From positions 310,001 through 374,000 of the forward strand of contig NZ_JAERSG010000004.1 of assembly GCF_016735675.1 (NCBI RefSeq): DNA of 64,000 bases, read 5' to 3'. The translations under genes and the position numbers were made by a program. Within the stretch, counting starts at the first letter, position 1. Each line of letters begins with the position of its first letter. The notes below the pieces were generated by a model. The model was not told the origin of the DNA. It did not search any database and was given only the letters and a program-made list of their open reading frames with translations. Source of the DNA: Nocardioides baculatus. Its GTDB lineage: Bacteria > Actinomycetota > Actinomycetes > Propionibacteriales > Nocardioidaceae. Of the stretch, positions 1-64,000 are shown one piece after another.

Positions 1-74
1 TCGGCAACGCCCACCACCACCTCACCCGGCTCGCGTCCCGGGTCACCGACCACGAGCTCGTCGAAGCAGTCTGA
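1..74 (+). CDS. C-terminal fragment of an unidentified protein
   Basis: An open frame enters from the left edge, shows 23 residues ending LVEAV and stops at a TGA whose last base is the A of the next gene's ATG. The 1-nt TGATG overlap suggests translational coupling with the acyl-CoA dehydrogenase, so the two genes probably share an operon. Too little of the protein is present to assign a family. A role in acyl-CoA metabolism is only a guess from the neighbour. Confidence 0.5.
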   Translation, partial: GNAHHHLTRLASRVTDHELVEAV

Positions 75-1225
75 TGGACCTCTCCCTGTCGGAGGAGCAG
101 CAGGCCTTCCGCGACCTCGCCCGCGACTTCCTCGAGCGCGAGGCCGTCCCCCACCGGATGCAGTGGGACCACGACGAGTCGGTCGACCTCGCGATCGTGC
201 CGAAGATGGCCGAGATCGGGTTCTTCGGCCTGACGATCCCCGAGGAGCACGGCGGGGTCGGCGGCGACTACGTGACCTACTCCCTCGCCATGGAGGAGCT
301 CGGCCGCGCCGACTCCGCGCTGCGCGGGATCGTGTCGGTCAGCAGCGGCCTGGTCGGCAAGTCGATCCTCTTCCACGGCACCGACGAGCAGAAGCAGGAG
401 TGGCTTCCGCAACTCGCCACCGCGACCAGGCTCGGCTGCTTCGGGCTCACCGAGCCCGGCACCGGGTCCGACGCCGGCAACCTCACCTCGCGGGCCGTCC
501 GCGACGGCTCCGACTGGGTGATCGACGGCCGCAAGCTCTTCATCACCAACGGCACCTGGGCCGATGTCGCGCTCGTCTTCGCCCGCACCAGCGACGACGG
601 CCCGCGCGGGGTGACGGCGTTCCTCGTTCCGACCGACTCCCCCGGCTTCGAGGCACGCGAGATCAAGCACAAGCTCGGGCTGCGCGGCCAGGCGACGGCC
701 GAGCTGTTCCTCGACGGCGTACGCGTGCCGGACAGCGCGCGCCTCGGCGAGGTCGGGCAGGGCTTCAAGATCGCGATGGGCACCCTCGACAAGGGCCGGC
801 TCGCGGTCGCCTCGGGGTGCGTCGGGATCGTCCAGGGCTGCCTCGAGGCGTCAGTGGCCTACGCCACGGAGCGCACGCAGTTCGGCAAGCCGATCGCGTC
901 GTTCCAGCTCGTCCAGGACCTGATCGCCGACATCTCGCTCGACGCCGACGCCGCGCGGCTTCTGGCGTGGCGGTGCGCCGACCTGATCGACCGCGGCGAG
1001 CCCTACGGCGTGGCCGCGTCCAAGGCCAAGCTCTTCGCCTCCGAGGCCGCGGTGCGGGCCGCCAACAACGCGATCCAGGTCCACGGCGGGTCGGGCTACG
1101 TCGACGACTTCCCGGTCGCGAAGTACCTCCGCGACGCCCGCGTGATGACGCTCTACGAGGGCACCTCGCAGATCCAGAAGCTGCTGATCGGCCGCGCCGA
1201 GACGGGGATCAGCGCCTTCGGCTGA
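74..1225 (+). CDS. acyl-CoA dehydrogenase
   Basis: A 383-residue FAD enzyme expected to oxidise an acyl-CoA thioester at the alpha-beta bond in the cytosol. The full family layout is visible: an N-terminal helical domain, the flavin-contact segment GLTEPGTGSDAG (about 123-134), the middle beta domain with FITNG, and a C-terminal domain with ERTQFGKPI and IQVHGGSGYV. The catalytic glutamate should be the one in LYEGTSQIQ near residue 360. Length is typical (380-400). The start overlaps the previous stop (TGATG). The substrate cannot be told from sequence; the glutaryl-CoA, isovaleryl-CoA and short-chain branches all share these motifs. A strong hairpin follows the stop. Confidence 0.93.
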   Translation: MDLSLSEEQQAFRDLARDFLEREAVPHRMQWDHDESVDLAIVPKMAEIGFFGLTIPEEHGGVGGDYVTYSLAMEELGRADSALRGIVSVSSGLVGKSILFHGTDEQKQEWLPQLATATRLGCFGLTEPGTGSDAGNLTSRAVRDGSDWVIDGRKLFITNGTWADVALVFARTSDDGPRGVTAFLVPTDSPGFEAREIKHKLGLRGQATAELFLDGVRVPDSARLGEVGQGFKIAMGTLDKGRLAVASGCVGIVQGCLEASVAYATERTQFGKPIASFQLVQDLIADISLDADAARLLAWRCADLIDRGEPYGVAASKAKLFASEAAVRAANNAIQVHGGSGYVDDFPVAKYLRDARVMTLYEGTSQIQKLLIGRAETGISAFG

Positions 1226-1247
1226 GCCACTCGTCGGCGCCGTCCTT

Positions 1248-1279
1248 GTCGGAGCCCCCGCCTGAGCGGGGACTCCGAC
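1248..1279 (+). terminator. hairpin after the acyl-CoA dehydrogenase
   Basis: Two 14-nt arms (1248-1261 and 1266-1279) pair with one mismatch around a CTGA loop, starting 22 nt after the stop. There is no U-tract, as is common for GC-rich actinobacterial terminators. Confidence 0.65.
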
Positions 1280-1283
1280 GACA

Positions 1284-1326
1284 GTGCGGTGGCTGTGACG
1301 CGCCAGCCGCACCACAGCCACCGCAC
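1284..1326. repeat. perfect 14-bp inverted repeat
   Basis: The arms 1284-1297 and 1313-1326 are exact reverse complements separated by 15 nt. The repeat sits between the terminator hairpin and the -10 box of the next gene, and its right arm covers where a -35 would lie. It could be a second terminator stem or an operator; the sequence does not decide. Confidence 0.55.
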
Positions 1327-1334
1327 AACGTCGT

Positions 1335-1340
1335 TAGAGT
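1335..1340 (+). promoter_or_regulatory. -10 box TAGAGT for a leaderless transcript
   Basis: TAGAGT fits TANNNT and is followed by 6 nt and then the ATG at 1347, so transcription would begin at or next to the start codon. No Shine-Dalgarno sequence is present and no clear -35 is seen. Confidence 0.5.
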
Positions 1341-1346
1341 CACGCC

Positions 1347-2585
1347 ATGCGCATGCCAGCGGGGGTGCCTCTGGTCCTCGGCCTCTGCGCGGCCGGGCTC
1401 ACGTTCACGATGGGGAGCGGGCACGAGCGTCCGGCGCCGGAGGCGGGGACGTACGCCGTGCCGGCGGAGCTGGCCGACTACTCCTACGTCACCGGCAGCG
1501 TCTCGTCGTCGCCTCCCGGTCCCGCGGTCGCGCTGTTCCAGCACGGCTTCGGCGTCGAGCTCATGGACTTCCCCCAGGCGGTCGTGCTCGGCGCGGGCGG
1601 CGACCGCTACCGCCGCGTCGACGAAGCCGAGGGACGCGCGGGCGCCGAGACCCAGGGCGACCCGGCGCCGATGCTGCTGTCGCCGGACGGGAGGTACGTC
1701 GCCGTCGGTGACCACGACATCGCCGACCCCGACGTGGCGGTCGTCGACCTGACCACCGGCGACACCACGACGTACGACCTCCCGCTGGGCCGCAGCGTCG
1801 TACCGGTCGCGTTCAACGCCGGGAGCGGATCGCTCGCGATGCTGCTGTCCGACGAGCCGACCAACCCCTACTCGGGTGGGCGGATCACCGGCACGGTCGG
1901 CGTCCTGGACCTGGCGCGCGGGCGCACGGCGACGATGAGGGTGGAGGACGCCACCGCAGTGGCCTTCTCCTCGACCGGCTCCATCGCCGTCGAGCACGTC
2001 GGGAGCGACGGATCCGGCATCACCGTCGTCGACTCCGCGGGCACCGTGGACGAGCTCACCCCGGACGGCGTGCTCGCCGGCCCGACGGCCTGGTCCCCCG
2101 ACGGCCGGCTGCTGGCGATCACCACCGTCGATGCGTCGGCGGCGATGCCCGGGGTGGACGACCCGGGCACCCCGACCGGGCTGGCGTTCGTCGACGTGTC
2201 GGGTGGGGACGCCGCGCCCGAGCCGCTCCCCCTCCCCGTGGCCGCCCCGGGCCGCGTGCTCGCCTGGAACGGCGACGACGAGGTCGTCATGCTGCTCGAC
2301 GACGAGACCTCGGACGCGGCCACGCTGTCGAGCGTGCCGCTCGACGGCTCGGAACCCCGCACGTTGATGCGGCTGGACGACCTCGGGTCCTACGGCGTCG
2401 GGCGGTTCCAGCTGGCCGCAGACGCCGGAGGCCGGCTGGAGGTGGTCGATCCCGGTGGTGTCGACCGGGGTCCCTGGCCGTGGCCGCTGCGCATCGGCGC
2501 AGCGGTGGTCGCCGGACTGGTGGCGTGGTTCGTCCTCTGGCTGGTCCTGCGGACGACCCGACGCGTCGTCGGGCGCCGGACCTAG
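1347..2585 (+). CDS. membrane-anchored beta-propeller-like protein
   Basis: A 412-residue protein of unknown function. It has a hydrophobic N-terminal segment (about 5-22, GVPLVLGLCAAGLTFTMG), then about 350 residues of short beta-rich repeats such as LLSPDGRYVAVGD and AWSPDGRLLAITT. These resemble TolB/WD40-type blades. A transmembrane helix (about 380-402) and a short Arg-rich tail close the protein. A soluble propeller outside the membrane with a C-terminal anchor is the simplest topology. No catalytic motif is seen. The stop codon shares the palindrome CTAG with the stop of the convergent gene. Confidence 0.6.
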   Translation: MRMPAGVPLVLGLCAAGLTFTMGSGHERPAPEAGTYAVPAELADYSYVTGSVSSSPPGPAVALFQHGFGVELMDFPQAVVLGAGGDRYRRVDEAEGRAGAETQGDPAPMLLSPDGRYVAVGDHDIADPDVAVVDLTTGDTTTYDLPLGRSVVPVAFNAGSGSLAMLLSDEPTNPYSGGRITGTVGVLDLARGRTATMRVEDATAVAFSSTGSIAVEHVGSDGSGITVVDSAGTVDELTPDGVLAGPTAWSPDGRLLAITTVDASAAMPGVDDPGTPTGLAFVDVSGGDAAPEPLPLPVAAPGRVLAWNGDDEVVMLLDDETSDAATLSSVPLDGSEPRTLMRLDDLGSYGVGRFQLAADAGGRLEVVDPGGVDRGPWPWPLRIGAAVVAGLVAWFVLWLVLRTTRRVVGRRT

Positions 2586-3328
2586 GGCGTCGGACCCGCG
2601 GCGACCAGACGTCGTACGGCATCCAGGTCGAGGTCGTAGGGACCGACGCGGGTCAGCACCCACGAGGCGCCTCGGTCGAGCCAGGGTGCGGGGTCCTGCC
2701 CCGGCTGGAGGTCGACGACCACGTCGAAGCCCGTCGCCGGCTCGTGGGTCGCGAGGTCACCGAGCACCCGGTCGAGGTCGTCGGGGCCGTCGAGCCCGAT
2801 GACGAAGAAGCCGTCGTAGCGGGCCGCCCGGCGCAACGGCGCCCGGTTGGGGAACCGGCCGGCCATCCAGATCGGCACCCGCGGGGCCGGCTGGAACCCG
2901 CCACCGAGGTAGCCGGTCAGGGCCTCGAGCCCGTCGTCGAGCAGGCGGGCGCGCGCCTTCGGGTCGGCCTCGTCGCCGTAGTCGCTGAACTCGCCGACCC
3001 AGTCGTCGCCCAGGCCGAGCCCGAGCACGAACCGCTCCCCCGACAGCACCGCCAGGCTCGCCGCCTGCCGCGCGAGCACCTGCGGTCGTCGTCGGGCCAG
3101 CGGCGTCACCATCGGCCCGAAGACCATCCGCTCGGTCCGCATCGCGACGGCCGCGCAGCAGGTCCAGACGTCCGCGATCTCCGCCACCCGGTCGCCGTAC
3201 TGGAGGTGGTCCCACACGAAGAACCCCTCCCACCCGGCCGTCTCGGCCTCGGCGGCGAGGTCGCCCACCACCCGTGGGTCGGCCAGGGCGTCGAAGGGGG
3301 CGAGGAAGAGTCCACGGCGAGCGGTCAT
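2582..3328 (-). CDS. LLM class flavin-dependent oxidoreductase
   Basis: A 248-residue luciferase-like (TIM-barrel) oxidoreductase. Family features include GLFLAPFDALADPRVVGDLA at the start, FFVWDHLQYGDRV, the segment TERMVFGPMVTPLARRRPQVLARQ (split across about 70-95) and GLGLGDDW. Such enzymes use FMNH2 or F420, and the cofactor cannot be assigned here. The chain is shorter than the usual 280-350. A CATGAT box lies 6 nt before the ATG with no Shine-Dalgarno, suggesting a leaderless mRNA. The stop overlaps the convergent gene's stop inside CTAG. Confidence 0.85.
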   Translation of the reverse strand: MTARRGLFLAPFDALADPRVVGDLAAEAETAGWEGFFVWDHLQYGDRVAEIADVWTCCAAVAMRTERMVFGPMVTPLARRRPQVLARQAASLAVLSGERFVLGLGLGDDWVGEFSDYGDEADPKARARLLDDGLEALTGYLGGGFQPAPRVPIWMAGRFPNRAPLRRAARYDGFFVIGLDGPDDLDRVLGDLATHEPATGFDVVVDLQPGQDPAPWLDRGASWVLTRVGPYDLDLDAVRRLVAAGPTP

Positions 3329-3353
3329 GCCTCGATCATGCCGCCTGGAATCA

Positions 3354-3401
3354 GGACGTCATACGGACGGGGCAAACGGTTGCCCTGTCCGTATGACGTC
3401 C
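3354..3401 (-). terminator. 22-bp stem hairpin terminator
   Basis: Arms 3354-3375 and 3380-3401 pair over 22 bp with one G/A difference around a 4-nt loop. The hairpin begins 26 nt after the stop of the secreted-protein gene read leftwards, so it should end that transcript before the LLM gene. No U-tract follows. Confidence 0.75.
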
Positions 3402-3426
3402 CGTCGGCCCGTGTCGTGCCTAGGGG

Positions 3427-3939
3427 TCAGAAGTTGATCCGAGTACCTGCGATGACGAGGTTGCGGTAGGTCGTCTGACCGTTGTCCCGGTCGTGGATCA
3501 TGGCGAACGCCGTGACGGTGCCGCTCTTCTGGATCGTGTAGGTGACCGAACCTCCGGTGCCGTCCGCGTTCATCGTGCACGCGCCCGCGTCGAACGTGTT
3601 CTCGCCCGCGGAGTTGTTGTCGTCGAGCTGGAGGTAGACCCGGGGCGCGCCGCCGCCGCAGGTGCCGACGAAGTCGAAGGTGACGGTGTCGCCGGCAACG
3701 ACGGAGATGTCGGTGTAGCAGTAGAAGTTGTTCCCCGCCGTGCTCGTGTCGCCGATGACGGTGACCGTGTCGGTCTTCTTGTTGACCTGGACGTCGTTGG
3801 GGTCGCTGGATCCGCACGACTTCGCGTTGACGCCGTTGCTGGAGGCCTTCGGAGCGGCCTGGGCGGGCGAGTCGACGACTGCGAGGCCGAGGACGATGAC
3901 GACTGTCGTGGCGAGACATGCGGTAGCGCGCTTGATCAT
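3427..3939 (-). CDS. small secreted protein of unknown function
   Basis: A 170-residue protein with a clear Sec signal peptide: basic MIKR, a hydrophobic stretch ATTVVIVLGLAV and a likely cleavage after AQA (about residue 28). The mature part is rich in Gly, Thr, Asn and Asp with four Cys residues (in SCGSS, FYCYT, GTCGG and GACTM) that could form two disulfides. Beta-rich stretches such as GDTVTFDFVGTCGG suggest a small beta-sandwich. I recognise no family. An AGGAG Shine-Dalgarno sits about 7 nt before the ATG. It is probably monocistronic, with a strong terminator behind it. Confidence 0.7.
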   Translation of the reverse strand: MIKRATACLATTVVIVLGLAVVDSPAQAAPKASSNGVNAKSCGSSDPNDVQVNKKTDTVTVIGDTSTAGNNFYCYTDISVVAGDTVTFDFVGTCGGGAPRVYLQLDDNNSAGENTFDAGACTMNADGTGGSVTYTIQKSGTVTAFAMIHDRDNGQTTYRNLVIAGTRINF

Positions 3940-3961
3940 GCGGATCTCCTGGAGGTGACGC

Positions 3962-3976
3962 CGGTCACACTGACCG
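3962..3976 (-). promoter_or_regulatory. palindrome upstream of the secreted-protein gene
   Basis: CGGTCA-CAC-TGACCG has perfect 6-bp arms and lies 23-37 nt before the ATG on the minus strand. It is a candidate operator. No regulator gene is adjacent. Confidence 0.35.
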
Positions 3977-4050
3977 TTCGGTCCCCTGAAGGTAAGTGGC
4001 TCGTCGCTGTCGACACAGGCGCTCAGATCGCAGAAGGTCCGCCGTCTCCG

Positions 4051-4563
4051 TCAAGAGACACCTGACACACGGGGGTCCGTCCGACGGTCTCTGCCAGAAC
4101 GCCGCATCCGCCGCTCGCGGAGCGCGTCGACGGGCCAGTCCTCCGGCACCCCGAGGTCGACGAAGCCTGCCTTCTCGTAGGCCGTGATCGCGCGGGCGTT
4201 GTCGTCGCGCACCATCAGGAACGTGTCGTGGCCCTGCGTGGACGCCCAGTCCGCGACCGAGGAGATGAGGCGTCCCGCGAGGCCGGTGCCGCGGTGGTCG
4301 GGAGCCACCCACATCGAGATCAGCTCCACGTGGTCGTCGGACTGCGCACCCGAGACGACGCCCACGCCGCGGCCGTCACTCGTCGCGACGATCGTGAAGG
4401 GCACGTCGGTCAGCCGCGAGCGCCAGCGCTGCTCGGACGCGTCCACCCAGTCGGCGTGGAGCGCCCCGAAGGCGCCGGGCGCGTCGGCGAGCGAGGCCAG
4501 GCGCACGTCGCGGAAGGTCTCCCACTCGTCGGGACCGACGCGGACCAGCTCGGGCGCGGACAT
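4051..4563 (-). CDS. GNAT family N-acetyltransferase
   Basis: A 170-residue single-domain GNAT protein expected to transfer acetyl from acetyl-CoA to an amine. The acetyl-CoA loop is visible as VAPDHRGTGLAGRLISS (motif A, R/Q-x-x-G-x-G/A), followed by the helix ending VADWA. The NARAITAYEKAGF segment, where the invariant Tyr acts, follows. The start at 4563 is set by the ATGA overlap with the upstream gene's stop; longer readings run into that gene. It is the third cistron after the ABC-F ATPase and the tandem GNAT. The substrate is unknown. Confidence 0.87.
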   Translation of the reverse strand: MSAPELVRVGPDEWETFRDVRLASLADAPGAFGALHADWVDASEQRWRSRLTDVPFTIVATSDGRGVGVVSGAQSDDHVELISMWVAPDHRGTGLAGRLISSVADWASTQGHDTFLMVRDDNARAITAYEKAGFVDLGVPEDWPVDALRERRMRRSGRDRRTDPRVSGVS

Positions 4564-5582
4564 CACGACACCTTCTTCTGGAAGTCGCCCAGCCAGGCGA
4601 CGGGGCGGAAGCCGAGGGCCTCGTTGACCGCGATCATGTGGGAGTTCACCTCGGCGTTGTAGGTCGTCAGCCGCAGCACGTCGGGACGCTCGCGCTGCAG
4701 CAGCCGGAGGTTGGCGGCCTTCACCGCCACGCCGAGCCGGTGGCCGCGGTGCTCGCGGAGGACGAGCGTCCCCCACTGGTAGGCGCGGCCCGGGTCGTGG
4801 ACGGTGGTCGCGAGGTCGGAGTAGGCCACGACGTCGCCGTCCGGCGACAGCGCGACGGTGTTGTACTTCGTGCGGCCCTGCCGGGCCAGCGTGGCCTCCC
4901 GCTCGCGCACGGCGCCGAGGTCGACCGCCTCCGGCTCGAGCTCGAGGTCGCCGGTCGGTGCCTCGGTCGCGAGAGCGGAGGTCAGCTCGGCCCACCCCTG
5001 CAGGAGCTCGTCGGGCACCGGGCCCGACCAGGACCTGAGCTCGTAGCCCTCGTGCGCGAGCGCCGCCTCGTCGGCGAGCCGCGCCAGCACGGCCTCGTCG
5101 ACCGGCAGCGCGAGCTCGCGCTGCACCTCGGTGAGTGCCAGGGAGTAGCCGTGCGCCGCGGCGAAGAGCGGCCCCGCCGCACCGTCACCCAGCGGGCCGT
5201 GGTCCCACCGCCACCCGACGAGCCCCGTGAGCACGGTGCGTCCGCGCCGCCGCGCCTCGTCCTCGAGGCGTGCGAGCAGGGCCGCGCCGACCCCTCCCCG
5301 CTGGTGGTCGGGGTCGACGTGGACGTCGAGCTCGGCGAGCTCGAGGTTGTCGAGGAGCGGCGTACGCAGGAAGCCGGCGCCGACGGTGACGCCGTCCTCG
5401 ACGGCCGACCAGCCTCCCGACCAGGCGGTCGACCCGCCGTGCTGCATCACCGCCCGCAGCTCCTCGAGCATCCACGGTGTCGCCGCGTCGCCGAGCGCGG
5501 CCTGCGCGCGGAGGTAGGCGCGGTGCCACGCCTCGAAGGCGACGGAGTCGAACGCATCGAGGTCGACGATCTCCCGACTCAT
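4563..5582 (-). CDS. tandem-domain GNAT acetyltransferase
   Basis: A 339-residue protein with two GNAT-like halves. The first has DHQRGGVGAALLARLEDEARRRG (motif A, split over about 95-117). The second has REHRGHRLGVAVKAANLRLLQ and ends with VNSHMIAVNEALGFRPV, the usual C-terminal GNAT element. The start MSREIV is chosen because its ATG overlaps the TGA of the ABC-F gene (ATGA); the longer in-frame reading lies inside that gene. Double-GNAT proteins of this size are common in actinobacteria, and one half often only supports the fold. The substrate is unknown. Confidence 0.82.
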   Translation of the reverse strand: MSREIVDLDAFDSVAFEAWHRAYLRAQAALGDAATPWMLEELRAVMQHGGSTAWSGGWSAVEDGVTVGAGFLRTPLLDNLELAELDVHVDPDHQRGGVGAALLARLEDEARRRGRTVLTGLVGWRWDHGPLGDGAAGPLFAAAHGYSLALTEVQRELALPVDEAVLARLADEAALAHEGYELRSWSGPVPDELLQGWAELTSALATEAPTGDLELEPEAVDLGAVREREATLARQGRTKYNTVALSPDGDVVAYSDLATTVHDPGRAYQWGTLVLREHRGHRLGVAVKAANLRLLQRERPDVLRLTTYNAEVNSHMIAVNEALGFRPVAWLGDFQKKVS

Positions 5583-7261
5583 CGGGCCCGGACCACTCGG
5601 CCCTCGTCCCACACGGGTCCGTCCGACTCGTAGACCTCGCCGTCGGCGCCGTAGACCAGGAACCGGTCGAAGCCGCGGGCGAACCAGCGGTCGTGGGTGA
5701 CCGCGAGCACCGTGCCCTCGAACGCCTCGAGCCCGGCCTCCAGCGCCTCGGCGGACTGCACGTCGAGGTTGTCGGTCGGCTCGTCGAGGAGCAGCAGCGT
5801 CGCGCCGGACAGCTCCAGCAGCAGGATCTGGAACCGCGCCTGCTGGCCGCCGCTCAGCGACTCGAACTTCTGCTCGCCGGCGTGCGCGAGCTCGTAGCGG
5901 TCGAGCACCCGGCTCGCCGCCTCGCGCCCCATGCCGTCGCGGTGGTCGTCCCCGCGGTGCAGGATCTCCAGCAGGGTCCGGCCGCGGAGCTCGGGGTGCT
6001 CGTGGGTCTGGACGAACCAGCCGGGCCGCACGCGTGCGCCGAGCTTGGCCTTGCCGGTGTGCGGCACCGCCTTCGGAGGGGTGTCACCGACCGGCTGGTG
6101 CTCGATGTCGGGGTCGCTGCCGCCGGCCGCGAGGAGCCGCAGGAAGTGCGACTTGCCGGACCCGTTGGAGCCGAGGACGGCCACGCGCTCGCCGTACCAG
6201 ACCTCGAGGTCGAAGGGCTTCATCAGCCCGCTCAGCTCGAGGTCGGTGCAGACGACGGCGCGCTTGCCCGTACGACCGCCCTTGAGCCGCATCGTGACCT
6301 GCTGGTCGCGCGGCTGCTCGACGGGCGGGCCGACCTCCTCGAACTTGCGGAGGCGGGTCTGCGCGGCCTTGTACTGCGAGGCTAGGCCGTCGTTGTACTC
6401 CGCCTTGATCTTGTAGCGCAGGACCAGCGCCTTGAGCTTCGCGTGCTCCTCGTCCCAGCGGCGTCGCATCTCCTCGAAGCGCTCGAACCGGTCGGCGCGG
6501 GCGTCGTGATAGCTCGCGAAGCCGCCCGCGTGGGTCCACACGAAGTTGCCCGCGCTGCCGAGCTCGACGGTCACGATGCGCGTCGCGGTGTTGTCGAGCA
6601 GCTCGCGGTCGTGGCTGATGAAGAGGATCGTCTTGGCCGACTCGCGGATCCGGCCCTCGAGCCAGATCTTGCCGGGGACGTCGAGGTAGTTGTCCGGCTC
6701 GTCGAGGAGCAGCACCTGGTCGGGCCCGCGCAGGAGGTACTCGAGCACGAGCCGCTTCTGCTCGCCGCCCGACAGCGTGCTGAGCGGCCGGTGCCGGGCG
6801 CGGTCGAAGGGAAGCCCCATCGACGCGGTCGTGCACACGTCCCACGTGACCTCGACGTCGTACCCGCCGGCGTCGGCGTAGTCGGACAGCGCGGAGGCGT
6901 AGGCCATCTGGGTGCGCTCGTCGTCGGTGTCCATCAGCTCGAGCTCGACGGCGTCGACGGCCGCGGCGGCCTCCCGCACCCGCGGCGGCGCGACGCTGAG
7001 CAGCAGGTCGTGGACCGTCTCGTCGCCACCGCCGTGGCCGACGAACTGCCGCATCACGCCGAGGCCGCCGGAGCGGGTCACGACGCCGGCGTGCGGCGCG
7101 AGGTCGCCGGTGATGATGCGCAGGAGCGTGGTCTTGCCGGCCCCGTTGGCGCCGACGAGGGCGACCTTCTGGCCGTCGCCGACGCGGAAGCTCACGTCGT
7201 CGAGCAGCACCCGCCCGTCCGGCAGCTCGTAACGCACTCCGGCGACATCCACGTGACCCAC
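5579..7261 (-). CDS. ABC-F family ATPase
   Basis: A 560-residue protein with two ATPase domains and no membrane helices, as in ribosome-acting ABC-F factors. Domain 1 has Walker A GANGAGKT (about 37-44), signature LSGGEQKR and Walker B LLLDEPDNYLD. Domain 2 has GSNGSGKS, LSGGQQAR and LLLDEPTDNLD. Between them lies a charged linker (about 245-330) rich in Arg/Lys/Glu, matching the P-site interaction arm. The first Walker B is followed by DNYLD rather than the usual TNHLD. The start is GTG; a GACAAT box 8 nt upstream and no Shine-Dalgarno suggest a leaderless mRNA. It heads a three-gene unit with two GNAT genes. It may act as a translation factor or a resistance factor. Confidence 0.9.
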   Translation of the reverse strand: MGHVDVAGVRYELPDGRVLLDDVSFRVGDGQKVALVGANGAGKTTLLRIITGDLAPHAGVVTRSGGLGVMRQFVGHGGGDETVHDLLLSVAPPRVREAAAAVDAVELELMDTDDERTQMAYASALSDYADAGGYDVEVTWDVCTTASMGLPFDRARHRPLSTLSGGEQKRLVLEYLLRGPDQVLLLDEPDNYLDVPGKIWLEGRIRESAKTILFISHDRELLDNTATRIVTVELGSAGNFVWTHAGGFASYHDARADRFERFEEMRRRWDEEHAKLKALVLRYKIKAEYNDGLASQYKAAQTRLRKFEEVGPPVEQPRDQQVTMRLKGGRTGKRAVVCTDLELSGLMKPFDLEVWYGERVAVLGSNGSGKSHFLRLLAAGGSDPDIEHQPVGDTPPKAVPHTGKAKLGARVRPGWFVQTHEHPELRGRTLLEILHRGDDHRDGMGREAASRVLDRYELAHAGEQKFESLSGGQQARFQILLLELSGATLLLLDEPTDNLDVQSAEALEAGLEAFEGTVLAVTHDRWFARGFDRFLVYGADGEVYESDGPVWDEGRVVRAR

Positions 7262-7325
7262 GAGAGAGGATTGTCCACTGCCGCCGACGGGGGCGTCACC
7301 TCAATTGCGCGCCGACCGCGCTGGC

Positions 7326-7331
7326 TAGGGT
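7326..7331 (+). promoter_or_regulatory. -10 box TAGGGT for a leaderless transcript
   Basis: TAGGGT is followed by 6 nt and the ATG at 7338. An AATTGC hexamer lies 17 nt further upstream as a weak -35. No Shine-Dalgarno is present. Confidence 0.55.
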
Positions 7332-7337
7332 CGGACC

Positions 7338-7991
7338 ATGACTCCGCGCCAGGCGATCCCCGAGCCCGGCGACGCCACGACCTCCGCCAACCAGCGCACG
7401 GTCGGCTCCTACGAGCGCATCGCCCGGGACTACGCCGACGACACCGCACCCGGTCCCGACGGCCCCGGCGACTTCAGCGGCGAGTCGCTGCGGCTCCTGG
7501 CCGCCGAGATCCCCGCCGGCGGCACGGCGCTCGAGGTGGGCTCCGGGCCCGGGTGGGACGCCGACTTCCTCGAGACGCAGGGCGTCACCGTCCGCCGGAC
7601 CGACGTCACCCAGGCGTTCATCGACCTCCAGGCCGCACGGGGCAAGGTGGTCGAGCGGCTCGACGTCACCACCGACGACCTCGGTGGTCCGTACGACGCC
7701 GTGCTGGCGCTGGCCGTGCTCCAGCACGTCGAGCGCGAGCAGCTGCCCGCCCTGCTGGGTCGGGTCGCGCGAGCCCTGCGGCCCGGCGGCGCGTTCCTGT
7801 TCTCCGTCCGCGTGGGCGACGGCGAGCAGTGGGAGGTCGGCGACTCCGGCAACCCCTACTTCACCGTCCTGTGGCGCGAGCCGGACCTCTGCGACCTGCT
7901 CGAGGACGTCGGCCTCGGCCTCGAGTGGCGCCACGCCGCGGAGGACTCCGAGGAGAGCCACTGGCTGACGTTCCTCACCCGCCGCCGCTGA
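7338..7991 (+). CDS. class I SAM-dependent methyltransferase
   Basis: A 217-residue methyltransferase with a Rossmann fold. Motif I is ALEVGSGPGWDADFL (about 62-76), the acidic residue after strand 2 is in RTDVTQ, and the catalytic-face strand is YDAVLALAVLQHVE. RPGGAFLFSVR marks strand 5. The N-terminal part (SYERIARDYADDT) matches ubiquinone/biotin-type methyltransferases. The acceptor cannot be deduced. The ATG follows a TAGGGT box by 6 nt, so a leaderless mRNA is likely. It is divergent from the ABC-F gene. Confidence 0.87.
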   Translation: MTPRQAIPEPGDATTSANQRTVGSYERIARDYADDTAPGPDGPGDFSGESLRLLAAEIPAGGTALEVGSGPGWDADFLETQGVTVRRTDVTQAFIDLQAARGKVVERLDVTTDDLGGPYDAVLALAVLQHVEREQLPALLGRVARALRPGGAFLFSVRVGDGEQWEVGDSGNPYFTVLWREPDLCDLLEDVGLGLEWRHAAEDSEESHWLTFLTRRR

Positions 7992-8024
7992 GACCGGAGC
8001 GCGACAACTGGTCTAGTCCATGCC

Positions 8025-8030
8025 TAGGGT
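8025..8030 (+). promoter_or_regulatory. promoter GCGACA-N18-TAGGGT
   Basis: A GCGACA hexamer (8001-8006, four of six matches to TTGACA) stands 18 nt before TAGGGT. Seven nt then lead to the ATG at 8038. This geometry selects the 8038 start over the ATG at 8020, which lies upstream of the -10 box. Confidence 0.55.
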
Positions 8031-8037
8031 GACGGGC

Positions 8038-9297
8038 ATGGCGACCTCCACCTCGGCAGAGCAGACCACCGTCCCGCGCTGGAAGATCATCGGGCCCGGA
8101 CTCGTCGTCGCGGCCACCGGTGTGGGTGCGGCCGACCTCGTCGCGACGCTCATCGCGGGCCAGAAGTTCGGCTACACGCTGCTGTGGTGCGTGGTCGTCG
8201 GCTGCATCATGAAGATCGTGCTCGTCGAGGGCGCCGGTCGCTACTCGCTCTCCACCGGGAAGACCATCTTCGAGGGCTGGCGCTCCCTGGGCGCGTGGAC
8301 CACGTGGTACTTCGCGCCCTACATCGTGATCTGGGGCTTCGTCTACGGCGCCGCCGCGATGGCCGGCACCGGGCTCGCCCTGCAAGGCCTGTTCGGCGGC
8401 CTCTCCACCACCTGGTGGGGCATCGCGTCCGGCCTGATCGGCCTGGTCCTGGTGTGGACGGGGCGCTACTCGGTCTTCGAGAAGGTGCTCGCGGCCCTCG
8501 TCGGCATCATGTTCGTCACCATGGTCGGCGCGGCCCTGCTCACCCTGCCCAACCTGGGCGAGCTCCTCACCGGCCTCGCCCCGCGGATCCCCGACGGCGG
8601 CCTGGTCAACACCCTCGCCCTCGCGGGCGGCGTGGGCGGCACCATCACCCTCGCGGCGTACGGCTACTGGCTGCGCGAGAAGGGCTGGAGCACGCCCGCC
8701 TACATGCGCGTGATGCGCATCGACAACACCGTCGCCTACGTCGTCACCGGCATCTTCGTGCTCGCCACGCTGGTCGTCGGCGCCGAGCTGCTCTACTCCA
8801 CGAGCGTCGCGATCGAGAGCGGCGACGCGGGACTGCTCGACCTCGGCGTCGTGCTCCAGGACCGCTACGGGCAGTGGGCCGGCAAGCTCTTCCTGCTCGG
8901 CTTCTGGGCGGCCGCGATGTCCTCGCTGGTCGGCGTCTGGAACGGCGTCAGCCTGATGTTCGCCGACTTCATGACCAACGTCCGCGGCGGCCACAGCGAC
9001 GACGACGAGGCCCGCGCGGGTGGCACGTGGTACCGCGCCTACATCCTCTGGCTGACCTTCCCGCCGATGGCGATGCTGTTCCTCGGCAAGCCGGTCTGGC
9101 TGATCCTCGCCTACGGCGTGCTCGGCGCGTTCTTCATGCCGTTCCTGGCCGTCACCCTGCTCTGGCTGCTCAACACCGACCGCACCCCGGCCGAGTGGCG
9201 CAACAAGCTCCACTCCAACGTGCTGATGGTGCTCTGCGCGCTGGCCTTCCTCGCCCTCTGCGTCAACGAGGTGCGCAAGGCCGTCGCGGGCGCCTGA
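8038..9297 (+). CDS. Nramp-family divalent metal transporter
   Basis: A 419-residue membrane protein with about 11 hydrophobic helices. The N-terminal helix reads IIGPGLVVAATGVGAADLVATL, where metal-binding Nramp members usually have a DPGN motif. Here the corresponding positions read GVGAADL, so the motif is not canonical and the metal preference is uncertain. Helix 6, with AAYGYWLREKGW, also departs from the MPH motif of Mn/Fe transporters. This fits the Nramp-related branch (NRMT or MntH-like) seen in actinobacteria. The start at 8038 is chosen from the promoter position. It is probably monocistronic, and its stop abuts the convergent stop in TGATCA. Confidence 0.8.
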   Translation: MATSTSAEQTTVPRWKIIGPGLVVAATGVGAADLVATLIAGQKFGYTLLWCVVVGCIMKIVLVEGAGRYSLSTGKTIFEGWRSLGAWTTWYFAPYIVIWGFVYGAAAMAGTGLALQGLFGGLSTTWWGIASGLIGLVLVWTGRYSVFEKVLAALVGIMFVTMVGAALLTLPNLGELLTGLAPRIPDGGLVNTLALAGGVGGTITLAAYGYWLREKGWSTPAYMRVMRIDNTVAYVVTGIFVLATLVVGAELLYSTSVAIESGDAGLLDLGVVLQDRYGQWAGKLFLLGFWAAAMSSLVGVWNGVSLMFADFMTNVRGGHSDDDEARAGGTWYRAYILWLTFPPMAMLFLGKPVWLILAYGVLGAFFMPFLAVTLLWLLNTDRTPAEWRNKLHSNVLMVLCALAFLALCVNEVRKAVAGA

Positions 9298-10317
9298 TCA
9301 CTCCTCGACCGGGCGCTGCGACAGGTCGAGGTGCCGCTGGGCCTCTGGGGTGAGGTCACGGACGACACCGGACATGAACAGCCCGTTCCACCCCGGGCAC
9401 GACGCCCCGGTGACGGCAGTGGCGACGTATCCCCCGCCGGACAGCAGCGCGGTGCGCGACAGGTCGTCCTCCGTCGGGCAGTCGTAGTCGCCCGTACGCC
9501 GTGGTGAGGAGAAGATCGTGTCCTGGGCGGCACGGCCCTCGACACCGATGAGCTTCCGACTCGCCTCCAGCTGCTCGTCGGGGCCGTAGCGGCAGATGGA
9601 GAAGGTGTCGAAGGGCTCGCTCCCACGTGCGGCCTCGGCCTCGCCGAGCGTGGCCGGGCAGCGGTTGGGGTCGGCTCCGGTAAAGGTCTCGATAGAGTCG
9701 ACGATCCGACGCGTCGCGGCCCGGTCCGGCGTCGCGACCGTGACGATGACGTCGTCGTCGAACCACACCCCGAGCCACGCACCCTCCGGGTACGTCGCGG
9801 CGTCGCCGCCCGCGCCGTCGTACTCCCACACGGCCCCGCTCGAATGCGACGGGTTGAACGAGGCAGCGATCAGTGACCCGAAGGTGACGCCATAGCCGCT
9901 CGTCGGCGTGCACGCGATGGTGGGCGACAAGGTGCCCGGGCGCTGGAGCACCGGCTGCGGAGTGTTTGCGTCACCGGCGCACCACGCCATGGGGCTCCCG
10001 TAGCCCCAGTCCACCGGCACCTCGAAGGTGACGTCGTGCCACGACTCGGCTCGGTAGCCCGTCTCGATCACGCTGTCCGGCAGGCCGGAGGTCGCGGTCG
10101 GGGTGTCGGCGACGCGATCCGTGCGGTCCGGCGAGGGCGCGAGCTGAGTGAGGCCGAGCGGCACCGCCGCGGCCACGACCGCAGCAGTCACCACGGCCCA
10201 GGTCGTACGACGTCGCCGCAGCCGCCGGCGTGCGCCGGCCGCGAGACCGATGGCGTCCGGCGCCGCGCCGGCACGCTCGGTGAGGGTGTCGCGCAGTCGC
10301 GTCTCGAGGTCACTCAT
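9298..10317 (-). CDS. membrane-anchored partner of the ECF sigma factor
   Basis: A 339-residue protein with a cytoplasmic N-terminus (MSDLETRLRDTLTERAG), an RRRLRRRR basic patch and one transmembrane helix (about 40-63, TTWAVVTAAVVAAAVPLGL). About 270 extracytoplasmic residues follow, with several Cys pairs (AWCAGD, IACTP, RCPAT, SICRYG, YDCPT, ASCPGW). It overlaps the sigma gene by 8 nt, the arrangement expected for a sigma/anti-sigma pair. However, no ZAS or other anti-sigma motif is visible, so that role is an inference from position. The stop directly abuts the Nramp gene's stop. Confidence 0.6.
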   Translation of the reverse strand: MSDLETRLRDTLTERAGAAPDAIGLAAGARRRLRRRRTTWAVVTAAVVAAAVPLGLTQLAPSPDRTDRVADTPTATSGLPDSVIETGYRAESWHDVTFEVPVDWGYGSPMAWCAGDANTPQPVLQRPGTLSPTIACTPTSGYGVTFGSLIAASFNPSHSSGAVWEYDGAGGDAATYPEGAWLGVWFDDDVIVTVATPDRAATRRIVDSIETFTGADPNRCPATLGEAEAARGSEPFDTFSICRYGPDEQLEASRKLIGVEGRAAQDTIFSSPRRTGDYDCPTEDDLSRTALLSGGGYVATAVTGASCPGWNGLFMSGVVRDLTPEAQRHLDLSQRPVEE

Positions 10318-10825
10318 CGTCGTCTCCCAGCTCGTGTCGCATGGCCGCGATCCCGCGGGACACGCGCGAGCGCACGCTCCCCTCACGGACGCCGGTGAGG
10401 GCGGCGATCTCGGCGTAGTCCAGGTCTTCGTAGAACCGCAGCACCACCGCGGTCCGTTGGTCCGGCGGCAGCGACTGGCACACACGCCAGAGCCGGTCCC
10501 GCTCCTCCGTGGCCGTGCCCGGCGCAGCGGCACGGTCGCGGACGACCTCCACCGGCACCTCGCGCCGCCGGAAGCGTCGCCATCCCGAGATGTGCGCGTT
10601 GACGACCATGCGGCGGACGTAGGCGTCGGGGTCGTCGACCGTCGAGATCCGCGACCAACGCGGCAGCGCCCGCGAGAGCGCGTCCTGCACGACGTCCTCG
10701 GCGTCGACGGCGTTGCCGGTGAGGACGTACGCCAGCCGCAGCAGAGACGGCCCCCGGGCCGCCACCCAGCTGTCGAAGTCGGGCACCTGCACGCGGGTCC
10801 TCCCGGCCTCGGCCATCGTCGTCAT
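10310..10825 (-). CDS. ECF sigma factor (SigE-like)
   Basis: A 171-residue RNA polymerase sigma factor with regions 2 and 4 only. Region 2 shows FDSWVAARGPSLLRLAYVLTG and DAEDVVQDALSRALPRW; region 4 shows LPPDQRTAVVLRFYEDLDYAEIA and the recognition helix VREGSVRSRVSRGIAAM. The pattern matches SigE-family proteins of streptomycetes and nocardioforms. Two nearby starts exist (10825 and 10816). It is followed with an 8-nt overlap by a single-pass membrane protein that may control it. The stimulus is unknown. Confidence 0.9.
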   Translation of the reverse strand: MTTMAEAGRTRVQVPDFDSWVAARGPSLLRLAYVLTGNAVDAEDVVQDALSRALPRWSRISTVDDPDAYVRRMVVNAHISGWRRFRRREVPVEVVRDRAAAPGTATEERDRLWRVCQSLPPDQRTAVVLRFYEDLDYAEIAALTGVREGSVRSRVSRGIAAMRHELGDDDE

Positions 10826-10867
10826 GCACTACCAACGCCGGTCGGAGGCGTCGCGTTGCAGACAGTG

Positions 10868-11605
10868 TCAGATTCCCGTGGGGTGCCGGATCCAGACGTT
10901 GGGCTCGACGTAGGTCGCCGTGCCGTGCTCGGCGTCGCACATCACCGGCGACAGCGCCCCCGGTACGACGACGGGGCCGGTCGTGTCGAAGGGCAGCCCG
11001 GTCCACTCGCGCCACTCCTCGACGGTGCCGGGGATGCACATCGACCGGTGTGCGACCCGGTCGATCGTGCCGCCGGCGCGCACGTGCACGCGCAGCCACG
11101 GGTCGACGGGCAGGCCGTCGTCGCGGGTGCGGAAGGCGTACGCCGCCATCGGCTCGTGCGGGTCCGTCTTGCCGTTGGGCCGCACGGGCGCGAGCAGCTC
11201 GGAGTAGCCGAGCCGGCCCGCGTTGTCGCGCAGCGCGGCGAGCATCACGCTGGAGAGACGGGTGCCCTGCCGGGCCGGCTCGATCGCTATCTCGGCCGCG
11301 GTGATCGCGTTGGGGGTGTCGCCCCAGATCCGCGTCAGGAGGGCGCTGCGCATCGCGAAGTCCCAGCCGGCGTCGGGCAGGTCGCCGTCGGGGAGGGTGA
11401 AGGGCGCGGAGAACGCCTTCGCGACGATGCGGCCGGTCGGGTCGAGGGCGATCAGCACGCACTCCATGAAGTACTCCTCGAGGCAGGAGTAGTAGGAGTT
11501 GCCGATCGGGTCGTGCTTCATGAACTCCGGCCAGGACGTCTCCATGTCCCAGAAGACGTCCCACGGCTGCGGTCGCTCGGCGAGGGTGACGATCTCGAGG
11601 TCCAT
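10868..11605 (-). CDS. GNAT-like protein (putative acetyltransferase)
   Basis: A 245-residue protein with a GNAT-type core. EIAIEPARQGTRLSSVMLAAL corresponds to the acetyl-CoA loop and helix, followed by LGYSELLAPVRPNGK and a long C-terminal beta section with PWLRVHVRAGG. The acetyl-CoA motif RQGTRLS is degenerate from R/Q-x-x-G-x-A, so activity is uncertain. The start at 11605 is favoured by a GACGAT box 7 nt upstream; an alternative ATG at 11614 overlaps that box. No partner gene is evident. Confidence 0.6.
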   Translation of the reverse strand: MDLEIVTLAERPQPWDVFWDMETSWPEFMKHDPIGNSYYSCLEEYFMECVLIALDPTGRIVAKAFSAPFTLPDGDLPDAGWDFAMRSALLTRIWGDTPNAITAAEIAIEPARQGTRLSSVMLAALRDNAGRLGYSELLAPVRPNGKTDPHEPMAAYAFRTRDDGLPVDPWLRVHVRAGGTIDRVAHRSMCIPGTVEEWREWTGLPFDTTGPVVVPGALSPVMCDAEHGTATYVEPNVWIRHPTGI

Positions 11606-11637
11606 GCCTCTCATCGTCCTCGCGCGAGCAACCGATT

Positions 11638-12999
11638 TCAGAGCCGCTCGGCCACCCGCCGCGCGGCGACCTGGAGGATCTCCCACGCCGTCGCGAAGGG
11701 CGGGGCGTAGGCGAGGTCCATCCACGCCAGGTCGTCGACCGTGCCGCCGGCCCAGAGCACGGCCGCGGCCGCGTCGATGCGCTTGCCGGCGCCGTGGCCG
11801 CCCACGACCTGCACGCCGAGCAGCCGCCGGGTCGTGCGGTCGGCCATCACCCACAGGGCGATCGGCTCGGCCTCGGGCATGTAGCCGCTGGCCGTCGAGC
11901 CCTCGGTGACCAGCGCGACGGGGTCGTGGCCCGCCGCCCCGGCCTCCGCGCGGGACAGCCCGGTGCGCGCGATCTCGAGGTGCACGTCGCCGTAGGAGAA
12001 GCGGGTGATCGAGGTGTCGGTCATCCCGTCGAAGGCCAGCGAGCCGCCGGCCAGGCTGTCGCCGAGCGCGCGGCCGTGCTTGTTGGCGTGCGTGCCGAGG
12101 GGCCGGAAGACCCACTCGTGGTCGAGCCGCCGACGCACCTCGCAGCAGTCCCCCGCGGCCCACACGTGGTCGGCCACGCGACCGTGCGGATCGGGGCGCA
12201 GCGCGCCGCCCTCGGTCAGCTCGAGGCCGGTCCCCTCCAGGAAACCCGTGGCCGGACGGACGCCGATCGCGACCACGACGAGGTCGGCGTCCCGCGTGCC
12301 ACCGTCCCAGTGCACGCCGGTCACCCGCTCGCCGTCGAGCTCCAGGCCGGTGACCTCCGCGCCGAGCACCATCTCGACGCCGGCCTCGACGAGGCCGACG
12401 TTGACCCGCTCCGACATCTCCTCCTCGAGCACGGACATCCCGCGGGTGCGGGTGAGCACGGTGACGCCGAAACCCTGGCGCAGTGCGGCTTCTGCGACCT
12501 CGACCCCGACGTAGCCGGCCCCGACGACGACCACGTGCGCGCCCTCGGGAGCGCCCTCGAAGCGGGAGATCCACTCAGCCGCGTCGTCGAGCGTCTTCAC
12601 CGCACCCACGCCGTCGTACGTCGTTCCGTCGGATCGCAGCGCCCATTCGGGCACGACGGCCGGGGCGCCGGTGGCGACCACCAGCTCGTCGTACTCCACC
12701 GCCTCCCCGTCACTCGTCGTGACGGTCCTGGCGGCGAGGTCCGCGGAGACCACCTCGGTCGACATCCGCAGGTCGATGCCCGACTCGCGGTGGGCGTCGG
12801 CCGAGCGCGCGACCAGGTCGTCGGCGGAGTCGACGTCGCCCGCCATCAGGTAGGGGATGCCGCACGCGCTGTAGGAGGTGTGCGTGCCCTTGTCGAGGAC
12901 GGTGATCGCGAGCTCGCGGCCCGTGCGCCTCGCCGTCCGCAGCGCCTGGTGGGCGGCCGACATGCCGGCGGCGTCGGCCCCGACGACGACGACCTTCAC
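11638..12999 (-). CDS. FAD-dependent disulfide reductase (CoA-disulfide reductase-like)
   Basis: A 453-residue flavoprotein of the pyridine-nucleotide disulfide reductase family. It has an FAD-binding VVVVGADAAGMSAA (about 3-16), the active-site segment SYSACGIPYLMAG with the single redox Cys typical of CoA-disulfide reductase and NADH oxidase, and an NAD(P)H site VVVVGAGYVGVEVAEA. The FAD ribityl motif is VWAAGDCCEV. The C-terminal dimerisation domain ends with YAPPFATAWEILQVAA. The GTG start overlaps the stop of the aldo/keto reductase (GTGA), so the two are co-translated. A role in thiol redox balance is plausible. Confidence 0.85.
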   Translation of the reverse strand: MKVVVVGADAAGMSAAHQALRTARRTGRELAITVLDKGTHTSYSACGIPYLMAGDVDSADDLVARSADAHRESGIDLRMSTEVVSADLAARTVTTSDGEAVEYDELVVATGAPAVVPEWALRSDGTTYDGVGAVKTLDDAAEWISRFEGAPEGAHVVVVGAGYVGVEVAEAALRQGFGVTVLTRTRGMSVLEEEMSERVNVGLVEAGVEMVLGAEVTGLELDGERVTGVHWDGGTRDADLVVVAIGVRPATGFLEGTGLELTEGGALRPDPHGRVADHVWAAGDCCEVRRRLDHEWVFRPLGTHANKHGRALGDSLAGGSLAFDGMTDTSITRFSYGDVHLEIARTGLSRAEAGAAGHDPVALVTEGSTASGYMPEAEPIALWVMADRTTRRLLGVQVVGGHGAGKRIDAAAAVLWAGGTVDDLAWMDLAYAPPFATAWEILQVAARRVAERL

Positions 13000-14048
13000 T
13001 CCTCGGTCTGCTTCGCCCAGAGGTTGACGTCGGACTCGGTGGCGTAGCGCTCGATCTCGGCGAGCTCGTCGTCGGTGAGCTGCGGGCCGGAGAGGGCGTC
13101 GAGGTTCGTGTCGAGCTGCTCGACGCTCGAGGCCCCGATCACGGCACTGGTCACCCGTTCGTCGCGCAGCACCCACTGGAGCGCGAGCTGGGCGAGCTTC
13201 TGCCCGCGTCGCTCGGCGACGCCGTTGAGGGCCCGCACGCGCGCGAGCACGTCGTCCTCCAGCCCGGCGATCGTGGAGCCGTCGCGTGCCGCCCGCGAGT
13301 CCGCCGGCACCCCGTCGAGGTAGCGGTCGGTCAGCAGCCCCTGGGCGAGCGCGGTGAAGACGATGCAGCCCATCCCCTGCGCCTCGAGCTCGTCGAGCAG
13401 GCTCGGGCCGCCGTCCTGCGGCTCCTCGATCCAGCGGTTGAGCAGGTTGTAGGACGGCTGGTGGATCAGCAGCGGCGTGCCGAGGTCGCGGGCGATCTCG
13501 GCCGCCTCCCTCGTCTTCGCCGCGGAGTACGACGAGATGCCGACGTAGAGCGCGCGACCGGACCGGACGGCCGTGTCGAGCGCCATCATCGTCTCCTCGA
13601 CCGGCGTCTCGGCGTCGAAGCGGTGGCTGTAGAAGATGTCGACGTAGTCGAGCCCCATCCGCGCCAGCGACTGGTCGAGCGAGGCGAGGACGTACTTCCG
13701 CGACCCGCCACCCTGGCCGTAGGGCCCGGGCCACATGTCGTAGCCGGCCTTGGTCGAGATCACCAGCTCGTCGCGGTAGGGCAAGAAGTCGTCGGCGAGG
13801 TAGCGCCCGAAGTTCTCCTCGGCGCGGCCGTAGGGCGGCCCGTAGTTGTTGGCGAGGTCGAAGTGCGTGACACCCCGGTCGAAGGCGCGGCGCAGGATCG
13901 CACGCTGCGTCTCCTCGGGCCGGTCGGTGCCGAAGTTCTGCCACAGCCCGAGCGAGAGCGCGGGCAGCTTCAGCCCGCTCCGCCCCGTGTAGCGGTAGGT
14001 CATCCCGGTCGAGTCGTCGTACCTGCTGGACGCTGCTTCGTAGGCCAT
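12996..14048 (-). CDS. aldo/keto reductase (YghZ / Kv-beta-like)
   Basis: A 350-residue TIM-barrel NADPH-dependent carbonyl reductase. The N-terminus MTYRYTGRSGLKLPALSLGL and the tetrad residues (Asp in HFDLANNYG, Tyr in the same segment, Lys in VISTKAGYDM, His in DIFYSHRFD) are all visible. The GRAEENFGRYL segment, and TSAVIGASSVEQLDTNL near the NADP end, match the YghZ-like branch, which reduces methylglyoxal-type aldehydes. The start at 14048 is supported by a CAGGAT box 6 nt upstream; a longer in-frame reading to 14120 is less likely. It is coupled to the flavoprotein downstream. Confidence 0.9.
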   Translation of the reverse strand: MAYEAASSRYDDSTGMTYRYTGRSGLKLPALSLGLWQNFGTDRPEETQRAILRRAFDRGVTHFDLANNYGPPYGRAEENFGRYLADDFLPYRDELVISTKAGYDMWPGPYGQGGGSRKYVLASLDQSLARMGLDYVDIFYSHRFDAETPVEETMMALDTAVRSGRALYVGISSYSAAKTREAAEIARDLGTPLLIHQPSYNLLNRWIEEPQDGGPSLLDELEAQGMGCIVFTALAQGLLTDRYLDGVPADSRAARDGSTIAGLEDDVLARVRALNGVAERRGQKLAQLALQWVLRDERVTSAVIGASSVEQLDTNLDALSGPQLTDDELAEIERYATESDVNLWAKQTEE

Positions 14049-14125
14049 GGCCCCATCCTGCCGCCTGCGCCCGCACCGCAGGTCGCCCTCGGGGGTGTCC
14101 CCGGGACGGGTGAGGGCCATACCTG

Positions 14126-15403
14126 ATGGCGAATCCCGGCCCCGAGGAGTGCACTGGGAGCATGTCCCTGCGCGGCACGGCCCTCAAGCTGGCGGTCTCG
14201 ACCGCGTCACGGCGCCTGCCGGCACACCTCCGCTTCCCCCTCCAGCGCGACGGCGTCGACCCGGTGCGACGGCTCGAGGAGAGCCGCGCGCGCGGCGACG
14301 TCGTACGCCTCCTCAACCTGTTCGGGACCCGCGTCTGGCTCGTCACGGGGTACGACGTCGCCCGGGCCGTGCTGGCCGACGCGGACTCCTTCGCCAACGA
14401 CGTGCGCCACCTGATCGGGCGGCAGGACCGGGCCCCGGCCGAGCGCATCGGCGGACTCGGGATGACCGATCCGCCCGACCACGAACGGCTGCGCCGGGTG
14501 CTGACGCCGTACTTCACCCGCCGTCGCCTGAGCGACCTCCAGGCCGACGTCGACCGGGTCGTGGCGGCCGCGCTCGACGACATGGAGGCGCACGGACCCG
14601 AGGTCGACCTGGTGGAGAGGTTCGGCTTCGCCGTGCCCTTCGGCGTGATCTGCGACCTGCTCGGCATGCCGGAGGTCGACCGGCTCGAGTTCCGGCAGCG
14701 CGGGGCCGCTCGCTTCGACCTGAAGGACGGCAGTGCCGGCATCTTCGACACCGCGGCCGGGACCCGGCAGTTCCTCATCGATCTGGTGGCGTCCGAGCGC
14801 CGGTCGCCGCGCCTGCCCGACGGCCTGATGGCACGGATGGTCGCCGAGCACGGCGACGACTTCGACGACGTCGAGCTCGGCGGCCTCGCCGACGGCGTCT
14901 TCCTCGGCGGCTACGAGACGAGCGCGAGCATGCTGTCGCTCGGCACGTGGGTGCTGCTCCGGCACCCGTCGGCCTGGAAGACCCTCCAGCGAGGCGAGCC
15001 CGTCGAGGTCGACCAGGTCGTCGAGGAGCTGCTCCGCTTCGTCTGCCCGGTGCAGGTCGCCTTCCCCCGCGTCGCCCGGCGCGACCTCGTCGTCGGCGAC
15101 CAGGCCGTCCGGGCCGGCGACGTCGTCGTGGTGTCCCTCACCGGCGCCGGGCGCGACCCCGCCCGCCACGTCGACGCCGCCCACTTCGACCCCACCACCG
15201 CGGCGGCCGGCATCCTCGCCTTCGGGCACGGGCTGCACCGCTGCGTCGGGGCCGAGCTGGCCCGGATGGAGCTGCGCACGGCGCTCGTCGGGCTCGCGCA
15301 GCGCTTCCCCGACCTGTCCCTCGCGGGCGACCCGGCGGACCTGCGGTTCACCGAGCTCGCCATCGTCCACGGCGTCGAGGCGCTCCCGGTCCGGCTGGGA
15401 TGA
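14126..15403 (+). CDS. cytochrome P450
   Basis: A 425-residue (413 from the ATG at 14162) soluble bacterial P450. The heme-binding loop is FGHGLHRCVGAELARME, with the Cys ligand near residue 376. The K-helix ExxR is EELLR. The I-helix has GGYETSAS, where the usual acid/alcohol pair is Glu-Thr. DPPDHERLRRVLTPYFT is the typical C-helix region. No ferredoxin or reductase gene is next to it, so redox partners lie elsewhere. The substrate is unknown. Neither candidate start has an ideal ribosome site. Confidence 0.92.
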   Translation: MANPGPEECTGSMSLRGTALKLAVSTASRRLPAHLRFPLQRDGVDPVRRLEESRARGDVVRLLNLFGTRVWLVTGYDVARAVLADADSFANDVRHLIGRQDRAPAERIGGLGMTDPPDHERLRRVLTPYFTRRRLSDLQADVDRVVAAALDDMEAHGPEVDLVERFGFAVPFGVICDLLGMPEVDRLEFRQRGAARFDLKDGSAGIFDTAAGTRQFLIDLVASERRSPRLPDGLMARMVAEHGDDFDDVELGGLADGVFLGGYETSASMLSLGTWVLLRHPSAWKTLQRGEPVEVDQVVEELLRFVCPVQVAFPRVARRDLVVGDQAVRAGDVVVVSLTGAGRDPARHVDAAHFDPTTAAAGILAFGHGLHRCVGAELARMELRTALVGLAQRFPDLSLAGDPADLRFTELAIVHGVEALPVRLG

Positions 15404-15409
15404 CGGACG

Positions 15410-15415
15410 TACGCT
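15410..15415 (+). promoter_or_regulatory. -10 box TACGCT for a leaderless transcript
   Basis: TACGCT lies 7 nt before the GTG at 15423, just inside the space after the P450 stop. It suggests the sortase gene has its own promoter and a leaderless mRNA beginning with GTG. Confidence 0.5.
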
Positions 15416-15422
15416 CGAACGG

Positions 15423-16133
15423 GTGGTACGCCGGTCGCTCGTCCTCGCCGCGGCAGCAGTCGCGCTGACGTCCGCCTGCGCGGCGGACGACCCGCGGCGC
15501 TCCACCTCGTCGCCGTCCCCCGCCGAACGGCGTACGACGACCACGGCAACGCCGACGCCCACCCCCGCGCCCACGCCCACGCCCACCGAGACGCAGACGC
15601 CCACCCCCGAGCCGTCCCCCGAGCCCAAGCGCTCGTTCGTCACCATCCCGGCGATCGGGCTGGAGGACTTCCCGGTCGTGCGCTACCCCGGCTCGCCGGA
15701 CGACGCACCCGGCACCGCGCTCCAGAACGCCGGCGAGATGGCCTCCCCGCGCGGTGCTCGGGGTGGCGTCGGGCCGGGCGAGGTCGGCAACTACATCGTC
15801 ACCGGGCACCGGCTCACCGGCACCGCTCCCCTGCGCAGCTCGCCGTCCCTGCGCAACGGCGACCGGATCCTGGTGCGCAGCGGCGACACGGTCTTCGTCT
15901 ACGAGGTCCGGCGCACCCGCTGGACGTCCTTCCGTCAGCCGCAGTCCCTGCGCGCCCAGCGGGCGCCGGTGCCGGGCCGCATCGGCGAGGAGGCGACCGA
16001 GCCGATGATCACGCTGTCGACGTGCGCGACGCTCGAGGACCACGCCAACGGCAACTACTGGTCCGACGAGTTCGACAACCCCGAGCACCGCATCGACAAG
16101 ATCGGCGTGCTCGTCGCCACCCGCCCCGCCTGA
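15423..16133 (+). CDS. class E/F-like sortase
   Basis: A 236-residue sortase. It has an N-terminal hydrophobic segment ending LTSAC (possible lipoprotein anchor), a Pro/Thr-rich linker (about 38-70) and a sortase fold. The catalytic residues are visible: His in YIVTGHRL (about 127), Cys in LSTCAT (about 200) and Arg in EHRIDKIGVLV (about 223). Sortases of this class cleave LPxTG or LAxTG signals and join proteins to the wall. No protein in the window ends with such a signal, so substrates lie elsewhere or the enzyme is a housekeeping copy. The GTG start follows a -10 box by 7 nt. Confidence 0.88.
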   Translation: MVRRSLVLAAAAVALTSACAADDPRRSTSSPSPAERRTTTTATPTPTPAPTPTPTETQTPTPEPSPEPKRSFVTIPAIGLEDFPVVRYPGSPDDAPGTALQNAGEMASPRGARGGVGPGEVGNYIVTGHRLTGTAPLRSSPSLRNGDRILVRSGDTVFVYEVRRTRWTSFRQPQSLRAQRAPVPGRIGEEATEPMITLSTCATLEDHANGNYWSDEFDNPEHRIDKIGVLVATRPA

Positions 16134-16177
16134 TTCCCGGTTGCCCGCGCGACCCGCCGCGGGGTTGGATGCGCGCC

Positions 16178-17101
16178 ATGCAGGACAGGTGGACCGAGCC
16201 GGACTTCGTCGAGCGCAGCCACGCGTGGATCGACGACCGGCTCGCCGGGCTCGGCCGCACGCGCACCGGCGAGGTGGAGCAGCCGCACGTCACCGACTGG
16301 TCGACCGTGATGCGGGTCCCGACCGACGCCGGGACGGTGTGGTTCAAGGCCAACGACGACACGATGGTCCACGAGGCCGCCGTGCTCGACCTCGTCGCCG
16401 CGCGCTCGGCCGGTCGCGTCCCCGCGCCACTGGTGCGCGACCCCGCCACGGGCTGGATGCTGCTCGCCGACGGCGGCCGTCGGCTGCGGGAGGTGGTCGA
16501 GGAGGAGCTCAGCCTGGAGCGCTGGCACGACGTGCTCGGTGCCTACGCCCGCGTCCAGATCGCCTGCGAGGACATCGTCGACGAGCTCCTCGCGCTCGGC
16601 CTGCCGGACTGCCGGCTGGCGACGCTCCCCGGTGCGTACGCCGACCTGGTGGCGGCGCTCCCCGACGCCGATCGGCGCCTGCCCCCGGCGTCGGACATCG
16701 AGGAGCTGTGCGCCCGGCTGGCGTCGTACGGCATCCGGGAGACGGTGCAGCACGACGACCTCCACGACGGCCAGGTGTTCCTCGGCGACGGCGTCCACCA
16801 GGTCCTCGACTGGGGCGACGCCTGCGTCTCGCACCCGTTCTTCACCCTCGCCGTCACGCTGGAGGGCGTCATCTCCTGGGGCCTCGACGACGTCGAGGAC
16901 TCCGAGGACCTCGGCCCCCACCTGACGGCCTACCTCACGCCGTACGCCGCCCACTGCGGCACCACCGTCGCCCACCTGCGCGAGGCGGCCGCGATCGCGA
17001 TGCGCCTCGGCTGGGTCTGCCGCGCGATCAACGGCGCGCTCCCGCAGGAGCCCGACCGCACCCACGTACGGCTGAAGATGTTCCTCGACGGGAAGCCCTA
17101 G
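16178..17101 (+). CDS. APH-fold phosphotransferase
   Basis: A 307-residue protein with the aminoglycoside-phosphotransferase kinase fold. The catalytic loop is VQHDDLHDGQVFL (about 188-200), and the metal-binding Asp is in VLDWGDACVSHPF. WFKANDDTMVHEAAVLDLVA carries the ATP-binding Lys and the helix-C Glu. This fold covers antibiotic kinases, choline kinases and many small-molecule kinases, so antibiotic resistance should not be assumed. The start at 16178 is favoured by TTGGAT 7 nt upstream. The stop shares CTAG with the convergent methyltransferase. Confidence 0.83.
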   Translation: MQDRWTEPDFVERSHAWIDDRLAGLGRTRTGEVEQPHVTDWSTVMRVPTDAGTVWFKANDDTMVHEAAVLDLVAARSAGRVPAPLVRDPATGWMLLADGGRRLREVVEEELSLERWHDVLGAYARVQIACEDIVDELLALGLPDCRLATLPGAYADLVAALPDADRRLPPASDIEELCARLASYGIRETVQHDDLHDGQVFLGDGVHQVLDWGDACVSHPFFTLAVTLEGVISWGLDDVEDSEDLGPHLTAYLTPYAAHCGTTVAHLREAAAIAMRLGWVCRAINGALPQEPDRTHVRLKMFLDGKP

Positions 17102-17703
17102 GCGCGGCGGGTCTCCAGCACCCGGAAGCCCTTGTGGCTCGCGAGCCGCTGCGTCGGCCAGCCCTGCTCGCCGAGCCAGCGCTGGAGGGAGTCGGCGCCG
17201 AGGTTCTTGCCGACCACCATCACCATCCGGCCGCCCGTGGCGAGGCGCGGGAGCCAGGTGAGTAAGAGGTCGTGCAGCGCCTCCTTGCCGATGCGGATCG
17301 GCGGGTTCGACCAGATCTCGTCGAAGACCTGGTTGCTCGGCACCTGTTCCGGCAGGCAGGCCACGAAGCGCCCGTCGAGCCCTGCGGCGCGGGCGTTGTC
17401 GTTGGCGAGCAGGATCGCGCGTTCGTTCACCTCGACCCCGGTGACGTTGGCGAGCGGCACGGCCGCGGCGAGCGCGAGCCCGATGACGCCGTACCCGCAG
17501 CCGAGGTCGAGGAACTGCCCCTGCACCGGCGGCTCGAGCTCGCGGAACAGCACGGCTGTCGCGTGGTCGAGGTGCCCGCGGCTGAAGACGCCGGAGCCGG
17601 TGTCGAAGGCCAGCTCGTGGCCCCACAGCTCGGCGGTGAAGCGCTCCCGCTCGAACGGCACGCTCGGGTCGGCGGAGAAGTAGTGCTCGGTGGGCTCAGG
17701 CAT
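17098..17703 (-). CDS. RsmC-like methyltransferase (single domain)
   Basis: A 201-residue SAM methyltransferase. It has [14 protein letters not shown], motif [16 protein letters not shown] and the amino-methylating signature SNPPIR (N-P-P-x) near residue 135. This is the C-terminal catalytic half of RsmC (16S rRNA m2G1207). The N-terminal pseudo-methyltransferase domain of the E. coli protein is absent, as is usual in actinobacteria. It overlaps truA by 8 nt, so both belong to one RNA-modification operon. Confidence 0.85.
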
Positions 17704-18532
17704 CGATCGCCTCTCTCTTCGCTCGTGCCCGCTCGGACTGCGCGGCCAGCTCGGCGTCGTCGGGGTAGCCGACCTCCTCGAGGGTCAGCCCGTGCGCGTG
17801 TACGACGCGCACGCCGGCGTCGCGGCGGCGTCCGGCCATCACCTCGGCGGGCCAGGTGGTCGGCTGCCGCCCCTCGCCGACGGCGATCAGGCTGCCGACG
17901 AGCGCCCGCACCATGTTGTGGCAGAAGGCGTCGGCACGAACGGACCCGACGACCAGCCCGGCCTCGTCGCGGGTCCACGTGAGGTCGAGCAGGGTGCGCA
18001 CCGTCGTCGCCCCCTCGCGCTGCTTGCAGAACGCGGCGAAGTCCTGAAGCCCCACGAGCGGCGCCGACGCGGCGTTCATCGCGTCGAGGTCGAGCCGGCG
18101 CGGCCACGTCAGCACGTGCCCGCGCACGAGCGGGTCGGCGAGCTCCTGCGCGTCGGCGATCCGGTAGGCGTAGCGCCGCCAGATCGCGGAGAAGCGGGCG
18201 TCGAACCCTTCGGGCGCCTCGCTGATCCGGCGTACGCGCAGGTCGGGCGGCAGGATCCCGTCGACCCGACGGGCCAGCGCGTCGAGCGGCGGGTCGCTCG
18301 AGCGACCGGCCGACGACGTCACCACCTCGGGCTCGACGTCGACGTGCGCGACCTGCCCGCGGGCGTGGACGCCCGAGTCGGTGCGACCTGCGACGGTCAC
18401 CCGCACCCGAGGGATCCGCAGGGCAGTGGCGAGGGCGTCCTCGAGCGTCCCCTGCACGGTGCGCAGCGTGGGCTGCGCCGCCCACCCGGAGAAGTCGGCG
18501 CCGTCGTAGGCACAGTCGATCCGCAGGCGCAC
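17696..18532 (-). CDS. truA: tRNA pseudouridine(38-40) synthase TruA
   Basis: A 278-residue pseudouridine synthase that modifies U38-40 in the anticodon arm. The catalytic Asp is in [18 protein letters not shown] (about 48-65). [13 protein letters not shown] and [20 protein letters not shown] are further TruA signatures. The start is GTG at 18532, with TAGGAT 6 nt upstream and no Shine-Dalgarno, pointing to a leaderless mRNA. In many actinobacteria truA directly follows rplQ. Here about 4 kb of other genes lies between them. Confidence 0.95.
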
Positions 18533-18538
18533 GCAGCG

Positions 18539-18544
18539 ATCCTA
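18539..18544 (-). promoter_or_regulatory. -10 box TAGGAT of truA
   Basis: Read on the minus strand, TAGGAT is followed by 6 nt and the GTG start of truA. No good -35 is seen at 17-18 nt. Confidence 0.55.
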
Positions 18545-18567
18545 GGGCGCGGTCCATTCCACGTGCT

Positions 18568-18631
18568 CGGACACGTGTCCGCGAAGTGGCCCTTCGCACC
18601 CGCGGCGAAGGGCGATCTCTCGGACACGTGT
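18568..18631. repeat. long bipartite inverted repeat with CACGTG cores
   Basis: Arms 18571-18597 and 18605-18631 are 27 nt each. Their outer 11 nt (ACACGTGTCCG) and inner 8 nt (CCCTTCGC) are exact complements, while the 8 nt between differ; the loop is 7 nt. The outer part is also a 14-bp palindrome on the left (CGGACACGTGTCCG, 18568-18581). CACGTG occurs three times (18560, 18572, 18625). The repeat sits between the divergent truA and secreted-protein genes, so it is a likely regulatory site or a dispersed repeat. Confidence 0.7.
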
Positions 18632-18666
18632 GCAGAAGGCCCGTCCGGGCCTACCCTTGTGTGGTC

Positions 18667-19185
18667 ATGTCGACCATCGCTCGAGCGCTCGCGCTGGCTG
18701 TCGCAGCCGCACTGCTGCCGGCGGCGTACGTCGTCGCGCCACCCGTGACGGCATCCGCGGCCCAGCCGACGACCGAGCCGACGACCCTGCCGGCGACCCT
18801 GCGCACCGCGCTGGTCGACACCGACGGCGACGGGCTCGACGACACCCGGGACGGCTGTCCGACGGTCGCGGCCAGCACCTCGACGGGCTGCCCGGTCGCG
18901 TCCCGCAAGGTCGCCCTGAAGTGGCTGGCCGGCAAGCAGCGGCTCCAGGTGCAGGTCAGCTCCCCGGTCGGACCCTGTGCGCAACGTGCGCGCATCGCGC
19001 TGTTCCGGGTGCGCCCCAACAAGGACTTCAAGGTCTTCGGCGGCAGCACGAGCTTCGGCGGTCGGCTGCGGGTCAAGGTCGCCCGCGGGGCCACGTACTA
19101 CGCCACGGTGCCGCTGTCGTACTCCTCGGGCGTCGCCGAGTGCGGCAAGGCCGAGTCGCGGAGAGTGCTCGCGCCGCGGGGCTGA
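18667..19185 (+). CDS. secreted protein with a calcium-binding-like Asp motif
   Basis: A 172-residue protein with a Sec signal peptide (MSTIARALALAVAAALLPAA, likely cleavage after ASA near 37). DTDGDGLDDTRDGCPTV follows, a thrombospondin type 3-like calcium motif. The remaining 110 residues are beta-rich with four Cys. No enzyme motif is seen. The start at 18667 is taken from the signal peptide and from TACCCT 9 nt upstream (18652-18657). The bipartite CACGTG repeat precedes this promoter. Confidence 0.65.
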   Translation: MSTIARALALAVAAALLPAAYVVAPPVTASAAQPTTEPTTLPATLRTALVDTDGDGLDDTRDGCPTVAASTSTGCPVASRKVALKWLAGKQRLQVQVSSPVGPCAQRARIALFRVRPNKDFKVFGGSTSFGGRLRVKVARGATYYATVPLSYSSGVAECGKAESRRVLAPRG

Positions 19186-19192
19186 GCCACTG

Positions 19193-19254
19193 TTCAACCA
19201 GTTGGTTGACAACTGGGTCGGGCCGTCGTACCTTCATTCAACCAATCAGTTGAA
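19193..19254 (+). promoter_or_regulatory. ArsR-operon promoter with two operator palindromes
   Basis: TTGACA (19206-19211), 17 nt, then TACCTT (19229-19234) form the best sigma-A promoter in the window. One inverted repeat (TTCAACCA-GT-TGGTTGA, 19193-19209) overlaps the -35. A second (TTCAAC-N6-GTTGAA, 19237-19254) covers the expected start point. The shared TTCAACCA half-site suggests that the ArsR protein encoded just downstream represses its own operon here. Confidence 0.75.
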
Positions 19255-19265
19255 GAAGGTGTCAG

Positions 19266-19640
19266 ATGGCCGACCAGCTCTCCCGAGTCTTCGCCGCGTT
19301 GGCGGACCCGACCCGTCGCGACATGGTGGCGCGCCTCACCGAGGCCGACCACACCGTCAACGACCTGGCCGCGCCCTACGACGTGAGCCTCCAGGCCGTC
19401 TCGAAGCACCTCAAGGTGCTCGAGGACGCCGGCCTGGTGAGCAGGACCCGCGAGGCGCAGCGCCGACCGGTGCACCTGGAAGCCGAGGTGTTCGACCTGA
19501 TGACCAAGTGGATCGAGCGCTACCGCCGACAGGCCGAGGAGCGCTTCGCGCGTCTCGACGCCGTGCTCGCGCGGATGCAGGACGACGACAGCACCGCCCC
19601 GACCGCAACGACCCAGCAGCAGGAAGGAACCGCATCATGA
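19266..19640 (+). CDS. ArsR-family transcriptional regulator
   Basis: A 124-residue winged-helix repressor: RVFAALADPTRRDMVARL, the helix-turn-helix DLAAPYDVSLQAVSKHLKVL and the wing DAGLVSRTREAQRRPVHLE. No metal-binding Cys cluster is present, so it belongs to the large metal-independent branch usually paired with SRPBCC (AHSA1-like) proteins. It is the first gene of a four-gene unit with 1-4 nt overlaps and has two operator-like palindromes in its promoter. A GAAGG Shine-Dalgarno lies about 7 nt before the ATG. Confidence 0.92.
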   Translation: MADQLSRVFAALADPTRRDMVARLTEADHTVNDLAAPYDVSLQAVSKHLKVLEDAGLVSRTREAQRRPVHLEAEVFDLMTKWIERYRRQAEERFARLDAVLARMQDDDSTAPTATTQQQEGTAS

Positions 19641-20146
19641 CCACCATGCAGAGCCCCGACACCAGCACCCGCTTCCCCGAGGCCGCGATCCTCGCCGACG
19701 AGCACGTGCCGGCGGTCCACATCTGGCGTGACTTCGAGGCGACCGTGGCCCAGGTGATGCGCGCGCACACCGACGCCGACCTCTTCGCGCAGTGGATCGG
19801 CCCCGACTCGCTCACCACCAGCATCGACGAGTGGTCGTGCCGCACCAACGGCGCCTACCGCTACGTCTCGCGGCGCGGCGAGGAGGAGTACGCCTTCCGC
19901 GGCACCTTCCCCTACGTCGGCGAGGACAAGATCATCCAGACCTTCACGTGGGAGGGCATGCCGGAGGCCGTGGCCCTGGAGACCCTGACGCTCGAGGACC
20001 TCGGCGACGGCCGTACCCGCCTCCACGGGTTCTCGATCTGCGACTCCTTCGAGGCGCGTGACGGCATGCTCGCCAGCGGCATGGAGGTCGGGATCCACGA
20101 GGGCTACGCCAAGCTCGACCGCATGCTCGGCGAGGGCACCGTCTGA
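19637..20146 (+). CDS. SRPBCC (AHSA1-like) domain protein
   Basis: A 169-residue helix-grip fold protein. Signatures are HIWRDFEATVAQVMRAHTDADLFAQWIGP at the start of the domain (about 29-57), the middle strands GAYRYVSRRGEEEYAFRGTF, and a C-terminal helix GMEVGIHEGYAKLDRML. Such proteins bind small hydrophobic ligands, and their genes often follow an ArsR repressor, as here, with an ATGA overlap. The ligand is unknown. Confidence 0.87.
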   Translation: MTTMQSPDTSTRFPEAAILADEHVPAVHIWRDFEATVAQVMRAHTDADLFAQWIGPDSLTTSIDEWSCRTNGAYRYVSRRGEEEYAFRGTFPYVGEDKIIQTFTWEGMPEAVALETLTLEDLGDGRTRLHGFSICDSFEARDGMLASGMEVGIHEGYAKLDRMLGEGTV

Positions 20147-20718
20147 TGGCCCTCCCCGAGGCACCGGCCGCCAGGCACGAGGTGGTGGCCGGGGAGTTCG
20201 CCCGGCTGGTCGGGCAGACGACCGACTGGTCGGCCCCCGCACCCGTCGAGGGCTGGGCCGCCCGCGACGTCGTCGACCACCTGGTCTCCTGGTTCCGCGG
20301 CTTCCTGTCCGCCGGAGGCGTCGAGCTCCCGCCCGGCCCGTCGGTCGCGGACGACCCGCAGGCCGCGTGGCAGCACCACGCCGACGGCGTACAGGCCCTG
20401 CTCGACGAGCGCGGTGACGAGGAGTTCGTCCACCCCTACGTCGGTCCGCACCCGCTCGCCCGCGCGGTCGACCAGTTCTACATCTCCGACGTCTTCATGC
20501 ACTCCTGGGACCTGGCCCGCGCCACCGGCCAGTCGCCACGGCTCGACGAGGAGTTCGCGGGCCAGATGCTCGCCGGCATGCAGCCGATCGAGCAGATGCT
20601 GCGCGACTCGGGACAGTACGGACCCGCCGTCCCGGTCTCCGACGACGCACCCGTGGTCGACCGGCTGATGGGGTTCGTCGGCCGCGACCCCGCGTGGCGG
20701 CCCGGCGGTCCCCGATGA
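20146..20718 (+). CDS. TIGR03086-type DinB/MDMPI-like metal-binding protein
   Basis: A 190-residue four-helix-bundle protein related to mycothiol-dependent maleylpyruvate isomerase. The metal-ligand pattern is visible as DVVDHLVSWFRGF (His in helix 2) and FMHSWDLARATGQ (HxxDLA, helix 3). EGWAARDVVDHL is a hallmark of the group. The gene starts one base before the previous gene ends (TGATG). A thiol-dependent transferase role is possible but unproven. Confidence 0.78.
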   Translation: MALPEAPAARHEVVAGEFARLVGQTTDWSAPAPVEGWAARDVVDHLVSWFRGFLSAGGVELPPGPSVADDPQAAWQHHADGVQALLDERGDEEFVHPYVGPHPLARAVDQFYISDVFMHSWDLARATGQSPRLDEEFAGQMLAGMQPIEQMLRDSGQYGPAVPVSDDAPVVDRLMGFVGRDPAWRPGGPR

Positions 20719-21314
20719 GCACCGTGGTGCTGCACAACGTCGTGTCGCTCGACGGGTTCGTCGCCCGCCCCGACGACGACCCCGGCCCAATCTTCGACTG
20801 GTACTTCAACGGCGACCGGTCCCTCTCCGCGCAGGACATGGCCGATCCCGAGCCGGGCGGGCTGCGGGTCTCGCAGACGTCGTACGACTACGTGCGACCG
20901 GTGTGGGACGCGATCGGGTGCATGGTGATCGGTCGCCGCCTCTTCGACCTCACCAACGGGTGGGAGGGCCGGCCACCGACCGGCGACCACGTGGTGGTGG
21001 TGTCCCACCGGCCCAGGCCCGAGGGCTGGCACCCGGAGGCGTCCTACCACTTCGTCGACGACGTCGCCGCCGCGATCGCGAAGGCTCGCGAGCTCGCCGG
21101 CGACCGGGTGGTCGCGCTGGCGGCCGGCGACGTCGGGGGCCAGGCGCTCAGCCTCGGCCTCGTCGACGAGGTGGCGATGGACGTGGCGCCGGTCGTGCTC
21201 GGCGCCGGCAAGCGCTTCTTCGGACCCCACGACACCGAGGTGCTGCTCGACGACCCCCACGTCGTCATCCAGGGCGACCGGGTGCTGCACCTCCGTTTCC
21301 GCGTGCGCAGGTGA
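20715..21314 (+). CDS. dihydrofolate reductase-like (RibD C-terminal fold) protein
   Basis: A 199-residue protein with the DHFR/RibD-C fold: VVLHNVVSLDGFVARPDDD at the N-terminus, GCMVIGRRLFDLTNGWEG in the middle, and ALAAGDVGGQALSLGLVDEVAMDVAPVVLGAGKRFF at the C-terminus (about 135-170). This YyaP/YwjB-like group binds NADPH, but its substrate is not established. Classical folate-binding residues are not all present. It is the last gene of the ArsR operon, with an ATGA overlap. Confidence 0.83.
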   Translation: MSTVVLHNVVSLDGFVARPDDDPGPIFDWYFNGDRSLSAQDMADPEPGGLRVSQTSYDYVRPVWDAIGCMVIGRRLFDLTNGWEGRPPTGDHVVVVSHRPRPEGWHPEASYHFVDDVAAAIAKARELAGDRVVALAAGDVGGQALSLGLVDEVAMDVAPVVLGAGKRFFGPHDTEVLLDDPHVVIQGDRVLHLRFRVRR

Positions 21315-21316
21315 CC

Positions 21317-21322
21317 TAGGGT
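21317..21322 (+). promoter_or_regulatory. -10 box TAGGGT for a leaderless transcript
   Basis: TAGGGT begins 3 nt after the previous stop and ends 6 nt before the ATG at 21329. This gives the next gene its own leaderless mRNA. Confidence 0.55.
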
Positions 21323-21328
21323 CGCAGC

Positions 21329-22285
21329 ATGAAGTACGTGGTCTACGGCGCCGGGGCTGTCGGTGGGGTCATCGGTGGTCGCCTCCACCTCGCGGGGCTC
21401 CCCGTGACCCTCGTCGCCCGAGGCGCACACCTCGCCGCGATCCGCTCCCGCGGGCTGGTCCTCGACGCCGGCGACGGCCGCCACACGATCGACGCCCCCG
21501 CGACCGACACGGCAGCCGACGTCGAGTGGTCCGACGACACCGTCGTGATCCTCGCGGTGAAGTCCCACCAGGCCGCGGTCGCGCTCGCCGACCTGCGCGA
21601 GCACGCGCCCGCCGGCACCGCGATCGTCTGCGCGACCAACGGCGTCGCGACCGAGATCGCGGCGCTGCGCCTCTTCGCGCGGACCTATGCCGTCTGCGTG
21701 ATGCTGCCGTCGACGCACCTCGAGCCCGGCGTCGTCATCGCCGGCTGCCACCCCACCCCGGCGATCCTCGACATCGGGCGGATCCCCGGCGGGACCGACG
21801 CGACCACGGCCGCGGTGGCAGCCGACCTCGCCGTCGCGGGCATCGCCTCGGTCGAGCGCGACGACATCATGGCGTGGAAGCGACGCAAGCTCCTGATGAA
21901 CCTCGGCAACGGCGTCGACGCCTCCTTCGCCCGGGGCGAGGCCGCCGACGCACTCGCCGAGCGTGCGCAGGCCGAGGGCGAGCAGGCGCTGACCATCGCC
22001 GGCCTCTCCTACGTCAGCGCGGAGGACGACCGGGCCCGGCGCGGCGACATCCTGCAGCGGCGTCCCGACCTCGAGCGCGGTGGCGGCTCGACCTGGCAGA
22101 GCCTGGCGCGCGGCACGGGCGACTCGGAGATCGACTACCTCGCCGGCGAGATCGTCCTGCTGGGCCGCCTCCACGGCGTACCCACGCCCGTCAACGAGGC
22201 CGTCGTCGCCGCCACCCGCTCGCTGGCGTACGCCGGCGCCGCCCCTCGCAGCCTCGACGCCGCCCCGGTCCTCGCCTCCCTCTGA
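21329..22285 (+). CDS. 2-dehydropantoate 2-reductase-like oxidoreductase
   Basis: A 318-residue NADP-dependent reductase. It has an N-terminal Rossmann motif VVYGAGAVGGVIGGRL (about 4-19), an ILAVKSHQ strand, and a C-terminal helical domain with the catalytic-type Lys in MAWKRRKLLMNLGNGVDA (about 188). The genuine PanE also needs an Asn/Ser/Glu substrate set that cannot be confirmed by eye, so a broader ketopantoate-reductase family label is safest. It starts 6 nt after a TAGGGT box and runs convergently into rplQ. Confidence 0.82.
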   Translation: MKYVVYGAGAVGGVIGGRLHLAGLPVTLVARGAHLAAIRSRGLVLDAGDGRHTIDAPATDTAADVEWSDDTVVILAVKSHQAAVALADLREHAPAGTAIVCATNGVATEIAALRLFARTYAVCVMLPSTHLEPGVVIAGCHPTPAILDIGRIPGGTDATTAAVAADLAVAGIASVERDDIMAWKRRKLLMNLGNGVDASFARGEAADALAERAQAEGEQALTIAGLSYVSAEDDRARRGDILQRRPDLERGGGSTWQSLARGTGDSEIDYLAGEIVLLGRLHGVPTPVNEAVVAATRSLAYAGAAPRSLDAAPVLASL

Positions 22286-22341
22286 CCCTCCAGCGGTGGC
22301 GGAGCCACCTTCGAGCGCCGAGATGGGCCGGCGGGGAACGC

Positions 22342-22378
22342 CAGAGGCCCGCCACCCCAGCGGGGTGACGGGCCTCTG
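22342..22378 (-). terminator. terminator of the rpsM-rplQ operon
   Basis: Arms 22342-22358 and 22362-22378 pair over 16 of 17 positions (C/A mismatch at 22352/22368) around an AGC loop, 14 nt beyond the rplQ stop. It can also serve the convergent gene ending at 22285. Confidence 0.85.
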
Positions 22379-22392
22379 CGTGAAGGCGTGGA

Positions 22393-23010
22393 TCAGGCCT
22401 TGGCCTCGTCCTCGGTCTCCTCGGCGTCAGCAGCCTCAGCGGCAGCCTCGTGCTCCTCGGCAGCAGCCTCGTGCTCCTCGGCAGCAGCCTCGTGCTCGGC
22501 GGCAGCGGCCTCGTGCTCGGCGGCGGCGGCCTCGTGCTCCTCGGCAGCCGTCTCGGCCGTGGCGTCCTCGGTCTCCTCGGCCTCGACCGGGGCAGCCGGC
22601 GCCGGAGCAGCGGCCTTCTCGGTCTTCTTGGTCGACGGAGCCTTCGGGCTGTAGGCCTCGGTCACCAGCTCGATGACCGCCATGGGGGCGTTGTCGCCCT
22701 TGCGGGGACCGACCTTGGTGATGCGGGTGTAGCCACCGGGGCGCTCCGAGAAGGTCGGGGCGATCTCGGTGAACAGCGTGTGCACGACCGACTTGTCGTG
22801 GATGGTCTTGAGGACCTCACGACGGTTGTGCAGGTCGCCGCGCTTGGCCTTGGTGATCAGCTTCTCCGCGACCGGGCGCAGCAGGCGCGCACGGGTCTCG
22901 GTGGTGGTGATCCGGCCGTGCTCGAACAGGGCCGTGGCCAGGTTCGACAGCATCAGGCGCTGGTGGGCCGGGCTACCGCCGAGGCGGGGGCCCTTCTTGG
23001 GCTTGGGCAT
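22393..23010 (-). CDS. rplQ: 50S ribosomal protein L17 (bL17) with long acidic tail
   Basis: A 205-residue bL17. The conserved part (about 1-120) is standard: [38 protein letters not shown] and the [11 protein letters not shown] end. The remaining 80 or so residues are an Ala/Glu/Pro-rich extension. It contains five heptads of the type [14 protein letters not shown] followed by [12 protein letters not shown]. coli L17 is 127 residues. The tail is predicted to be helical or disordered and strongly acidic, unusual for an rRNA-binding protein. It is the last gene of the alpha operon. Confidence 0.95.
22445..22549 (-). repeat. five 21-nt tandem repeats in rplQ
   Basis: Units start at 22445, 22466, 22487, 22508 and 22529. 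Units 1 and 2 are identical, and the others differ at a few bases. They encode the heptads of the L17 tail. Copy number may vary between strains. Confidence 0.8.
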
Positions 23011-23100
23011 GGTGTGCCTTCTTTCTCTCGGGCCGTGTCAGGTACCCGGGTAGACGACCGACGGGGAGCCGGTCGGTTTGGAGTAGACCGTGAGGTCAGT

Positions 23101-24117
23101 TCAGAGCTGCTCGTCCTCGATGAACGCGTCGTCGTCATCGTCGCCGTAGGCGGCGAGGGCGGCGTGCGGGTCGAAGCCGGGCGCGCTGTCCTTGAGCGAG
23201 AGGCCCATCTCGACGAGCTTGGCCTTCACCTCGTCGATGGACTTGGCGCCGAAGTTGCGGATGTCGAGCAGGTCCTGCTCCGAGCGCGAGATGAGCTCAC
23301 CCACGGTGTGGATGCCCTCGCGCTTGAGGCAGTTGTAGGAGCGGACCGTGAGCTGCAGGTCCTCGACCGGAAGGGCCAGGTCGGCAGCGAGCTGCTCGTC
23401 GACGGGCGACGGGCCGATGTCGATGCCCTCGGCCTCGACGTTGAGCTCACGGGCCAGGCCGAACAGCTCGACGAGCGTCTTGCCGGCCGAGGCGATCGCG
23501 TCGCGGGGACGGATCGACTGCTTGGTCTCGACGTCGATGACGAGCTTGTCGAAGTCGGTGCGCTGCTCGACTCGGGTGGCCTCGACCTTGTAGGTCACCT
23601 TCATGACCGGGCTGTAGATCGAGTCGACCGGCATGCGGCCGATCTCGTTGTCCGCGCCCTTGTTCTGGACCGACGAGACGTAGCCGCGGCCACGCTCGAC
23701 GACGAGCTCCATCTCCAGCTTGCCCTTGTCGGACAGCGTGGCGATCTTGAGCTCGGGGTTGTGGACCTCCACGCCGGCGGGCGGCGTGATGTCGGCGGCG
23801 GTGACGTCACCGGCACCGGACTTGCGGAGGTACATCACGACGGGCTCGTCGTGCTCCGAGGAGACGACGATGCCCTTGAGGTTGAGGATGATCTCGGTCA
23901 TGTCCTCGGTGACGCCCTCGATGGTCGAGAACTCGTGGAGGACGGAGTCGACCTTGATGCTGGTGACCGACGCACCCGGGATCGAGCTGAGGAGCGTACG
24001 ACGCAGCGAGTTGCCGAGCGTGTAGCCGAAGCCGGGCTCGAGGGGCTCGATGACGAACCGCGAGCGGAACTCGTCGACGGTCTCTTCCGTGAGGGTCGGG
24101 CGCTGAGCAATGAGCAC
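23101..24117 (-). CDS. rpoA: RNA polymerase alpha subunit
   Basis: A 338-residue alpha subunit. The N-terminal dimerisation domain has [20 protein letters not shown] and [17 protein letters not shown] linker near 245-255 leads to the C-terminal domain with [20 protein letters not shown] and [20 protein letters not shown], the helix-hairpin-helix region that contacts UP elements and activators. An acidic tail ([17 protein letters not shown]) ends the protein. Length and order (rpsD-rpoA-rplQ) are normal. Confidence 0.98.
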
Positions 24118-24235
24118 GGAGTTCTTCCTTTCCGGATCCGACCGCTATTTGAGGGATCCGAACATGAGGTTGGCGGAAATGACGAGCTGGAAGAGGGGCG
24201 TCGGCGGCCGCCCGGAGGCGGCCACCGACGGTGGT

Positions 24236-24844
24236 TCACTTCTTGGAGTAGTACTCCACGATGAGCTGCTCCTGGACCGGCACGTCGATCTGCGCGCGGA
24301 CCGGGACCTGGTGGATCAGGACGCGCATCCGCGACGGGATGACCTCCATCCACGCGGGGGTGACGCGCTCGCCGTGGGTCTCGCGGGCGACGATCAACGG
24401 CGTGAGCTCGAGCGACTTCTCGCGCACGTCGATGATGTCGTGGTCGGTGACCTGGAAGGACGGGATGTCGACCTTCTTGCCGTTGACCAGGAAGTGGCCG
24501 TGCACGACGAGCTGGCGGGCCTGGCGGCGCGTACGGGCGAAGCCGGCGCGGTAGACCACGTTGTCGAGGCGGCACTCGAGGAGCTGCAGGAGGTTGTCGC
24601 CGGTCTTGCCCTGGCGGCGGCTGGCCTCCTTGTAGTAGCGGACGAACTGCTTCTCCATCACGCCGTAGGTGAAACGAGCCTTCTGCTTCTCACGGAGCTG
24701 CAGCAGGTACTCGGACTCCTTGATGCGACCGCGGCCGTGCTGGCCGGGGGCGTAGGGACGCTTCTCGAAGGCAGCGTCGCCGCCGACGAGGTCGACACCG
24801 AGACGGCGCGACTTGCGGGTCATGGGACCGGTGTAGCGGGCCAT
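24236..24844 (-). CDS. rpsD: 30S ribosomal protein S4 (uS4)
   Basis: A 202-residue uS4, a primary 16S rRNA binder. The N-terminal segment MARYTGPMTRKSRRLGVDL lacks the four-Cys zinc site, so this is the zinc-independent (C-) form. The S4 RNA-binding domain is at ECRLDNVVYRAGFARTRRQA and VVHGHFLVNGKKVDIPS. It lies between rpsK and rpoA as in other actinobacteria. Confidence 0.97.
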   Translation of the reverse strand: MARYTGPMTRKSRRLGVDLVGGDAAFEKRPYAPGQHGRGRIKESEYLLQLREKQKARFTYGVMEKQFVRYYKEASRRQGKTGDNLLQLLECRLDNVVYRAGFARTRRQARQLVVHGHFLVNGKKVDIPSFQVTDHDIIDVREKSLELTPLIVARETHGERVTPAWMEVIPSRMRVLIHQVPVRAQIDVPVQEQLIVEYYSKK

Positions 24845-24872
24845 GTTTCAGTCTCTCTTTCTCAGTCTCGGG

Positions 24873-25268
24873 TCAGACGCGACGGCGCTTGGGCGGCCGG
24901 CATCCGTTGTGAGGGGTGGGCGTGACGTCCTGGATGGTGCCGACCTCGAGGCCGATGGCACCCAGCGAACGGATGGCGGTCTCACGACCCGAGCCCGGAC
25001 CCTTGACGAAGACGTCGATCTTCTTCATGCCGTGGTCCATGGCGCGACGGCCAGCGGCCTCGGCAGCCATCTGGGCGGCGAAGGGGGTGGACTTGCGCGA
25101 GCCCTTGAAGCCGACGGTGCCGGCAGAGGCCCACGAGATCACCGCACCGGTCGGGTCGGTGATCGTGACGATGGTGTTGTTGAACGTGCTCTTGATGTGG
25201 GCTTCGCCCTGAGCGATGTTCTTCTTCTCCTTGCGGCGGACCTTGGTCGCGCGGCTCTTGGGAGGCAT
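24873..25268 (-). CDS. rpsK: 30S ribosomal protein S11 (uS11)
   Basis: A 131-residue uS11 of the 30S platform. Conserved stretches are [38 protein letters not shown] and the C-terminal [17 protein letters not shown]. It has normal length and lies in the rpsM-rpsK-rpsD order. Confidence 0.98.
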
Positions 25269-25335
25269 TCACTAACTCCTGATGAGGTCTGGTCTGGAAG
25301 CGTGTGGGACGAGGGTGATCAGCGCAGGGCGCCGA

Positions 25336-25710
25336 TCACTTCGCCTTCTTCTTGCCGGCAACCGTGCGCTTCGGACCCTTGCGGGTGCGCGCGTTGGTCT
25401 TGGTGCGCTGACCGCGGACCGGGAGGCCCATGCGGTGGCGGCGACCCTGGTAGCTGCCGATCTCGATCTTGCGGCGGATGTCCGCCTGGACCTCGCGTCG
25501 GAGGTCACCCTCGATCTTGAAGTTGGCTTCGATCTCGTCACGAAGCTTGACCAGCTCCTCGTCACCGAGCGTGTGGACCCGAGCGTTCGGGTCGACGCCG
25601 GTGGCGGCCAGGAGCTGCTGGGCGCGGGTACGGCCGATGCCGTAGATGTAGGTGAGTGCGATCTCGATGCGCTTGTCGCGCGGGAGGTCAACACCAACGA
25701 GGCGTGCCAT
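25336..25710 (-). CDS. rpsM: 30S ribosomal protein S13 (uS13)
   Basis: A 124-residue uS13 of the 30S head and intersubunit bridges. It shows [20 protein letters not shown], the helix-two-turn-helix [14 protein letters not shown], and the basic tail with [15 protein letters not shown]. It is the first gene after the rpmJ terminator, so it probably starts a transcript of its own from the 263-nt upstream region. Confidence 0.98.
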
Positions 25711-25973
25711 GTGGCGGTTTCCTTGTCTGTTCTCGCATCGGTTTCAGGTCGTGTCGCGTCCCATGAGTGCCGCTTGCGAGCAAGCTCGCTGTGCGCTCTT
25801 TGTGGTGGTTGTCTCGACTTCGTCGATCCAACCGTCCTCATTCAGGCTCCGGCCGGTGCTCCGGAGGTGGTTCAGCCCGCTTGCGCGGACCTAGCGATCA
25901 CGTTGTATTGAGTTGCTGTTGCTTGGTCCCTGCTGAGGTTCAGGCTCGCTAGCCGCAAGCGGCTGCGCGACTC
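25711..25973 (-). other. promoter/leader region before rpsM
   Basis: A 263-nt stretch without a supported gene. On the minus strand it follows the rpmJ terminator and precedes rpsM, so it should hold the alpha-operon promoter and a leader. Visible structure: AGCCGC-AA-GCGGCT (25951-25964) and GCGAG-CAAG-CTCGC (25776-25789). I cannot pick a convincing -35/-10 pair. Base composition is locally poorer in GC near 25895-25925. Leader control by a ribosomal protein is possible but not shown. Confidence 0.45.
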
Positions 25974-26007
25974 GTGATCTCGTCCGGCGGAGCCGGAGCG
26001 AGATCAC
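25974..26007 (-). terminator. terminator between rpmJ and rpsM
   Basis: Outer arms 25974-25982 and 25999-26007 (9 bp, perfect) and inner arms 25983-25988 and 25992-25997 (6 bp, perfect) stack with one bulged base around a GGA loop. The hairpin starts 7 nt after the rpmJ stop, so the infA-rpmJ transcript should end here. Confidence 0.75.
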
Positions 26008-26013
26008 TCACCC

Positions 26014-26127
26014 TCAGCCCTGCCGCTGCTTGTGGCGGGGGTTCTCGCAGATGACCATGACCCGGCCGTGACGGCGGATGACCTTGCACTTGTCACAGAT
26101 GGGCTTGACGCTCGGGTTGACCTTCAT
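26014..26127 (-). CDS. rpmJ: 50S ribosomal protein L36 (bL36, zinc type)
   Basis: A 37-residue bL36. The zinc ligands are Cys in ICDKCKV, then Cys in VICENPRH and its His, so this is the C+ form. The chain starts [14 protein letters not shown] and ends HKQRQG. It follows infA with a 32-nt gap containing a purine-rich ribosome site (AAGGA). It is too short for most gene lists but unmistakable. Confidence 0.96.
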
Positions 26128-26159
26128 GTCAACGGATTCCTTGCTACTCGGCTGCTCGG

Positions 26160-26381
26160 TTACTTGTAGCGGTAGACGATCCGACCCCGGGTGAGGTCGT
26201 ACGGCGAGAGCTCCACCACGACCCGGTCCTCGGGGAGGATCCGGATGTAGTGCTGTCGCATCTTGCCGCTGATGTGCGCGAGCACCTTGTGCCCGTTGGC
26301 CAGCTCCACGCGGAACATGGCGTTGGGAAGGGCCTCCACGACGGTGCCCTCGATCTCGATCACGCCTTCTTTCTTCGGCAT
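26160..26381 (-). CDS. infA: translation initiation factor IF-1
   Basis: A 73-residue S1-fold (OB) protein that binds the 30S A site during initiation. It shows [40 protein letters not shown] and RGRIVYRYK at the end. A GGAGGA sequence sits only 1 nt before the ATG at 26381, which is closer than usual. A GTG three codons upstream (26390) is the alternative start. It opens a short infA-rpmJ unit and is separated from map by about 16 kb. Confidence 0.96.
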
Positions 26382-26579
26382 GTCCTCCACAATCTGTTGT
26401 CTCGTTGTCTACCGTGGCCCGGGAACCGCCCGGCACCCGCAGGTGGCCGGTGGACCTCGTGTGCGGTTCCTGGGAGCCTCTTCCCGGACACACGCGCGGT
26501 CGTCTGCGACGATCGCACGAGATTCCGGGCAGCCGCGAGGCACCACGAAACGCAGCCCACGTTGGGCCGACGCACCAGT

Positions 26580-29087
26580 TTAGTCAGGCGTGCGCCGAGA
26601 ACGCCAATCAGCGAGCGAGCGCAGCCGGGCCAGGCGTCCGGTCGCCGGCTCCCCCGTCGACGCCTCGTCCCGGTGGTCCGCCCCGGCGGGGTCGGTCGCG
26701 GGTGCGGACCGGCCTCGACGCAACGAGCGCAGGCTGATGGCGGCCCGCAGCCGCTGCCACGTGCCCACCTCCTGCGACATCGCCCGGCGCTCGGCGTCCA
26801 CGGACTCCCAGTAGGTCGCCGCGGCGGACTCGACGGGCACGCTCGGGCCGAAGACGAAGCTGTCGGCGCGCCGGGCCAGTGCCCCGGCCTGACCGGACAC
26901 GATGCCCACCGACTGCTCGCGACGGGTGACCGTGGGCCCCAGGGGCACCACCTGCCCCAGGTCGCGGGCGTGGTCGACGAGCTCGCGCCACGCGCCGACG
27001 AAACGGGCCGACGCCGAGTCCGCGCTGCGCCGCCGGTGCCGGCGCCACGCCTTGATCCCCACGATCGCGCCGAGGAGCAGCGCGAGGAGGAGCAGCGGCC
27101 CACCGACGTAGGTCAGCACCACGCCGATCCACGACGGGAGCCCGGCGACCAGGCCCTCGTCCTCGGCGGCGTCCTTCTTCGAGGCCTTGCGCTCCTTGAG
27201 GTCGGCGTCGCTCTGCTCACCCGCGTCGGAGGGCGGCGGGATCGGGTTGGGCGGCGGGATCACCGTCCCGGACATCGGGGTGTTGGTCTCGGGGATCTGC
27301 TCGGCCGGCGGCGTCAGCGACATGAACGCCTCGGTCGGCAGCGTGCGCCACGAGCCGTCGGCGGCGCGGAGCTCGACCCACGCCGACACGTCGCTGCCCG
27401 TCACCACGCCGCCCTCGGGCACGACGGCACCGAGGACCACCCGCGCCGGGACGCCGATGTCGTTGGCGATCAGCGCCATCGTGGCGGCGTACTGCTCGTC
27501 GTTGCCGACGATCTGCGGCGCGTTGACGAACTCGTCCGACAGCCGCCAGACGCTGTGGCCGCCGACGTAGATCTTCTCGGTGCGTCCGACGCCGTCGGAG
27601 TACTTGCCCTGCGACCGCAGGTGCTCGGCCGCGGCGAGGACGCGGTCCATCGGGTCGGTCCCGGCGCCCTCGGTCCACTTCTCGGTCGGAGCCTGGATGA
27701 AGGACGCGCTCGGCGGGAGGCTGGTGAGCTCGTCCGAGCCCACCGTCTCCGGCGTGAGCACGTCGTCGGGCTGGATCTCGGTGAACGTGTAGCGGTCGCC
27801 GGGCTGGAGGCCGGACGGGACCACCGCGGTCGAGGTCGCCAGGTTGTAGCGGAAGACCTCGGCCTTGGCGCGCGCGTCGGCGGTCTCGAAGCGCATCGAC
27901 TGGAGCGCGCCGACGGTCGGCAGCCACACGCCCGACCAGCCCTCGCCGAGGGTGATCGTCACCTCGGTCGCGCGGCCACCGTCGGCCGGGTCGGCCACCG
28001 GGTTGTCGATGGTGGAGGAGACGCGCTGGAACGAGTCGTCGGCGGGTCCGGGCAGCGCGTTGTCGCTCGCGCCCCACACCATGCCGTCGTAGCGGTCCAT
28101 CGTGGCGAACCGGACCCGGGTGTTGGCGGGGAGGTCGCCCTCGACCTCCAGCAGCGTCTTGTCGTAGACGTTGGCGCCGTTGGCCTGCCCCTTGGGGTTG
28201 ACGTACCTGCGGAAGCCGGCGAGCGGCGAGGGGTAGCGGCCGATGTCGAAGGGCGGCTCGACCCAGTTGCGAGCCACGGCACGCTCGGCGTCCGCGCCGG
28301 CCAGCACCCCGCTGACCGGGAAGGCGATCCCCGCGGCCAGGGCGAGCATCGCGACGGCCCCGACACCCCGGACGTAGGACGTCGTACCGCCCTGCACCGC
28401 AGCACTGGCACGGCGTGCGCGGATCGCCAGCCAGGCGAGCGCGAGCCCGGCGAACACCGAGCCCTGGAGCAGCAGGGACTGCGGGTGGCGTACGCCGAGC
28501 AGGATCGCGCCCGACAGGGCGAGGGTCATCCCGACGACCGGGAGGACGGCGGCCAGCCAGGCGCGGCGCACCGGCAGGTGGGCGAGCCCGAGGCCGACCA
28601 GGCCGGCGAGCAGCCCGGCCAGCCACGGCAGGACCAGCAGGGGTCCGTCGCCGTCGACGGGCGGGAGGGTGGTGAGCAGGTCCTTCCAGCCGAACACGGC
28701 CTGGTCGGCGACCCGCGCGAGCGTCGAGGCACTGGGGAACAGGGCGCCGTCGCCGAGAGAGCGCAGGCAGAGCGGCCCGCCCAGCAGGAAGAACAGCACC
28801 ACGCAGATGACGACGGCCGAGATGATCGGCCACCCGGCGGCACGGGTGAGGTGGGTGACCACCACTGCGAGGAGCGCGCCGAGCATGCCCACCACGAGGT
28901 AGGTGGCGCCGGTGAACGAGCTGCCCAGGGCGCTCAGCGCGACCGCGGCCAGGACCAGCGTGAAGCCGATGTCGATCCACGAGTGGCGGTCGGGCAGCAG
29001 CGCGTGCGCGCGGACCCGGGTGCGGGTGCCGGTGCTCGACGACGTCTTCACGCGCGCTCCGGCCCTCGTCTGCTGCTGCTCGTTCAT
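26580..29087 (-). CDS. membrane transglutaminase-fold protein with lost catalytic triad
   Basis: An 835-residue protein with about six N-terminal membrane helices (about 30-245), an extracytoplasmic region and a transglutaminase-like core (about 470-590). A further helix (about 665-690, [20 protein letters not shown]) and a cytoplasmic tail follow. In the active family the core reads G-D-C-x-Q-Y-A, H-A-W-V-E and D-P-T. Here the matching positions read GNDEQYA (Cys to Asp, residue 530), SAWVEL (His to Ser, 568) and TLPT (Asp to Leu, 583). It should be inactive as a transglutaminase or protease. The start overlaps the DUF58 stop (ATGA). It is the last gene of the unit giant protein - MoxR - DUF58 - this gene. 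Confidence 0.88.
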
Positions 29088-30274
29088 CGCACGCTCCAGC
29101 GCAGCAGGCCGCCGAGGTCTTCCTTGGCGGCGAGGTGCAGGACGGGCAGGCCGCCGGTCTCGGTGACCCGGCTCGAGCCCTCGGGGTCGACCACGATGCC
29201 GAACCTGCGGACCTCGGGAGCGAACGCCGCGGCCGAGCGCAGCAGGTCGCGGAAGCCCGTGCCGGTGCCACCGACGAAGAAGGCCAGGCTGGTGTCGCGG
29301 GCCAGCGTGCTCGCCTGACGACCCGACTCGACGATGCCGCGCTGCCCGAAGTCGGCGCGGCACACGGCGTCGAGCGCGAGGTAGCCGTCGGAGCCCGAGG
29401 CACCCGCCGAGGCATGCGGGCCGCAGACGAAGGACACGTCGAACTCGTCGAGCACCGCCCGGACCGCGATCGAGGCCGCCACCGCCATCGCGGTCTCGAA
29501 GTCCTCCGGGTCCGACCACGACGACAGCCGGTCGTCGACCACGATCGTGGCGTGGCTGCGGCGGGTGTCGAGGTACTGGCGGACCAGCAGGGCGGACTCG
29601 CCCGTCGAGGCCATCACCTTGGCCGACGAGCGCCAGTGGATGTGCCGCAGGTCGTCGCCGGGGACGTACTCGCGCAGCGCGTGGAAGGCCAGGTCGCTCT
29701 GGCTGACGGCGTCGGTGGAGACGCCCTCGAGGTCGCGCAGGAGGCCGGCGCCCAGCGACTCCATCGGCACCAGGTGCGGACGGACGAGCACCTCGCGCAC
29801 CGGCGTCCACACCACGTCGCGGGAGAAGATGCCGATCGGGTCGCCCCGACGCGTCATGGCCGGGCCGACCGCGATCACGCCGCGCCGCTCGGTGCGGATC
29901 GTGAAGGACTCCTCGTGCGTGGCGCCGGGGGCGAGCGAGCTGATGCCGTAGCGGTGGATCGCCGAACCCACCGGCACCTCCAGCGTGGTCGGCACCAGCC
30001 GCGACGAGGCGCGGTTGACCACCAGGACGCCGGCGGCCACCGACTCCCCCGCCGCGACCCGCTCGGGCTGGAGGCGGAGGTCGACCGACACCGCGGTGCG
30101 CCCCATCAGGAAGGGCAGCGAGAGGACGATGAGGGCGAGGCAGGCCGTGCCGAGGACCGACAGCTCACGCCACTGCGTGAGGCTCGCGACCAGGAGCGCG
30201 CCCAGCCCGAGCCCGAGGACCAGCCAGCCGATTGGCTTGATCACCTCCAGCGCATCGTTCAACCGCTGCCTCAT
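29084..30274 (-). CDS. DUF58 family protein
   Basis: A 396-residue protein with two close N-terminal membrane helices (about 14-58) and a C-terminal vWA-like DUF58 domain. The family signature LREYVPGDDLRHIHWRSSAK is intact (about 205-224) and is followed by ATIVVDDRLSSW, the MIDAS-like strand. DUF58 proteins act with MoxR ATPases, probably as their membrane partner or client. It lies 7 nt after the MoxR gene and overlaps the next gene by 4 nt, so the three are tightly co-expressed. Confidence 0.92.
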   Translation of the reverse strand: MRQRLNDALEVIKPIGWLVLGLGLGALLVASLTQWRELSVLGTACLALIVLSLPFLMGRTAVSVDLRLQPERVAAGESVAAGVLVVNRASSRLVPTTLEVPVGSAIHRYGISSLAPGATHEESFTIRTERRGVIAVGPAMTRRGDPIGIFSRDVVWTPVREVLVRPHLVPMESLGAGLLRDLEGVSTDAVSQSDLAFHALREYVPGDDLRHIHWRSSAKVMASTGESALLVRQYLDTRRSHATIVVDDRLSSWSDPEDFETAMAVAASIAVRAVLDEFDVSFVCGPHASAGASGSDGYLALDAVCRADFGQRGIVESGRQASTLARDTSLAFFVGGTGTGFRDLLRSAAAFAPEVRRFGIVVDPEGSSRVTETGGLPVLHLAAKEDLGGLLRWSVR

Positions 30275-30281
30275 CGCCGCT

Positions 30282-31253
30282 TCAGGCCCCCACGCGGTCC
30301 GTCGGCGGCGCGACGGCGTCGAGCAGGCGCGAGATCACGGTCTGCACGTCGACGCCGCTGAACTGCGCCTCGGCGTCGAGCAGCAGGCGGTGCGAGAGCA
30401 CCGGCTCGGCGAGGTCCTTGATGTCGTCGGGAACGACGTGGTCGCGACCGTCGGCGGCGGCCCACGTCTTGGCGACGCGGACGAGGGCCAGGCAGCCGCG
30501 CGGCGAGAGGCCGAGCTTGACGTGGGGCTGGCGACGCGACTCCTCGGCCAGCTCGGCGACGTAGCCGATGACGGCCGGGTCGACGTAGACCTGGTCGGCC
30601 AGGCCGCTCATCTGCGCGATCGTCGCGGCCGTGATCACCGGCTGCACCAGTGCGGCGCGGTCGCGCACCGCGGCGTTGTTGAGCAGCTCGACGGTGGCCT
30701 GGCGGTCGGGATAGCCGACCGACGTCTTCATCAGGAACCGGTCGAGCTGGGCCTCGGGCAGCCGGTAGGTGCCGGCCTGCTCGATCGGGTTCTGGGTGGC
30801 GATCACCAGGAACGGCTTGCCCACCGGGTGCGCGACGCCGTCGACGGTGACGCGGCCCTCCTCCATCACCTCGAGCAGCGCCGACTGGGTCTTGGGCGAG
30901 GCGCGGTTGATCTCGTCGGCGAGGACGATCGTGTGGAAGATCGGGCCGGGGTGGAACTCGAACGTGCCCTTGTGCTGGTCGTAGACCGTGACGCCGGTGA
31001 CGTCGGACGGCAGCAGGTCAGGGGTGAACTGCACCCGGGCGTGGCTGCCCTGCACGGTGTTGGCCAACGCACGCGCGAGCATCGTCTTGCCGGTGCCGGG
31101 GAAGTCCTCGAGGAGCACGTGGCCCTCGGAGAGCAGGCAGGTCAGCGCCAGCCGTACGACGTGGCGCTTGCCGAGGACGGCCTTCTCCATGTTGTCGGTG
31201 AGCTGGTCGAAGGTGGTCCTGAACCACTCTGCCTGTTCGTGGCTGATCGTCAT
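30282..31253 (-). CDS. MoxR-family AAA+ ATPase
   Basis: A 323-residue AAA+ ATPase with Walker A FPGTGKTMLARAL (about 54-66), Walker B VLADEINRASPKTQSALLE (about 114-132), sensor 1 in LVIATQNP and an arginine-finger region YRLPEAQLDRF. MoxR proteins are thought to be chaperones that remodel partner complexes together with vWA-domain proteins such as the DUF58 protein next door. The gap to the giant surface protein gene is 16 nt. Confidence 0.95.
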   Translation of the reverse strand: MTISHEQAEWFRTTFDQLTDNMEKAVLGKRHVVRLALTCLLSEGHVLLEDFPGTGKTMLARALANTVQGSHARVQFTPDLLPSDVTGVTVYDQHKGTFEFHPGPIFHTIVLADEINRASPKTQSALLEVMEEGRVTVDGVAHPVGKPFLVIATQNPIEQAGTYRLPEAQLDRFLMKTSVGYPDRQATVELLNNAAVRDRAALVQPVITAATIAQMSGLADQVYVDPAVIGYVAELAEESRRQPHVKLGLSPRGCLALVRVAKTWAAADGRDHVVPDDIKDLAEPVLSHRLLLDAEAQFSGVDVQTVISRLLDAVAPPTDRVGA

Positions 31254-31269
31254 GCTGCTCTCTTTCTCA

Positions 31270-34200
31270 TCACCAGTTGCCGGGGGACGCCAGGAAGTCG
31301 ACGTCGTCGCCCGCGAGCCGGTCCCACCGGCAGAGGGCCGTCGTGGTGCCGCCGCGGAAGTAGATGGGGACGATCTGGTCGCTCGAGGAGTACCAGGGAC
31401 CCCACGTCCGCTCGTTCTTCGACCACCATGCGTCGCGCGTGTTGTCCACCTCGCAGCTGACGCCGTCGCCCGTGCGCAGACCGCGGATCAGGAACTGCAC
31501 CCGCGCGCAGGTCGCCTCGACGCAGTCGGGCTGGCTCCCGTTCTGCTTGCAGTCGGGCAGGGTGGAGTCCGCGGCGTCGCTGCACGCCGTGCCTCTCGTC
31601 ACCTGCACCGTCGGCGGGGGCGGCGGCCCGCTGCGGTCCGAACGGCCCTTCGACGCCGTGCCGCGCCCTCCCGGAGCCGCATCCTGCAGGGTCACGTCGA
31701 TCCGGACGTCACGGTCGAAGTCGTCGGCCGTGAAGGAGAAGGGCTGCGTGAATGAGCCGGCACCGCCGAGGTCGATGATCTGGGCGGGCCCGCCGTTCAC
31801 GCGGACGGCCAGCTGGGCAGGATCACCGTTGCTCGTGCCGCTGATCGACCACGTCAGGTCCCGGCCGTTGACGTTGGCTGCCGGGATGTCGTTGAGCATG
31901 TTGGCCAGGGGACCGAACGACTGCACGCTCTGCTGGCCGCTCAGGGTGCACCCGGCCGGTGCCTTCTCGTTGCAGACCCGGAGCTGGATGGGATAGGGCT
32001 GCTCGTTGCTCGGCACCAGGATCCGGGTCGTGTACGTGCCGATCCCCTGGTTGAAGGACTTGTTGACCAGACCGCCGACCAGGATGTCCACCTTGCTGGT
32101 CGTGCCGCGCGAGTCGGGCACCGTGTACTGGAGCTGGACCTCCTGGTTGGTCCCCGTGGCGTTCGCCGTGAAGGGACCCCACTGTGCGGGCCGTCCGACC
32201 GACTCGATCGCCGTGCCCTCGCTCGGCTGGGACCGGTTGCCGGGCTGGTTCGCGGCCGTGACGCGGTAGGTGTACGTCTGTCCGTCGTAGGGCACGCCCT
32301 GGTGGGTGCACGACAGCGAGGCGAGCTTCTGGCAGCCCGGGACGGCGCCCGAGGCGCCATCGCTCGTCGTGTAGGAGACCGTGTAGACGGTGGGTCCCTG
32401 GCCCTCGGGCAGGACGGCCTGCCACGTGATGCGCATGTTCGTCTGGTTGGCCCCCGCTTCGAGATCGGTGACCGCCGGTGCAGGCGGGGCCGGCGGCGTA
32501 CCGAGCGGCTGGAACTCTGCGGACGAGCGCGGCGCCGAGTAGCCCACGGTGTTCTGGGCCTTCACCGTGAAGACGTACTTCTCGTTGTTGTTGAGCCCGG
32601 GCGCGGCAAAGCTCAGCTGGTTGCCGGGGACGACGGCCTGGCCACCGACCCAGGTGATCGTGTAGTCGTCGATCCTCGCGGCTCCGATGATCGACGGCTT
32701 GTCCCACGCGATCGTGATCGTGCCGTCGCCCTGGCTCTTCATCCGGATGTTCTGCACCCGGCCGGGCTCGGTGTCGGCACGCGCGGTCTGGGACAGCTCG
32801 CTGTAGTCGCTCGGGCCGACGCGGTTGTAGGCCCGGACCCGGAAGTTGTAGTTGCCGGTGCTGTTCTTGACGAGCTTGCGGAAGACGCACTCGTTGGTCT
32901 CGCACCTCTGCGTGGTGCCCTTCCGCTCCTCCTTCACCTCGTAGTAGAGGATCGGAGCCCCGCCATCGTCGTCGGGCGGTGCCCACGACATCTTGACCGT
33001 GTCGATCTCGTCGGACTGCTGGTAGGGGCGTGGCGCGCCGGGCGTCGAAGGAACCCCGATGACCTGGAACTGGATCCGGGCCTCGGCCTGGCGCTCGGGT
33101 GGCGGGCTCGAGGAGGAGACGTCACTGACGACCAGCCGGAACGCGGCCTGCGCGCCACGCGCGTCCTTGTCGGCAGTCAGCGTCAGCTTCCCACCCGAGG
33201 ACGTCGCGCGGACGCCGGGGTTGTTGCCGGTGCCCTGCACCGACACGATCGTCGGGTCGGGGTCGGACACCCCGGCCTGCAGGTAGGGGCCGATGTCGAT
33301 GGTGCGCGACTCACCCGCCTCCATCGCCTCCACCGGGATGGGGTTCATGGTCGGAGGCGGCGCCTGCGCGAGCCGGAAGCGCACCTCCTCGACGTTGCTC
33401 TCGCCGGCCTGCACGGACAGCACGGCCTCGCCGCCCCGGGTGGCGGTGTCCGCGGCCGTCACCGCCACCACCGAACCGTCCGGCGCGCCGACGTCGACCC
33501 CGTCGACGGACTCGCTCCAGTCTGCCGAGTACTCGAGCCCGGCCTCGTCGCGCGGGTCGACGGTGAACACCTTGCAGAAGGTGGCGATGTCGAGGTCGTA
33601 GCTCTGCCCGGCGGAGATCGGGACGACCTGGGACGGACACTCGAGCTCGGGCCGGTCGTCGCCGACCAGCACCGGGATCGACAGGAGCACCGTCGCGCCG
33701 TCGTCGGTGGTGGTGACGTCCTCGTTGCCTGTCTCGTCGGTCGCGGTCGTGACCTCGACCAGCACCGCGCCGGGTCCGCGGAATCCCTCCGGGGCGCTGA
33801 GGGTGAATCCGCTGGCGCCGTCCGGTCCGACCGCGAGCTGAGCCGGCGATGCCGACCAGGATCGGCGGCCGGACGCGAGTCGCACGTCGCCGCCGTCGGG
33901 CGCCGCGACGTAGTCACCCAGCCTGCCCGTGATCGTCTCGCCCGGGTCCAGCTTGATCAGTGCCTTGTCGACCACGTAGGGCAGGCCGGTGCCGGTCGGC
34001 GGGACGTAGACCGACGCCGTCGCCGACGCACCGTCGAGGTCCTCGACGACGAACGGCAGCACCTTGGGCGCCACGCCCCGGTCGGCCCGCACGGACACGT
34101 CGTCGACGACGGTCGCGGACGGGTCTCCGCTCACGCCGGAGACGCGGAGGTCGTCGGTCGTGCCGTCAGGGTCGTACGCACCGTCGAGCACGTCGACCAC

Positions 34201-37200
34201 CACGCTGCCGCTGTCCTCGACCCGGCCGAACGCGTCGTAGACGATGGGCGGGTTGTTGAAGCCCTCCGCGGTCTCGAGCGTCATCGTGGACCGCGACTCG
34301 CTCAGGCCGTTGGTGACGCTGTAGACCAACACGAGGGGGCGAGCGCCGGCCGTCTCGGGCGCCGGCACGGTGACGAGGTTGGTGTCGGGGTCGAGCTTGG
34401 CGCCCTCGGGGCCGTCGAGCAGGGTGACCTTCACGGAGTCGCCCGGCGCGACGTAGTCGTTGGCGAGCGGGTCGAACGTCGCCGTACGCCCCGGCGCTAC
34501 GGTGAGCCGGTCCTCGACCGCGAGCGGCGGCTGGGGCTGCGTGGCCTCCACGACCGCCACCCGGACGGTGCCGGTGGCGAAGGCGCCCTGCGAGTCCACC
34601 ACGGAGTAGGTGAACTCGTCGGTGCCGACCGTGCGCGGGTAGGCCTCGTACTCCAGGAAGTTGCCGCCGTAGCCCACGATCCGTCCGAGCCGGGGCGCGG
34701 AGGTGATGCCCGTGACCGTCACGGGGTCACCGTTGCGGTCGACCCCGGTGCCGGGCACCCGGATCTTCACCGAGTCGGCGGAGGTCACCCGGCTCTCGAG
34801 CGTCGGGGGCTCCGGCGGGTCGTTGGGGTCGTCCTTGGGCACGACGGTCACCCGGAGGACGCCGTTGGCCTTCTCCCCCTCGAGGTTCTGCGCGACGTAG
34901 GTGATCTCGTAGGTGTCGCGTTCCTTGATCCTGTCCGGGGCGACGTAGCGCACGACGCGTCCGGAGACGAAGGCGCGGCCGACGTCACCGGTGACGTCGA
35001 TCGGCGCGACGACGTCGAGCTCGCCCGGGGTGTCGCTGTCGATCAGGTCGTTGACCAGGGTCAGCCGGTCCCCGGACGGCGACACGTCGTTGTCGAGCAC
35101 GGGCGCGCTGACCGACGATCCCGCCCTCACGACCACCCGGTCACCGGCCGTGATCGGGGTGTTGTCGGCCGGGGCCTCGCGCTGGGTGACCACGACCTCG
35201 CCGCGGATGCCCGAGCTGGTGCCGTTGCTGATCGTGTACGACACCGTCTGGGTGGCCGGCGACAGGTCGGGCTGCACGGCCGAGATCCGCAGCCAACGAC
35301 CGTCGATGATGGCGACGTCGAGCTGGCCGGGACGATCGCCCGCTCCCCGCTGCACGACCAGGAGCCCGCCGGCCGGGTCGAGGTCGTTGGCGAGCACGTC
35401 GACGATGCCCGGCGCCTGGCCGTAGATCGTGAGGGTGTCGGGCATCGCGATGGGGTCCGCCGCCCGCTTCGGTCGTGGCTTCACGTCGACGCGGATGGTG
35501 CCCTCGTCGAGCGTGGCGTTGCCGTAGGCCGCGTCGTAGCTGAGGAAGTAGGTGCCGGCCCGGTCTCCGGTGAAGGTGAGCTGCCCGGTGTCGAGGTCGG
35601 TGACGACCTTGGAGCCCGGCTGCTGGGGGACCTTGCCGCCGAGTGCGAGCTCCGCGTTGGGGGTGTCGGGGTCCGAGCCGGGGAGGTCGTTGAGGAGCGG
35701 GCGGATCTTGATCGGCTTGCCGACCTCCCCGCGTACGACGTCGGGCTCGGCGCTCGGCGGGAAGGAGTCCTGGTCCTTGGGTGCCTGCACCTGGAAGGCC
35801 AGCGACTTCTTCACCGCCGGCGAGCGGCCGTCCGTCACGGCGAACTCGACGCGGATCGTCTGCGGTCCGTCCGCCGCTGTGGAGGGGGCGCTGAACCTGA
35901 TCCGCCCGTCCGCCGTGGTGCGCGCCGTGGCGCCGCTCTCCTCGCCACCGGTCGCGGCGGCCGAGTCGAGCAGGAGGGTGTCGCCGTCGGCGTCGTCGCG
36001 CCAGTCCGCGAGCACGGGGACCGTGAGTGACCCACCGTGCGGCACGCGGTAGACCGGCTTCCGGTAGCCCGCCCGCACGTCGGGCTGCTCGTTCTCCGCG
36101 CCGCTGCGGACGTCGACGGTCACCGCCGCGCGCGCCGAGAGCCCGTTGCGACCGTCGTCGATGGTGTAGTCGAACGTGGCCGGCCTGGCCTCGTCGGGCA
36201 TCTGCAGGACCAGGGTCTGACCGTCCGGGCTGATCTCGACCCGCGCACCACCGGTGGGCTGGTCGACGTCGACGATGCTGAGCAGTCGGCCCTCGGGAGC
36301 CGCGTCGTTGTCGAGCGGGTGCAGCACCGTCGTCCGGCCGGGCCGCACGCCGTAGGAGTCGGGCTTGGCCGTCGGCGGACGGCGGTCGGCCTCGCTGGGG
36401 TTCTCGTTGTCCTTCTCGTCGTCCTCGCTCTGCTTCTTCGAGGTGAACGCGTCCCAGTTGTCGATGTCGATCGGGCGGTCCTGCTGGACGTCCCACACGG
36501 CGCCGCTGTTGGCGTCGTTGAGGACGATCTCACCACGGTTGACGCGGAAGGCCAGGCTCGTGGCGTTGCCACCCAGCTCGTCCTCCATGATCTCCTGCGC
36601 GCCGCACTGCGTGGCCACGGCTCCCACGCCGCCCGACCACGCGCCGAAGACGCAGGGGCCGAGCCGCACCGGCTGGACCGGGGTGCCCGAGTAGGTCGAG
36701 GTGATGGTGGTGACGTCGCCGGACGCGAGGTCGACGCTCAGCAGTCCGTCGCCGGCGCCGACGAGGACTGCGTCGTAGGACGGTCCGGACTGCTGGAGGA
36801 CGCTGCCGGCGGGTACCGACGCGGTGGCGCCGTCGAGCACGCGGAGCACCCCGGAGTCGGAGTCGAGCGTGACCACGCGCTCCCCCACCGTGGTCACCTC
36901 GCTCACCTGGCCGGCGTCACCCGGGAGGTCGGTGGTCGAGGGCTTGCCGAAGCCCGGGCCGGCGGGGTCGATGGTCGTCACGGTGCCGTCGGACGCCGAC
37001 GTGACGACGATCGTGCCGCCCTGGCTGACGGCGAGCGCGGCGTCCTCGCCGGCCTCGGCGAGCGGCTTCGACTGCACGTCGAGCGAGCCCATGAGGGGCT
37101 TGCCGACCTCGGAGTCGTAGCGGACCGCCCAGACCTCACCGGTCTCGGGGTCGGTGCTCGCGAGCGTGCCGCCGCCCATCCGGACCGAGGCGGCCGCGGG

Positions 37201-37557
37201 GACGGCCGCCGATCCGCCGTCCTGCAGCTGCAGGCGCGTGGTCTCGATGGCCTGGCCTCGCGCGGAGTTCAGGTCGAGCGTGACGACCGACGCGCCGTCC
37301 TGGACGACGTCGAGCCGGGTCTTGCCGTCGTCGCTGGGGACGACGCCGTCGAGCTGGTTGATCGGCTTGTTGAGCCGGCCGGACCAGCCCTTCTTGCCGT
37401 TGACGACCCAGATGCCGCCGTCGTTGAGCTCGGCCTCGTGCTTCTTGTAACCGCTCGCGCTGATGGCGTACACCGCCACCGCGCCCGATGCGATCGCCAG
37501 TGCGACACCGGAGGCAATGCCCACCCGGTGCCGTCGCACGAAGGTCGCACGCGCCAC
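31270..37557 (-). CDS. giant Ig-like / fibronectin III surface protein
   Basis: A 2095-residue protein. A short basic N-terminus and one membrane helix (about 12-33, VGIASGVALAIASGAVAVY) anchor it with the C-terminus outside. Residues about 45-370 form a propeller-like region (GEVWAVRYDS, GTVTTIDPAG). A charged Asp/Glu linker follows. Residues about 387-1490 hold at least seven cadherin-like/Big_9 repeats with the DxLxND signature (LHPLDND, RPLLND, DVLANDLD, PVLDNDV, FDPLANDY). Residues about 1500-1800 hold three FN3 domains (STPGAPRPYQ, GRVQNIRMKS, PAPAVTDLEA). The C-terminal end has six or more Cys. The start is taken as the GTG at 37557, which has AGGGGGA 7 nt upstream; a GTG at 37578 is the alternative. 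It is the first gene of the MoxR-DUF58 unit. Confidence 0.88.
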   Translation of the reverse strand: MARATFVRRHRVGIASGVALAIASGAVAVYAISASGYKKHEAELNDGGIWVVNGKKGWSGRLNKPINQLDGVVPSDDGKTRLDVVQDGASVVTLDLNSARGQAIETTRLQLQDGGSAAVPAAASVRMGGGTLASTDPETGEVWAVRYDSEVGKPLMGSLDVQSKPLAEAGEDAALAVSQGGTIVVTSASDGTVTTIDPAGPGFGKPSTTDLPGDAGQVSEVTTVGERVVTLDSDSGVLRVLDGATASVPAGSVLQQSGPSYDAVLVGAGDGLLSVDLASGDVTTITSTYSGTPVQPVRLGPCVFGAWSGGVGAVATQCGAQEIMEDELGGNATSLAFRVNRGEIVLNDANSGAVWDVQQDRPIDIDNWDAFTSKKQSEDDEKDNENPSEADRRPPTAKPDSYGVRPGRTTVLHPLDNDAAPEGRLLSIVDVDQPTGGARVEISPDGQTLVLQMPDEARPATFDYTIDDGRNGLSARAAVTVDVRSGAENEQPDVRAGYRKPVYRVPHGGSLTVPVLADWRDDADGDTLLLDSAAATGGEESGATARTTADGRIRFSAPSTAADGPQTIRVEFAVTDGRSPAVKKSLAFQVQAPKDQDSFPPSAEPDVVRGEVGKPIKIRPLLNDLPGSDPDTPNAELALGGKVPQQPGSKVVTDLDTGQLTFTGDRAGTYFLSYDAAYGNATLDEGTIRVDVKPRPKRAADPIAMPDTLTIYGQAPGIVDVLANDLDPAGGLLVVQRGAGDRPGQLDVAIIDGRWLRISAVQPDLSPATQTVSYTISNGTSSGIRGEVVVTQREAPADNTPITAGDRVVVRAGSSVSAPVLDNDVSPSGDRLTLVNDLIDSDTPGELDVVAPIDVTGDVGRAFVSGRVVRYVAPDRIKERDTYEITYVAQNLEGEKANGVLRVTVVPKDDPNDPPEPPTLESRVTSADSVKIRVPGTGVDRNGDPVTVTGITSAPRLGRIVGYGGNFLEYEAYPRTVGTDEFTYSVVDSQGAFATGTVRVAVVEATQPQPPLAVEDRLTVAPGRTATFDPLANDYVAPGDSVKVTLLDGPEGAKLDPDTNLVTVPAPETAGARPLVLVYSVTNGLSESRSTMTLETAEGFNNPPIVYDAFGRVEDSGSVVVDVLDGAYDPDGTTDDLRVSGVSGDPSATVVDDVSVRADRGVAPKVLPFVVEDLDGASATASVYVPPTGTGLPYVVDKALIKLDPGETITGRLGDYVAAPDGGDVRLASGRRSWSASPAQLAVGPDGASGFTLSAPEGFRGPGAVLVEVTTATDETGNEDVTTTDDGATVLLSIPVLVGDDRPELECPSQVVPISAGQSYDLDIATFCKVFTVDPRDEAGLEYSADWSESVDGVDVGAPDGSVVAVTAADTATRGGEAVLSVQAGESNVEEVRFRLAQAPPPTMNPIPVEAMEAGESRTIDIGPYLQAGVSDPDPTIVSVQGTGNNPGVRATSSGGKLTLTADKDARGAQAAFRLVVSDVSSSSPPPERQAEARIQFQVIGVPSTPGAPRPYQQSDEIDTVKMSWAPPDDDGGAPILYYEVKEERKGTTQRCETNECVFRKLVKNSTGNYNFRVRAYNRVGPSDYSELSQTARADTEPGRVQNIRMKSQGDGTITIAWDKPSIIGAARIDDYTITWVGGQAVVPGNQLSFAAPGLNNNEKYVFTVKAQNTVGYSAPRSSAEFQPLGTPPAPPAPAVTDLEAGANQTNMRITWQAVLPEGQGPTVYTVSYTTSDGASGAVPGCQKLASLSCTHQGVPYDGQTYTYRVTAANQPGNRSQPSEGTAIESVGRPAQWGPFTANATGTNQEVQLQYTVPDSRGTTSKVDILVGGLVNKSFNQGIGTYTTRILVPSNEQPYPIQLRVCNEKAPAGCTLSGQQSVQSFGPLANMLNDIPAANVNGRDLTWSISGTSNGDPAQLAVRVNGGPAQIIDLGGAGSFTQPFSFTADDFDRDVRIDVTLQDAAPGGRGTASKGRSDRSGPPPPPTVQVTRGTACSDAADSTLPDCKQNGSQPDCVEATCARVQFLIRGLRTGDGVSCEVDNTRDAWWSKNERTWGPWYSSSDQIVPIYFRGGTTTALCRWDRLAGDDVDFLASPGNW

Positions 37558-37614
37558 GCCACTTTCCCCCTTGGCCACACGGTCGACGTGCGCCCGCCGC
37601 AGTCAACCACAGGG

Positions 37615-37644
37615 AGGGTAAGTAGGTGTCGGAGAATCCGACAA
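37615..37644 (-). promoter_or_regulatory. promoter TTGTCG-N18-TACCCT with overlapping palindrome
   Basis: On the minus strand TTGTCG (37644-37639), 18 nt, then TACCCT (37620-37615) lie about 55 nt before the giant-protein start. A palindrome TGTCGGA-GAA-TCCGACA (37627-37643) covers the -35 and spacer, an ideal operator position. The divergent FHA-kinase operon starts 74 nt away and could share it. Confidence 0.6.
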
Positions 37645-37717
37645 GTCGCCGACCACGTGCGCGGACTGGTGGGATGGGTGATGATGGTGGTGTGGGCGCG
37701 TACGAGGGGAGCCGACG

Positions 37718-38929
37718 TTGATCGTCGATGCGCGGTACACCAGTGGGGCTGGTGTGCTGATCGGCAGTGGTGCCCACTGGGTGCTGCTCACCGACCCGGG
37801 TGACGAGCAGGTCGTCCAGGAGATCTGGGACGTCCTGTCCATGACCGCCCCCTCCGGCTCGACCGTCGTCGAGCGGGTCCTCGCGATCGTCGAGAAGTCC
37901 TTCGACGGCGACCCGCCGGGCCTGGCGGTCGTGGACTTCACCTCCGGCGCCTCGACCACGCTCTCCCGCGGGTCCGGCCACGTACGGATGGCCGGCCCCG
38001 GCCGCGTGCTCAGCCTCGACGGCGGCAACGACCCCGGCGAGCTCGAGACGACCCGGCGGCTCGTCGGCGGGGTGGTCGCCGCCCAGCGCGTCGAGCTCAA
38101 GCCGATCTCGATGCGCGTCGCCCCCGCACACCAGGCGCAGGAGGCCGCAGCGCCGCTGCCCGCGGCCGGCATGATCGACGGGATCCCGGCCGCCATCCTC
38201 GCGGCCAAGGGCCCCGACGGCCCGCCCCCGCGCAACCGGATCCGCCCGCCCGTGGACGACACCGGACCGGCGCGGGACACCTCCGAGCCCGACCCGCTCC
38301 TCGCCGCGCGCATCGAGGAGGGCACCCGCACCACCATCCGTACGCCGTCCGAGCCGCACAGCGCCCCGGTGGCCGGTGCCGAGGTCCTCGACTCCCACGA
38401 CGAGCACGACGACCACGACGGCTCCACCACCTTCCGACCGGCACACCTCTCCCACAACACCGCGCCCACGGTCCTCGCGGTCAGCTGCCCGCTCGGCCAC
38501 CTGACGCCGCCGGTGTCTCCGCAGTGCCGCGTGTGCCACCAACGCGTCGCGCCGCAGGAGCCGCGCCGCGTCGACCGCCCGCCGCTGGGCGGGCTGCGGC
38601 TGCCGACCGGCGAGGTCGTGCCGCTCGACCGCGGTGTGGTGCTGGGGCGCAAGCCCGCTCCCGCCGACGGCAGCACCGACTGGCCCCACCTCGTGCACCT
38701 GCCGCGGGACCACTCGTTCGTCTCGCGCCAGCACCTCGAGATCGAGCTCGACGGCTGGGACGTCGTGGCGCGCGACCTCGACAGCAGGGGCGGCACGACC
38801 ATCGCCCCGCCCGGGCGCGAGCCGCAGCGGATGCGGCCGCGCGACGCCTACGTCCTCGAGCCGGGCACCGTCCTGGACCTGGCGCAGGTCTACGCCGTCC
38901 GCTTCGAGACGGGGGCGGTTGCCCGGTGA
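37718..38929 (+). CDS. FHA domain protein with zinc-ribbon-like motif
   Basis: A 403-residue cytosolic protein. Residues 1-128 form a domain I do not recognise (starts MIVDARYTSGAGVLIGSGAH). A disordered Pro/Asp/His-rich linker leads to a four-ligand motif CPLGHLTPP plus CRVCHQR (about 248-268) that resembles a zinc ribbon. The FHA domain follows (about 300-395) with LGRKP, SRQHLE and DLDSRGGT; the last replaces the common TNGT with GGT. FHA domains bind phosphothreonine, so the kinase encoded next (GTGA overlap) is the likely partner. The start is TTG at 37718, chosen because AGGGGAG lies 6 nt upstream. Confidence 0.83.
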   Translation: MIVDARYTSGAGVLIGSGAHWVLLTDPGDEQVVQEIWDVLSMTAPSGSTVVERVLAIVEKSFDGDPPGLAVVDFTSGASTTLSRGSGHVRMAGPGRVLSLDGGNDPGELETTRRLVGGVVAAQRVELKPISMRVAPAHQAQEAAAPLPAAGMIDGIPAAILAAKGPDGPPPRNRIRPPVDDTGPARDTSEPDPLLAARIEEGTRTTIRTPSEPHSAPVAGAEVLDSHDEHDDHDGSTTFRPAHLSHNTAPTVLAVSCPLGHLTPPVSPQCRVCHQRVAPQEPRRVDRPPLGGLRLPTGEVVPLDRGVVLGRKPAPADGSTDWPHLVHLPRDHSFVSRQHLEIELDGWDVVARDLDSRGGTTIAPPGREPQRMRPRDAYVLEPGTVLDLAQVYAVRFETGAVAR

Positions 38930-40332
38930 GCGCCCCGGTCATCCCCGGGTTCGCGTTCATCGAGCACCTGGGCAGCGGCGGTTTCGCCGACGTCTTCCTC
39001 TACGAGCAGCAGTGGCCGCGCCAGCGCGTCGCGGTCAAGGTCGTCCGCCCCGACGTCCCGCTGACCGACCGCGAGAAGTACCTCTTCACCGCCGAGGCCA
39101 ACGCGATGGCTCGGCTGGCCGACCACCCCTACATCGTCTCGGTGATCACCGCGGGTGTCACCGCCGAGGGTGGGCGCCCCTTCCTCGTGATGCGCTACTG
39201 CCCGCCACCCGATCTTGGGGTGCGGGTGCGCTCGAACCCGATGGCGCCGGTCGACGCGGTGGCGACGGGCATCAAGCTCGCGAGCGCTATCGAGACGGCC
39301 CACCGCTCGGGCATCCTCCACCGCGACATCAAGCCCAGCAACGTCCTGGTCACCACCTATCACGAGCCCGCCCTGACCGACTTCGGGATCGCTGGCCACA
39401 TGGCCGACGTCGACGGCGACAGCGACGTGCGCATCTCCTACCCGTGGTCGCCGCCCGAGCTCCTCGACGGCCGGTCCAACGGCTCGGTCGCCTCGGACGT
39501 CTACTCCCTCGGCGCCACCATCTGGCACCTGCTCGTGGGTCGCTCGCCCTTCTCCATCCCCTCGGGCGACAACTCCACGCGTGCGCTCAGCGCACGCATC
39601 CTGCACGCGGCTCCCCCGGCGACCCAGCGGCCCGACGTGCCGCCCGCGCTCGACCGGCTGCTCCAGCAGTGCCTGGCCAAGCGGCCCGAGCACCGGCCGG
39701 CCAGCGCGCTCGAGCTCGCCCGGGCGCTGCAGCGCATCGAGTCCGCCGCCGGCTGGTCGCGCACCGCCGTCGCGGTGGAGGGCGACCGGCCCGACGCCTC
39801 GGTCGCGGCGCCCGAGGTGGCCGAGGCCCCCGAGGACGCCACCGCGATGAAGCCGGTGACGGTGATCTCGGCGAGCGGCCCGCGGCGGATCGCCGCCCAG
39901 GACGTCGCACCGGCCGTCGAGGACGACGAGGAGGCCTCGTCGGTGTCCGGCCTCGTCTGGGCGGGCATCGGAGCGCTGGTCGTGGCGCTGGTGGTCGGGT
40001 TCCTGGTCTTCGGTGGCAACGACCGCGAGGAGGACCCCGGCGTGGTCGTCCCGACCGAGTCGCAGGTGCCGAGCGCCGTCGTGCCCGACGAGCTCACGTC
40101 GGCTCCGACGCTCTCCGGGCGTCGTACGGCACGCGGGGTGATGTTCGAGTGGGAGCCGACGGTCCCCGTCGAGCCCGGCGACTCGTTCAGCTACCACCGC
40201 GACGACACCGACGACTACGGCCGCACCACCAAGCAGCAGCTGCTGCTGCGCACCGACGAGCCGGTCTGCCTCGACCTCCGGATGACCCGCGGGTCCGACA
40301 ACTCCCCGAGCGTGAGCGAGTGCGTCACCTGA
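38926..40332 (+). CDS. transmembrane Ser/Thr protein kinase (Hanks type)
   Basis: A 468-residue kinase. The catalytic domain (about 1-275) has glycine loop LGSGGFADVF, ATP-binding Lys in VAVKVV (38), the catalytic loop HRDIKPSN (about 130), metal-binding DFGIAG (about 151), PPE in place of APE, and DVYSLG. An acidic linker, one membrane helix (about 338-362) and about 105 external residues follow. There are no PASTA repeats, so it is unlike PknB; it fits the kinase of the bifidobacterial PFNA cluster (Pkb2). The GTG start overlaps the FHA gene's stop. Confidence 0.93.
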   Translation: MSAPVIPGFAFIEHLGSGGFADVFLYEQQWPRQRVAVKVVRPDVPLTDREKYLFTAEANAMARLADHPYIVSVITAGVTAEGGRPFLVMRYCPPPDLGVRVRSNPMAPVDAVATGIKLASAIETAHRSGILHRDIKPSNVLVTTYHEPALTDFGIAGHMADVDGDSDVRISYPWSPPELLDGRSNGSVASDVYSLGATIWHLLVGRSPFSIPSGDNSTRALSARILHAAPPATQRPDVPPALDRLLQQCLAKRPEHRPASALELARALQRIESAAGWSRTAVAVEGDRPDASVAAPEVAEAPEDATAMKPVTVISASGPRRIAAQDVAPAVEDDEEASSVSGLVWAGIGALVVALVVGFLVFGGNDREEDPGVVVPTESQVPSAVVPDELTSAPTLSGRRTARGVMFEWEPTVPVEPGDSFSYHRDDTDDYGRTTKQQLLLRTDEPVCLDLRMTRGSDNSPSVSECVT

Positions 40333-40997
40333 TCCGTGTCGCGGTTGCGGCCTGCACGCTGGTGCTGGCCTGCTCAGGCGCGGCTGCGGCGCGGGTCGAC
40401 CGCACCTCCCCCGACGAGCAGCGGATCCTCGACCTGCTCGGACAGGCACGGATCGTCGACGACATCGGCTACCACCCCGGCTACGACCGCGACTGCGATC
40501 CCGGCGCCTGCGTCTTCGGCGAGCCCTGGACCGACGACCACGCCGGCCCTCGAGGCCACAACGGGTGCACCACCCGCGAGGACGTCCTGCTCATGCAGAT
40601 GAATGACATCGAGCTGCGCTGGGGATCGCGGTGCCGCATCTACGAGGCGCGGCTGCGCGATCCCTACTCGGGCGAGCGGATGACGTGGCGCGACGACGGC
40701 TACGACATCTCGATCGACCACGTCTACCCGCTCGCCCGTGCCTGGCACGGTGGCGCGTGGGCGTGGCCGCTGCGCACGCGGATCACCTTCGCCAACGACG
40801 TACGCCGCGAGCTGCTGGCGGTCTCCGCGCGCACCAACCAGGCCAAGGAGGCCGACGGCCCGGGCGAGTGGCTGCCGCCCTGGCGCCGCTCGCACTGCGA
40901 CTACGTACGCCGTTACGTCGGCGTGGCCGTGGCGTGGGACCTGCCCCTCACCACGGCCGACGCGGACGCCGTACGCCGTGTCGCCGCGACCTGCTGA
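40320..40997 (+). CDS. secreted HNH (DUF1524/GmrSD-type) nuclease
   Basis: A 225-residue protein with a Sec signal peptide (LIRVAVAACTLVLACSGAAA). It has a C-terminal HNH-type domain with ISIDHVYPLARAWHGGAW (catalytic His region, about 140-157), FANDVRRELLAVSARTNQAK (Asn) and a late WRRSHCDYV. About six Cys may form disulfides, which fits an extracellular enzyme. The GTG start at 40320 lies 13 nt before the kinase stop, so it is co-translated with the FHA-kinase pair. Its biological target is not evident. Confidence 0.82.
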   Translation: MRHLIRVAVAACTLVLACSGAAAARVDRTSPDEQRILDLLGQARIVDDIGYHPGYDRDCDPGACVFGEPWTDDHAGPRGHNGCTTREDVLLMQMNDIELRWGSRCRIYEARLRDPYSGERMTWRDDGYDISIDHVYPLARAWHGGAWAWPLRTRITFANDVRRELLAVSARTNQAKEADGPGEWLPPWRRSHCDYVRRYVGVAVAWDLPLTTADADAVRRVAATC

Positions 40998-41009
40998 GCC
41001 CGACCGGGC
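40998..41009. terminator. small hairpin between convergent nuclease and terC genes
   Basis: GCCC-GACC-GGGC begins directly after the nuclease stop and ends 9 nt before the convergent stop. It is short, so termination strength is doubtful. Confidence 0.3.
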
Positions 41010-41018
41010 CGCTGTTCG

Positions 41019-42047
41019 TCAGTCGTCTTCCCAGTCGCGGCGCGGACCGGTGGCCGCGTCCTGCGCCTCCGCAGTCATCCGGCTCGAGACGAAGAGCGAC
41101 AGGGCCGCGGTGATGGCCAGCGTCGCCACGATCACGACGAGGGAGAGCCAGATCGGGATCTCCAGCCAGGCGTAGTCGAGGTGCTCGCCGCCGTTGATGA
41201 ACGGCAGCTCGTTCTCGTGGAGGGCGTGGAAGAAGAGCTTGACGCCGATGAAGGCCAGCAGGAACGCCAGGCCGTAGGAGAGGTAGATCAGGCGCTGGAG
41301 GAGGCCGCCGATCAGGAAGTAGAGCTGGCGCAGGCCCATCAGCGCGAAGATGTTGGCCGTGAGCACCAGGTAGGGCTCCTTGGTGATGCCGAAGATGGCC
41401 GGGATCGAGTCGAGCGCGAAGAGCAGGTCGGTCGTGCCGAGGGTGATGATCACGATGAACATCGGCGTGATCATCCGCTTGCCGGCCTCGCTGTGGAACA
41501 GCTCGCGGCCGTGCCACTCCGAGGTGGCCGGGAAACGTTTCTCGACGAACGCGACGACGCGGTTCTCCTCGAACTCGTCGTCCTCGTCCTCGCCGCCCTC
41601 CCGGGCCAGCTTGAAGGCCGTGTAGACGAGGAAGAGCCCGAAGAGGTAGAAGATCCAGCTGAAGTTGCTGATCGCGGCGGCGCCGACGGCGATGAAGATC
41701 GCCCGCATGATCAGCGCCATCACGATGCCGATCATCAGGGCGTACTGCTGGAGCTCCTTGGGCACGGCGAACTTCGCCATGATGATGATGAAGATGAAGA
41801 GGTTGTCGATCGAGAGCGAGTACTCGACCAACCATCCGGAGAAGAACTCCAGGCCGTGCTGGTGGTCCCACGTGATCCACACGCCGATGCCGAAGATGAT
41901 CGCCAGCCCGACGTAGATCGACAGGTAGGTCGCGCACTCCTTCATGCTCGGCTCGTGCGGCCGACGGCCGACGACGAAGAGGTCGAAGGTGAAGATGGCG
42001 ACGGTCACGACGCCGGTGGCGATCCAGACCCAGGTGGGGACGTCCAC
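41019..42047 (-). CDS. TerC-family membrane protein (putative Mn2+ exporter)
   Basis: A 342-residue protein with about eight membrane helices. The two acidic TerC signatures are present: VEYSLSIDNLFIFIIIM (about 70-86) and LFALDSIPAIFGITKEP (about 200-216). A charged EGGEDEDDEFEEN loop separates the halves. TerC/Alx proteins move Mn2+ or related metals. The start is GTG at 42047 with GGAG 6 nt upstream. The leader matches the yybP-ykoY Mn2+ riboswitch, which strongly supports a manganese role. Confidence 0.92.
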   Translation of the reverse strand: MDVPTWVWIATGVVTVAIFTFDLFVVGRRPHEPSMKECATYLSIYVGLAIIFGIGVWITWDHQHGLEFFSGWLVEYSLSIDNLFIFIIIMAKFAVPKELQQYALMIGIVMALIMRAIFIAVGAAAISNFSWIFYLFGLFLVYTAFKLAREGGEDEDDEFEENRVVAFVEKRFPATSEWHGRELFHSEAGKRMITPMFIVIITLGTTDLLFALDSIPAIFGITKEPYLVLTANIFALMGLRQLYFLIGGLLQRLIYLSYGLAFLLAFIGVKLFFHALHENELPFINGGEHLDYAWLEIPIWLSLVVIVATLAITAALSLFVSSRMTAEAQDAATGPRRDWEDD

Positions 42048-42101
42048 GTGTGTGCTCCTAGCGGTGGGGGTGAGTCGGCGCCCGCGCAGCACACGGACAC
42101 C

Positions 42102-42205
42102 GGAGGTCTCTTCCGCTCGCAACCGATCTGCCGAGCCAGTGGCACCGGGCGCCGCTCGCGCGGACACCGTGATGACGACACCACTGCGTGGGAATACTCC
42201 CCTCC
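42102..42205 (-). promoter_or_regulatory. yybP-ykoY (Mn2+) riboswitch of the terC gene
   Basis: On the minus strand the leader has the conserved pieces of this riboswitch: GGAGGGGAGTA at 42205-42195, GTCGTCATCACGG in the middle, and GCGGAAGAGACCTCC ending at 42102. The first GGAGG (42205-42201) pairs with the final CCTCC (42106-42102) as P1. A CAGGAT -10-like box (42220-42215) sits just upstream. The CTCC of the 3' P1 strand could also pair with the terC Shine-Dalgarno GGAG, so Mn2+ binding may free the ribosome site. Assignment is by eye. Confidence 0.85.
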
Positions 42206-42253
42206 AGTACCCACATCCTGTCACGCCCGCCGGGGGCGTGGGAAAACGAGCGG

Positions 42254-43078
42254 TCAGCGTCCGCCGAATGGGACGCCGAGCTCGGCGAGCCGCGCCTCCC
42301 CGCCGTCGACCGCGGTCAGCACCCAGGAGCCCTCGGGCGTGACGGTGAAGGTGTGCTCGAAGTGCGCGGCCATCGACCCGTCAACGGTCGCGACGGTCCA
42401 CTCGTCCTCGAGCAGGTCGGTGTCCTTGCTGCCGAGGGTGACCATCGGCTCGACGGCCAGGGCCAGTCCCTCGACGATCCCGGGACCGCGACCGCGTCGG
42501 CCGTAGTTGGGCACGTTGGGCGCCATGTGCATCTCGGTCCCGATCCCGTGCCCGGTGTAGTCCTCGAGGATGCCGTAGCGCCCCTGCGAGCGGACGTAGG
42601 TCTCGATCGCGTGGCTGATGTCGGTGACCCGGCCGCCGAGGCGCGCGGCGGCCATCCCCCGCCAGAGCGACTCCTCGGTGACCCTCAGCAGCTCGCGCAC
42701 GTCGTCGCCGACCTCGCCGACGGGGACGGTGATGGCTGCGTCGCCGTGCCACCCCGCGACGATCGCGCCGCAGTCGATCGAGATGACGTCGCCGTCGACG
42801 AGCGTCCGCGGCCCGGGGATGCCGTGCACGACCTCGTCGTTGACCGAGGCGCAGATCGTCGCCGGGAACGGCGGCTGGCTGTAACCCTTGAACGACGGGA
42901 TGCCGCCGTGGTCGCGGATGTGGGTCTCGGCGAGCGTGTCGAGCTCGAGCGTCGTCACACCCGGGCGGGTCGCGGACCGGAGCAGCTCGAGGGTCTCCCC
43001 CACGAGCAGACCAGCGACACGCATCAGGTCGATCTGGTCACGCGTCTTGATCTCGAGACCACGGTCCCGGAAGCCCAT
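42254..43078 (-). CDS. map: type I methionine aminopeptidase
   Basis: A 274-residue metalloprotease that removes N-terminal Met. The five metal ligands are visible: Asp in SIDCGA, Asp in GDAAITVPV, His in YTGHGIGTEMH, and two Glu in LAVEPMVTLG and LLEDEWTV. A His in GIPSFKGYSQPPFPATIC-type context matches the family. It is the last gene of secY-adk-map, 21 nt after adk. The usual next gene, infA, lies about 16 kb away in this genome. Confidence 0.96.
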   Translation of the reverse strand: MGFRDRGLEIKTRDQIDLMRVAGLLVGETLELLRSATRPGVTTLELDTLAETHIRDHGGIPSFKGYSQPPFPATICASVNDEVVHGIPGPRTLVDGDVISIDCGAIVAGWHGDAAITVPVGEVGDDVRELLRVTEESLWRGMAAARLGGRVTDISHAIETYVRSQGRYGILEDYTGHGIGTEMHMAPNVPNYGRRGRGPGIVEGLALAVEPMVTLGSKDTDLLEDEWTVATVDGSMAAHFEHTFTVTPEGSWVLTAVDGGEARLAELGVPFGGR

Positions 43079-43099
43079 CTGCGGCGAACCCTTCCCGGG

Positions 43100-43675
43100 T
43101 CAGCTCTGCGGGATGACGTCGAGCGCGGCGAAGATGCGCTGGGTGACCTCGTCGACCTCGCCCATCCCGTCGACCTCGACGAGGATGCCGCGGTCGCGGT
43201 AGACGCCGATGAGCGGCTGCGTCTGCTCGGAGTAGACCTCCTGCCGGCGCCGGATGACGTCCTCGGTGTCGTCGGCGCGGCCGTCGGTCTGCGCGCGCTG
43301 GAGCAGGCGCTGCACGAGCTCCTCGGAGTCCACGGTCAGCACCACGGCCGCGTCGAGCGAGTGGCCGGTGTGCTTGATCATCGCGTCGAGCTCCTCGACC
43401 TGGTCGAGGGTGCGCGGGTAGCCGTCCAGCAGGAAGCCAGGAGTTGCGTCGGGCTCGTCGATCCGGTCACGGACCATCCGGTTGGTGACCTCGTCGGGGA
43501 CGTACTCGCCGGCATCCATGTAGCGCTGCGCCTCGACACCGAGCGGCGTCCCCTGCGAGACGTTGGCGCGGAAGATGTCGCCGGTGGAGATGGCCGGCAC
43601 ACCGAAGTGCTCGGCCACGAAGCGGGCCTGGGTGCCCTTGCCCGCACCCGGCGGGCCCATGAGGATCAGTCTCAT
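43100..43675 (-). CDS. adk: adenylate kinase
   Basis: A 191-residue short-form adenylate kinase that balances ATP, ADP and AMP. The P-loop is [17 protein letters not shown] (about 7-23), the AMP site includes [10 protein letters not shown], and [15 protein letters not shown] is the CORE signature. The LID is short and lacks the four-Cys zinc site. The stop abuts the secY stop region, with the ATG at 43675 directly following the TAG/TGA of secY (43676). Confidence 0.97.
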
Positions 43676-44971
43676 CTACTTCAGGAATCCTTCGTAGTTG
43701 CGCTGCTGGAGCTGGCTCTCGATCTGCTTCACCGTGTCGAGCGCAACGCCGACCATGATGAGGATGGACGTGCCACCGAACGGGAAGTTCTGGTTGGCGC
43801 CGATCATCGCGAACGCGACGAGCGGGACCAGCGAGATCAGACCGAGGTAGAGGGCTCCAGGGAACGTGATGCGGGACAGGACGTAGGACAAGTAGTCCTC
43901 GGTCGGCTTGCCCGCCCGGATCCCGGGGATGAAGCCGCCGTACTTCTTCATGTTGTCCGCCACCTCGACAGGGTTGAAGGTGATCGAGACGTAGAAGTAC
44001 GTGAAGAAGATGATCAGCAGGAAGTAGGAGAGCATGTAGAGCGGGTGGTCACCACCGACGAGGTAGGTGCCGATGAAGTCCAGGACCGGGTTCGTGCTCT
44101 CCGGGTTGAACTGCACCGCCATCGCCGGGAGGTAGAGCAGCGACGAGGCGAAGATGACCGGGATGATGCCGGCCTGGTTGACCTTGAGCGGGATGTAGGT
44201 CGAGTTGCCGCCGAACATCTTGCGGCCCACCATCCGCCGGGCGTACTGCACCGGGATGCGGCGCTGTGCCTGCTCGATGAAGATGACGCCCGCCACGAGG
44301 ATCAGCCCGATCACCATGACGATGCCGAAGACGACCCAGCCCTTCGAGGTCTGGACGCTCCACAGCGACGCGGGGAAGGTCGCGACGACCTGGGTGAAGA
44401 TGAGGATCGACATGCCGTTACCGATGCCGCGGTCGGTGATGAGCTCGCCGAGCCACATGATGACGGCGGTGCCGGCGGTCATGGTCACGACCATCACGAG
44501 GAAGGTCCCGGTGCCGTCGTCGTGGAGCAGGTCGCGCTCACAGCCCTGGAGCAGGGCCTTGTTGCGGGCGAGCGCCACGATGCCGGTCGCCTGGAGGACC
44601 GCGAGGCCCAGCGTCAGGTAACGCGTGTACTGGGTGATCTTCGCCTGGCCGGCCTGGCCCTCCTTCTTCAGCGCCTCGAGACGCGGGATCACCACGACGA
44701 GGAGCTGCAGGATGATCGAGGCCGTGATGTAGGGCATGATCCCGAGCGCGAAGATGGTGAGCTGGAGCAGCGCACCACCCGAGAAGAGGTTGATGAGGCT
44801 GTAGAGGCCCCCCTCCTCGAGCTGGCTGATGCAGGCCTGGACGTTGGCCACGTGGACGCCCGGGGTCGGGACCTGCGATCCGAGCCTGAAGATCGTGACG
44901 ATCAGCAGGACGAACAGCAGCTTCTTCCGCAGGTCCGGGGTCCGGAAAGCGTTGGCGAACGCGCCTAGCAC
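43676..44971 (-). CDS. secY: preprotein translocase subunit SecY
   Basis: A 431-residue channel protein of the Sec translocon with ten membrane helices. It shows FANAFRTPDLRKKLLFVLL at the start, GGALLQLTIFALGIMPYITASIILQLL (about 72-98), GIGNGMSILIF, and RIPVQYARRMVGRKMFGG in the cytoplasmic loop that binds ribosomes. The GTG start at 44971 has AGAGGA upstream at a normal spacing; an ATG 15 nt upstream lacks a ribosome site. It begins the secY-adk-map transcript after a terminator behind rplO. Confidence 0.97.
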   Translation of the reverse strand: MLGAFANAFRTPDLRKKLLFVLLIVTIFRLGSQVPTPGVHVANVQACISQLEEGGLYSLINLFSGGALLQLTIFALGIMPYITASIILQLLVVVIPRLEALKKEGQAGQAKITQYTRYLTLGLAVLQATGIVALARNKALLQGCERDLLHDDGTGTFLVMVVTMTAGTAVIMWLGELITDRGIGNGMSILIFTQVVATFPASLWSVQTSKGWVVFGIVMVIGLILVAGVIFIEQAQRRIPVQYARRMVGRKMFGGNSTYIPLKVNQAGIIPVIFASSLLYLPAMAVQFNPESTNPVLDFIGTYLVGGDHPLYMLSYFLLIIFFTYFYVSITFNPVEVADNMKKYGGFIPGIRAGKPTEDYLSYVLSRITFPGALYLGLISLVPLVAFAMIGANQNFPFGGTSILIMVGVALDTVKQIESQLQQRNYEGFLK

Positions 44972-45056
44972 TGGTTCCTCTTTCATTCGGGTGCCCGGCC
45001 GAGTCAGGCGGGCGGCGAGAAGCCCCGTCGCCGTGGTGCGGCGAAAGGCCCGGGGA

Positions 45057-45062
45057 AGCCTA
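45057..45062 (-). promoter_or_regulatory. -10-like TAGGCT upstream of secY
   Basis: TAGGCT on the minus strand lies between the rplO terminator and the secY start, giving a leader of about 80 nt. No clear -35 is present, so the call is tentative. Confidence 0.35.
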
Positions 45063-45110
45063 ACAGTCGGGCTGTGGCCTGCTTCCCCCAGCAATCATGT
45101 GGAGAACGAC

Positions 45111-45151
45111 GAAGGCCCGGCCGACAGTTCCCACTGTGCGGCCAGGCCTTC
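45111..45151 (-). terminator. strong terminator between rplO and secY
   Basis: Outer arms 45111-45123 and 45139-45151 pair over 12 of 13 bp. Inner arms ACAGT (45124-45128) and ACTGT (45133-45137) add 5 bp, and the loop is 4 nt. It starts 35 nt after the rplO stop and should end or attenuate the spc transcript. Confidence 0.85.
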
Positions 45152-45186
45152 ACCGGATGAGCGTGATCGTGGATCCGAGGCGAGCC

Positions 45187-45627
45187 TCAGACCACGGTCG
45201 TGGTGCCGCCCGCAGCCTCGATCTTCTCCTTGGCGGAGCTCGAGAAGGCGTCGACGCTGACCTGGACGGCCACCGAGATGTCGCCCTGACCGAGAACCTT
45301 GACGGGCTGGCCCTTGCGGACGGCGCCCTTGGCCACGAGGTCGGCGACGGTCACGGAGCCACCGTCGGGGAACAGCTCGCCGAGGCGGTCGAGGTTGACG
45401 ACCTGGAACTCCACGCGGAAGGGGTTCTTGAAGCCCTTCAGCTTGGGCAGGCGCATGTGGATCGGCATCTGGCCACCCTCGAAGGCAACCGGAACCTGGT
45501 AGCGCGCCTTGGTGCCCTTGGTACCGCGGCCGGCGGTCTTGCCCTTGGAGCCCTCACCGCGACCCACGCGGGTCTTGGCGGTCTTGGCTCCCGGAGCGGG
45601 ACGCAAGTGGTGCAGCTTGAGCGTCAT
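45187..45627 (-). CDS. rplO: 50S ribosomal protein L15 (uL15)
   Basis: A 146-residue uL15. [20 protein letters not shown], the glycine-rich [18 protein letters not shown] and [18 protein letters not shown] are diagnostic. The start at 45627 lies 1 nt beyond the rpmD stop. It is the last gene of the spc ribosomal block, followed by a terminator. Confidence 0.97.
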
Positions 45628-45628
45628 G

Positions 45629-45811
45629 TCACTCCACCTCCTCAACCGTCACGAGGTGACGGACCGTGTTGACCATGCCGCGGATCTCCGGGCGGTCTTC
45701 CTTGACGACGACGTCGCCGATCCTCTTCAGACCGAGCGAGCGGAGCGTCTCGCGCTGGTTGGCCTTGAGGCCGACCGTTCCGCGCTTCTGCTGGACCTTG
45801 AGCTGAGCCAT
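45629..45811 (-). CDS. rpmD: 50S ribosomal protein L30 (uL30)
   Basis: A 60-residue uL30 ([20 protein letters not shown], then [15 protein letters not shown]). Its ATG overlaps the TAA of rpsE (TAATG), and its stop is one base from the rplO start. It is normal in length and position. Confidence 0.97.
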
Positions 45812-46431
45812 TACTGCTGCGCTCCTGCCGTCGCCTCGAGCTGACCCTCGGCGCGCGCCTTCAGCAGGGCGGCCGGGGTGACGTCCTCGACGCGCATGCC
45901 GCGGCGGGCCGCGACCTGCTCGGGCTCCTCCAGCATGCGGAGGGCCTCGACCGTCGCGTGGACGATGTTGATCTGGTTGGACGAGCCGAGCGACTTGCTC
46001 AGGACGTCGTGGATGCCGGCGCACTCGAGGACCGCGCGCACCGGGCCACCGGCGATCACACCGGTGCCGGGGGCGGCGGGACGCAGCAGGACGACGCCTG
46101 CGGCCTTCTCGCCCTGCACCGGGTGCGGGATGGTGCCCTGGATGCGGGGGACCTTGAAGAAGTGCTTCTTGGCCTCCTCGACACCCTTGGCGATCGCCGC
46201 GGGGACCTCCTTGGCCTTGCCGTAGCCGACGCCGACCATGCCGTCGCCGTCGCCGACGATCACGAGGGCGGTGAAGCTGAAGCGTCGACCACCCTTGACG
46301 ACCTTGGCGACACGGTTGATCGCCACGACGCGCTCGATGTAGACCGACTTCTCAGCCTGGCCACGGCCGTTGTCACGGCCGCGACGGTCACCCGAGCCAC
46401 CGCTGCGCTGTCCGCGCTGGGCTCCGCTCAT
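45811..46431 (-). CDS. rpsE: 30S ribosomal protein S5 (uS5)
   Basis: A 206-residue uS5. A glycine/arginine-rich N-terminus (about 1-25) precedes the conserved [20 protein letters not shown] and [39 protein letters not shown] forms the C-terminal domain. The loop where spectinomycin resistance mutations arise ([10 protein letters not shown]) is wild-type in appearance. The start MSGAQRG at 46431 is preceded by a purine-rich stretch. Confidence 0.97.
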
Positions 46432-46480
46432 GAGATGTGCTCCATATCTAGGTTCTTCTCTCTTCTCGCGTCGGGCGCGA

Positions 46481-46864
46481 TCAGAAGGACAGACCGCCCT
46501 CCCGGGCGGCATCGGCGAGGGCCGCGATGCGGCCGTGGTACTTGTTGCCGGCGCGGTCGAAGACGACGCCCTCGATCCCCGCGGCCTTGGCACGCGAAGC
46601 AACCAGCTCGCCGACCTTCTTGGCCTGCGTGGTCTTGTCGCCACCCGCGGTGCGCACGTCGGCCTCCATGGAGGAGGCGTACGCCAGGGTGGCGCCGGCC
46701 AGGTCGTCGACGACCTGGACGGTGATGTGACGGGCCGAACGGGTGACCACCAGGCGCGGACGCTCGGTGGTGCCGTTGATCCGCTTGCGGCCACGCGCCT
46801 GACGGCGCAGACGGGCGCGAACACGGTTCGCCGTGTGCTTGTTGTTGCTCAGGGAGATAGCCAT
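46481..46864 (-). CDS. rplR: 50S ribosomal protein L18 (uL18)
   Basis: A 127-residue uL18, a 5S rRNA binder. [20 protein letters not shown] (about 18-37), [18 protein letters not shown] and the C-terminal [20 protein letters not shown] are typical. The start at 46864 is one base after the rplF stop (46866). Confidence 0.97.
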
Positions 46865-46865
46865 G

Positions 46866-47408
46866 TCACTTACCGGCCTTTCCGACCTTGCGGCGGATGT
46901 GCTCGCCGGCGTAGCGCACGCCCTTGCCCTTGTAGGGCTCGGGCTTGCGGAGCTTGCGGATGTTGGCCGCAACCTCTCCGACGAGCTGCTTGTCGATGCC
47001 GACGACACCGAGCTTGGTCGGGCCCTCGACGGTGAAGGTGATGCCCTCGGGGGCGTCGAAGATGATCGGGTGCGAGTAGCCGAGCTGGAACTCGAGCTGC
47101 GTCGGACCCTTGGGGAGGACGCGGTAACCGACGCCCACGATCTCGAGCTTCTTCTCGTAGCCCTCGGTCACACCCACCACCATGTTGTTGATGAGCGTGC
47201 GGGTCAGGCCGTGGAGCGAGCGGCTGTTGCGCTCGTCGTCGGGACGCTGCACCTCGAGGACGCCGTCCTCGCCCTTGGCGATCGTGATCGGCGCGGCGAT
47301 GGTGTGCGACAGGGTGCCCTTGGGGCCCTTGACGGTCACCAGCGACTGGTCGATCGCGACGTCGACGCCGGACGGGACCGCGATGGGGAGCTTGCCAATG
47401 CGCGACAT
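46866..47408 (-). CDS. rplF: 50S ribosomal protein L6 (uL6)
   Basis: A 180-residue uL6 with two tandem alpha/beta domains. [20 protein letters not shown] and [12 protein letters not shown] lie at the N-terminus. [20 protein letters not shown] and [20 protein letters not shown] lie at the C-terminus. Length and position are normal. Confidence 0.98.
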
Positions 47409-47442
47409 GCTTCTCTCTCTTCCTGGTCTCAGTAGGTCCGGG

Positions 47443-47862
47443 TCACCAGACGTAGGCGAGGACTTCGCCGCCCACGCCCTTCTGGTTCGCCTGGCGGTCG
47501 GTCAGCAGTCCCTGCGACGTCGAGATGATCGCGACGCCGAGGCCACCGAGGACCTTGGGCAGGTTCGTGCTCTTGGCGTAGACGCGCAGGCCGGGCTTGC
47601 TGATGCGGCGGACGCCCGCGATCGAGCGCTCCCGGTTGCGGCCGTACTTGAGCGTGACGGTCAGCGTCTTGCCGACGGCGGGCTCGCCCTCGGCGGAGAC
47701 GTTGTCCGCGACGTCGTAGGAGGTGATGTAGCCCTCCTGCTTGAGGATCTCCGCGAGGCCGGCCTTCATCTTGCTGTAAGGCATCGACACCACGTCGTGG
47801 TACGCCTGGTTGGCGTTGCGCAGACGAGTGAGCATGTCTGCGATCGGGTCAGTCATCGTCAT
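47443..47862 (-). CDS. rpsH: 30S ribosomal protein S8 (uS8)
   Basis: A 139-residue uS8 (133 is common). [20 protein letters not shown] at the start and [20 protein letters not shown] near the end are diagnostic. The start at 47862 has GAGAAAGA upstream; an ATG two codons later is possible. S8 often represses spc operons by binding the rplE leader; nothing here confirms that. Confidence 0.97.
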
Positions 47863-47932
47863 GATGTGGGTTCTTTCTCGTCGTGGTTTCCCCAGGCTCG
47901 CGGCCCGGGGACCTGCAACGTGTGTGAGGGAA

Positions 47933-48118
47933 TTACCAGGAGGACTTGGTGACGCCGGGCAGCTCGCCGCGGTGGGCCATCTCCCGCAGGCAGATCCGGC
48001 ACAGGCCGAACTTGCGGTAGACGGCCTTCGGGCGGCCGCAGCGCTGGCAGCGGGTGTAGCCGCGGACAGCGAACTTCGGCTTGCGGGCGGCCTTGACCTT
48101 GAGCGCAGTCTTCGCCAT
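47933..48118 (-). CDS. rpsN: 30S ribosomal protein S14 type Z (uS14)
   Basis: A 61-residue uS14 of the short zinc type. The four ligands are two CxxC pairs, in [10 protein letters not shown] and [30 protein letters not shown] leads in. AGGAG is 6 nt before the ATG and lies inside the end of rplE. Zinc-limited actinobacteria often keep a second, zinc-free copy elsewhere. Confidence 0.97.
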
Positions 48119-48119
48119 G

Positions 48120-48686
48120 TCAGTTCTCCTTGAACGGGAAGCCGAGCTGCTTGAGCAGAGCGCGGCCCTCGTCGTCGTTGGTGGCGGTGGTCACGATGGT
48201 GATGTCCATACCGCGCGACCGGTCGATCTTGTCCTGGTTGATCTCGTGGAACATGACCTGCTCGGTGAGACCGAAGGTGTAGTTGCCGCGACCGTCGAAC
48301 TGCTTCGGCGAGAGGCCGCGGAAGTCACGGATGCGGGGCAGGGCCAGCGAGAGCAGGCGGTCGAGGAACTCCCACATGCGGTCGCCGCGCAGCGTGACGT
48401 GCGCGCCGATCGGCATGCCCTCACGCAGCTTGAACTGCGCGATGGACTTGCGGGCCTTGGTCACGGCCGGCTTCTGGCCGGTGATCGCGGTGAGGTCGCG
48501 GATGGCGCCCTCGATCAGCTTGGAGTCGCGAGCTGCCTCGCCGACGCCCATGTTGACCACGATCTTCGTCAGGCCGGGGACCTGCATGACGTTGGCGATG
48601 TCGAACTCGGTGCGCAGCGCGGGGAGGATCTCCTCGCGGTAGCGGGCCTTGAGCCGAGGAATCTCGGTGGAGGTGGTCTCGGCCAT
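48120..48686 (-). CDS. rplE: 50S ribosomal protein L5 (uL5)
   Basis: A 188-residue uL5 that contacts 5S rRNA and P-site t[40 protein letters not shown] and FPEI-equivalent [20 protein letters not shown] are present. The start [12 protein letters not shown] at 48686 lies one base from the rplX stop. Confidence 0.97.
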
Positions 48687-48687
48687 C

Positions 48688-49041
48688 TCAGATCTCCTTG
48701 CCGGTCTTGCGGGACACGCGGACCGAGCGGGTCGCCGAGTAGGTCGAGCCGTCGGTGCGGCGCTTGGTGACCTCATCGCGGCGGAACCCGATCCGGGTGA
48801 CGCCGTCACCCTCGACCAGCATCACGTTGGACACGTGGATGGGGGCCTCGCGGGTGATGATGCCGCCGGTCGTGCCGGTCTGCTGCACGGACTTGGTGTG
48901 GCGCTTGACGAGGTTGACTCCCTCGACGATCACGCGGTCCTCCTCGCGGAGCACCGTGATGACCTTGCCCTGGGCACCCTTGTCCTTGCCGGCGATGACC
49001 TTGACGGTGTCGCCCTTCTTGATGTTCATGTTCTTACCCAT
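48688..49041 (-). CDS. rplX: 50S ribosomal protein L24 (uL24)
   Basis: A 117-residue uL24 with a KOW motif ([20 protein letters not shown]) and [20 protein letters not shown]. An alternative start is the Met four codons downstream. It lies 3 nt after rplN. Confidence 0.97.
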
Positions 49042-49044
49042 CTC

Positions 49045-49413
49045 TCACAACACCTCCGGGGCGAGCGAGATGATCTTCATGAAGCGCTTCTCGCGCAGCT
49101 CGCGGCCGACGGGGCCGAAGATGCGCGTGCCGCGCGGCTCGCCGTCGGCCTTGAGGATGACGGCGGCGTTCTCGTCGAAGCGGATGTAGGAACCGTCGGC
49201 GCGGCGACGCTCCTTGACGGTGCGTACGACCACGGCCTTGACGACGTCGCCCTTCTTGACGTTGCCACCGGGGATCGCGTCCTTGACGGTGGCGACGATG
49301 ACGTCACCGATGCCGGCGTAGCGACGCCCAGAGCCACCGAGAACACGGATGCAGAGGATCTCCTTCGCACCGGTGTTGTCGGCGACCTTGAGTCGCGACT
49401 CCTGCTGGATCAT
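49045..49413 (-). CDS. rplN: 50S ribosomal protein L14 (uL14)
   Basis: A 122-residue uL14: [40 protein letters not shown] and [20 protein letters not shown]. It is normal in length and opens the spc block, 125 nt after rpsQ. That gap contains GCCCGG-CA-CCGGGC-type and ACCC/GGGT stems, a possible attenuator between the S10 and spc parts. Confidence 0.98.
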
Positions 49414-49538
49414 TGATTTCTCCTGGTTGTCGAGCTGGTTCTCACACCCTCACGGGGTGGGAGCCTGGCCGAACTGGTGGGGTTCTGTATGACTGCCCGG
49501 TGCCGGGCCGGACGAGCGGGGCTCGACCGGCCGATCGG

Positions 49539-49820
49539 TCACTTGGCCTTTTCGAGGACCTCGACGAGGCGCCAGCGCTTGGTGGCGGACAGCGGGCGGG
49601 TCTCCATGATCAGGACCCGGTCGCCGATGCCGCACTGGTTGCTCTCGTCGTGCGCCTTGAGGCGCGAGGTCTTGCGCAGCACCTTGCCGTAGAGGGCGTG
49701 CTTCACGCGGTCCTCGACGGCGACGACGATCGTCTTGTCCATCTTGTCGCTGACCACGAGACCCTCGCGGGTCTTGCGCTGGTTGCGCTCAGCGGACTGG
49801 GTCGCAGTGTTCTCGCTCAT
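49539..49820 (-). CDS. rpsQ: 30S ribosomal protein S17 (uS17)
   Basis: A 93-residue uS17: [40 protein letters not shown] and a C-terminal [12 protein letters not shown]. The start overlaps the rpmC stop (ATGA). It is the last gene of the S10 block. Confidence 0.97.
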
Positions 49821-50059
49821 GCCTTGCCCTCTTCGTTGGTGCCCGGCGTGGTGCGGATGCCGAGCTCGCGCTCGCGGACCACGGTGTAGATGCGGGCGAT
49901 GTCCTTCTTGACCACGCGCAGCCGGCCGTGGCTGTCCAGCTGGCCGGTGGCCGCCTGGAAGCGGAGGTTGAACAGCTCCTCCTTGGCCTCGCGCAGCTTT
50001 GCCTCCAGGTCGGTGGCGTTGAGCTCGTCGAGCTCGTGGGCGTTCAGCTTGGTAGCCAT
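49817..50059 (-). CDS. rpmC: 50S ribosomal protein L29 (uL29)
   Basis: An 80-residue uL29: [40 protein letters not shown] and [17 protein letters not shown]. It lies near the exit tunnel and helps bind trigger factor and SRP. It overlaps rplP (TGATG) and rpsQ (ATGA). Confidence 0.97.
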
Positions 50060-50478
50060 CAGAATTCACCGGCCTCACGGGAGATGAACCGGCACTTCAT
50101 CGGAAGCTTGTGCATCGCGCGGCGCATGGCCTCACGAGCAGTCACCTCGTCGACACCGGAGAGTTCGAACATGACGCGGCCGGGCTTGACGTTGGCCACC
50201 CACCACTCGGGGGAACCCTTGCCGGAACCCATGCGGGTCTCGGCAGGCTTCTTGGTCAGCGGGCGGTCCGGGTAGATGTTGATCCAGACCTTGCCGCCAC
50301 GCTTGATGTGGCGGGTCATGGCGATACGAGCCGACTCGATCTGTCGGTTGGTCACGTAGTGACCCTCGACCGCCTGGATACCGAAGTCACCGAAGGCCAG
50401 CGACGTGCCGCCCTTGGCGACACCGGTGCGCTTGGGGTGGTGCTGCTTGCGGTGCTTGACGCGACGGGGCATCAACAT
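50059..50478 (-). CDS. rplP: 50S ribosomal protein L16 (uL16)
   Basis: A 139-residue uL16: [40 protein letters not shown] and [20 protein letters not shown]. The start MLMPRRV at 50478 is used; MPRRV at 50472 is the common alternative. The Arg targeted by hydroxylation in some bacteria ([12 protein letters not shown]) is present. Confidence 0.97.
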
Positions 50479-50482
50479 GAGG

Positions 50483-51286
50483 TCAGGCCTCCTGTCCGGT
50501 GCTCGGAGCGGCCTCGGCCGGAGCCTCGGTCGACTCGGCGCGAGGGGCGCGGTCGCCGCGCGAGCCACGGCTCGGGCGGTCGGCGCCACGGGTGGTGGGA
50601 CGGCCACCGCGACCGGGGGCACCGGCGCGGGCGGCCTGCTGGGCCTGGCGCTCGGCACGGGTGCCGGCGACCTCGCCCTTGTAGATCCAGACCTTGACGC
50701 CGATGCGACCGAAGGTCGTCTTGGCCTCGTAGAAGCCGTAGTCGATGTCGGCGCGGAGCGTGTGCAGGGGCACGCGGCCCTCGCGGTAGAACTCCGTACG
50801 CGACATCTCCGCGCCGTTGAGACGACCCGAGCACTGGATCCGGATGCCCTTGGCACCCGAGCGCATCGAGGTCTGCATGGCCTTGCGCATGGCGCGGCGG
50901 AACTGCACGCGACCAGCGAGCTGCTCCGCGACACCCTGGGCGACCAGCTGCGCGTCGATCTCGGGGTTCTTGACCTCGAGGATGTTGAGCTGCACCTGCT
51001 TGCCCGTGAGCTTCTCGAGCTCGCCGCGGATGCGGTCGGCCTCGGCGCCACGGCGACCGATCACGATGCCGGGACGCGCGGTGTGGATGTCCACACGGAC
51101 GCGGTCACGCGTGCGCTCGATCTCGACCTTGGAGATGCCGGCCCGCTCCATGCCCTTGGAGAGCAGCTTGCGGATGGCGACGTCCTCACCGACGTAGGAC
51201 TTGTAGAGCTTGTCGGCGTACCAACGGCTCTTGTGGTCGGTGGAGATGCCCAGGCGGAACCCGTTCGGGTTGATCTTCTGGCCCAT
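50483..51286 (-). CDS. rpsC: 30S ribosomal protein S3 (uS3) with extended tail
   Basis: A 267-residue uS3. [20 protein letters not shown], the KH domain [20 protein letters not shown] and the C-terminal domain [20 protein letters not shown] are standard. From about residue 218 an Ala/Gly/Arg-rich disordered tail follows (about 50 residues, ending [17 protein letters not shown]). The E. coli protein is 233 residues. The start overlaps the rplV stop in the TGATG pattern. Confidence 0.97.
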
Positions 51287-51744
51287 CAGGCACCCTTTCC
51301 GTTCGTGTTGGCGGCGCCGCGCTTGCCGTTCTTCGACGACTTGCCGACGAACTCGGCCGGCTGCACCGCGAGGGTGATGTGGCTCGTGCGCTTGTTGATG
51401 CGGGTCGCACGGCCCTGGGCACGCGGACGCCAACGCTTCATCGTCGGGCCCTCGTCGACCATCGCGACGGAGAGGACCAGGTCGGCCCGGTTGAGGCCCT
51501 CGGTCGTCTCGGCGTTGGCGACGGCGCTCTCCAGCACCTTGTAGACGGTCTCGGAGGCTGCCTGCGGCGCGAACTGCAGCAGGGTCAGGGCCTCGTCGAC
51601 CTGCAGGCCGCGGACCATGTCGACGACACGGCGGGCCTTCATCGGGGTGATCCGCACGTAGCGTGCGCTGGCGTAGGCGCCCGGCTGGTCGCCGAGCACC
51701 GAGGTGCGACGCGCGCTGGTGCGGGTGCGCTCGGTGGTGCTCAT
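51286..51744 (-). CDS. rplV: 50S ribosomal protein L22 (uL22)
   Basis: A 152-residue uL22 with a 20-residue N-terminal extension. [20 protein letters not shown] and the exit-tunnel hairpin [20 protein letters not shown] are conserved. The C-terminus adds about 20 Lys/Asn/Gly residues. It overlaps rpsS (ATGA) and rpsC. Confidence 0.97.
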
Positions 51745-52022
51745 CGACGGCGTCCCTTCCGGTCTTCCTTCACGTGCCCGCGGTAGGTGCGGGTCGGCGC
51801 GAACTCCCCGAGCTTGTGGCCGACCATGGAGTCGGTCACGAAGACGGGGACGTGCTTGCGACCGTCGTGCACGGCGATGGTGTGACCGATCATGTCGGGC
51901 ACGATCATCGACCGGCGCGACCAGGTCTTGATGACGTTGTGGCTGCCCTTCTCGTTCTCGGCGTCCACCTTCTTCTGAAGGTGGTCGTCGATGAAGGGGC
52001 CCTTCTTCAGGCTGCGAGGCAT
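51741..52022 (-). CDS. rpsS: 30S ribosomal protein S19 (uS19)
   Basis: A 93-residue uS19: [40 protein letters not shown] and [20 protein letters not shown]. Length and order are normal. Confidence 0.98.
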
Positions 52023-52027
52023 GTCGG

Positions 52028-52864
52028 TTACTTCCTACCCTTGCCGGACTTGCGACGACGGATGATCTGGGAGTCGCTGGCCTTGCGCTTGCGCGTACGG
52101 CCCTCGGGCTTGCCCCAGGGGGAGACGGGGTGGCGACCACCGGACGTCTTGCCCTCACCACCACCGTGCGGGTGGTCGACCGGGTTCATGACGACACCGC
52201 GGACGGTCGGGCGGACGCCCTTCCACCGCATGCGGCCGGCCTTGCCCCAGTTGATGTTGGACTGCTCGGCGTTGCCGACCTCACCGATCGTGGCGCGGCA
52301 GCGCACGTCGACGAACCGCATCTCGCCCGAAGGCATGCGGAGCGTCGCGCGGCTTCCCTCGCGAGCGATCAGCTGGGCCGAGTTGCCGGCCGAGCGAGCG
52401 ATCTTGGCGCCGCCACCCGGACGCAGCTCCACGCAGTGGATGGTCGTACCGACCGGGATGTTGCGCAGCGGGAGGTTGTTGCCGGGCTTGATGTCGGCGT
52501 TGGGACCGGACTCGACCGGGGTGCCCTGCGTGAGGCCCTTGGGCGCCACGATGTAGCGCTTCTCGCCGTCGGCGTAGTGCAGCAGCGCGATGCGGGCGGT
52601 GCGGTTGGGGTCGTACTCGATGTGAGCGACCTTGGCCGGCACGCCGTCCTTGTCGTAGCGACGGAAGTCGATGATGCGGTAGGCGCGCTTGTGCCCGCCA
52701 CCCTTGTGACGGGTGGTGATGCGGCCCTGGTTGTTGCGGCCGCCGTTCTTGGGCAGCGGACGCGTCAGCGACTTCTCGGGCGTGGTCCGGGTGATCTCGA
52801 CGAAGTCGGCCACGGACGAGCCACGACGGCCCGGGGTGGTCGGCTTGTACTTGCGGATTGCCAT
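52028..52864 (-). CDS. rplB: 50S ribosomal protein L2 (uL2)
   Basis: A 278-residue uL2 near the peptidyl-transferase centre. [40 protein letters not shown] and the highly conserved [20 protein letters not shown] (with the functionally important His) are present. Confidence 0.98.
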
Positions 52865-52888
52865 GTCAGTTCCTAGTCAGGAGCCCGG

Positions 52889-53194
52889 TCAGGAGACCGG
52901 ACCTCCGAAGATGTCGATGCGGTGACCCTCGGCGAGGCTGACGATTGCGCGCTTGGTGTTGGGACGCTTGCCCACGCCGTAGCGGGTGCGACGGGTCTTG
53001 CCCTGGCGGTTGATCGTGTTGACCGAGGTGACCTTGACGTCGAAGACCTTCTCGACCGCGATCTTGATCTCGGTCTTGTTGGCGTCCGGGTGGACGATGA
53101 AGGTGTACTTGTTGGCGTCGAGGAGGCCGTAGCTCTTCTCCGACACGACCGGCGCGATCAGGACGTCGCGGTGGTCCTTGTGCAGGGTGCTCAC
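52889..53194 (-). CDS. rplW: 50S ribosomal protein L23 (uL23)
   Basis: A 101-residue uL23 at the tunnel exit: [40 protein letters not shown] and [20 protein letters not shown]. The GTG start overlaps the rplD stop (GTGA), so rplW translation is coupled to the extended rplD reading frame. Confidence 0.97.
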
Positions 53195-54135
53195 TTGTCG
53201 TCCTCCTTCGGACCACCGGCGCGCACGAAGCCAGCGGCCTCGGCGTCCTCGGCGCTCTTGAACCAGAACTCGGCCTCGGTCTGCTCGTACCACTGGCCGT
53301 CGGGCTCGTGGTACTTGCCCGAGTCGGCGTTGCCCTTGACCTCGTAGCCCTTGGGCGCCTTGCCGCTCTTCAGCGGAGCCTTGGCACCCTTCGGCAGGGC
53401 CGGGGCGTCGGACTCGTCGTCAGCGGGGACGTCGGCGAACGCCTTGACCTCGGCCTTGGCCTCGGTCTTCGGCTCAGCCTTCTCGGCCTTGGCCGCGGCA
53501 GGCTTCTCGGTCGTCGTCTCGGCCTTGGCCGGAGCAGCGGACACGCCGCCGACGAAGGCGTCGTAGGCACCCTTGGTGAACACCACGTCGTCCGAGTTGA
53601 GGACGTCGTAGGTGTTGAGCTGGTCGACGGCGACGATGTGGACCTCGGGCGCGTTGCGCAGCGAGAGCCAGGTGATCGCGTCGGAACGCTCGAGCACCAC
53701 GAGGTAGCCCACGCGGTCGGTCAGCGTGACGAGCGAGGCCAGCGCGCCCTTGGTGGAGGGCTTGTCGCCCGACACCAGCGCGTCGACCACGTGCACACGG
53801 CCGTTGCGGGCCCGGTCGGAGAGGGCACCGCGCAGGGCGGCGGCCTTCATCTTCTTGGGGGTGCGCTGGTCGTAGCTGCGCGGCTGCGGGCCGTGGACGA
53901 CGCCACCGCCGGCGAACTGCGGCGCACGGGTCGAGCCCTGGCGGGCGCGGCCGGTGCCCTTCTGCTTGTAGGGCTTGCGGCCACCACCGCGCACGTCGGC
54001 GCGGGTCTTGGTGGCGTGCGTGCCCTGACGCGCGGCGGCCTGCTGCGCGACGACGACCTGGTGGATCAGGGGGATGTTGACCTCGACGTCGAAGATCTCG
54101 GCGGGGAGGTCGACCTTGATGGTCTTGACAGCCAT
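53191..54135 (-). CDS. rplD: 50S ribosomal protein L4 (uL4) fused to a C-terminal small domain
   Basis: A 314-residue uL4, while the E. coli protein is 201. Residues 1 to about 197 are a complete L4: [20 protein letters not shown], the tunnel loop around [20 protein letters not shown], and the end [19 protein letters not shown] linker rich in Ala/Lys/Glu (about 198-260) leads to a compact motif at about 266-303: [26 protein letters not shown] and DAEAAGF. This pattern resembles the short KGN-YH-P-Y-T-AE-F-AAGF domain seen at the ends of some nucleases and surface proteins (sunset-type). The reading frame is intact and overlaps rplW by 4 nt. Confidence 0.95.
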
Positions 54136-54137
54136 GC

Positions 54138-54806
54138 TCAGGCCTCCTTCACGGTGCTCTTGGCGGCCGAGCGCAGGACGACGAGACCGCCGCGGGGGCC
54201 GGGAACGGCACCCTTCAGCAGGATCAGGCCCTTCTCGGCGTCGACGGCGTGGACCGTCAGGTTCTGCGTGGTCACCGTGTCGTTACCCATGCGACCAGCC
54301 ATGCGCGTGCCCTTGAACACGCGACCCGGCGTGGCGCAAGCGCCGATCGAGCCGGGCTTGCGGTGGTTGCGGTGGGCACCGTGCGAGGCAGAGACACCGT
54401 GGAAGCCGTGACGCTTCATGACACCGGCGAACCCCTTGCCCTTGCTGGTGCCGGTGACGTCGATCTCCTCGCCGGCGGCGAAGGTGTCGACGCTCAGCTC
54501 CTGGCCCACGGTGTACGCGGCGGCGTTGGCGGTGCGGATCTCGGCCACGTGGCGACGCGGGGTCACCCCGGCCTTGGTGAAGTGACCGGCCTCGGGCGAG
54601 TTCACCTTGCGGGCCTCGATCTCGCCGTAGCCGATCTGGATGGCGTTGTAGCCATCGACCTCGGGCTGGCGGACCTGGGTCACCACGTTGGTGCTCGCGG
54701 AGATCACGGTCACGGGGACGACCTTGTTGTTCTCGTCCCAGAGCTGGGTCATGCCGAGCTTGGTGCCCAGCAGACCCTTCGCGTTGCGCTCGAAAGTGTT
54801 CGTCAT
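54138..54806 (-). CDS. rplC: 50S ribosomal protein L3 (uL3)
   Basis: A 222-residue uL3: [40 protein letters not shown], and [20 protein letters not shown] near the methylated-Gln/tip region. It lies 2 nt before rplD and 9 nt after rpsJ. Confidence 0.98.
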
Positions 54807-54815
54807 GTCAGGCCC

Positions 54816-55124
54816 TCAGAGCTTGATCTCGATGTCGACACCGGCAGGCAGGTCGAGACGCATCAGCGAGTCGACGGTCTTCGGCGTCGGGTCGATGATG
54901 TCGATGAGGCGCTTGTGCGTGCGCATCTCGAAGTGCTCGCGGGAGTCCTTGTACTTGTGGGGCGAACGGATGACGCAGTACACGTTCTTCTCGGTCGGCA
55001 GCGGCACAGGGCCGGCGACCTTCGCACCCGTACGGGTGACGGTGTCCACGATCTTCCGCGCCGAGGTGTCGATCACCTCGTGGTCATAGGCCTTGAGCCT
55101 GATGCGGATCTTCTGTCCCGCCAT
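54816..55124 (-). CDS. rpsJ: 30S ribosomal protein S10 (uS10)
   Basis: A 102-residue uS10 (also NusE): [40 protein letters not shown] and [20 protein letters not shown]. It heads the S10 cluster and is preceded by a 364-nt non-coding region, which implies the operon starts here and is not continuous with the str (rpsL-fusA-tuf) genes. Confidence 0.98.
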
Positions 55125-55488
55125 AGGTCCGTGTCCTCTTCGATCTCGTACGCCTGGTCTGTTTCGGCGCTCAGCCCCCGTTGGGCGAGCACCGCCTGTT
55201 TCTCCGCCATCCTCCGACCCCCGCGGTCGGGCGTGTCGCGCTGGTTACTCGTGACACGTCCCCGTTTCCGGAGGCGGTACTGCTCTGGATGGCACCCGAC
55301 GGTTGTCGGATCTGGTCGGGTCTCCGATCAAGATGTCTTGATCCGGTGCGGCGCACGCAGACGACTGGTTCGATCGAGGAGACGCGATTCAGAAGTCAAG
55401 GTGTGCCGTGCCCTGGCGACCCGCCGGAGCAACCGGAACATCTTGGCAGACTCGGTGCGCCCACGCCAAATCGCAATGACGGAGGGAC
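55125..55488 (-). other. promoter/leader region of the S10 operon
   Basis: A 364-nt stretch without a supported gene, between rpsJ and a divergently unrelated hydrolase gene. Reading towards rpsJ, a possible promoter is TTGGCG-N18-CAAGAT near 55475-55446, which would give a leader of about 320 nt. A TTGACT at about 55403 has no matching -10. A perfect 8-bp-arm palindrome lies at 55326-55343. A long leader could allow feedback by a ribosomal protein (L4 does this in E. coli), but I see no recognisable binding structure. Confidence 0.4.
55326..55343. repeat. 18-bp palindrome GATCAAGA-TG-TCTTGATC
   Basis: Perfect 8-bp arms separated by 2 nt, about 200 nt upstream of rpsJ. It is a candidate operator or a hairpin in the S10 leader. 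Confidence 0.5.
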
Positions 55489-56280
55489 TCAATCCCCCGT
55501 CGCGAGCCGCACCAGGCGACGTCCGATCCGGGTGATCGAGCCGCTGACGGGGTCCACCAGCAGCTCCCAGCCGTGTCCGGACCTGCCCGCGACGAAGGGT
55601 ACGCCGGCGGCGTCGGCGAGCGCCTCGGCGGCGTCGTACTGCAGGGGTCCGTCGCTCGGCGCCATCACGACGAGCCCGTCGGCCGGCAACGACGGGGCGA
55701 GCGACGTCAGCTCCACGCCCTCCCACGCGGCCGGGCCCGACACGTCGGCCCACGCCTCGACGTCCGCCCCGGCGGCCATCGCCATCACGGTCAGCGATCC
55801 ACCCATCGACGTGCCGAGCAGGACGACGCGCTCGGCGCCGAGCTGGTCCCGGGCCAGGGAGACGGCCGCGGCCGCCTCGTTGAGCGGGTCGGCGTCGTCG
55901 GAGGCCGTGCAGGTCGACTCCCCGTAGCCGCACGGGTTGACGAGGATCGAGGTCACCCCGTCCTCGGCGGCAGCGGTCGCCCACCGGCCCCAGCCGCACA
56001 TCCCGGAGGTCTGCGGCAGCAGCACCGCGACCCGGTCGCTGGTCGCCGGACCGATCCGCGCGGCCTCGAGCTCACCCCCGGTGGCACCGCTGAGCGTGAA
56101 CGCCTCGAGCTCGGCCTCCTCCGGGATCGCGGACAGGCACCGCTCGCGCAACGCCGTCGTGGGGTCGGCCGACTGCTCGGCGCTCGACGGCGCACTGTCC
56201 GCCGGGTCGCCGCCCCCGCTGCACGCGGAGGCGAGCAGCACGAGGGCCGCCAGCACCGGTCCTGCGCTCCAGACGCCCAC
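55489..56280 (-). CDS. alpha/beta-hydrolase-fold lipoprotein or secreted protein
   Basis: A 263-residue protein. The N-terminal hydrophobic segment PVLAALVLLASACSGGG suggests lipidation or secretion. A Ser/Gly/Asp-rich linker leads to an alpha/beta-hydrolase core. The nucleophile elbow is VLLGTSMGGSLTV (about 157-169), and a late His is in GRSGHGWELL (about 236). NPCGYGES is the strand-4 turn. The substrate is unknown. The GTG start at 56280 is fixed by TATCCT 6 nt upstream (56292-56287) and by the signal peptide. Confidence 0.75.
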   Translation of the reverse strand: MGVWSAGPVLAALVLLASACSGGGDPADSAPSSAEQSADPTTALRERCLSAIPEEAELEAFTLSGATGGELEAARIGPATSDRVAVLLPQTSGMCGWGRWATAAAEDGVTSILVNPCGYGESTCTASDDADPLNEAAAAVSLARDQLGAERVVLLGTSMGGSLTVMAMAAGADVEAWADVSGPAAWEGVELTSLAPSLPADGLVVMAPSDGPLQYDAAEALADAAGVPFVAGRSGHGWELLVDPVSGSITRIGRRLVRLATGD

Positions 56281-56286
56281 GACCCG

Positions 56287-56292
56287 AGGATA
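56287..56292 (-). promoter_or_regulatory. -10 box TATCCT for a leaderless transcript
   Basis: TATCCT on the minus strand is followed by 6 nt and the GTG at 56280. It is one of the clearest leaderless arrangements in the window. Confidence 0.6.
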
Positions 56293-56328
56293 GGCGCGGC
56301 TGTCGGTGCCGGGTGCGACCGTGAGGCC

Positions 56329-57102
56329 GTGGCTCCGGCTCCCCTCGATCTCCGCTCCTGGAGCGAGCGTGCCGGGCTGGAGGGCGTGCGGGACGTGCGG
56401 GCGATCACCACGGGACGCTCCGGGTCGGCCGTCGCCTCCGTCCGGACCTCGACCGGCACGGTCGTCGTCAAGGTGACCACCGACCCGGGTCAGCTGGCAC
56501 GAGCGCGCCGCGAGGTGGCGGTCCTTGGCCACCTCGCCGGACATCCGGTCCCGCTCGCCCCGACCGTGAGGGGCACAGTGGTCGGCGCCGACGGCGTCGC
56601 CGTCGCTCTCGAGCAGGCCGCTCCCCTGCCCCCGGCCGGCCGGCTGTCGGCCGGCGACTGGCAGGCGATCGCGGCACTCGTCGCCGCCGTGCACCTGGCT
56701 CCCGCCCCGCCCGGACTGTCCGAGGTGCCCGGTGCGAGCGGGCTGCCGCTCGTGCTCGCGCACGGCGACTGCCACCTCGACAACATGGTGCGCGACGGGT
56801 CCGGCCGGGTGCTCCTCGTCGACTGGCAGGACGCGCGACGCGGCGACGGGCTGGACGACCTCGTCTTCGCCTGGCAGCGCGCGGAGTTCGAGGGGGCACA
56901 TCCGCCTCGGGAGGAGATGACCGCGACCTACGCGGCCGCGCGGGGGCTCGACGGTGCTGCGCTCGCGCCCCTGCTCGACGCCGCCGAGCTCCGCCTCCTG
57001 CGGGAGAACTGGCCGCCCTTCCTGGCGATGGGCGACGAGTCGGGTCGGACCGTCCTCGCCCGACGCCTCGCGGCACTGACGTCAGCCGGTCGCGAGGCCT
57101 AG
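56329..57102 (+). CDS. APH-fold small-molecule kinase
   Basis: A 257-residue protein of the aminoglycoside/choline kinase fold. The catalytic loop LVLAHGDCHLDNMVRDG (about 140-156) and metal-binding VDWQDARRGDGLDDL are clear. TGTVVVKVTTD carries the ATP Lys. The second APH-like gene in the window (16178) is not closely similar. The GTG at 56329 is the first reasonable in-frame start; no good ribosome site or -10 box was found, so the start is uncertain. The substrate is unknown. Confidence 0.8.
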   Translation: MAPAPLDLRSWSERAGLEGVRDVRAITTGRSGSAVASVRTSTGTVVVKVTTDPGQLARARREVAVLGHLAGHPVPLAPTVRGTVVGADGVAVALEQAAPLPPAGRLSAGDWQAIAALVAAVHLAPAPPGLSEVPGASGLPLVLAHGDCHLDNMVRDGSGRVLLVDWQDARRGDGLDDLVFAWQRAEFEGAHPPREEMTATYAAARGLDGAALAPLLDAAELRLLRENWPPFLAMGDESGRTVLARRLAALTSAGREA

Positions 57103-57105
57103 CCT
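57100..57105 (+). promoter_or_regulatory. promoter CTGACG-N17-TAGCCT
   Basis: TAGCCT overlaps the previous stop and is followed by 6 nt and the ATG at 57112. CTGACG (57077-57082) lies 17 nt upstream as a -35. Confidence 0.55.
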
Positions 57106-57111
57106 GCCGGC

Positions 57112-57852
57112 ATGACGATCGACCTGCGCGCGCTCTGGGACTTCGACGATCCGGCAGGGAGCGAGCAGCGCTTCCGCGAGCTCGCGGCGACCGCGGACGA
57201 GACGCTGGCGACGTACGCCCTCACGCAGGGGGCGCGCGCACTGGGCCTCCAGGAGGCCTACGACGCGGGGCACGAGGTGCTCGACGACCTCGCACCTCCC
57301 GACTCCGAGGGCCGGGCGCGGGTCGCGCTCGAGCGCGGCCGACTGCTGCGCTCGTCCGGCGACCCCATCGGCGCGCGTCCGCACTTCGAGTCCGCGTCCA
57401 CCGAGGCGCACGACGCGGGACTGGAGGAGCTCACGGTCGACGCGCTCCACATGGTGGCGCTCGTCGTCGACCCGAGCGAGCGGCTGGCGGCCCACCACGC
57501 GGCGCTCGTGCGGGCGCAGGCGGCGACCGAGCCGGCGGCGCGCGACTGGGACGCCTCCCTGCTCAACAACATCGGCATGGAGCACGCCGATGCCGGCGAC
57601 CACACCGCCGCGCTCGCGGCCTTCGAGGAGGCGCTCGCCGCCCGCGAACGGATCGGCGACCCGGCCCGCACCCGCGTCGCCCGATGGATGGTCGGCTGGT
57701 CGCTCCGCCACCTCGGTCAGGTCGACCGGGCACGCGAGGTCCAGCTCGCGCTCAAGGCCGAGCTCGACGCGATCGGCGAGCACGACCCCTACGTCGACGA
57801 GGAGCTCGCCCTGCTCGACCCGCCGGGCGGCGATCAGGTGGTGCGGCGGTAG
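57112..57852 (+). CDS. tetratricopeptide-repeat-like protein
   Basis: A 246-residue all-helical protein with about four to five TPR-type helix pairs. Examples are EEALAARERIGDPARTRVARW and SLLNNIGMEHADAGDHTAALAAFEE (about 145-169), where the spacing of Gly/Ala/Tyr positions fits TPR. Strong Ala/Arg/Glu content gives few other clues. It likely mediates protein binding. It has a leaderless-type start and its 3' end overlaps trmB by 19 nt on the opposite strand. Confidence 0.7.
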   Translation: MTIDLRALWDFDDPAGSEQRFRELAATADETLATYALTQGARALGLQEAYDAGHEVLDDLAPPDSEGRARVALERGRLLRSSGDPIGARPHFESASTEAHDAGLEELTVDALHMVALVVDPSERLAAHHAALVRAQAATEPAARDWDASLLNNIGMEHADAGDHTAALAAFEEALAARERIGDPARTRVARWMVGWSLRHLGQVDRAREVQLALKAELDAIGEHDPYVDEELALLDPPGGDQVVRR

Positions 57853-58556
57853 CAGAAGTCGGCGATGTCGCGGTCGACGTCGAGGCCCTTGCGCTCGAAG
57901 CGGGTGACCGGGCGCTCGGCCCAGCGCTCGACGGGGCCGCCCTCGAGGGTGGGCTCGGCGTCGAGGACCTCGCGCATCTGGTCGGCGTAGTCGGCCCAGT
58001 CGGTCGCCAGCCGCCACGCGCCGCCCGGCTCGAGGCGGGACGAGGCGAGCGCGGCGTTGGCCGGGTTGACCAGGCGGCGCTTGCGGTGCTTGGTCTTGCG
58101 CCACGGATCGGGGAAGAAGGTCCAGATCTCGGCGAGTCCACCCGGGGCGATCAGGTGCTCGAGCGACCAGACCGCGTCGACCGAGCAGAACCGCACGTTG
58201 TCGGCGCCGGCCTCGGCCACCCGCCACAGCGAGTCGGCGATGCCCGGGCGCCACACCTCGAGGGCGAGGACGTTGTGGTCGGGCCGTGCGGCCGCGAGCA
58301 CCGCCGTCGCCTCCCCCACGCCCGGTCCGATCTCGAGGATCAGCGGTGCCTCGCGGCCGAACCGCTCGGCCAGCGAGAAGTCCGCCCGGTCGACGGCCTC
58401 GTCGGGGATCACCCAGTCGGCCTGGTGCGCCGCCCACGCCTCGGCCTGGCGCGGCGTGAACCGGCTGCCGCGACGCGAGTAGGTGAGGACCTCCCGCATC
58501 CGCCGTCCGTCCTCGGTGAGCTTGAGGTGCGGTCGGGCAGGGCGTACGTCGTTCAC
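57834..58556 (-). CDS. trmB: tRNA (guanine(46)-N7)-methyltransferase
   Basis: A 240-residue SAM methyltransferase that makes m7G46 in the tRNA variable loop. It shows LILEIGPGVGEATAVLAAAR (motif I), VLALEVWRPGIAD and the TrmB signature FFPDPWRKTKHRKRRLVNP (about 158-176). The start is set at GTG 58556 because GAGAAT lies 6 nt upstream; a GTG 36 nt further upstream is an alternative. It is probably monocistronic. Confidence 0.93.
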   Translation of the reverse strand: MNDVRPARPHLKLTEDGRRMREVLTYSRRGSRFTPRQAEAWAAHQADWVIPDEAVDRADFSLAERFGREAPLILEIGPGVGEATAVLAAARPDHNVLALEVWRPGIADSLWRVAEAGADNVRFCSVDAVWSLEHLIAPGGLAEIWTFFPDPWRKTKHRKRRLVNPANAALASSRLEPGGAWRLATDWADYADQMREVLDAEPTLEGGPVERWAERPVTRFERKGLDVDRDIADFCYRRTT

Positions 58557-58607
58557 GCGCTGATTCTCGCCCGGCGTCACCGCCGCGGTCACATCGAGGG
58601 CGGTGGC

Positions 58608-59993
58608 CTACAGGTGGGCGAGGGCGCCGGTCAGCACCGAGCGGAGCCGCTGCTCGATGTCGTCGAACTCCGTCTGGCCGATGATCAGCGGCGGCGCGAG
58701 CTGGATGACCGGGTCGCCGCGGTCGTCGGCGCGGCAGTAGAGGCCGGCCTCCCACAGCGCGCCGGAGAGGTAGCCACGCAGCAGCCGCTCGGACTCGGCG
58801 TCGTCGAACGTCTCCTTGGTCTCGCGGTCCTTCACCAGCTCGATGCCGTAGAAGTAACCGTGGCCGCGCACGTCGCCGACGATCGGGATGTCGTAGAGCT
58901 TCTCCAGCGTCGAGCGGAACCCCGGCGCGTTCTGGGCGACGTGGTCGGTGAGGCCCTCACGCTCGAAGATGTCGAGGTTGGCCATCGCGACCGCGGACGA
59001 CACCGGGTGACCGCCGAACGTGTAGCCGTGGGCGTAGGCCGTCGTACCGGACTTGAAGGGCTCGAAGAGCCGGTCGCTCGCGATCATCGCGCCGATCGGC
59101 GAGTAGCCCGAGGTCATGCCCTTGGCGCAGGTGATGATGTCGGGCTGGTAGCCGAACTCGGCCGCGCCGAACATCTCCCCCACCCGGCCGAAGGCGCAGA
59201 TGACCTCGTCCGACACCAGCAGGACGTCGTACTCGTCGCAGATCTCGCGAACCCGCTCGAAGTAGCCGGGCGGCGGCGGGAAGCAGCCGCCGGCGTTCTG
59301 CACGGGCTCGAGGAACACTGCGGCCACGGTGTCGGGGCCCTCGAACTCGATCGCCTCGGCGATCCGGTCCGCGGCCCAGCGGCCGAACGCCTTCTCGTCG
59401 TCACCGACGTACTCGGGGCGGCGGTAGAAGTTGGTGTTGGGCACCTTGTGGGCCCCGGGGACCAGCGGCTCGAACATCTCCTTGAGCGGCGGGATGCCCG
59501 TGATCGACAGCGCGCCCTGCGGGGTGCCGTGGTAGGCGACCGCACGCGAGATGACCTTGTGCTTGTTGGGCTTGCCGGTCAGCTTGAAGTACTGCTTGGC
59601 CAGCTTCCAGGCCGACTCGACGGCCTCGCCGCCACCGGTGGTGAAGAAGACGCGGTTGAGGTCGCCGGGGGCCATCGCGGCGATGCGGTCGGCGAGCTCG
59701 ACGGCGCGCGGGTGCGCGAAGGACCAGAGCGGGAAGAAGGCGAGCTCCTTGGCCTGCTTGGCGGCAGCCTCGGCCAGCTCCTCGCGGCCGTGGCCGACCT
59801 GGACGACGAAGAGACCGGCGAGGCCGTCGATGTACTCGCGACCGTGGCTGTCCCAGATCTTGTGGCCCTCGCCCTTGACGATGAGCGGCATCTCGCCGCC
59901 CTGCTCGTAGGTCGAGTGCCGGGTGAAGTGCAACCACAGGTGGTCGCGGCCCGCCGACTGGTAGTCGAAGGAATCGTCGAAGGACTGGCTCAT
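58608..59993 (-). CDS. class III omega-aminotransferase (polyamine-type)
   Basis: A 461-residue PLP enzyme. The PLP Lys is in [20 protein letters not shown] (about 287), the phosphate-binding segment is [20 protein letters not shown], and DEVICAFGR carries the Asp that contacts the pyridine N. Length and motifs match putrescine/polyamine:pyruvate aminotransferases (SpuC-like). Its neighbours, a polyamine-binding protein, PotA and an aldehyde dehydrogenase, support that substrate. It overlaps the Lrp-type regulator gene by 4 nt (ATGA), so regulator and enzyme are co-translated. Confidence 0.88.
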
Positions 59994-60463
59994 CGGGTAC
60001 CCCAGTTGTAGTGCTGCTTGTTGAGCTTCAGGTAGACGAATGTCTCGGAGGAGAGCACGCCGTCCTGCTCACGGACTCGTCGGATGACGTCGAGCAGGTG
60101 CGGGTCGTCCTCGCACACCACCTCGACGAGGAGGTCGAAGCTGCCGGCGGTGGTGACGACGTAGTCGACCTCGGGCACCTCGGCGAGGCGGTCGCCCACC
60201 TGCATCGGGTCGCCCTCGGTGCGGACGCCGATCATGGCCTGCCGGGTGAACCCGACCTGGGTCGGGTCGGTGACCGCGACGACCTGCATGATCTCGGAGT
60301 CGAGCAGCTTCTGGACCCGGGCGCGGGCGGCGGCCTCCGACAGCCCGACCGCCTTGGCGATCGCGGCGTAGGAGATCCGGCCGTCCTCCTGGAGCAGCTC
60401 GATGATCCTCTTGGCGGTCGCATCGAGGCGTACGGGTCCCTCAGTCACCACTGGTCCGCCCAC
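59990..60463 (-). CDS. Lrp/AsnC-family transcriptional regulator
   Basis: A 157-residue regulator. The N-terminal helix-turn-helix is [20 protein letters not shown] and [19 protein letters not shown]. The C-terminal RAM (ligand) domain shows [38 protein letters not shown] and [10 protein letters not shown]. It is divergent from the aldehyde dehydrogenase gene and first in the operon with the aminotransferase. Three possible GTG starts (60463, 60451, 60448) exist. It probably senses a polyamine or its product. Confidence 0.88.
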
Positions 60464-60521
60464 TGCGCTCGCTCATGCGCCCATGGTGGAGGGACTGGCG
60501 GGGAAAACGCAAGCCAATCAG

Positions 60522-60534
60522 CACGGAATCCGTG
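60522..60534. promoter_or_regulatory. palindrome CACGGA-A-TCCGTG in the divergent intergenic region
   Basis: Perfect 6-bp arms with one central base, in the relatively AT-rich part of the 183-nt space between the Lrp-type gene and the aldehyde dehydrogenase gene. It fits an Lrp/AsnC binding half-site pattern. Clear -35/-10 boxes for the dehydrogenase gene could not be chosen. Confidence 0.5.
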
Positions 60535-60646
60535 TTTCCGGCCCGTTAATTCCACGATTACCGCAGATTTGTGGCCGCAGACTATGGCGACGACGGCCGG
60601 TCGCGTCCTACTCTCCCTTGACCGCACCCGACAGGGAGGACCTTCC

Positions 60647-62092
60647 GTGACGAGCCCACGCACGCTGCGCAACTTCATCGGCGGTGCCTACGTCGACGCC
60701 GAGGCCGGTGCCACCAGCGAGGTGGTCAACCCCGCGACGGGCGAGGTCGTCGCCCACGCCCCGGTCAGCGGTGGCGAGGAGGTCGACGCGGCCTACGCCG
60801 CCGCGGACACGGCCTTCGCGGAGTGGGGTCGTACGACGCCCAGCGAACGCCAGCAGGCGCTGCTCAGGCTCGCCGACTCGATCGAGGCGCACGCCGACGA
60901 GCTGATCGACCTGGAGTCGGAGAACACCGGCAAGATCAAGGCGCTCACCGCGAGCGAGGAGATCCCGCCGATGGTGGACCAGCTCCGGTTCTTCGCCGGG
61001 GCGGCGCGGGTGCTCGAGGGCAAGGCCGCGGGCGAGTACATGGCCGGCCACACCTCGTGGATCCGGCGCGAGCCGATCGGCGTCGTCGGCCAGGTGACGC
61101 CCTGGAACTACCCGCTCCTGATGGCCGTGTGGAAGATCGGCCCGGCGTTGGCTGCGGGCAACACGGTCGTCCTCAAGCCGAGCGACACCACGCCGGAGAG
61201 CACCCTGCGCCTCGCGGAGCTCGCCTCGGAGTTCCTGCCGGCGGGCACGCTCAACGTCGTCACCGGTGACCGCGAGACCGGCCGGCTGCTCGTCGAGCAC
61301 CGGACGCCCAGCCTGGTCGCGATCACCGGATCGGTGCGAGCGGGGGCCGAGGTCGCCGCCAGCGCGGCACCGAACATCAAGCGCGTGCACCTCGAGCTCG
61401 GCGGCAAGGCACCCGTGGTGGTCTTCGACGACGCCGACATCGAGGCGGCCGTCGAGGGGATCGCGATCGCCGGCTACTTCAACGCCGGCCAGGACTGCAC
61501 CGCTGCCACCCGCGTGCTCGTGGCGCCCGGCATCCACGACGACTTCGTCGCAGCGCTGGCCGACTACGCCAGGAGCTCCGCCCCGGTCGGGCTCCCCGAC
61601 GACGAGGACGCGCTCTTCGGCCCGGTCAACAACCAGCGACAGCTCGCCCACGTCAGCGGCTTCATCGAGAACCTGCCCTCGCACGCCACCGTGTCCGCCG
61701 GAGGCAACCGGCGTACGGACCTGGGTGCCGGCTTCTTCCTCGAGCCCACCGTGCTCTCGGGCCTGCGCCAGGACGACGACGCGATCCAGAACGAGATCTT
61801 CGGTCCGGTGATCACCGTGCAGAAGTTCACCGACGAGGACGAGGCGGTCCGCTGGGCCAACGGCGTCGACTACGGCCTCGCGTCGTCGGTCTGGACCAAG
61901 GACTTCGGCCGCGCGATGCGGATGTCGAAGGCGCTCGACTTCGGCTGCGTGTGGATCAACACCCACATCCCGCTCGTCGCCGAGATGCCGCACGGGGGCT
62001 ACAAGAAGTCGGGATACGGCAAGGACCTGTCGATGTACGGGTTCGAGGACTACACCCGCATCAAGCACGTCATGGCCAACATCGAGAGCTGA
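60647..62092 (+). CDS. NAD(P)+-dependent aldehyde dehydrogenase (gamma-aminobutyraldehyde-type)
   Basis: A 481-residue aldehyde dehydrogenase. It has NAD-binding [20 protein letters not shown] (about 154-173) and [20 protein letters not shown], general base Glu in [16 protein letters not shown], and nucleophile Cys in [17 protein letters not shown] (about 285). The C-terminal [12 protein letters not shown] and [14 protein letters not shown] are typical. GTG is the start with GGGAGGA 6 nt upstream. In the polyamine context it would oxidise 4-aminobutanal to GABA after transamination of putrescine. Betaine-aldehyde dehydrogenase-like activity is an alternative. Confidence 0.88.
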
Positions 62093-62159
62093 GCACCACC
62101 CGCCACCGCACCACCGCACGACCACTCATCAACTCGGGGCCGACGGAGGACTACCACTG

Positions 62160-63410
62160 ATGACACCCATCCCGCGCCGTTCGCGACGCCCCCTCTCGCC
62201 CGAGGCAGCGGCCGTGGTCGCCGCATCGTCCGGCGGCCTGAGCCGTCGGGCCCTGCTCGGCACCGGCGCTGCCGCCAGCGCCGGGCTCGCCCTGTCGGCC
62301 TGCGCACCGCCCAAGCCGCCCACAGGTGGGCCCGCAGCCGTCAAGCTGCCCACCGACGTGTCGGACTCCGAGAAGATCCTCAAGTGGGCCAACTGGACCG
62401 CGTACCTCGACATGAACGGCAAGGAGACGAAGTCGCCGACGCTCGACGCCTTCATGCAGCAGACCGGGATCCAGGTCACCTACAGCGAGGACGTCGACGA
62501 CAACGACTCCTACTACGCCAAGGTCGGCCCGCAGCTCCGCGCCGGCCAGAGCATCGACCGCGACATCTTCACGCTGACGGACTGGATGGCCGCCCGGGTG
62601 ATCCGCGACCAGCTCTGCCAGCCCCTCGAGCTGATCCAGATGCCCAACGTGGTCAGCAACCTGCTGCAGCCGCTGAAGGACGTCTCCTTCGACCCCGGCC
62701 GCCAGCACTCGATCACCTGGCAGAGCGGCTTCGCCGGCATCGGCTACAACAAGGCGAAGGTCGGGCGCGAGCTGAAGTCGCTCGACGACCTCTGGACCGA
62801 CGACCTCAAGGGCAGGATCGTGGTGCTCTCGGAGTTCCGCGACACCGCGGGCCTCGTCATGCAGTCCCAGGGCGTCGACATCGACAGCGACTGGGGCAGG
62901 GCGGAGTTCGAGAGCGCGCTCGACTTCATCGAGCAGAAGATCGAGGAGGGCTACATCCGCAAGGTGAAGGGCAACTCCTACATGGAGGACCTCACCAGCG
63001 GCAACGCCGTCGCCGGGATCACGTGGAGCGGCGACATCTTCGTCCTCGCCTACGACACCGAGGACCCCAACTGGACCTTCACGATCCCCGAGTCCGGGGG
63101 CACGCTGTGGTCGGACAACATGATGGTGCCGATCACCTCGACGCACCGCTCCAACGCCCAGAAGCTGATGGACTACTACTACGACCCGGCGGTCGCCGCG
63201 CAGGTCGCCGCCTGGGTCAACTACGTCTGTCCCGTCGACGGCGCGCAGGCCGAGATGGAGAAGATCGACCCCGATCTCGCCGAGAGCCCCTTCATCTTCC
63301 CGAGCGCCGACTACATCGCGGAGAACAACATCCAGGCGTTCCGCGTGCTCGATGCCGACGAGGACATCGAGTTCGCCGATCTCTGGTCCACGAAGGTGAT
63401 GGGGAACTGA
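62160..63410 (+). CDS. polyamine ABC transporter substrate-binding lipoprotein (PotD-like)
   Basis: A 416-residue binding protein. The N-terminus carries a twin-arginine signal ([10 protein letters not shown]) followed by a lipobox LSAC, so it is exported folded and lipidated. The mature part shows [13 protein letters not shown] (the PotD-type first strand), [40 protein letters not shown] and AYIAENNIQ-like C-terminal helix. Acidic and Trp residues that hold spermidine/putrescine are plausibly in these segments. GGAGG sits 10 nt before the ATG. It is followed after 1 nt by the ATPase gene. Confidence 0.9.
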
Positions 63411-63411
63411 C

Positions 63412-64000
63412 ATGGCGGGATTCCGCGAGGCGCGAGGCGACCTCCAGCTCGACAGCGTGACCAAGGCCTTCGGCGACTTCACCGCCGTCGACGACATCGA
63501 CCTGCACGTCCCCCGTGGGTCGTTCTTCGCCCTGCTGGGCCCCTCCGGCTGCGGCAAGACCACCACCCTGCGGATGATCGCCGGGCTCGAGCAGCCCACC
63601 GCCGGCCGGGTGATGATCGGTGACACCGACCTGACCGGCTCGCGCCCCTACGAGCGCCCGGTCAACACGGTCTTCCAGTCCTATGCGCTGTTCCCGCACC
63701 TGTCCATCAAGGACAACGTCGCCTTCGGGCCCAAGCGCCGCAAGGACAAGGACGCGGCGACGCGCACCGACGAGGCGCTCGAGCTGGTCCAGATGTCGCA
63801 GTTCGCCGGCCGCAAGCCGGCCCAGCTCTCCGGTGGCCAGCAGCAGCGTGTCGCCCTGGCCCGCGCGCTGGTCAACCACCCCGAGGTGCTGCTCCTCGAC
63901 GAGCCGCTCGGCGCCCTCGACCTCAAGCTGCGACGGGAGATGCAGGTCGAGCTCAAGCGGATCCAGACGGAGGTCGGGCTGACCTTCATCCACGTGACGC
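63412..64000 (+). CDS. potA: polyamine ABC transporter ATP-binding protein (PotA-like), truncated by window end
   Basis: The first 196 residues of an ABC ATPase. Walker A is [18 protein letters not shown] (about 39-56), the Q-loop is [20 protein letters not shown], the signature is [15 protein letters not shown] (about 138-152), and Walker B is [16 protein letters not shown]. It is PotA/MalK-like and should continue with a C-terminal TOBE domain beyond the edge. It lies one base after the binding-protein gene; permease genes are expected next. Confidence 0.92.

Follow-up and report, generated by a model that had tools for sequence, protein, structure and literature searches.

The 835-residue membrane protein encoded at 26580-29087 of a 64,000-nucleotide stretch of the Nocardioides baculatus genome (the window) has the outline of a transglutaminase, with other amino acids in the places of its catalytic residues. 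The locus raises the questions of whether this protein can still be an enzyme, whether the loss is peculiar to this gene, and what the domain is kept for if catalysis has gone.

Gene content and domain architecture of the locus

One run of genes on the minus strand encodes a giant Ig/FN3 protein, MoxR, DUF58, and Tgm, and genes for an FHA-domain protein and a kinase lie on the plus strand.

26580..29087, minus strand: tgm, encoding a TgpA-like polytopic membrane protein of 835 aa whose transglutaminase ectodomain is catalytically dead
27303..27722, minus strand: degenerate transglutaminase core, residues 456-595 (Pfam match 476-581)
29084..30274, minus strand: DUF58 protein, assigned by position and similarity to counterparts (Pfam DUF58 20.8 bits, under the cut-off of 23.4)
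30282..31253, minus strand: MoxR-type AAA+ ATPase (AAA_3, 209 bits)
31270..37578, minus strand: giant Ig-like/fibronectin type III protein of 2102 aa (fn3 of PFNA), with Big_9, fn3, and cadherin-like matches
37718..38929, plus strand: FHA-domain protein, divergent (FHA, 30.8 bits)
38926..40332, plus strand: serine/threonine protein kinase, pkb2 counterpart, divergent (Pkinase, 132.5 bits)

The tgm frame runs from an ATG start to a TAA stop, contains no N, and shares 4 bases at its start with the DUF58 gene. Pfam matches were obtained to TgpA_N at residues 44-439 (39.8 bits, cut-off 30) and to Transglut_core (PF01841) at residues 476-581 (40.2 bits, cut-off 23), and this succession of a membrane part and a transglutaminase core is the architecture of TgpA-like proteins. 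The protein is predicted to have eight putative N-terminal membrane helices, an ectodomain ending in Transglut_core, one long helix, and a cytosolic tail. TgpA-like membrane proteins carry a C-terminal DUF4129-type tail; that of Tgm gave no Pfam match at E<=1 and aligned with the tail of Cys-type relatives in a profile-profile match that spans nearly the full length of the protein. The nearest named core is that of N. glacieisoli (97%).

In open-access text, the PFNA operon of Bifidobacterium is described as encoding a kinase, FN3, MoxR, DUF58, and Tgm, together with FHA (PMC8430577, PMC6803598, PMC10688814). All five core genes are present in the window, that for DUF58 with its sub-cut-off Pfam match. 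The gene direction differs from the published arrangement, in which all genes run one way with pkb2 first, in that FHA and kinase (37718-40332) are on the plus strand. By eye, an ORF at about 40330-40997 (plus strand), 3' of the kinase, resembles a secreted HNH-type nuclease, and the ribosomal genes rpmJ-rpsM-rpsK-rpsD-rpoA lie directly downstream of the tgm operon, down to 23101. Ribosomal neighbours as in the window were also found at 11 of 42 relative loci.

Catalytic columns and predicted fold

The catalytic columns were located by MAFFT rows and by profile-profile alignment of Tgm with 20 Cys-type relatives (probability 100, E 5.7e-55).

27498..27500, minus strand: Asp530 (GAC), catalytic Cys column
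27384..27386, minus strand: Ser568 (TCG), catalytic His column
27336..27338, minus strand: Pro584 (CCG), catalytic acid column

A preliminary description of this DNA had reported that all three catalytic residues were gone, with Asp530 for Cys, Ser568 for His, and Leu583 (CTG) for the acid. The first two assignments hold. The third is displaced by one residue, as the canonical WVRF[E/D]PTP aligns with WRTLPTE in the window protein and places Pro584 in the acid column. Predicted models of Tgm and of a canonical paralogue from the same genome agree with these columns: D530 opens helix 530-544 as C518 of the paralogue opens helix 518-531, S568 is second in strand 567-575 as H561 is in strand 560-568, and P584 stands just past strand 580-583 as E577 stands just past strand 570-575. 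Mean pLDDT was 81.5 for the window protein and 78.6 for the Cys-type paralogue, and the 10-residue means across the Tgm core (451-600) were 76-97.

The observation that the surrounding fold is kept was borne out by the predicted model, which over residues 286-593 matched the periplasmic domain of TgpA (6g4h) with Z 21.1 and rmsd 3.4 for 243 aligned residues (Foldseek E 1.1e-08). The predicted model thus has the transglutaminase fold, and the residues of an active transglutaminase or cysteine protease (Cys; His and acid) are replaced in it by Asp530, Ser568, and Pro584. A substitute Cys/His/Asp set elsewhere in the pocket had been raised as a way in which the catalytic reading might survive; such a set is ruled out by an ectodomain without Cys. 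Since the only cysteines of the window protein, at residues 95 and 107, both lie in the membrane part, its sequence excludes cysteine chemistry in the ectodomain. Ectodomain Cys is likewise missing from 71 of 76 clade members, and the other 5 have one or two, none of them common across the family.

Distribution of the loss, its order, and selection on the domain

Searches were carried out with the protein against 58 relatives and with a profile against 296 genomes of the phylum, 393 of the class, and 297 of the order. The profile searches split the Tgm/TgpA-like proteins into two groups by score, and among distinct readable cores 115 scored at least 90 bits and 77 scored lower. The Cys column of the 115 high-scoring cores holds D in 71, S in 16, E in 14, A in 9, G in 4, H in 1, and Cys in none, whereas that of the 77 lower-scoring cores holds C in 66, P in 5, S in 4, and T and E in 1 each. 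Close orthologues with an intact triad, proposed in the preliminary description as the evidence to seek against its reading, were therefore not found among these 115. The profile was itself built from 22 dead cores, which makes the score-based definition of the family partly circular, and a neighbour-based count was added. Among 102 loci, found with the window protein or with the profile built from dead cores and in part hand-picked and non-random (20 high-scoring, 20 low-scoring, and 20 more including 16 of family f105), the giant Ig/FN3 protein is present in 64, of which none has Cys, and absent from 38, of which 22 have Cys and two (L045 and L333) are short contigs. Because none of the 115 cores and none of the 64 giant-linked loci has Cys, its absence from Tgm is a family trait. 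Cores of at least 100 bits are spread over 17 or more actinobacterial family codes, 14 of them within the class of the window, with the Cys column read in 15 and membership of f106 and f107 given by score alone.

The column counts leave out L076-L155, whose DNA search pattern was restricted to D or A in the Cys position; of these 80, L076-L078 entered the dN/dS comparison and the full set entered the neighbour count at named loci. They also leave out cores with more than 60 gaps per 150 positions, among them L192, L207, and L220, which score low and have no Cys. The link between dead Tgm and the giant protein has a single origin and is phylogenetically one event, so that it is suggestive rather than proof. 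Ten loci of the window genus inside the clade (L052, L054-L056, L060-L064, and L070) carry MoxR, DUF58, and a dead Tgm, and the giant was not found alongside.

Several other loci deserve separate mention. On contig C4 of the same genome, L052 is another MoxR-DUF58-Tgm set of the PFNA type, beside which the giant was not found, and its Tgm reads G-T-P in the triad columns. More degenerate paralogues of the window genus (L060-L064) have Pro at the Cys column, within a helix start that reads TPFQYS or TPFQYT; they also lack the GH/R motif described below, a loss that fits drift as well as binding. In L065 (G022, 6015-8425), tgm is split across two overlapping frames, by assembly error or frameshift. 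In four MoxR-DUF58-linked TgpA-like proteins that lack an Ig/FN3 neighbour (L273, L277, L281, and L287), the Cys column is filled by Thr or Ser; they may represent another kind of dead TgpA. Outside the tree, Cys is also missing at low score from L173, L181, L192, L207, L209, and L220. Judged by these sequences, some dead TgpA-like proteins fall outside the PFNA-type family.

A tree of 100 Tgm/TgpA-like proteins was built with the three trait columns removed (their absence was checked); it is a quick, unrooted tree in which 26 of 97 inner branches are below 80, with three long end branches and letter make-up warnings. On this tree the minimum number of changes is 1 (100*) for Cys/not-Cys, at least 12 for His, and at least 11 for the acid. 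The single Cys/not-Cys change falls at the base of the PFNA-type group as a whole. L273, L277, L281, and L287 are neighbours of the Cys clade, separated by the main split from the 76 PFNA-type rows, so that they enlarge the not-Cys side and add no change. With Cys taken as ancestral because it is present in the wider family, these numbers mean that Cys was lost once and early, and that His and the acid decayed many times, as expected once catalysis ceased to matter. Both His and acid are retained in 22 of the 115 dead cores, neither in 56, and His is missing in 70. The idea of a triple loss in this gene, advanced in the preliminary description, does not survive these counts; the window lineage is one of many that lost His and acid after Cys.

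The vicinity of the old pocket is more constant than the triad columns, and two stretches stand out.

27492..27503, minus strand: helix start N529-D530-E531-Q532, with [ND], E, and Q at these columns in 115/115 PFNA-type cores
27543..27560, minus strand: G510-H511-x3-R515, with G in 115/115, H in 112/115, and R in 114/115 (K once) PFNA-type cores

The residue before the Cys column is D in 73 and N in 42 of the 115 dead cores, as against Y, F, or T in the other 77, and E and Q after the column are each found in all 115. In the 77 other cores the R of GH-x3-R is found in 8 and the H in 29. The GH was considered as a newly gained catalytic His and dropped, as GH is present in those 29 other cores. 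Acidic residues and Ser are favoured in the opening turn of helices; since the Cys column lies in such a turn, an acid or Ser there requires no new chemistry.

Core dN/dS was 0.04-0.25 against seven close relatives. It was 0.66 and 0.50 against the more distant L043 and L044, for which the high GC content probably makes dS unreliable. In the comparison with the closest named relative no part of Tgm evolves more slowly than the core (0.038), and the last 45 residues gave 0.46-1.05 against all nine relatives compared. The low core dN/dS against close relatives and the near-invariant residues by the pocket argue that the dead domain is being kept. The cytosolic tail has near-invariant, family-specific residues of its own, namely R in 76/76 (P in 19/20 of Cys-type proteins), D in 75/76 (E in 20/20), and W in 75/76 (R in 14/20). 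These near-invariant R, D, and W mark a region at residues 692-790 (26718-27014, minus strand) that has no Pfam domain; a contact of this region with MoxR or DUF58 is possible.

The core set of giant, MoxR, DUF58, and Tgm also occurs outside the bifidobacteria. The giant, MoxR, and DUF58 lie in one stretch with Tgm at 60 of 80 named loci, comprising 40/54 in Nocardioides, 9/9 in Actinokineospora, 1/2 in Jatrophihabitans, 0/3 in Marmoricola, 0/1 in Phycicoccus, 4/5 among genus-less records, and 1/1 each in Saccharothrix, Kutzneria, Actinospica, Actinocrinis, Dactylosporangium, and Lapillicoccus. Kinase and FHA are both in the stretch at 10 of 20 giant-linked loci. All 16 f105 loci fetched (of 19 genomes matched) have the FN3 giant, MoxR, DUF58, and Tgm in the published PFNA order. 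A 16S primer for the genus Bifidobacterium, which 77 papers list with that genus, had an exact match in 13 of 17 f105 genomes and in 0 of 5 others. At one of them (L329), PP2C-like, LRV, and FHA proteins then follow Tgm, the PP2C match being under the Pfam cut-off. No kinase was detected in any of the 16 stretches from f105, most of which end before the published position of that gene, 5' of fn3. The Tgm of these Bifidobacteriaceae reads GDSEQY, with Ser at the Cys column in 16/16, T8 Q5 E2 A1 at the His column, and Y15 H1 at the acid column (n = 16).

The accessible text calls Tgm a transglutaminase, "presumably a cysteine protease" (PMC8430577), and reports that the operon is exclusive to bifidobacteria and used to sense host immune signals (PMC10688814). 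At the level of sequence, the 16 f105 loci, rather than the named protein of B. longum, contradict the enzyme statement as that text words it, and the loci of Nocardioides, Actinokineospora, Saccharothrix, Kutzneria, and other genera contradict the bifidobacteria-only one. Within open-access text (including PMC12607495, PMC12067865, and PMC7159879), no prior account of a dead PFNA Tgm was found.

Role of the ectodomain and comparison with known systems

Taken together, the window protein is likely to be the Tgm of a PFNA-type membrane system of actinobacteria and a pseudo-transglutaminase that has retained its ectodomain for a non-catalytic purpose; it would probably serve as a binding or sensing part rather than as an enzyme. 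The non-catalytic role put forward in the preliminary description thus appears well supported by the Cys-free ectodomain, the intact predicted fold, and purifying selection on the core. For the steps beyond a dead but conserved domain we infer a scheme in which the vestigial cleft would be rebuilt as a binding module around the capped [ND]-x-E-Q helix and the G-H-x3-R helix, the [ND]-[DSE]-E-Q start acting as a helix cap in place of an activated Cys. R515, H511, and N529 are candidate pocket-side binding residues. The giant Ig/FN3 protein, or a ligand displayed together with it, might be held or sensed by the ectodomain, whose state the membrane helices might relay to the conserved cytosolic tail; MoxR and DUF58 would act there under the control of the FHA/kinase pair. 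The kinase of B. longum is reported in the available text to phosphorylate MoxR (PMC8430577), which by analogy fits this signalling route. A wider account, in which a single-origin pseudo-transglutaminase family had its dead cleft rebuilt as the recognition site for the giant protein, within an old actinobacterial envelope sensing or adhesion machine that bifidobacteria inherited rather than a host-immune sensor that arose there, is offered only tentatively.

The main rival is that the dead domain is a passive vestige, a folding or spacing element for the membrane helices and tail, with the function in the tail. The near-invariant, family-specific columns of the cytosolic part would suit it, as would the variability of the site residue itself (D, S, E, A, G, or H, and P in low-scoring paralogues). 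The near-invariant surroundings of the old pocket ([ND], E, Q, G, and R) speak against it, as does a core that evolves more slowly than the rest of the protein in the comparison with the closest named relative, and we regard it as unlikely. That the dead Tgm instead regulates, or competes with, an active TgpA-like paralogue elsewhere in the genome would fit N. baculatus, which has a C-H-E paralogue with MoxR and DUF58 genes of its own next to it, but the dead Tgm is the sole Transglut_core match in 9 of the 16 Bifidobacteriaceae genomes searched, and such two-subunit use seems improbable.

A re-invented enzyme, with an Asp or Ser site (for example D-H-D) replacing Cys chemistry as in a hydrolase or metal site, might be read from the acid or Ser found at the site in 101 of the 115 cores and from the 22 that have both His and acid. 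The site is inconstant (A9, G4, and H1), the His column has changed repeatedly, and about half of the cores (56/115) have neither partner, all of which makes this alternative highly improbable. That the loss reflects a decaying pseudogene or an error of sequencing, frame, or alignment is of negligible probability: the split gene of G022 (L065) concerns one relative and nothing in the window points that way, the frame is open with clean codons, two alignment methods and two predicted models concur, and Cys is absent from 115 distinct cores of independent genomes. If the protein is a non-catalytic binding part, then binding rather than enzymology experiments make sense for work on PFNA, and the evolved purpose of the system shifts. 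It would also offer a bacterial pseudoenzyme that goes back to a single fixation and has been retained in many families, for which the Cys-type sister operons provide a control.

Among known systems, TgpA of Pseudomonas aeruginosa (6g49, 6g4h) shares with Tgm the DUF3488/TgpA_N membrane part and a transglutaminase ectodomain of the same fold. The accessible text reports a conserved Cys-His-Asp triad and an activity assay of its periplasmic domain (PMC3507681), and none of these three residues is found in the window protein. Canonical actinobacterial MoxR-DUF58-TgpA-like operons, such as that of the paralogue L053 elsewhere in the same genome (C-H-E), have the same three-gene row but keep C-H-E/D, and the Ig/FN3 giant is found in 0 of 22 Cys-type loci within the stretches fetched. 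The animal proteins EPB42, FBXO21, and CC2D2A, described in open-access text as inactive and transglutaminase-like (PMC10318531), resemble Tgm, to judge from the description of their fold, in having a papain-like/transglutaminase fold without catalysis, but are eukaryotic, differ in architecture, and belong to no operon. A further close counterpart is the Bifidobacterium PFNA operon, which has the same gene set and, in the 16 Bifidobacteriaceae loci fetched, a Tgm that is likewise dead. Its genes are reported to share a single direction, in contrast to the divergent FHA and kinase of the window, and those 16 loci have Ser at the site that is Asp in the window protein.
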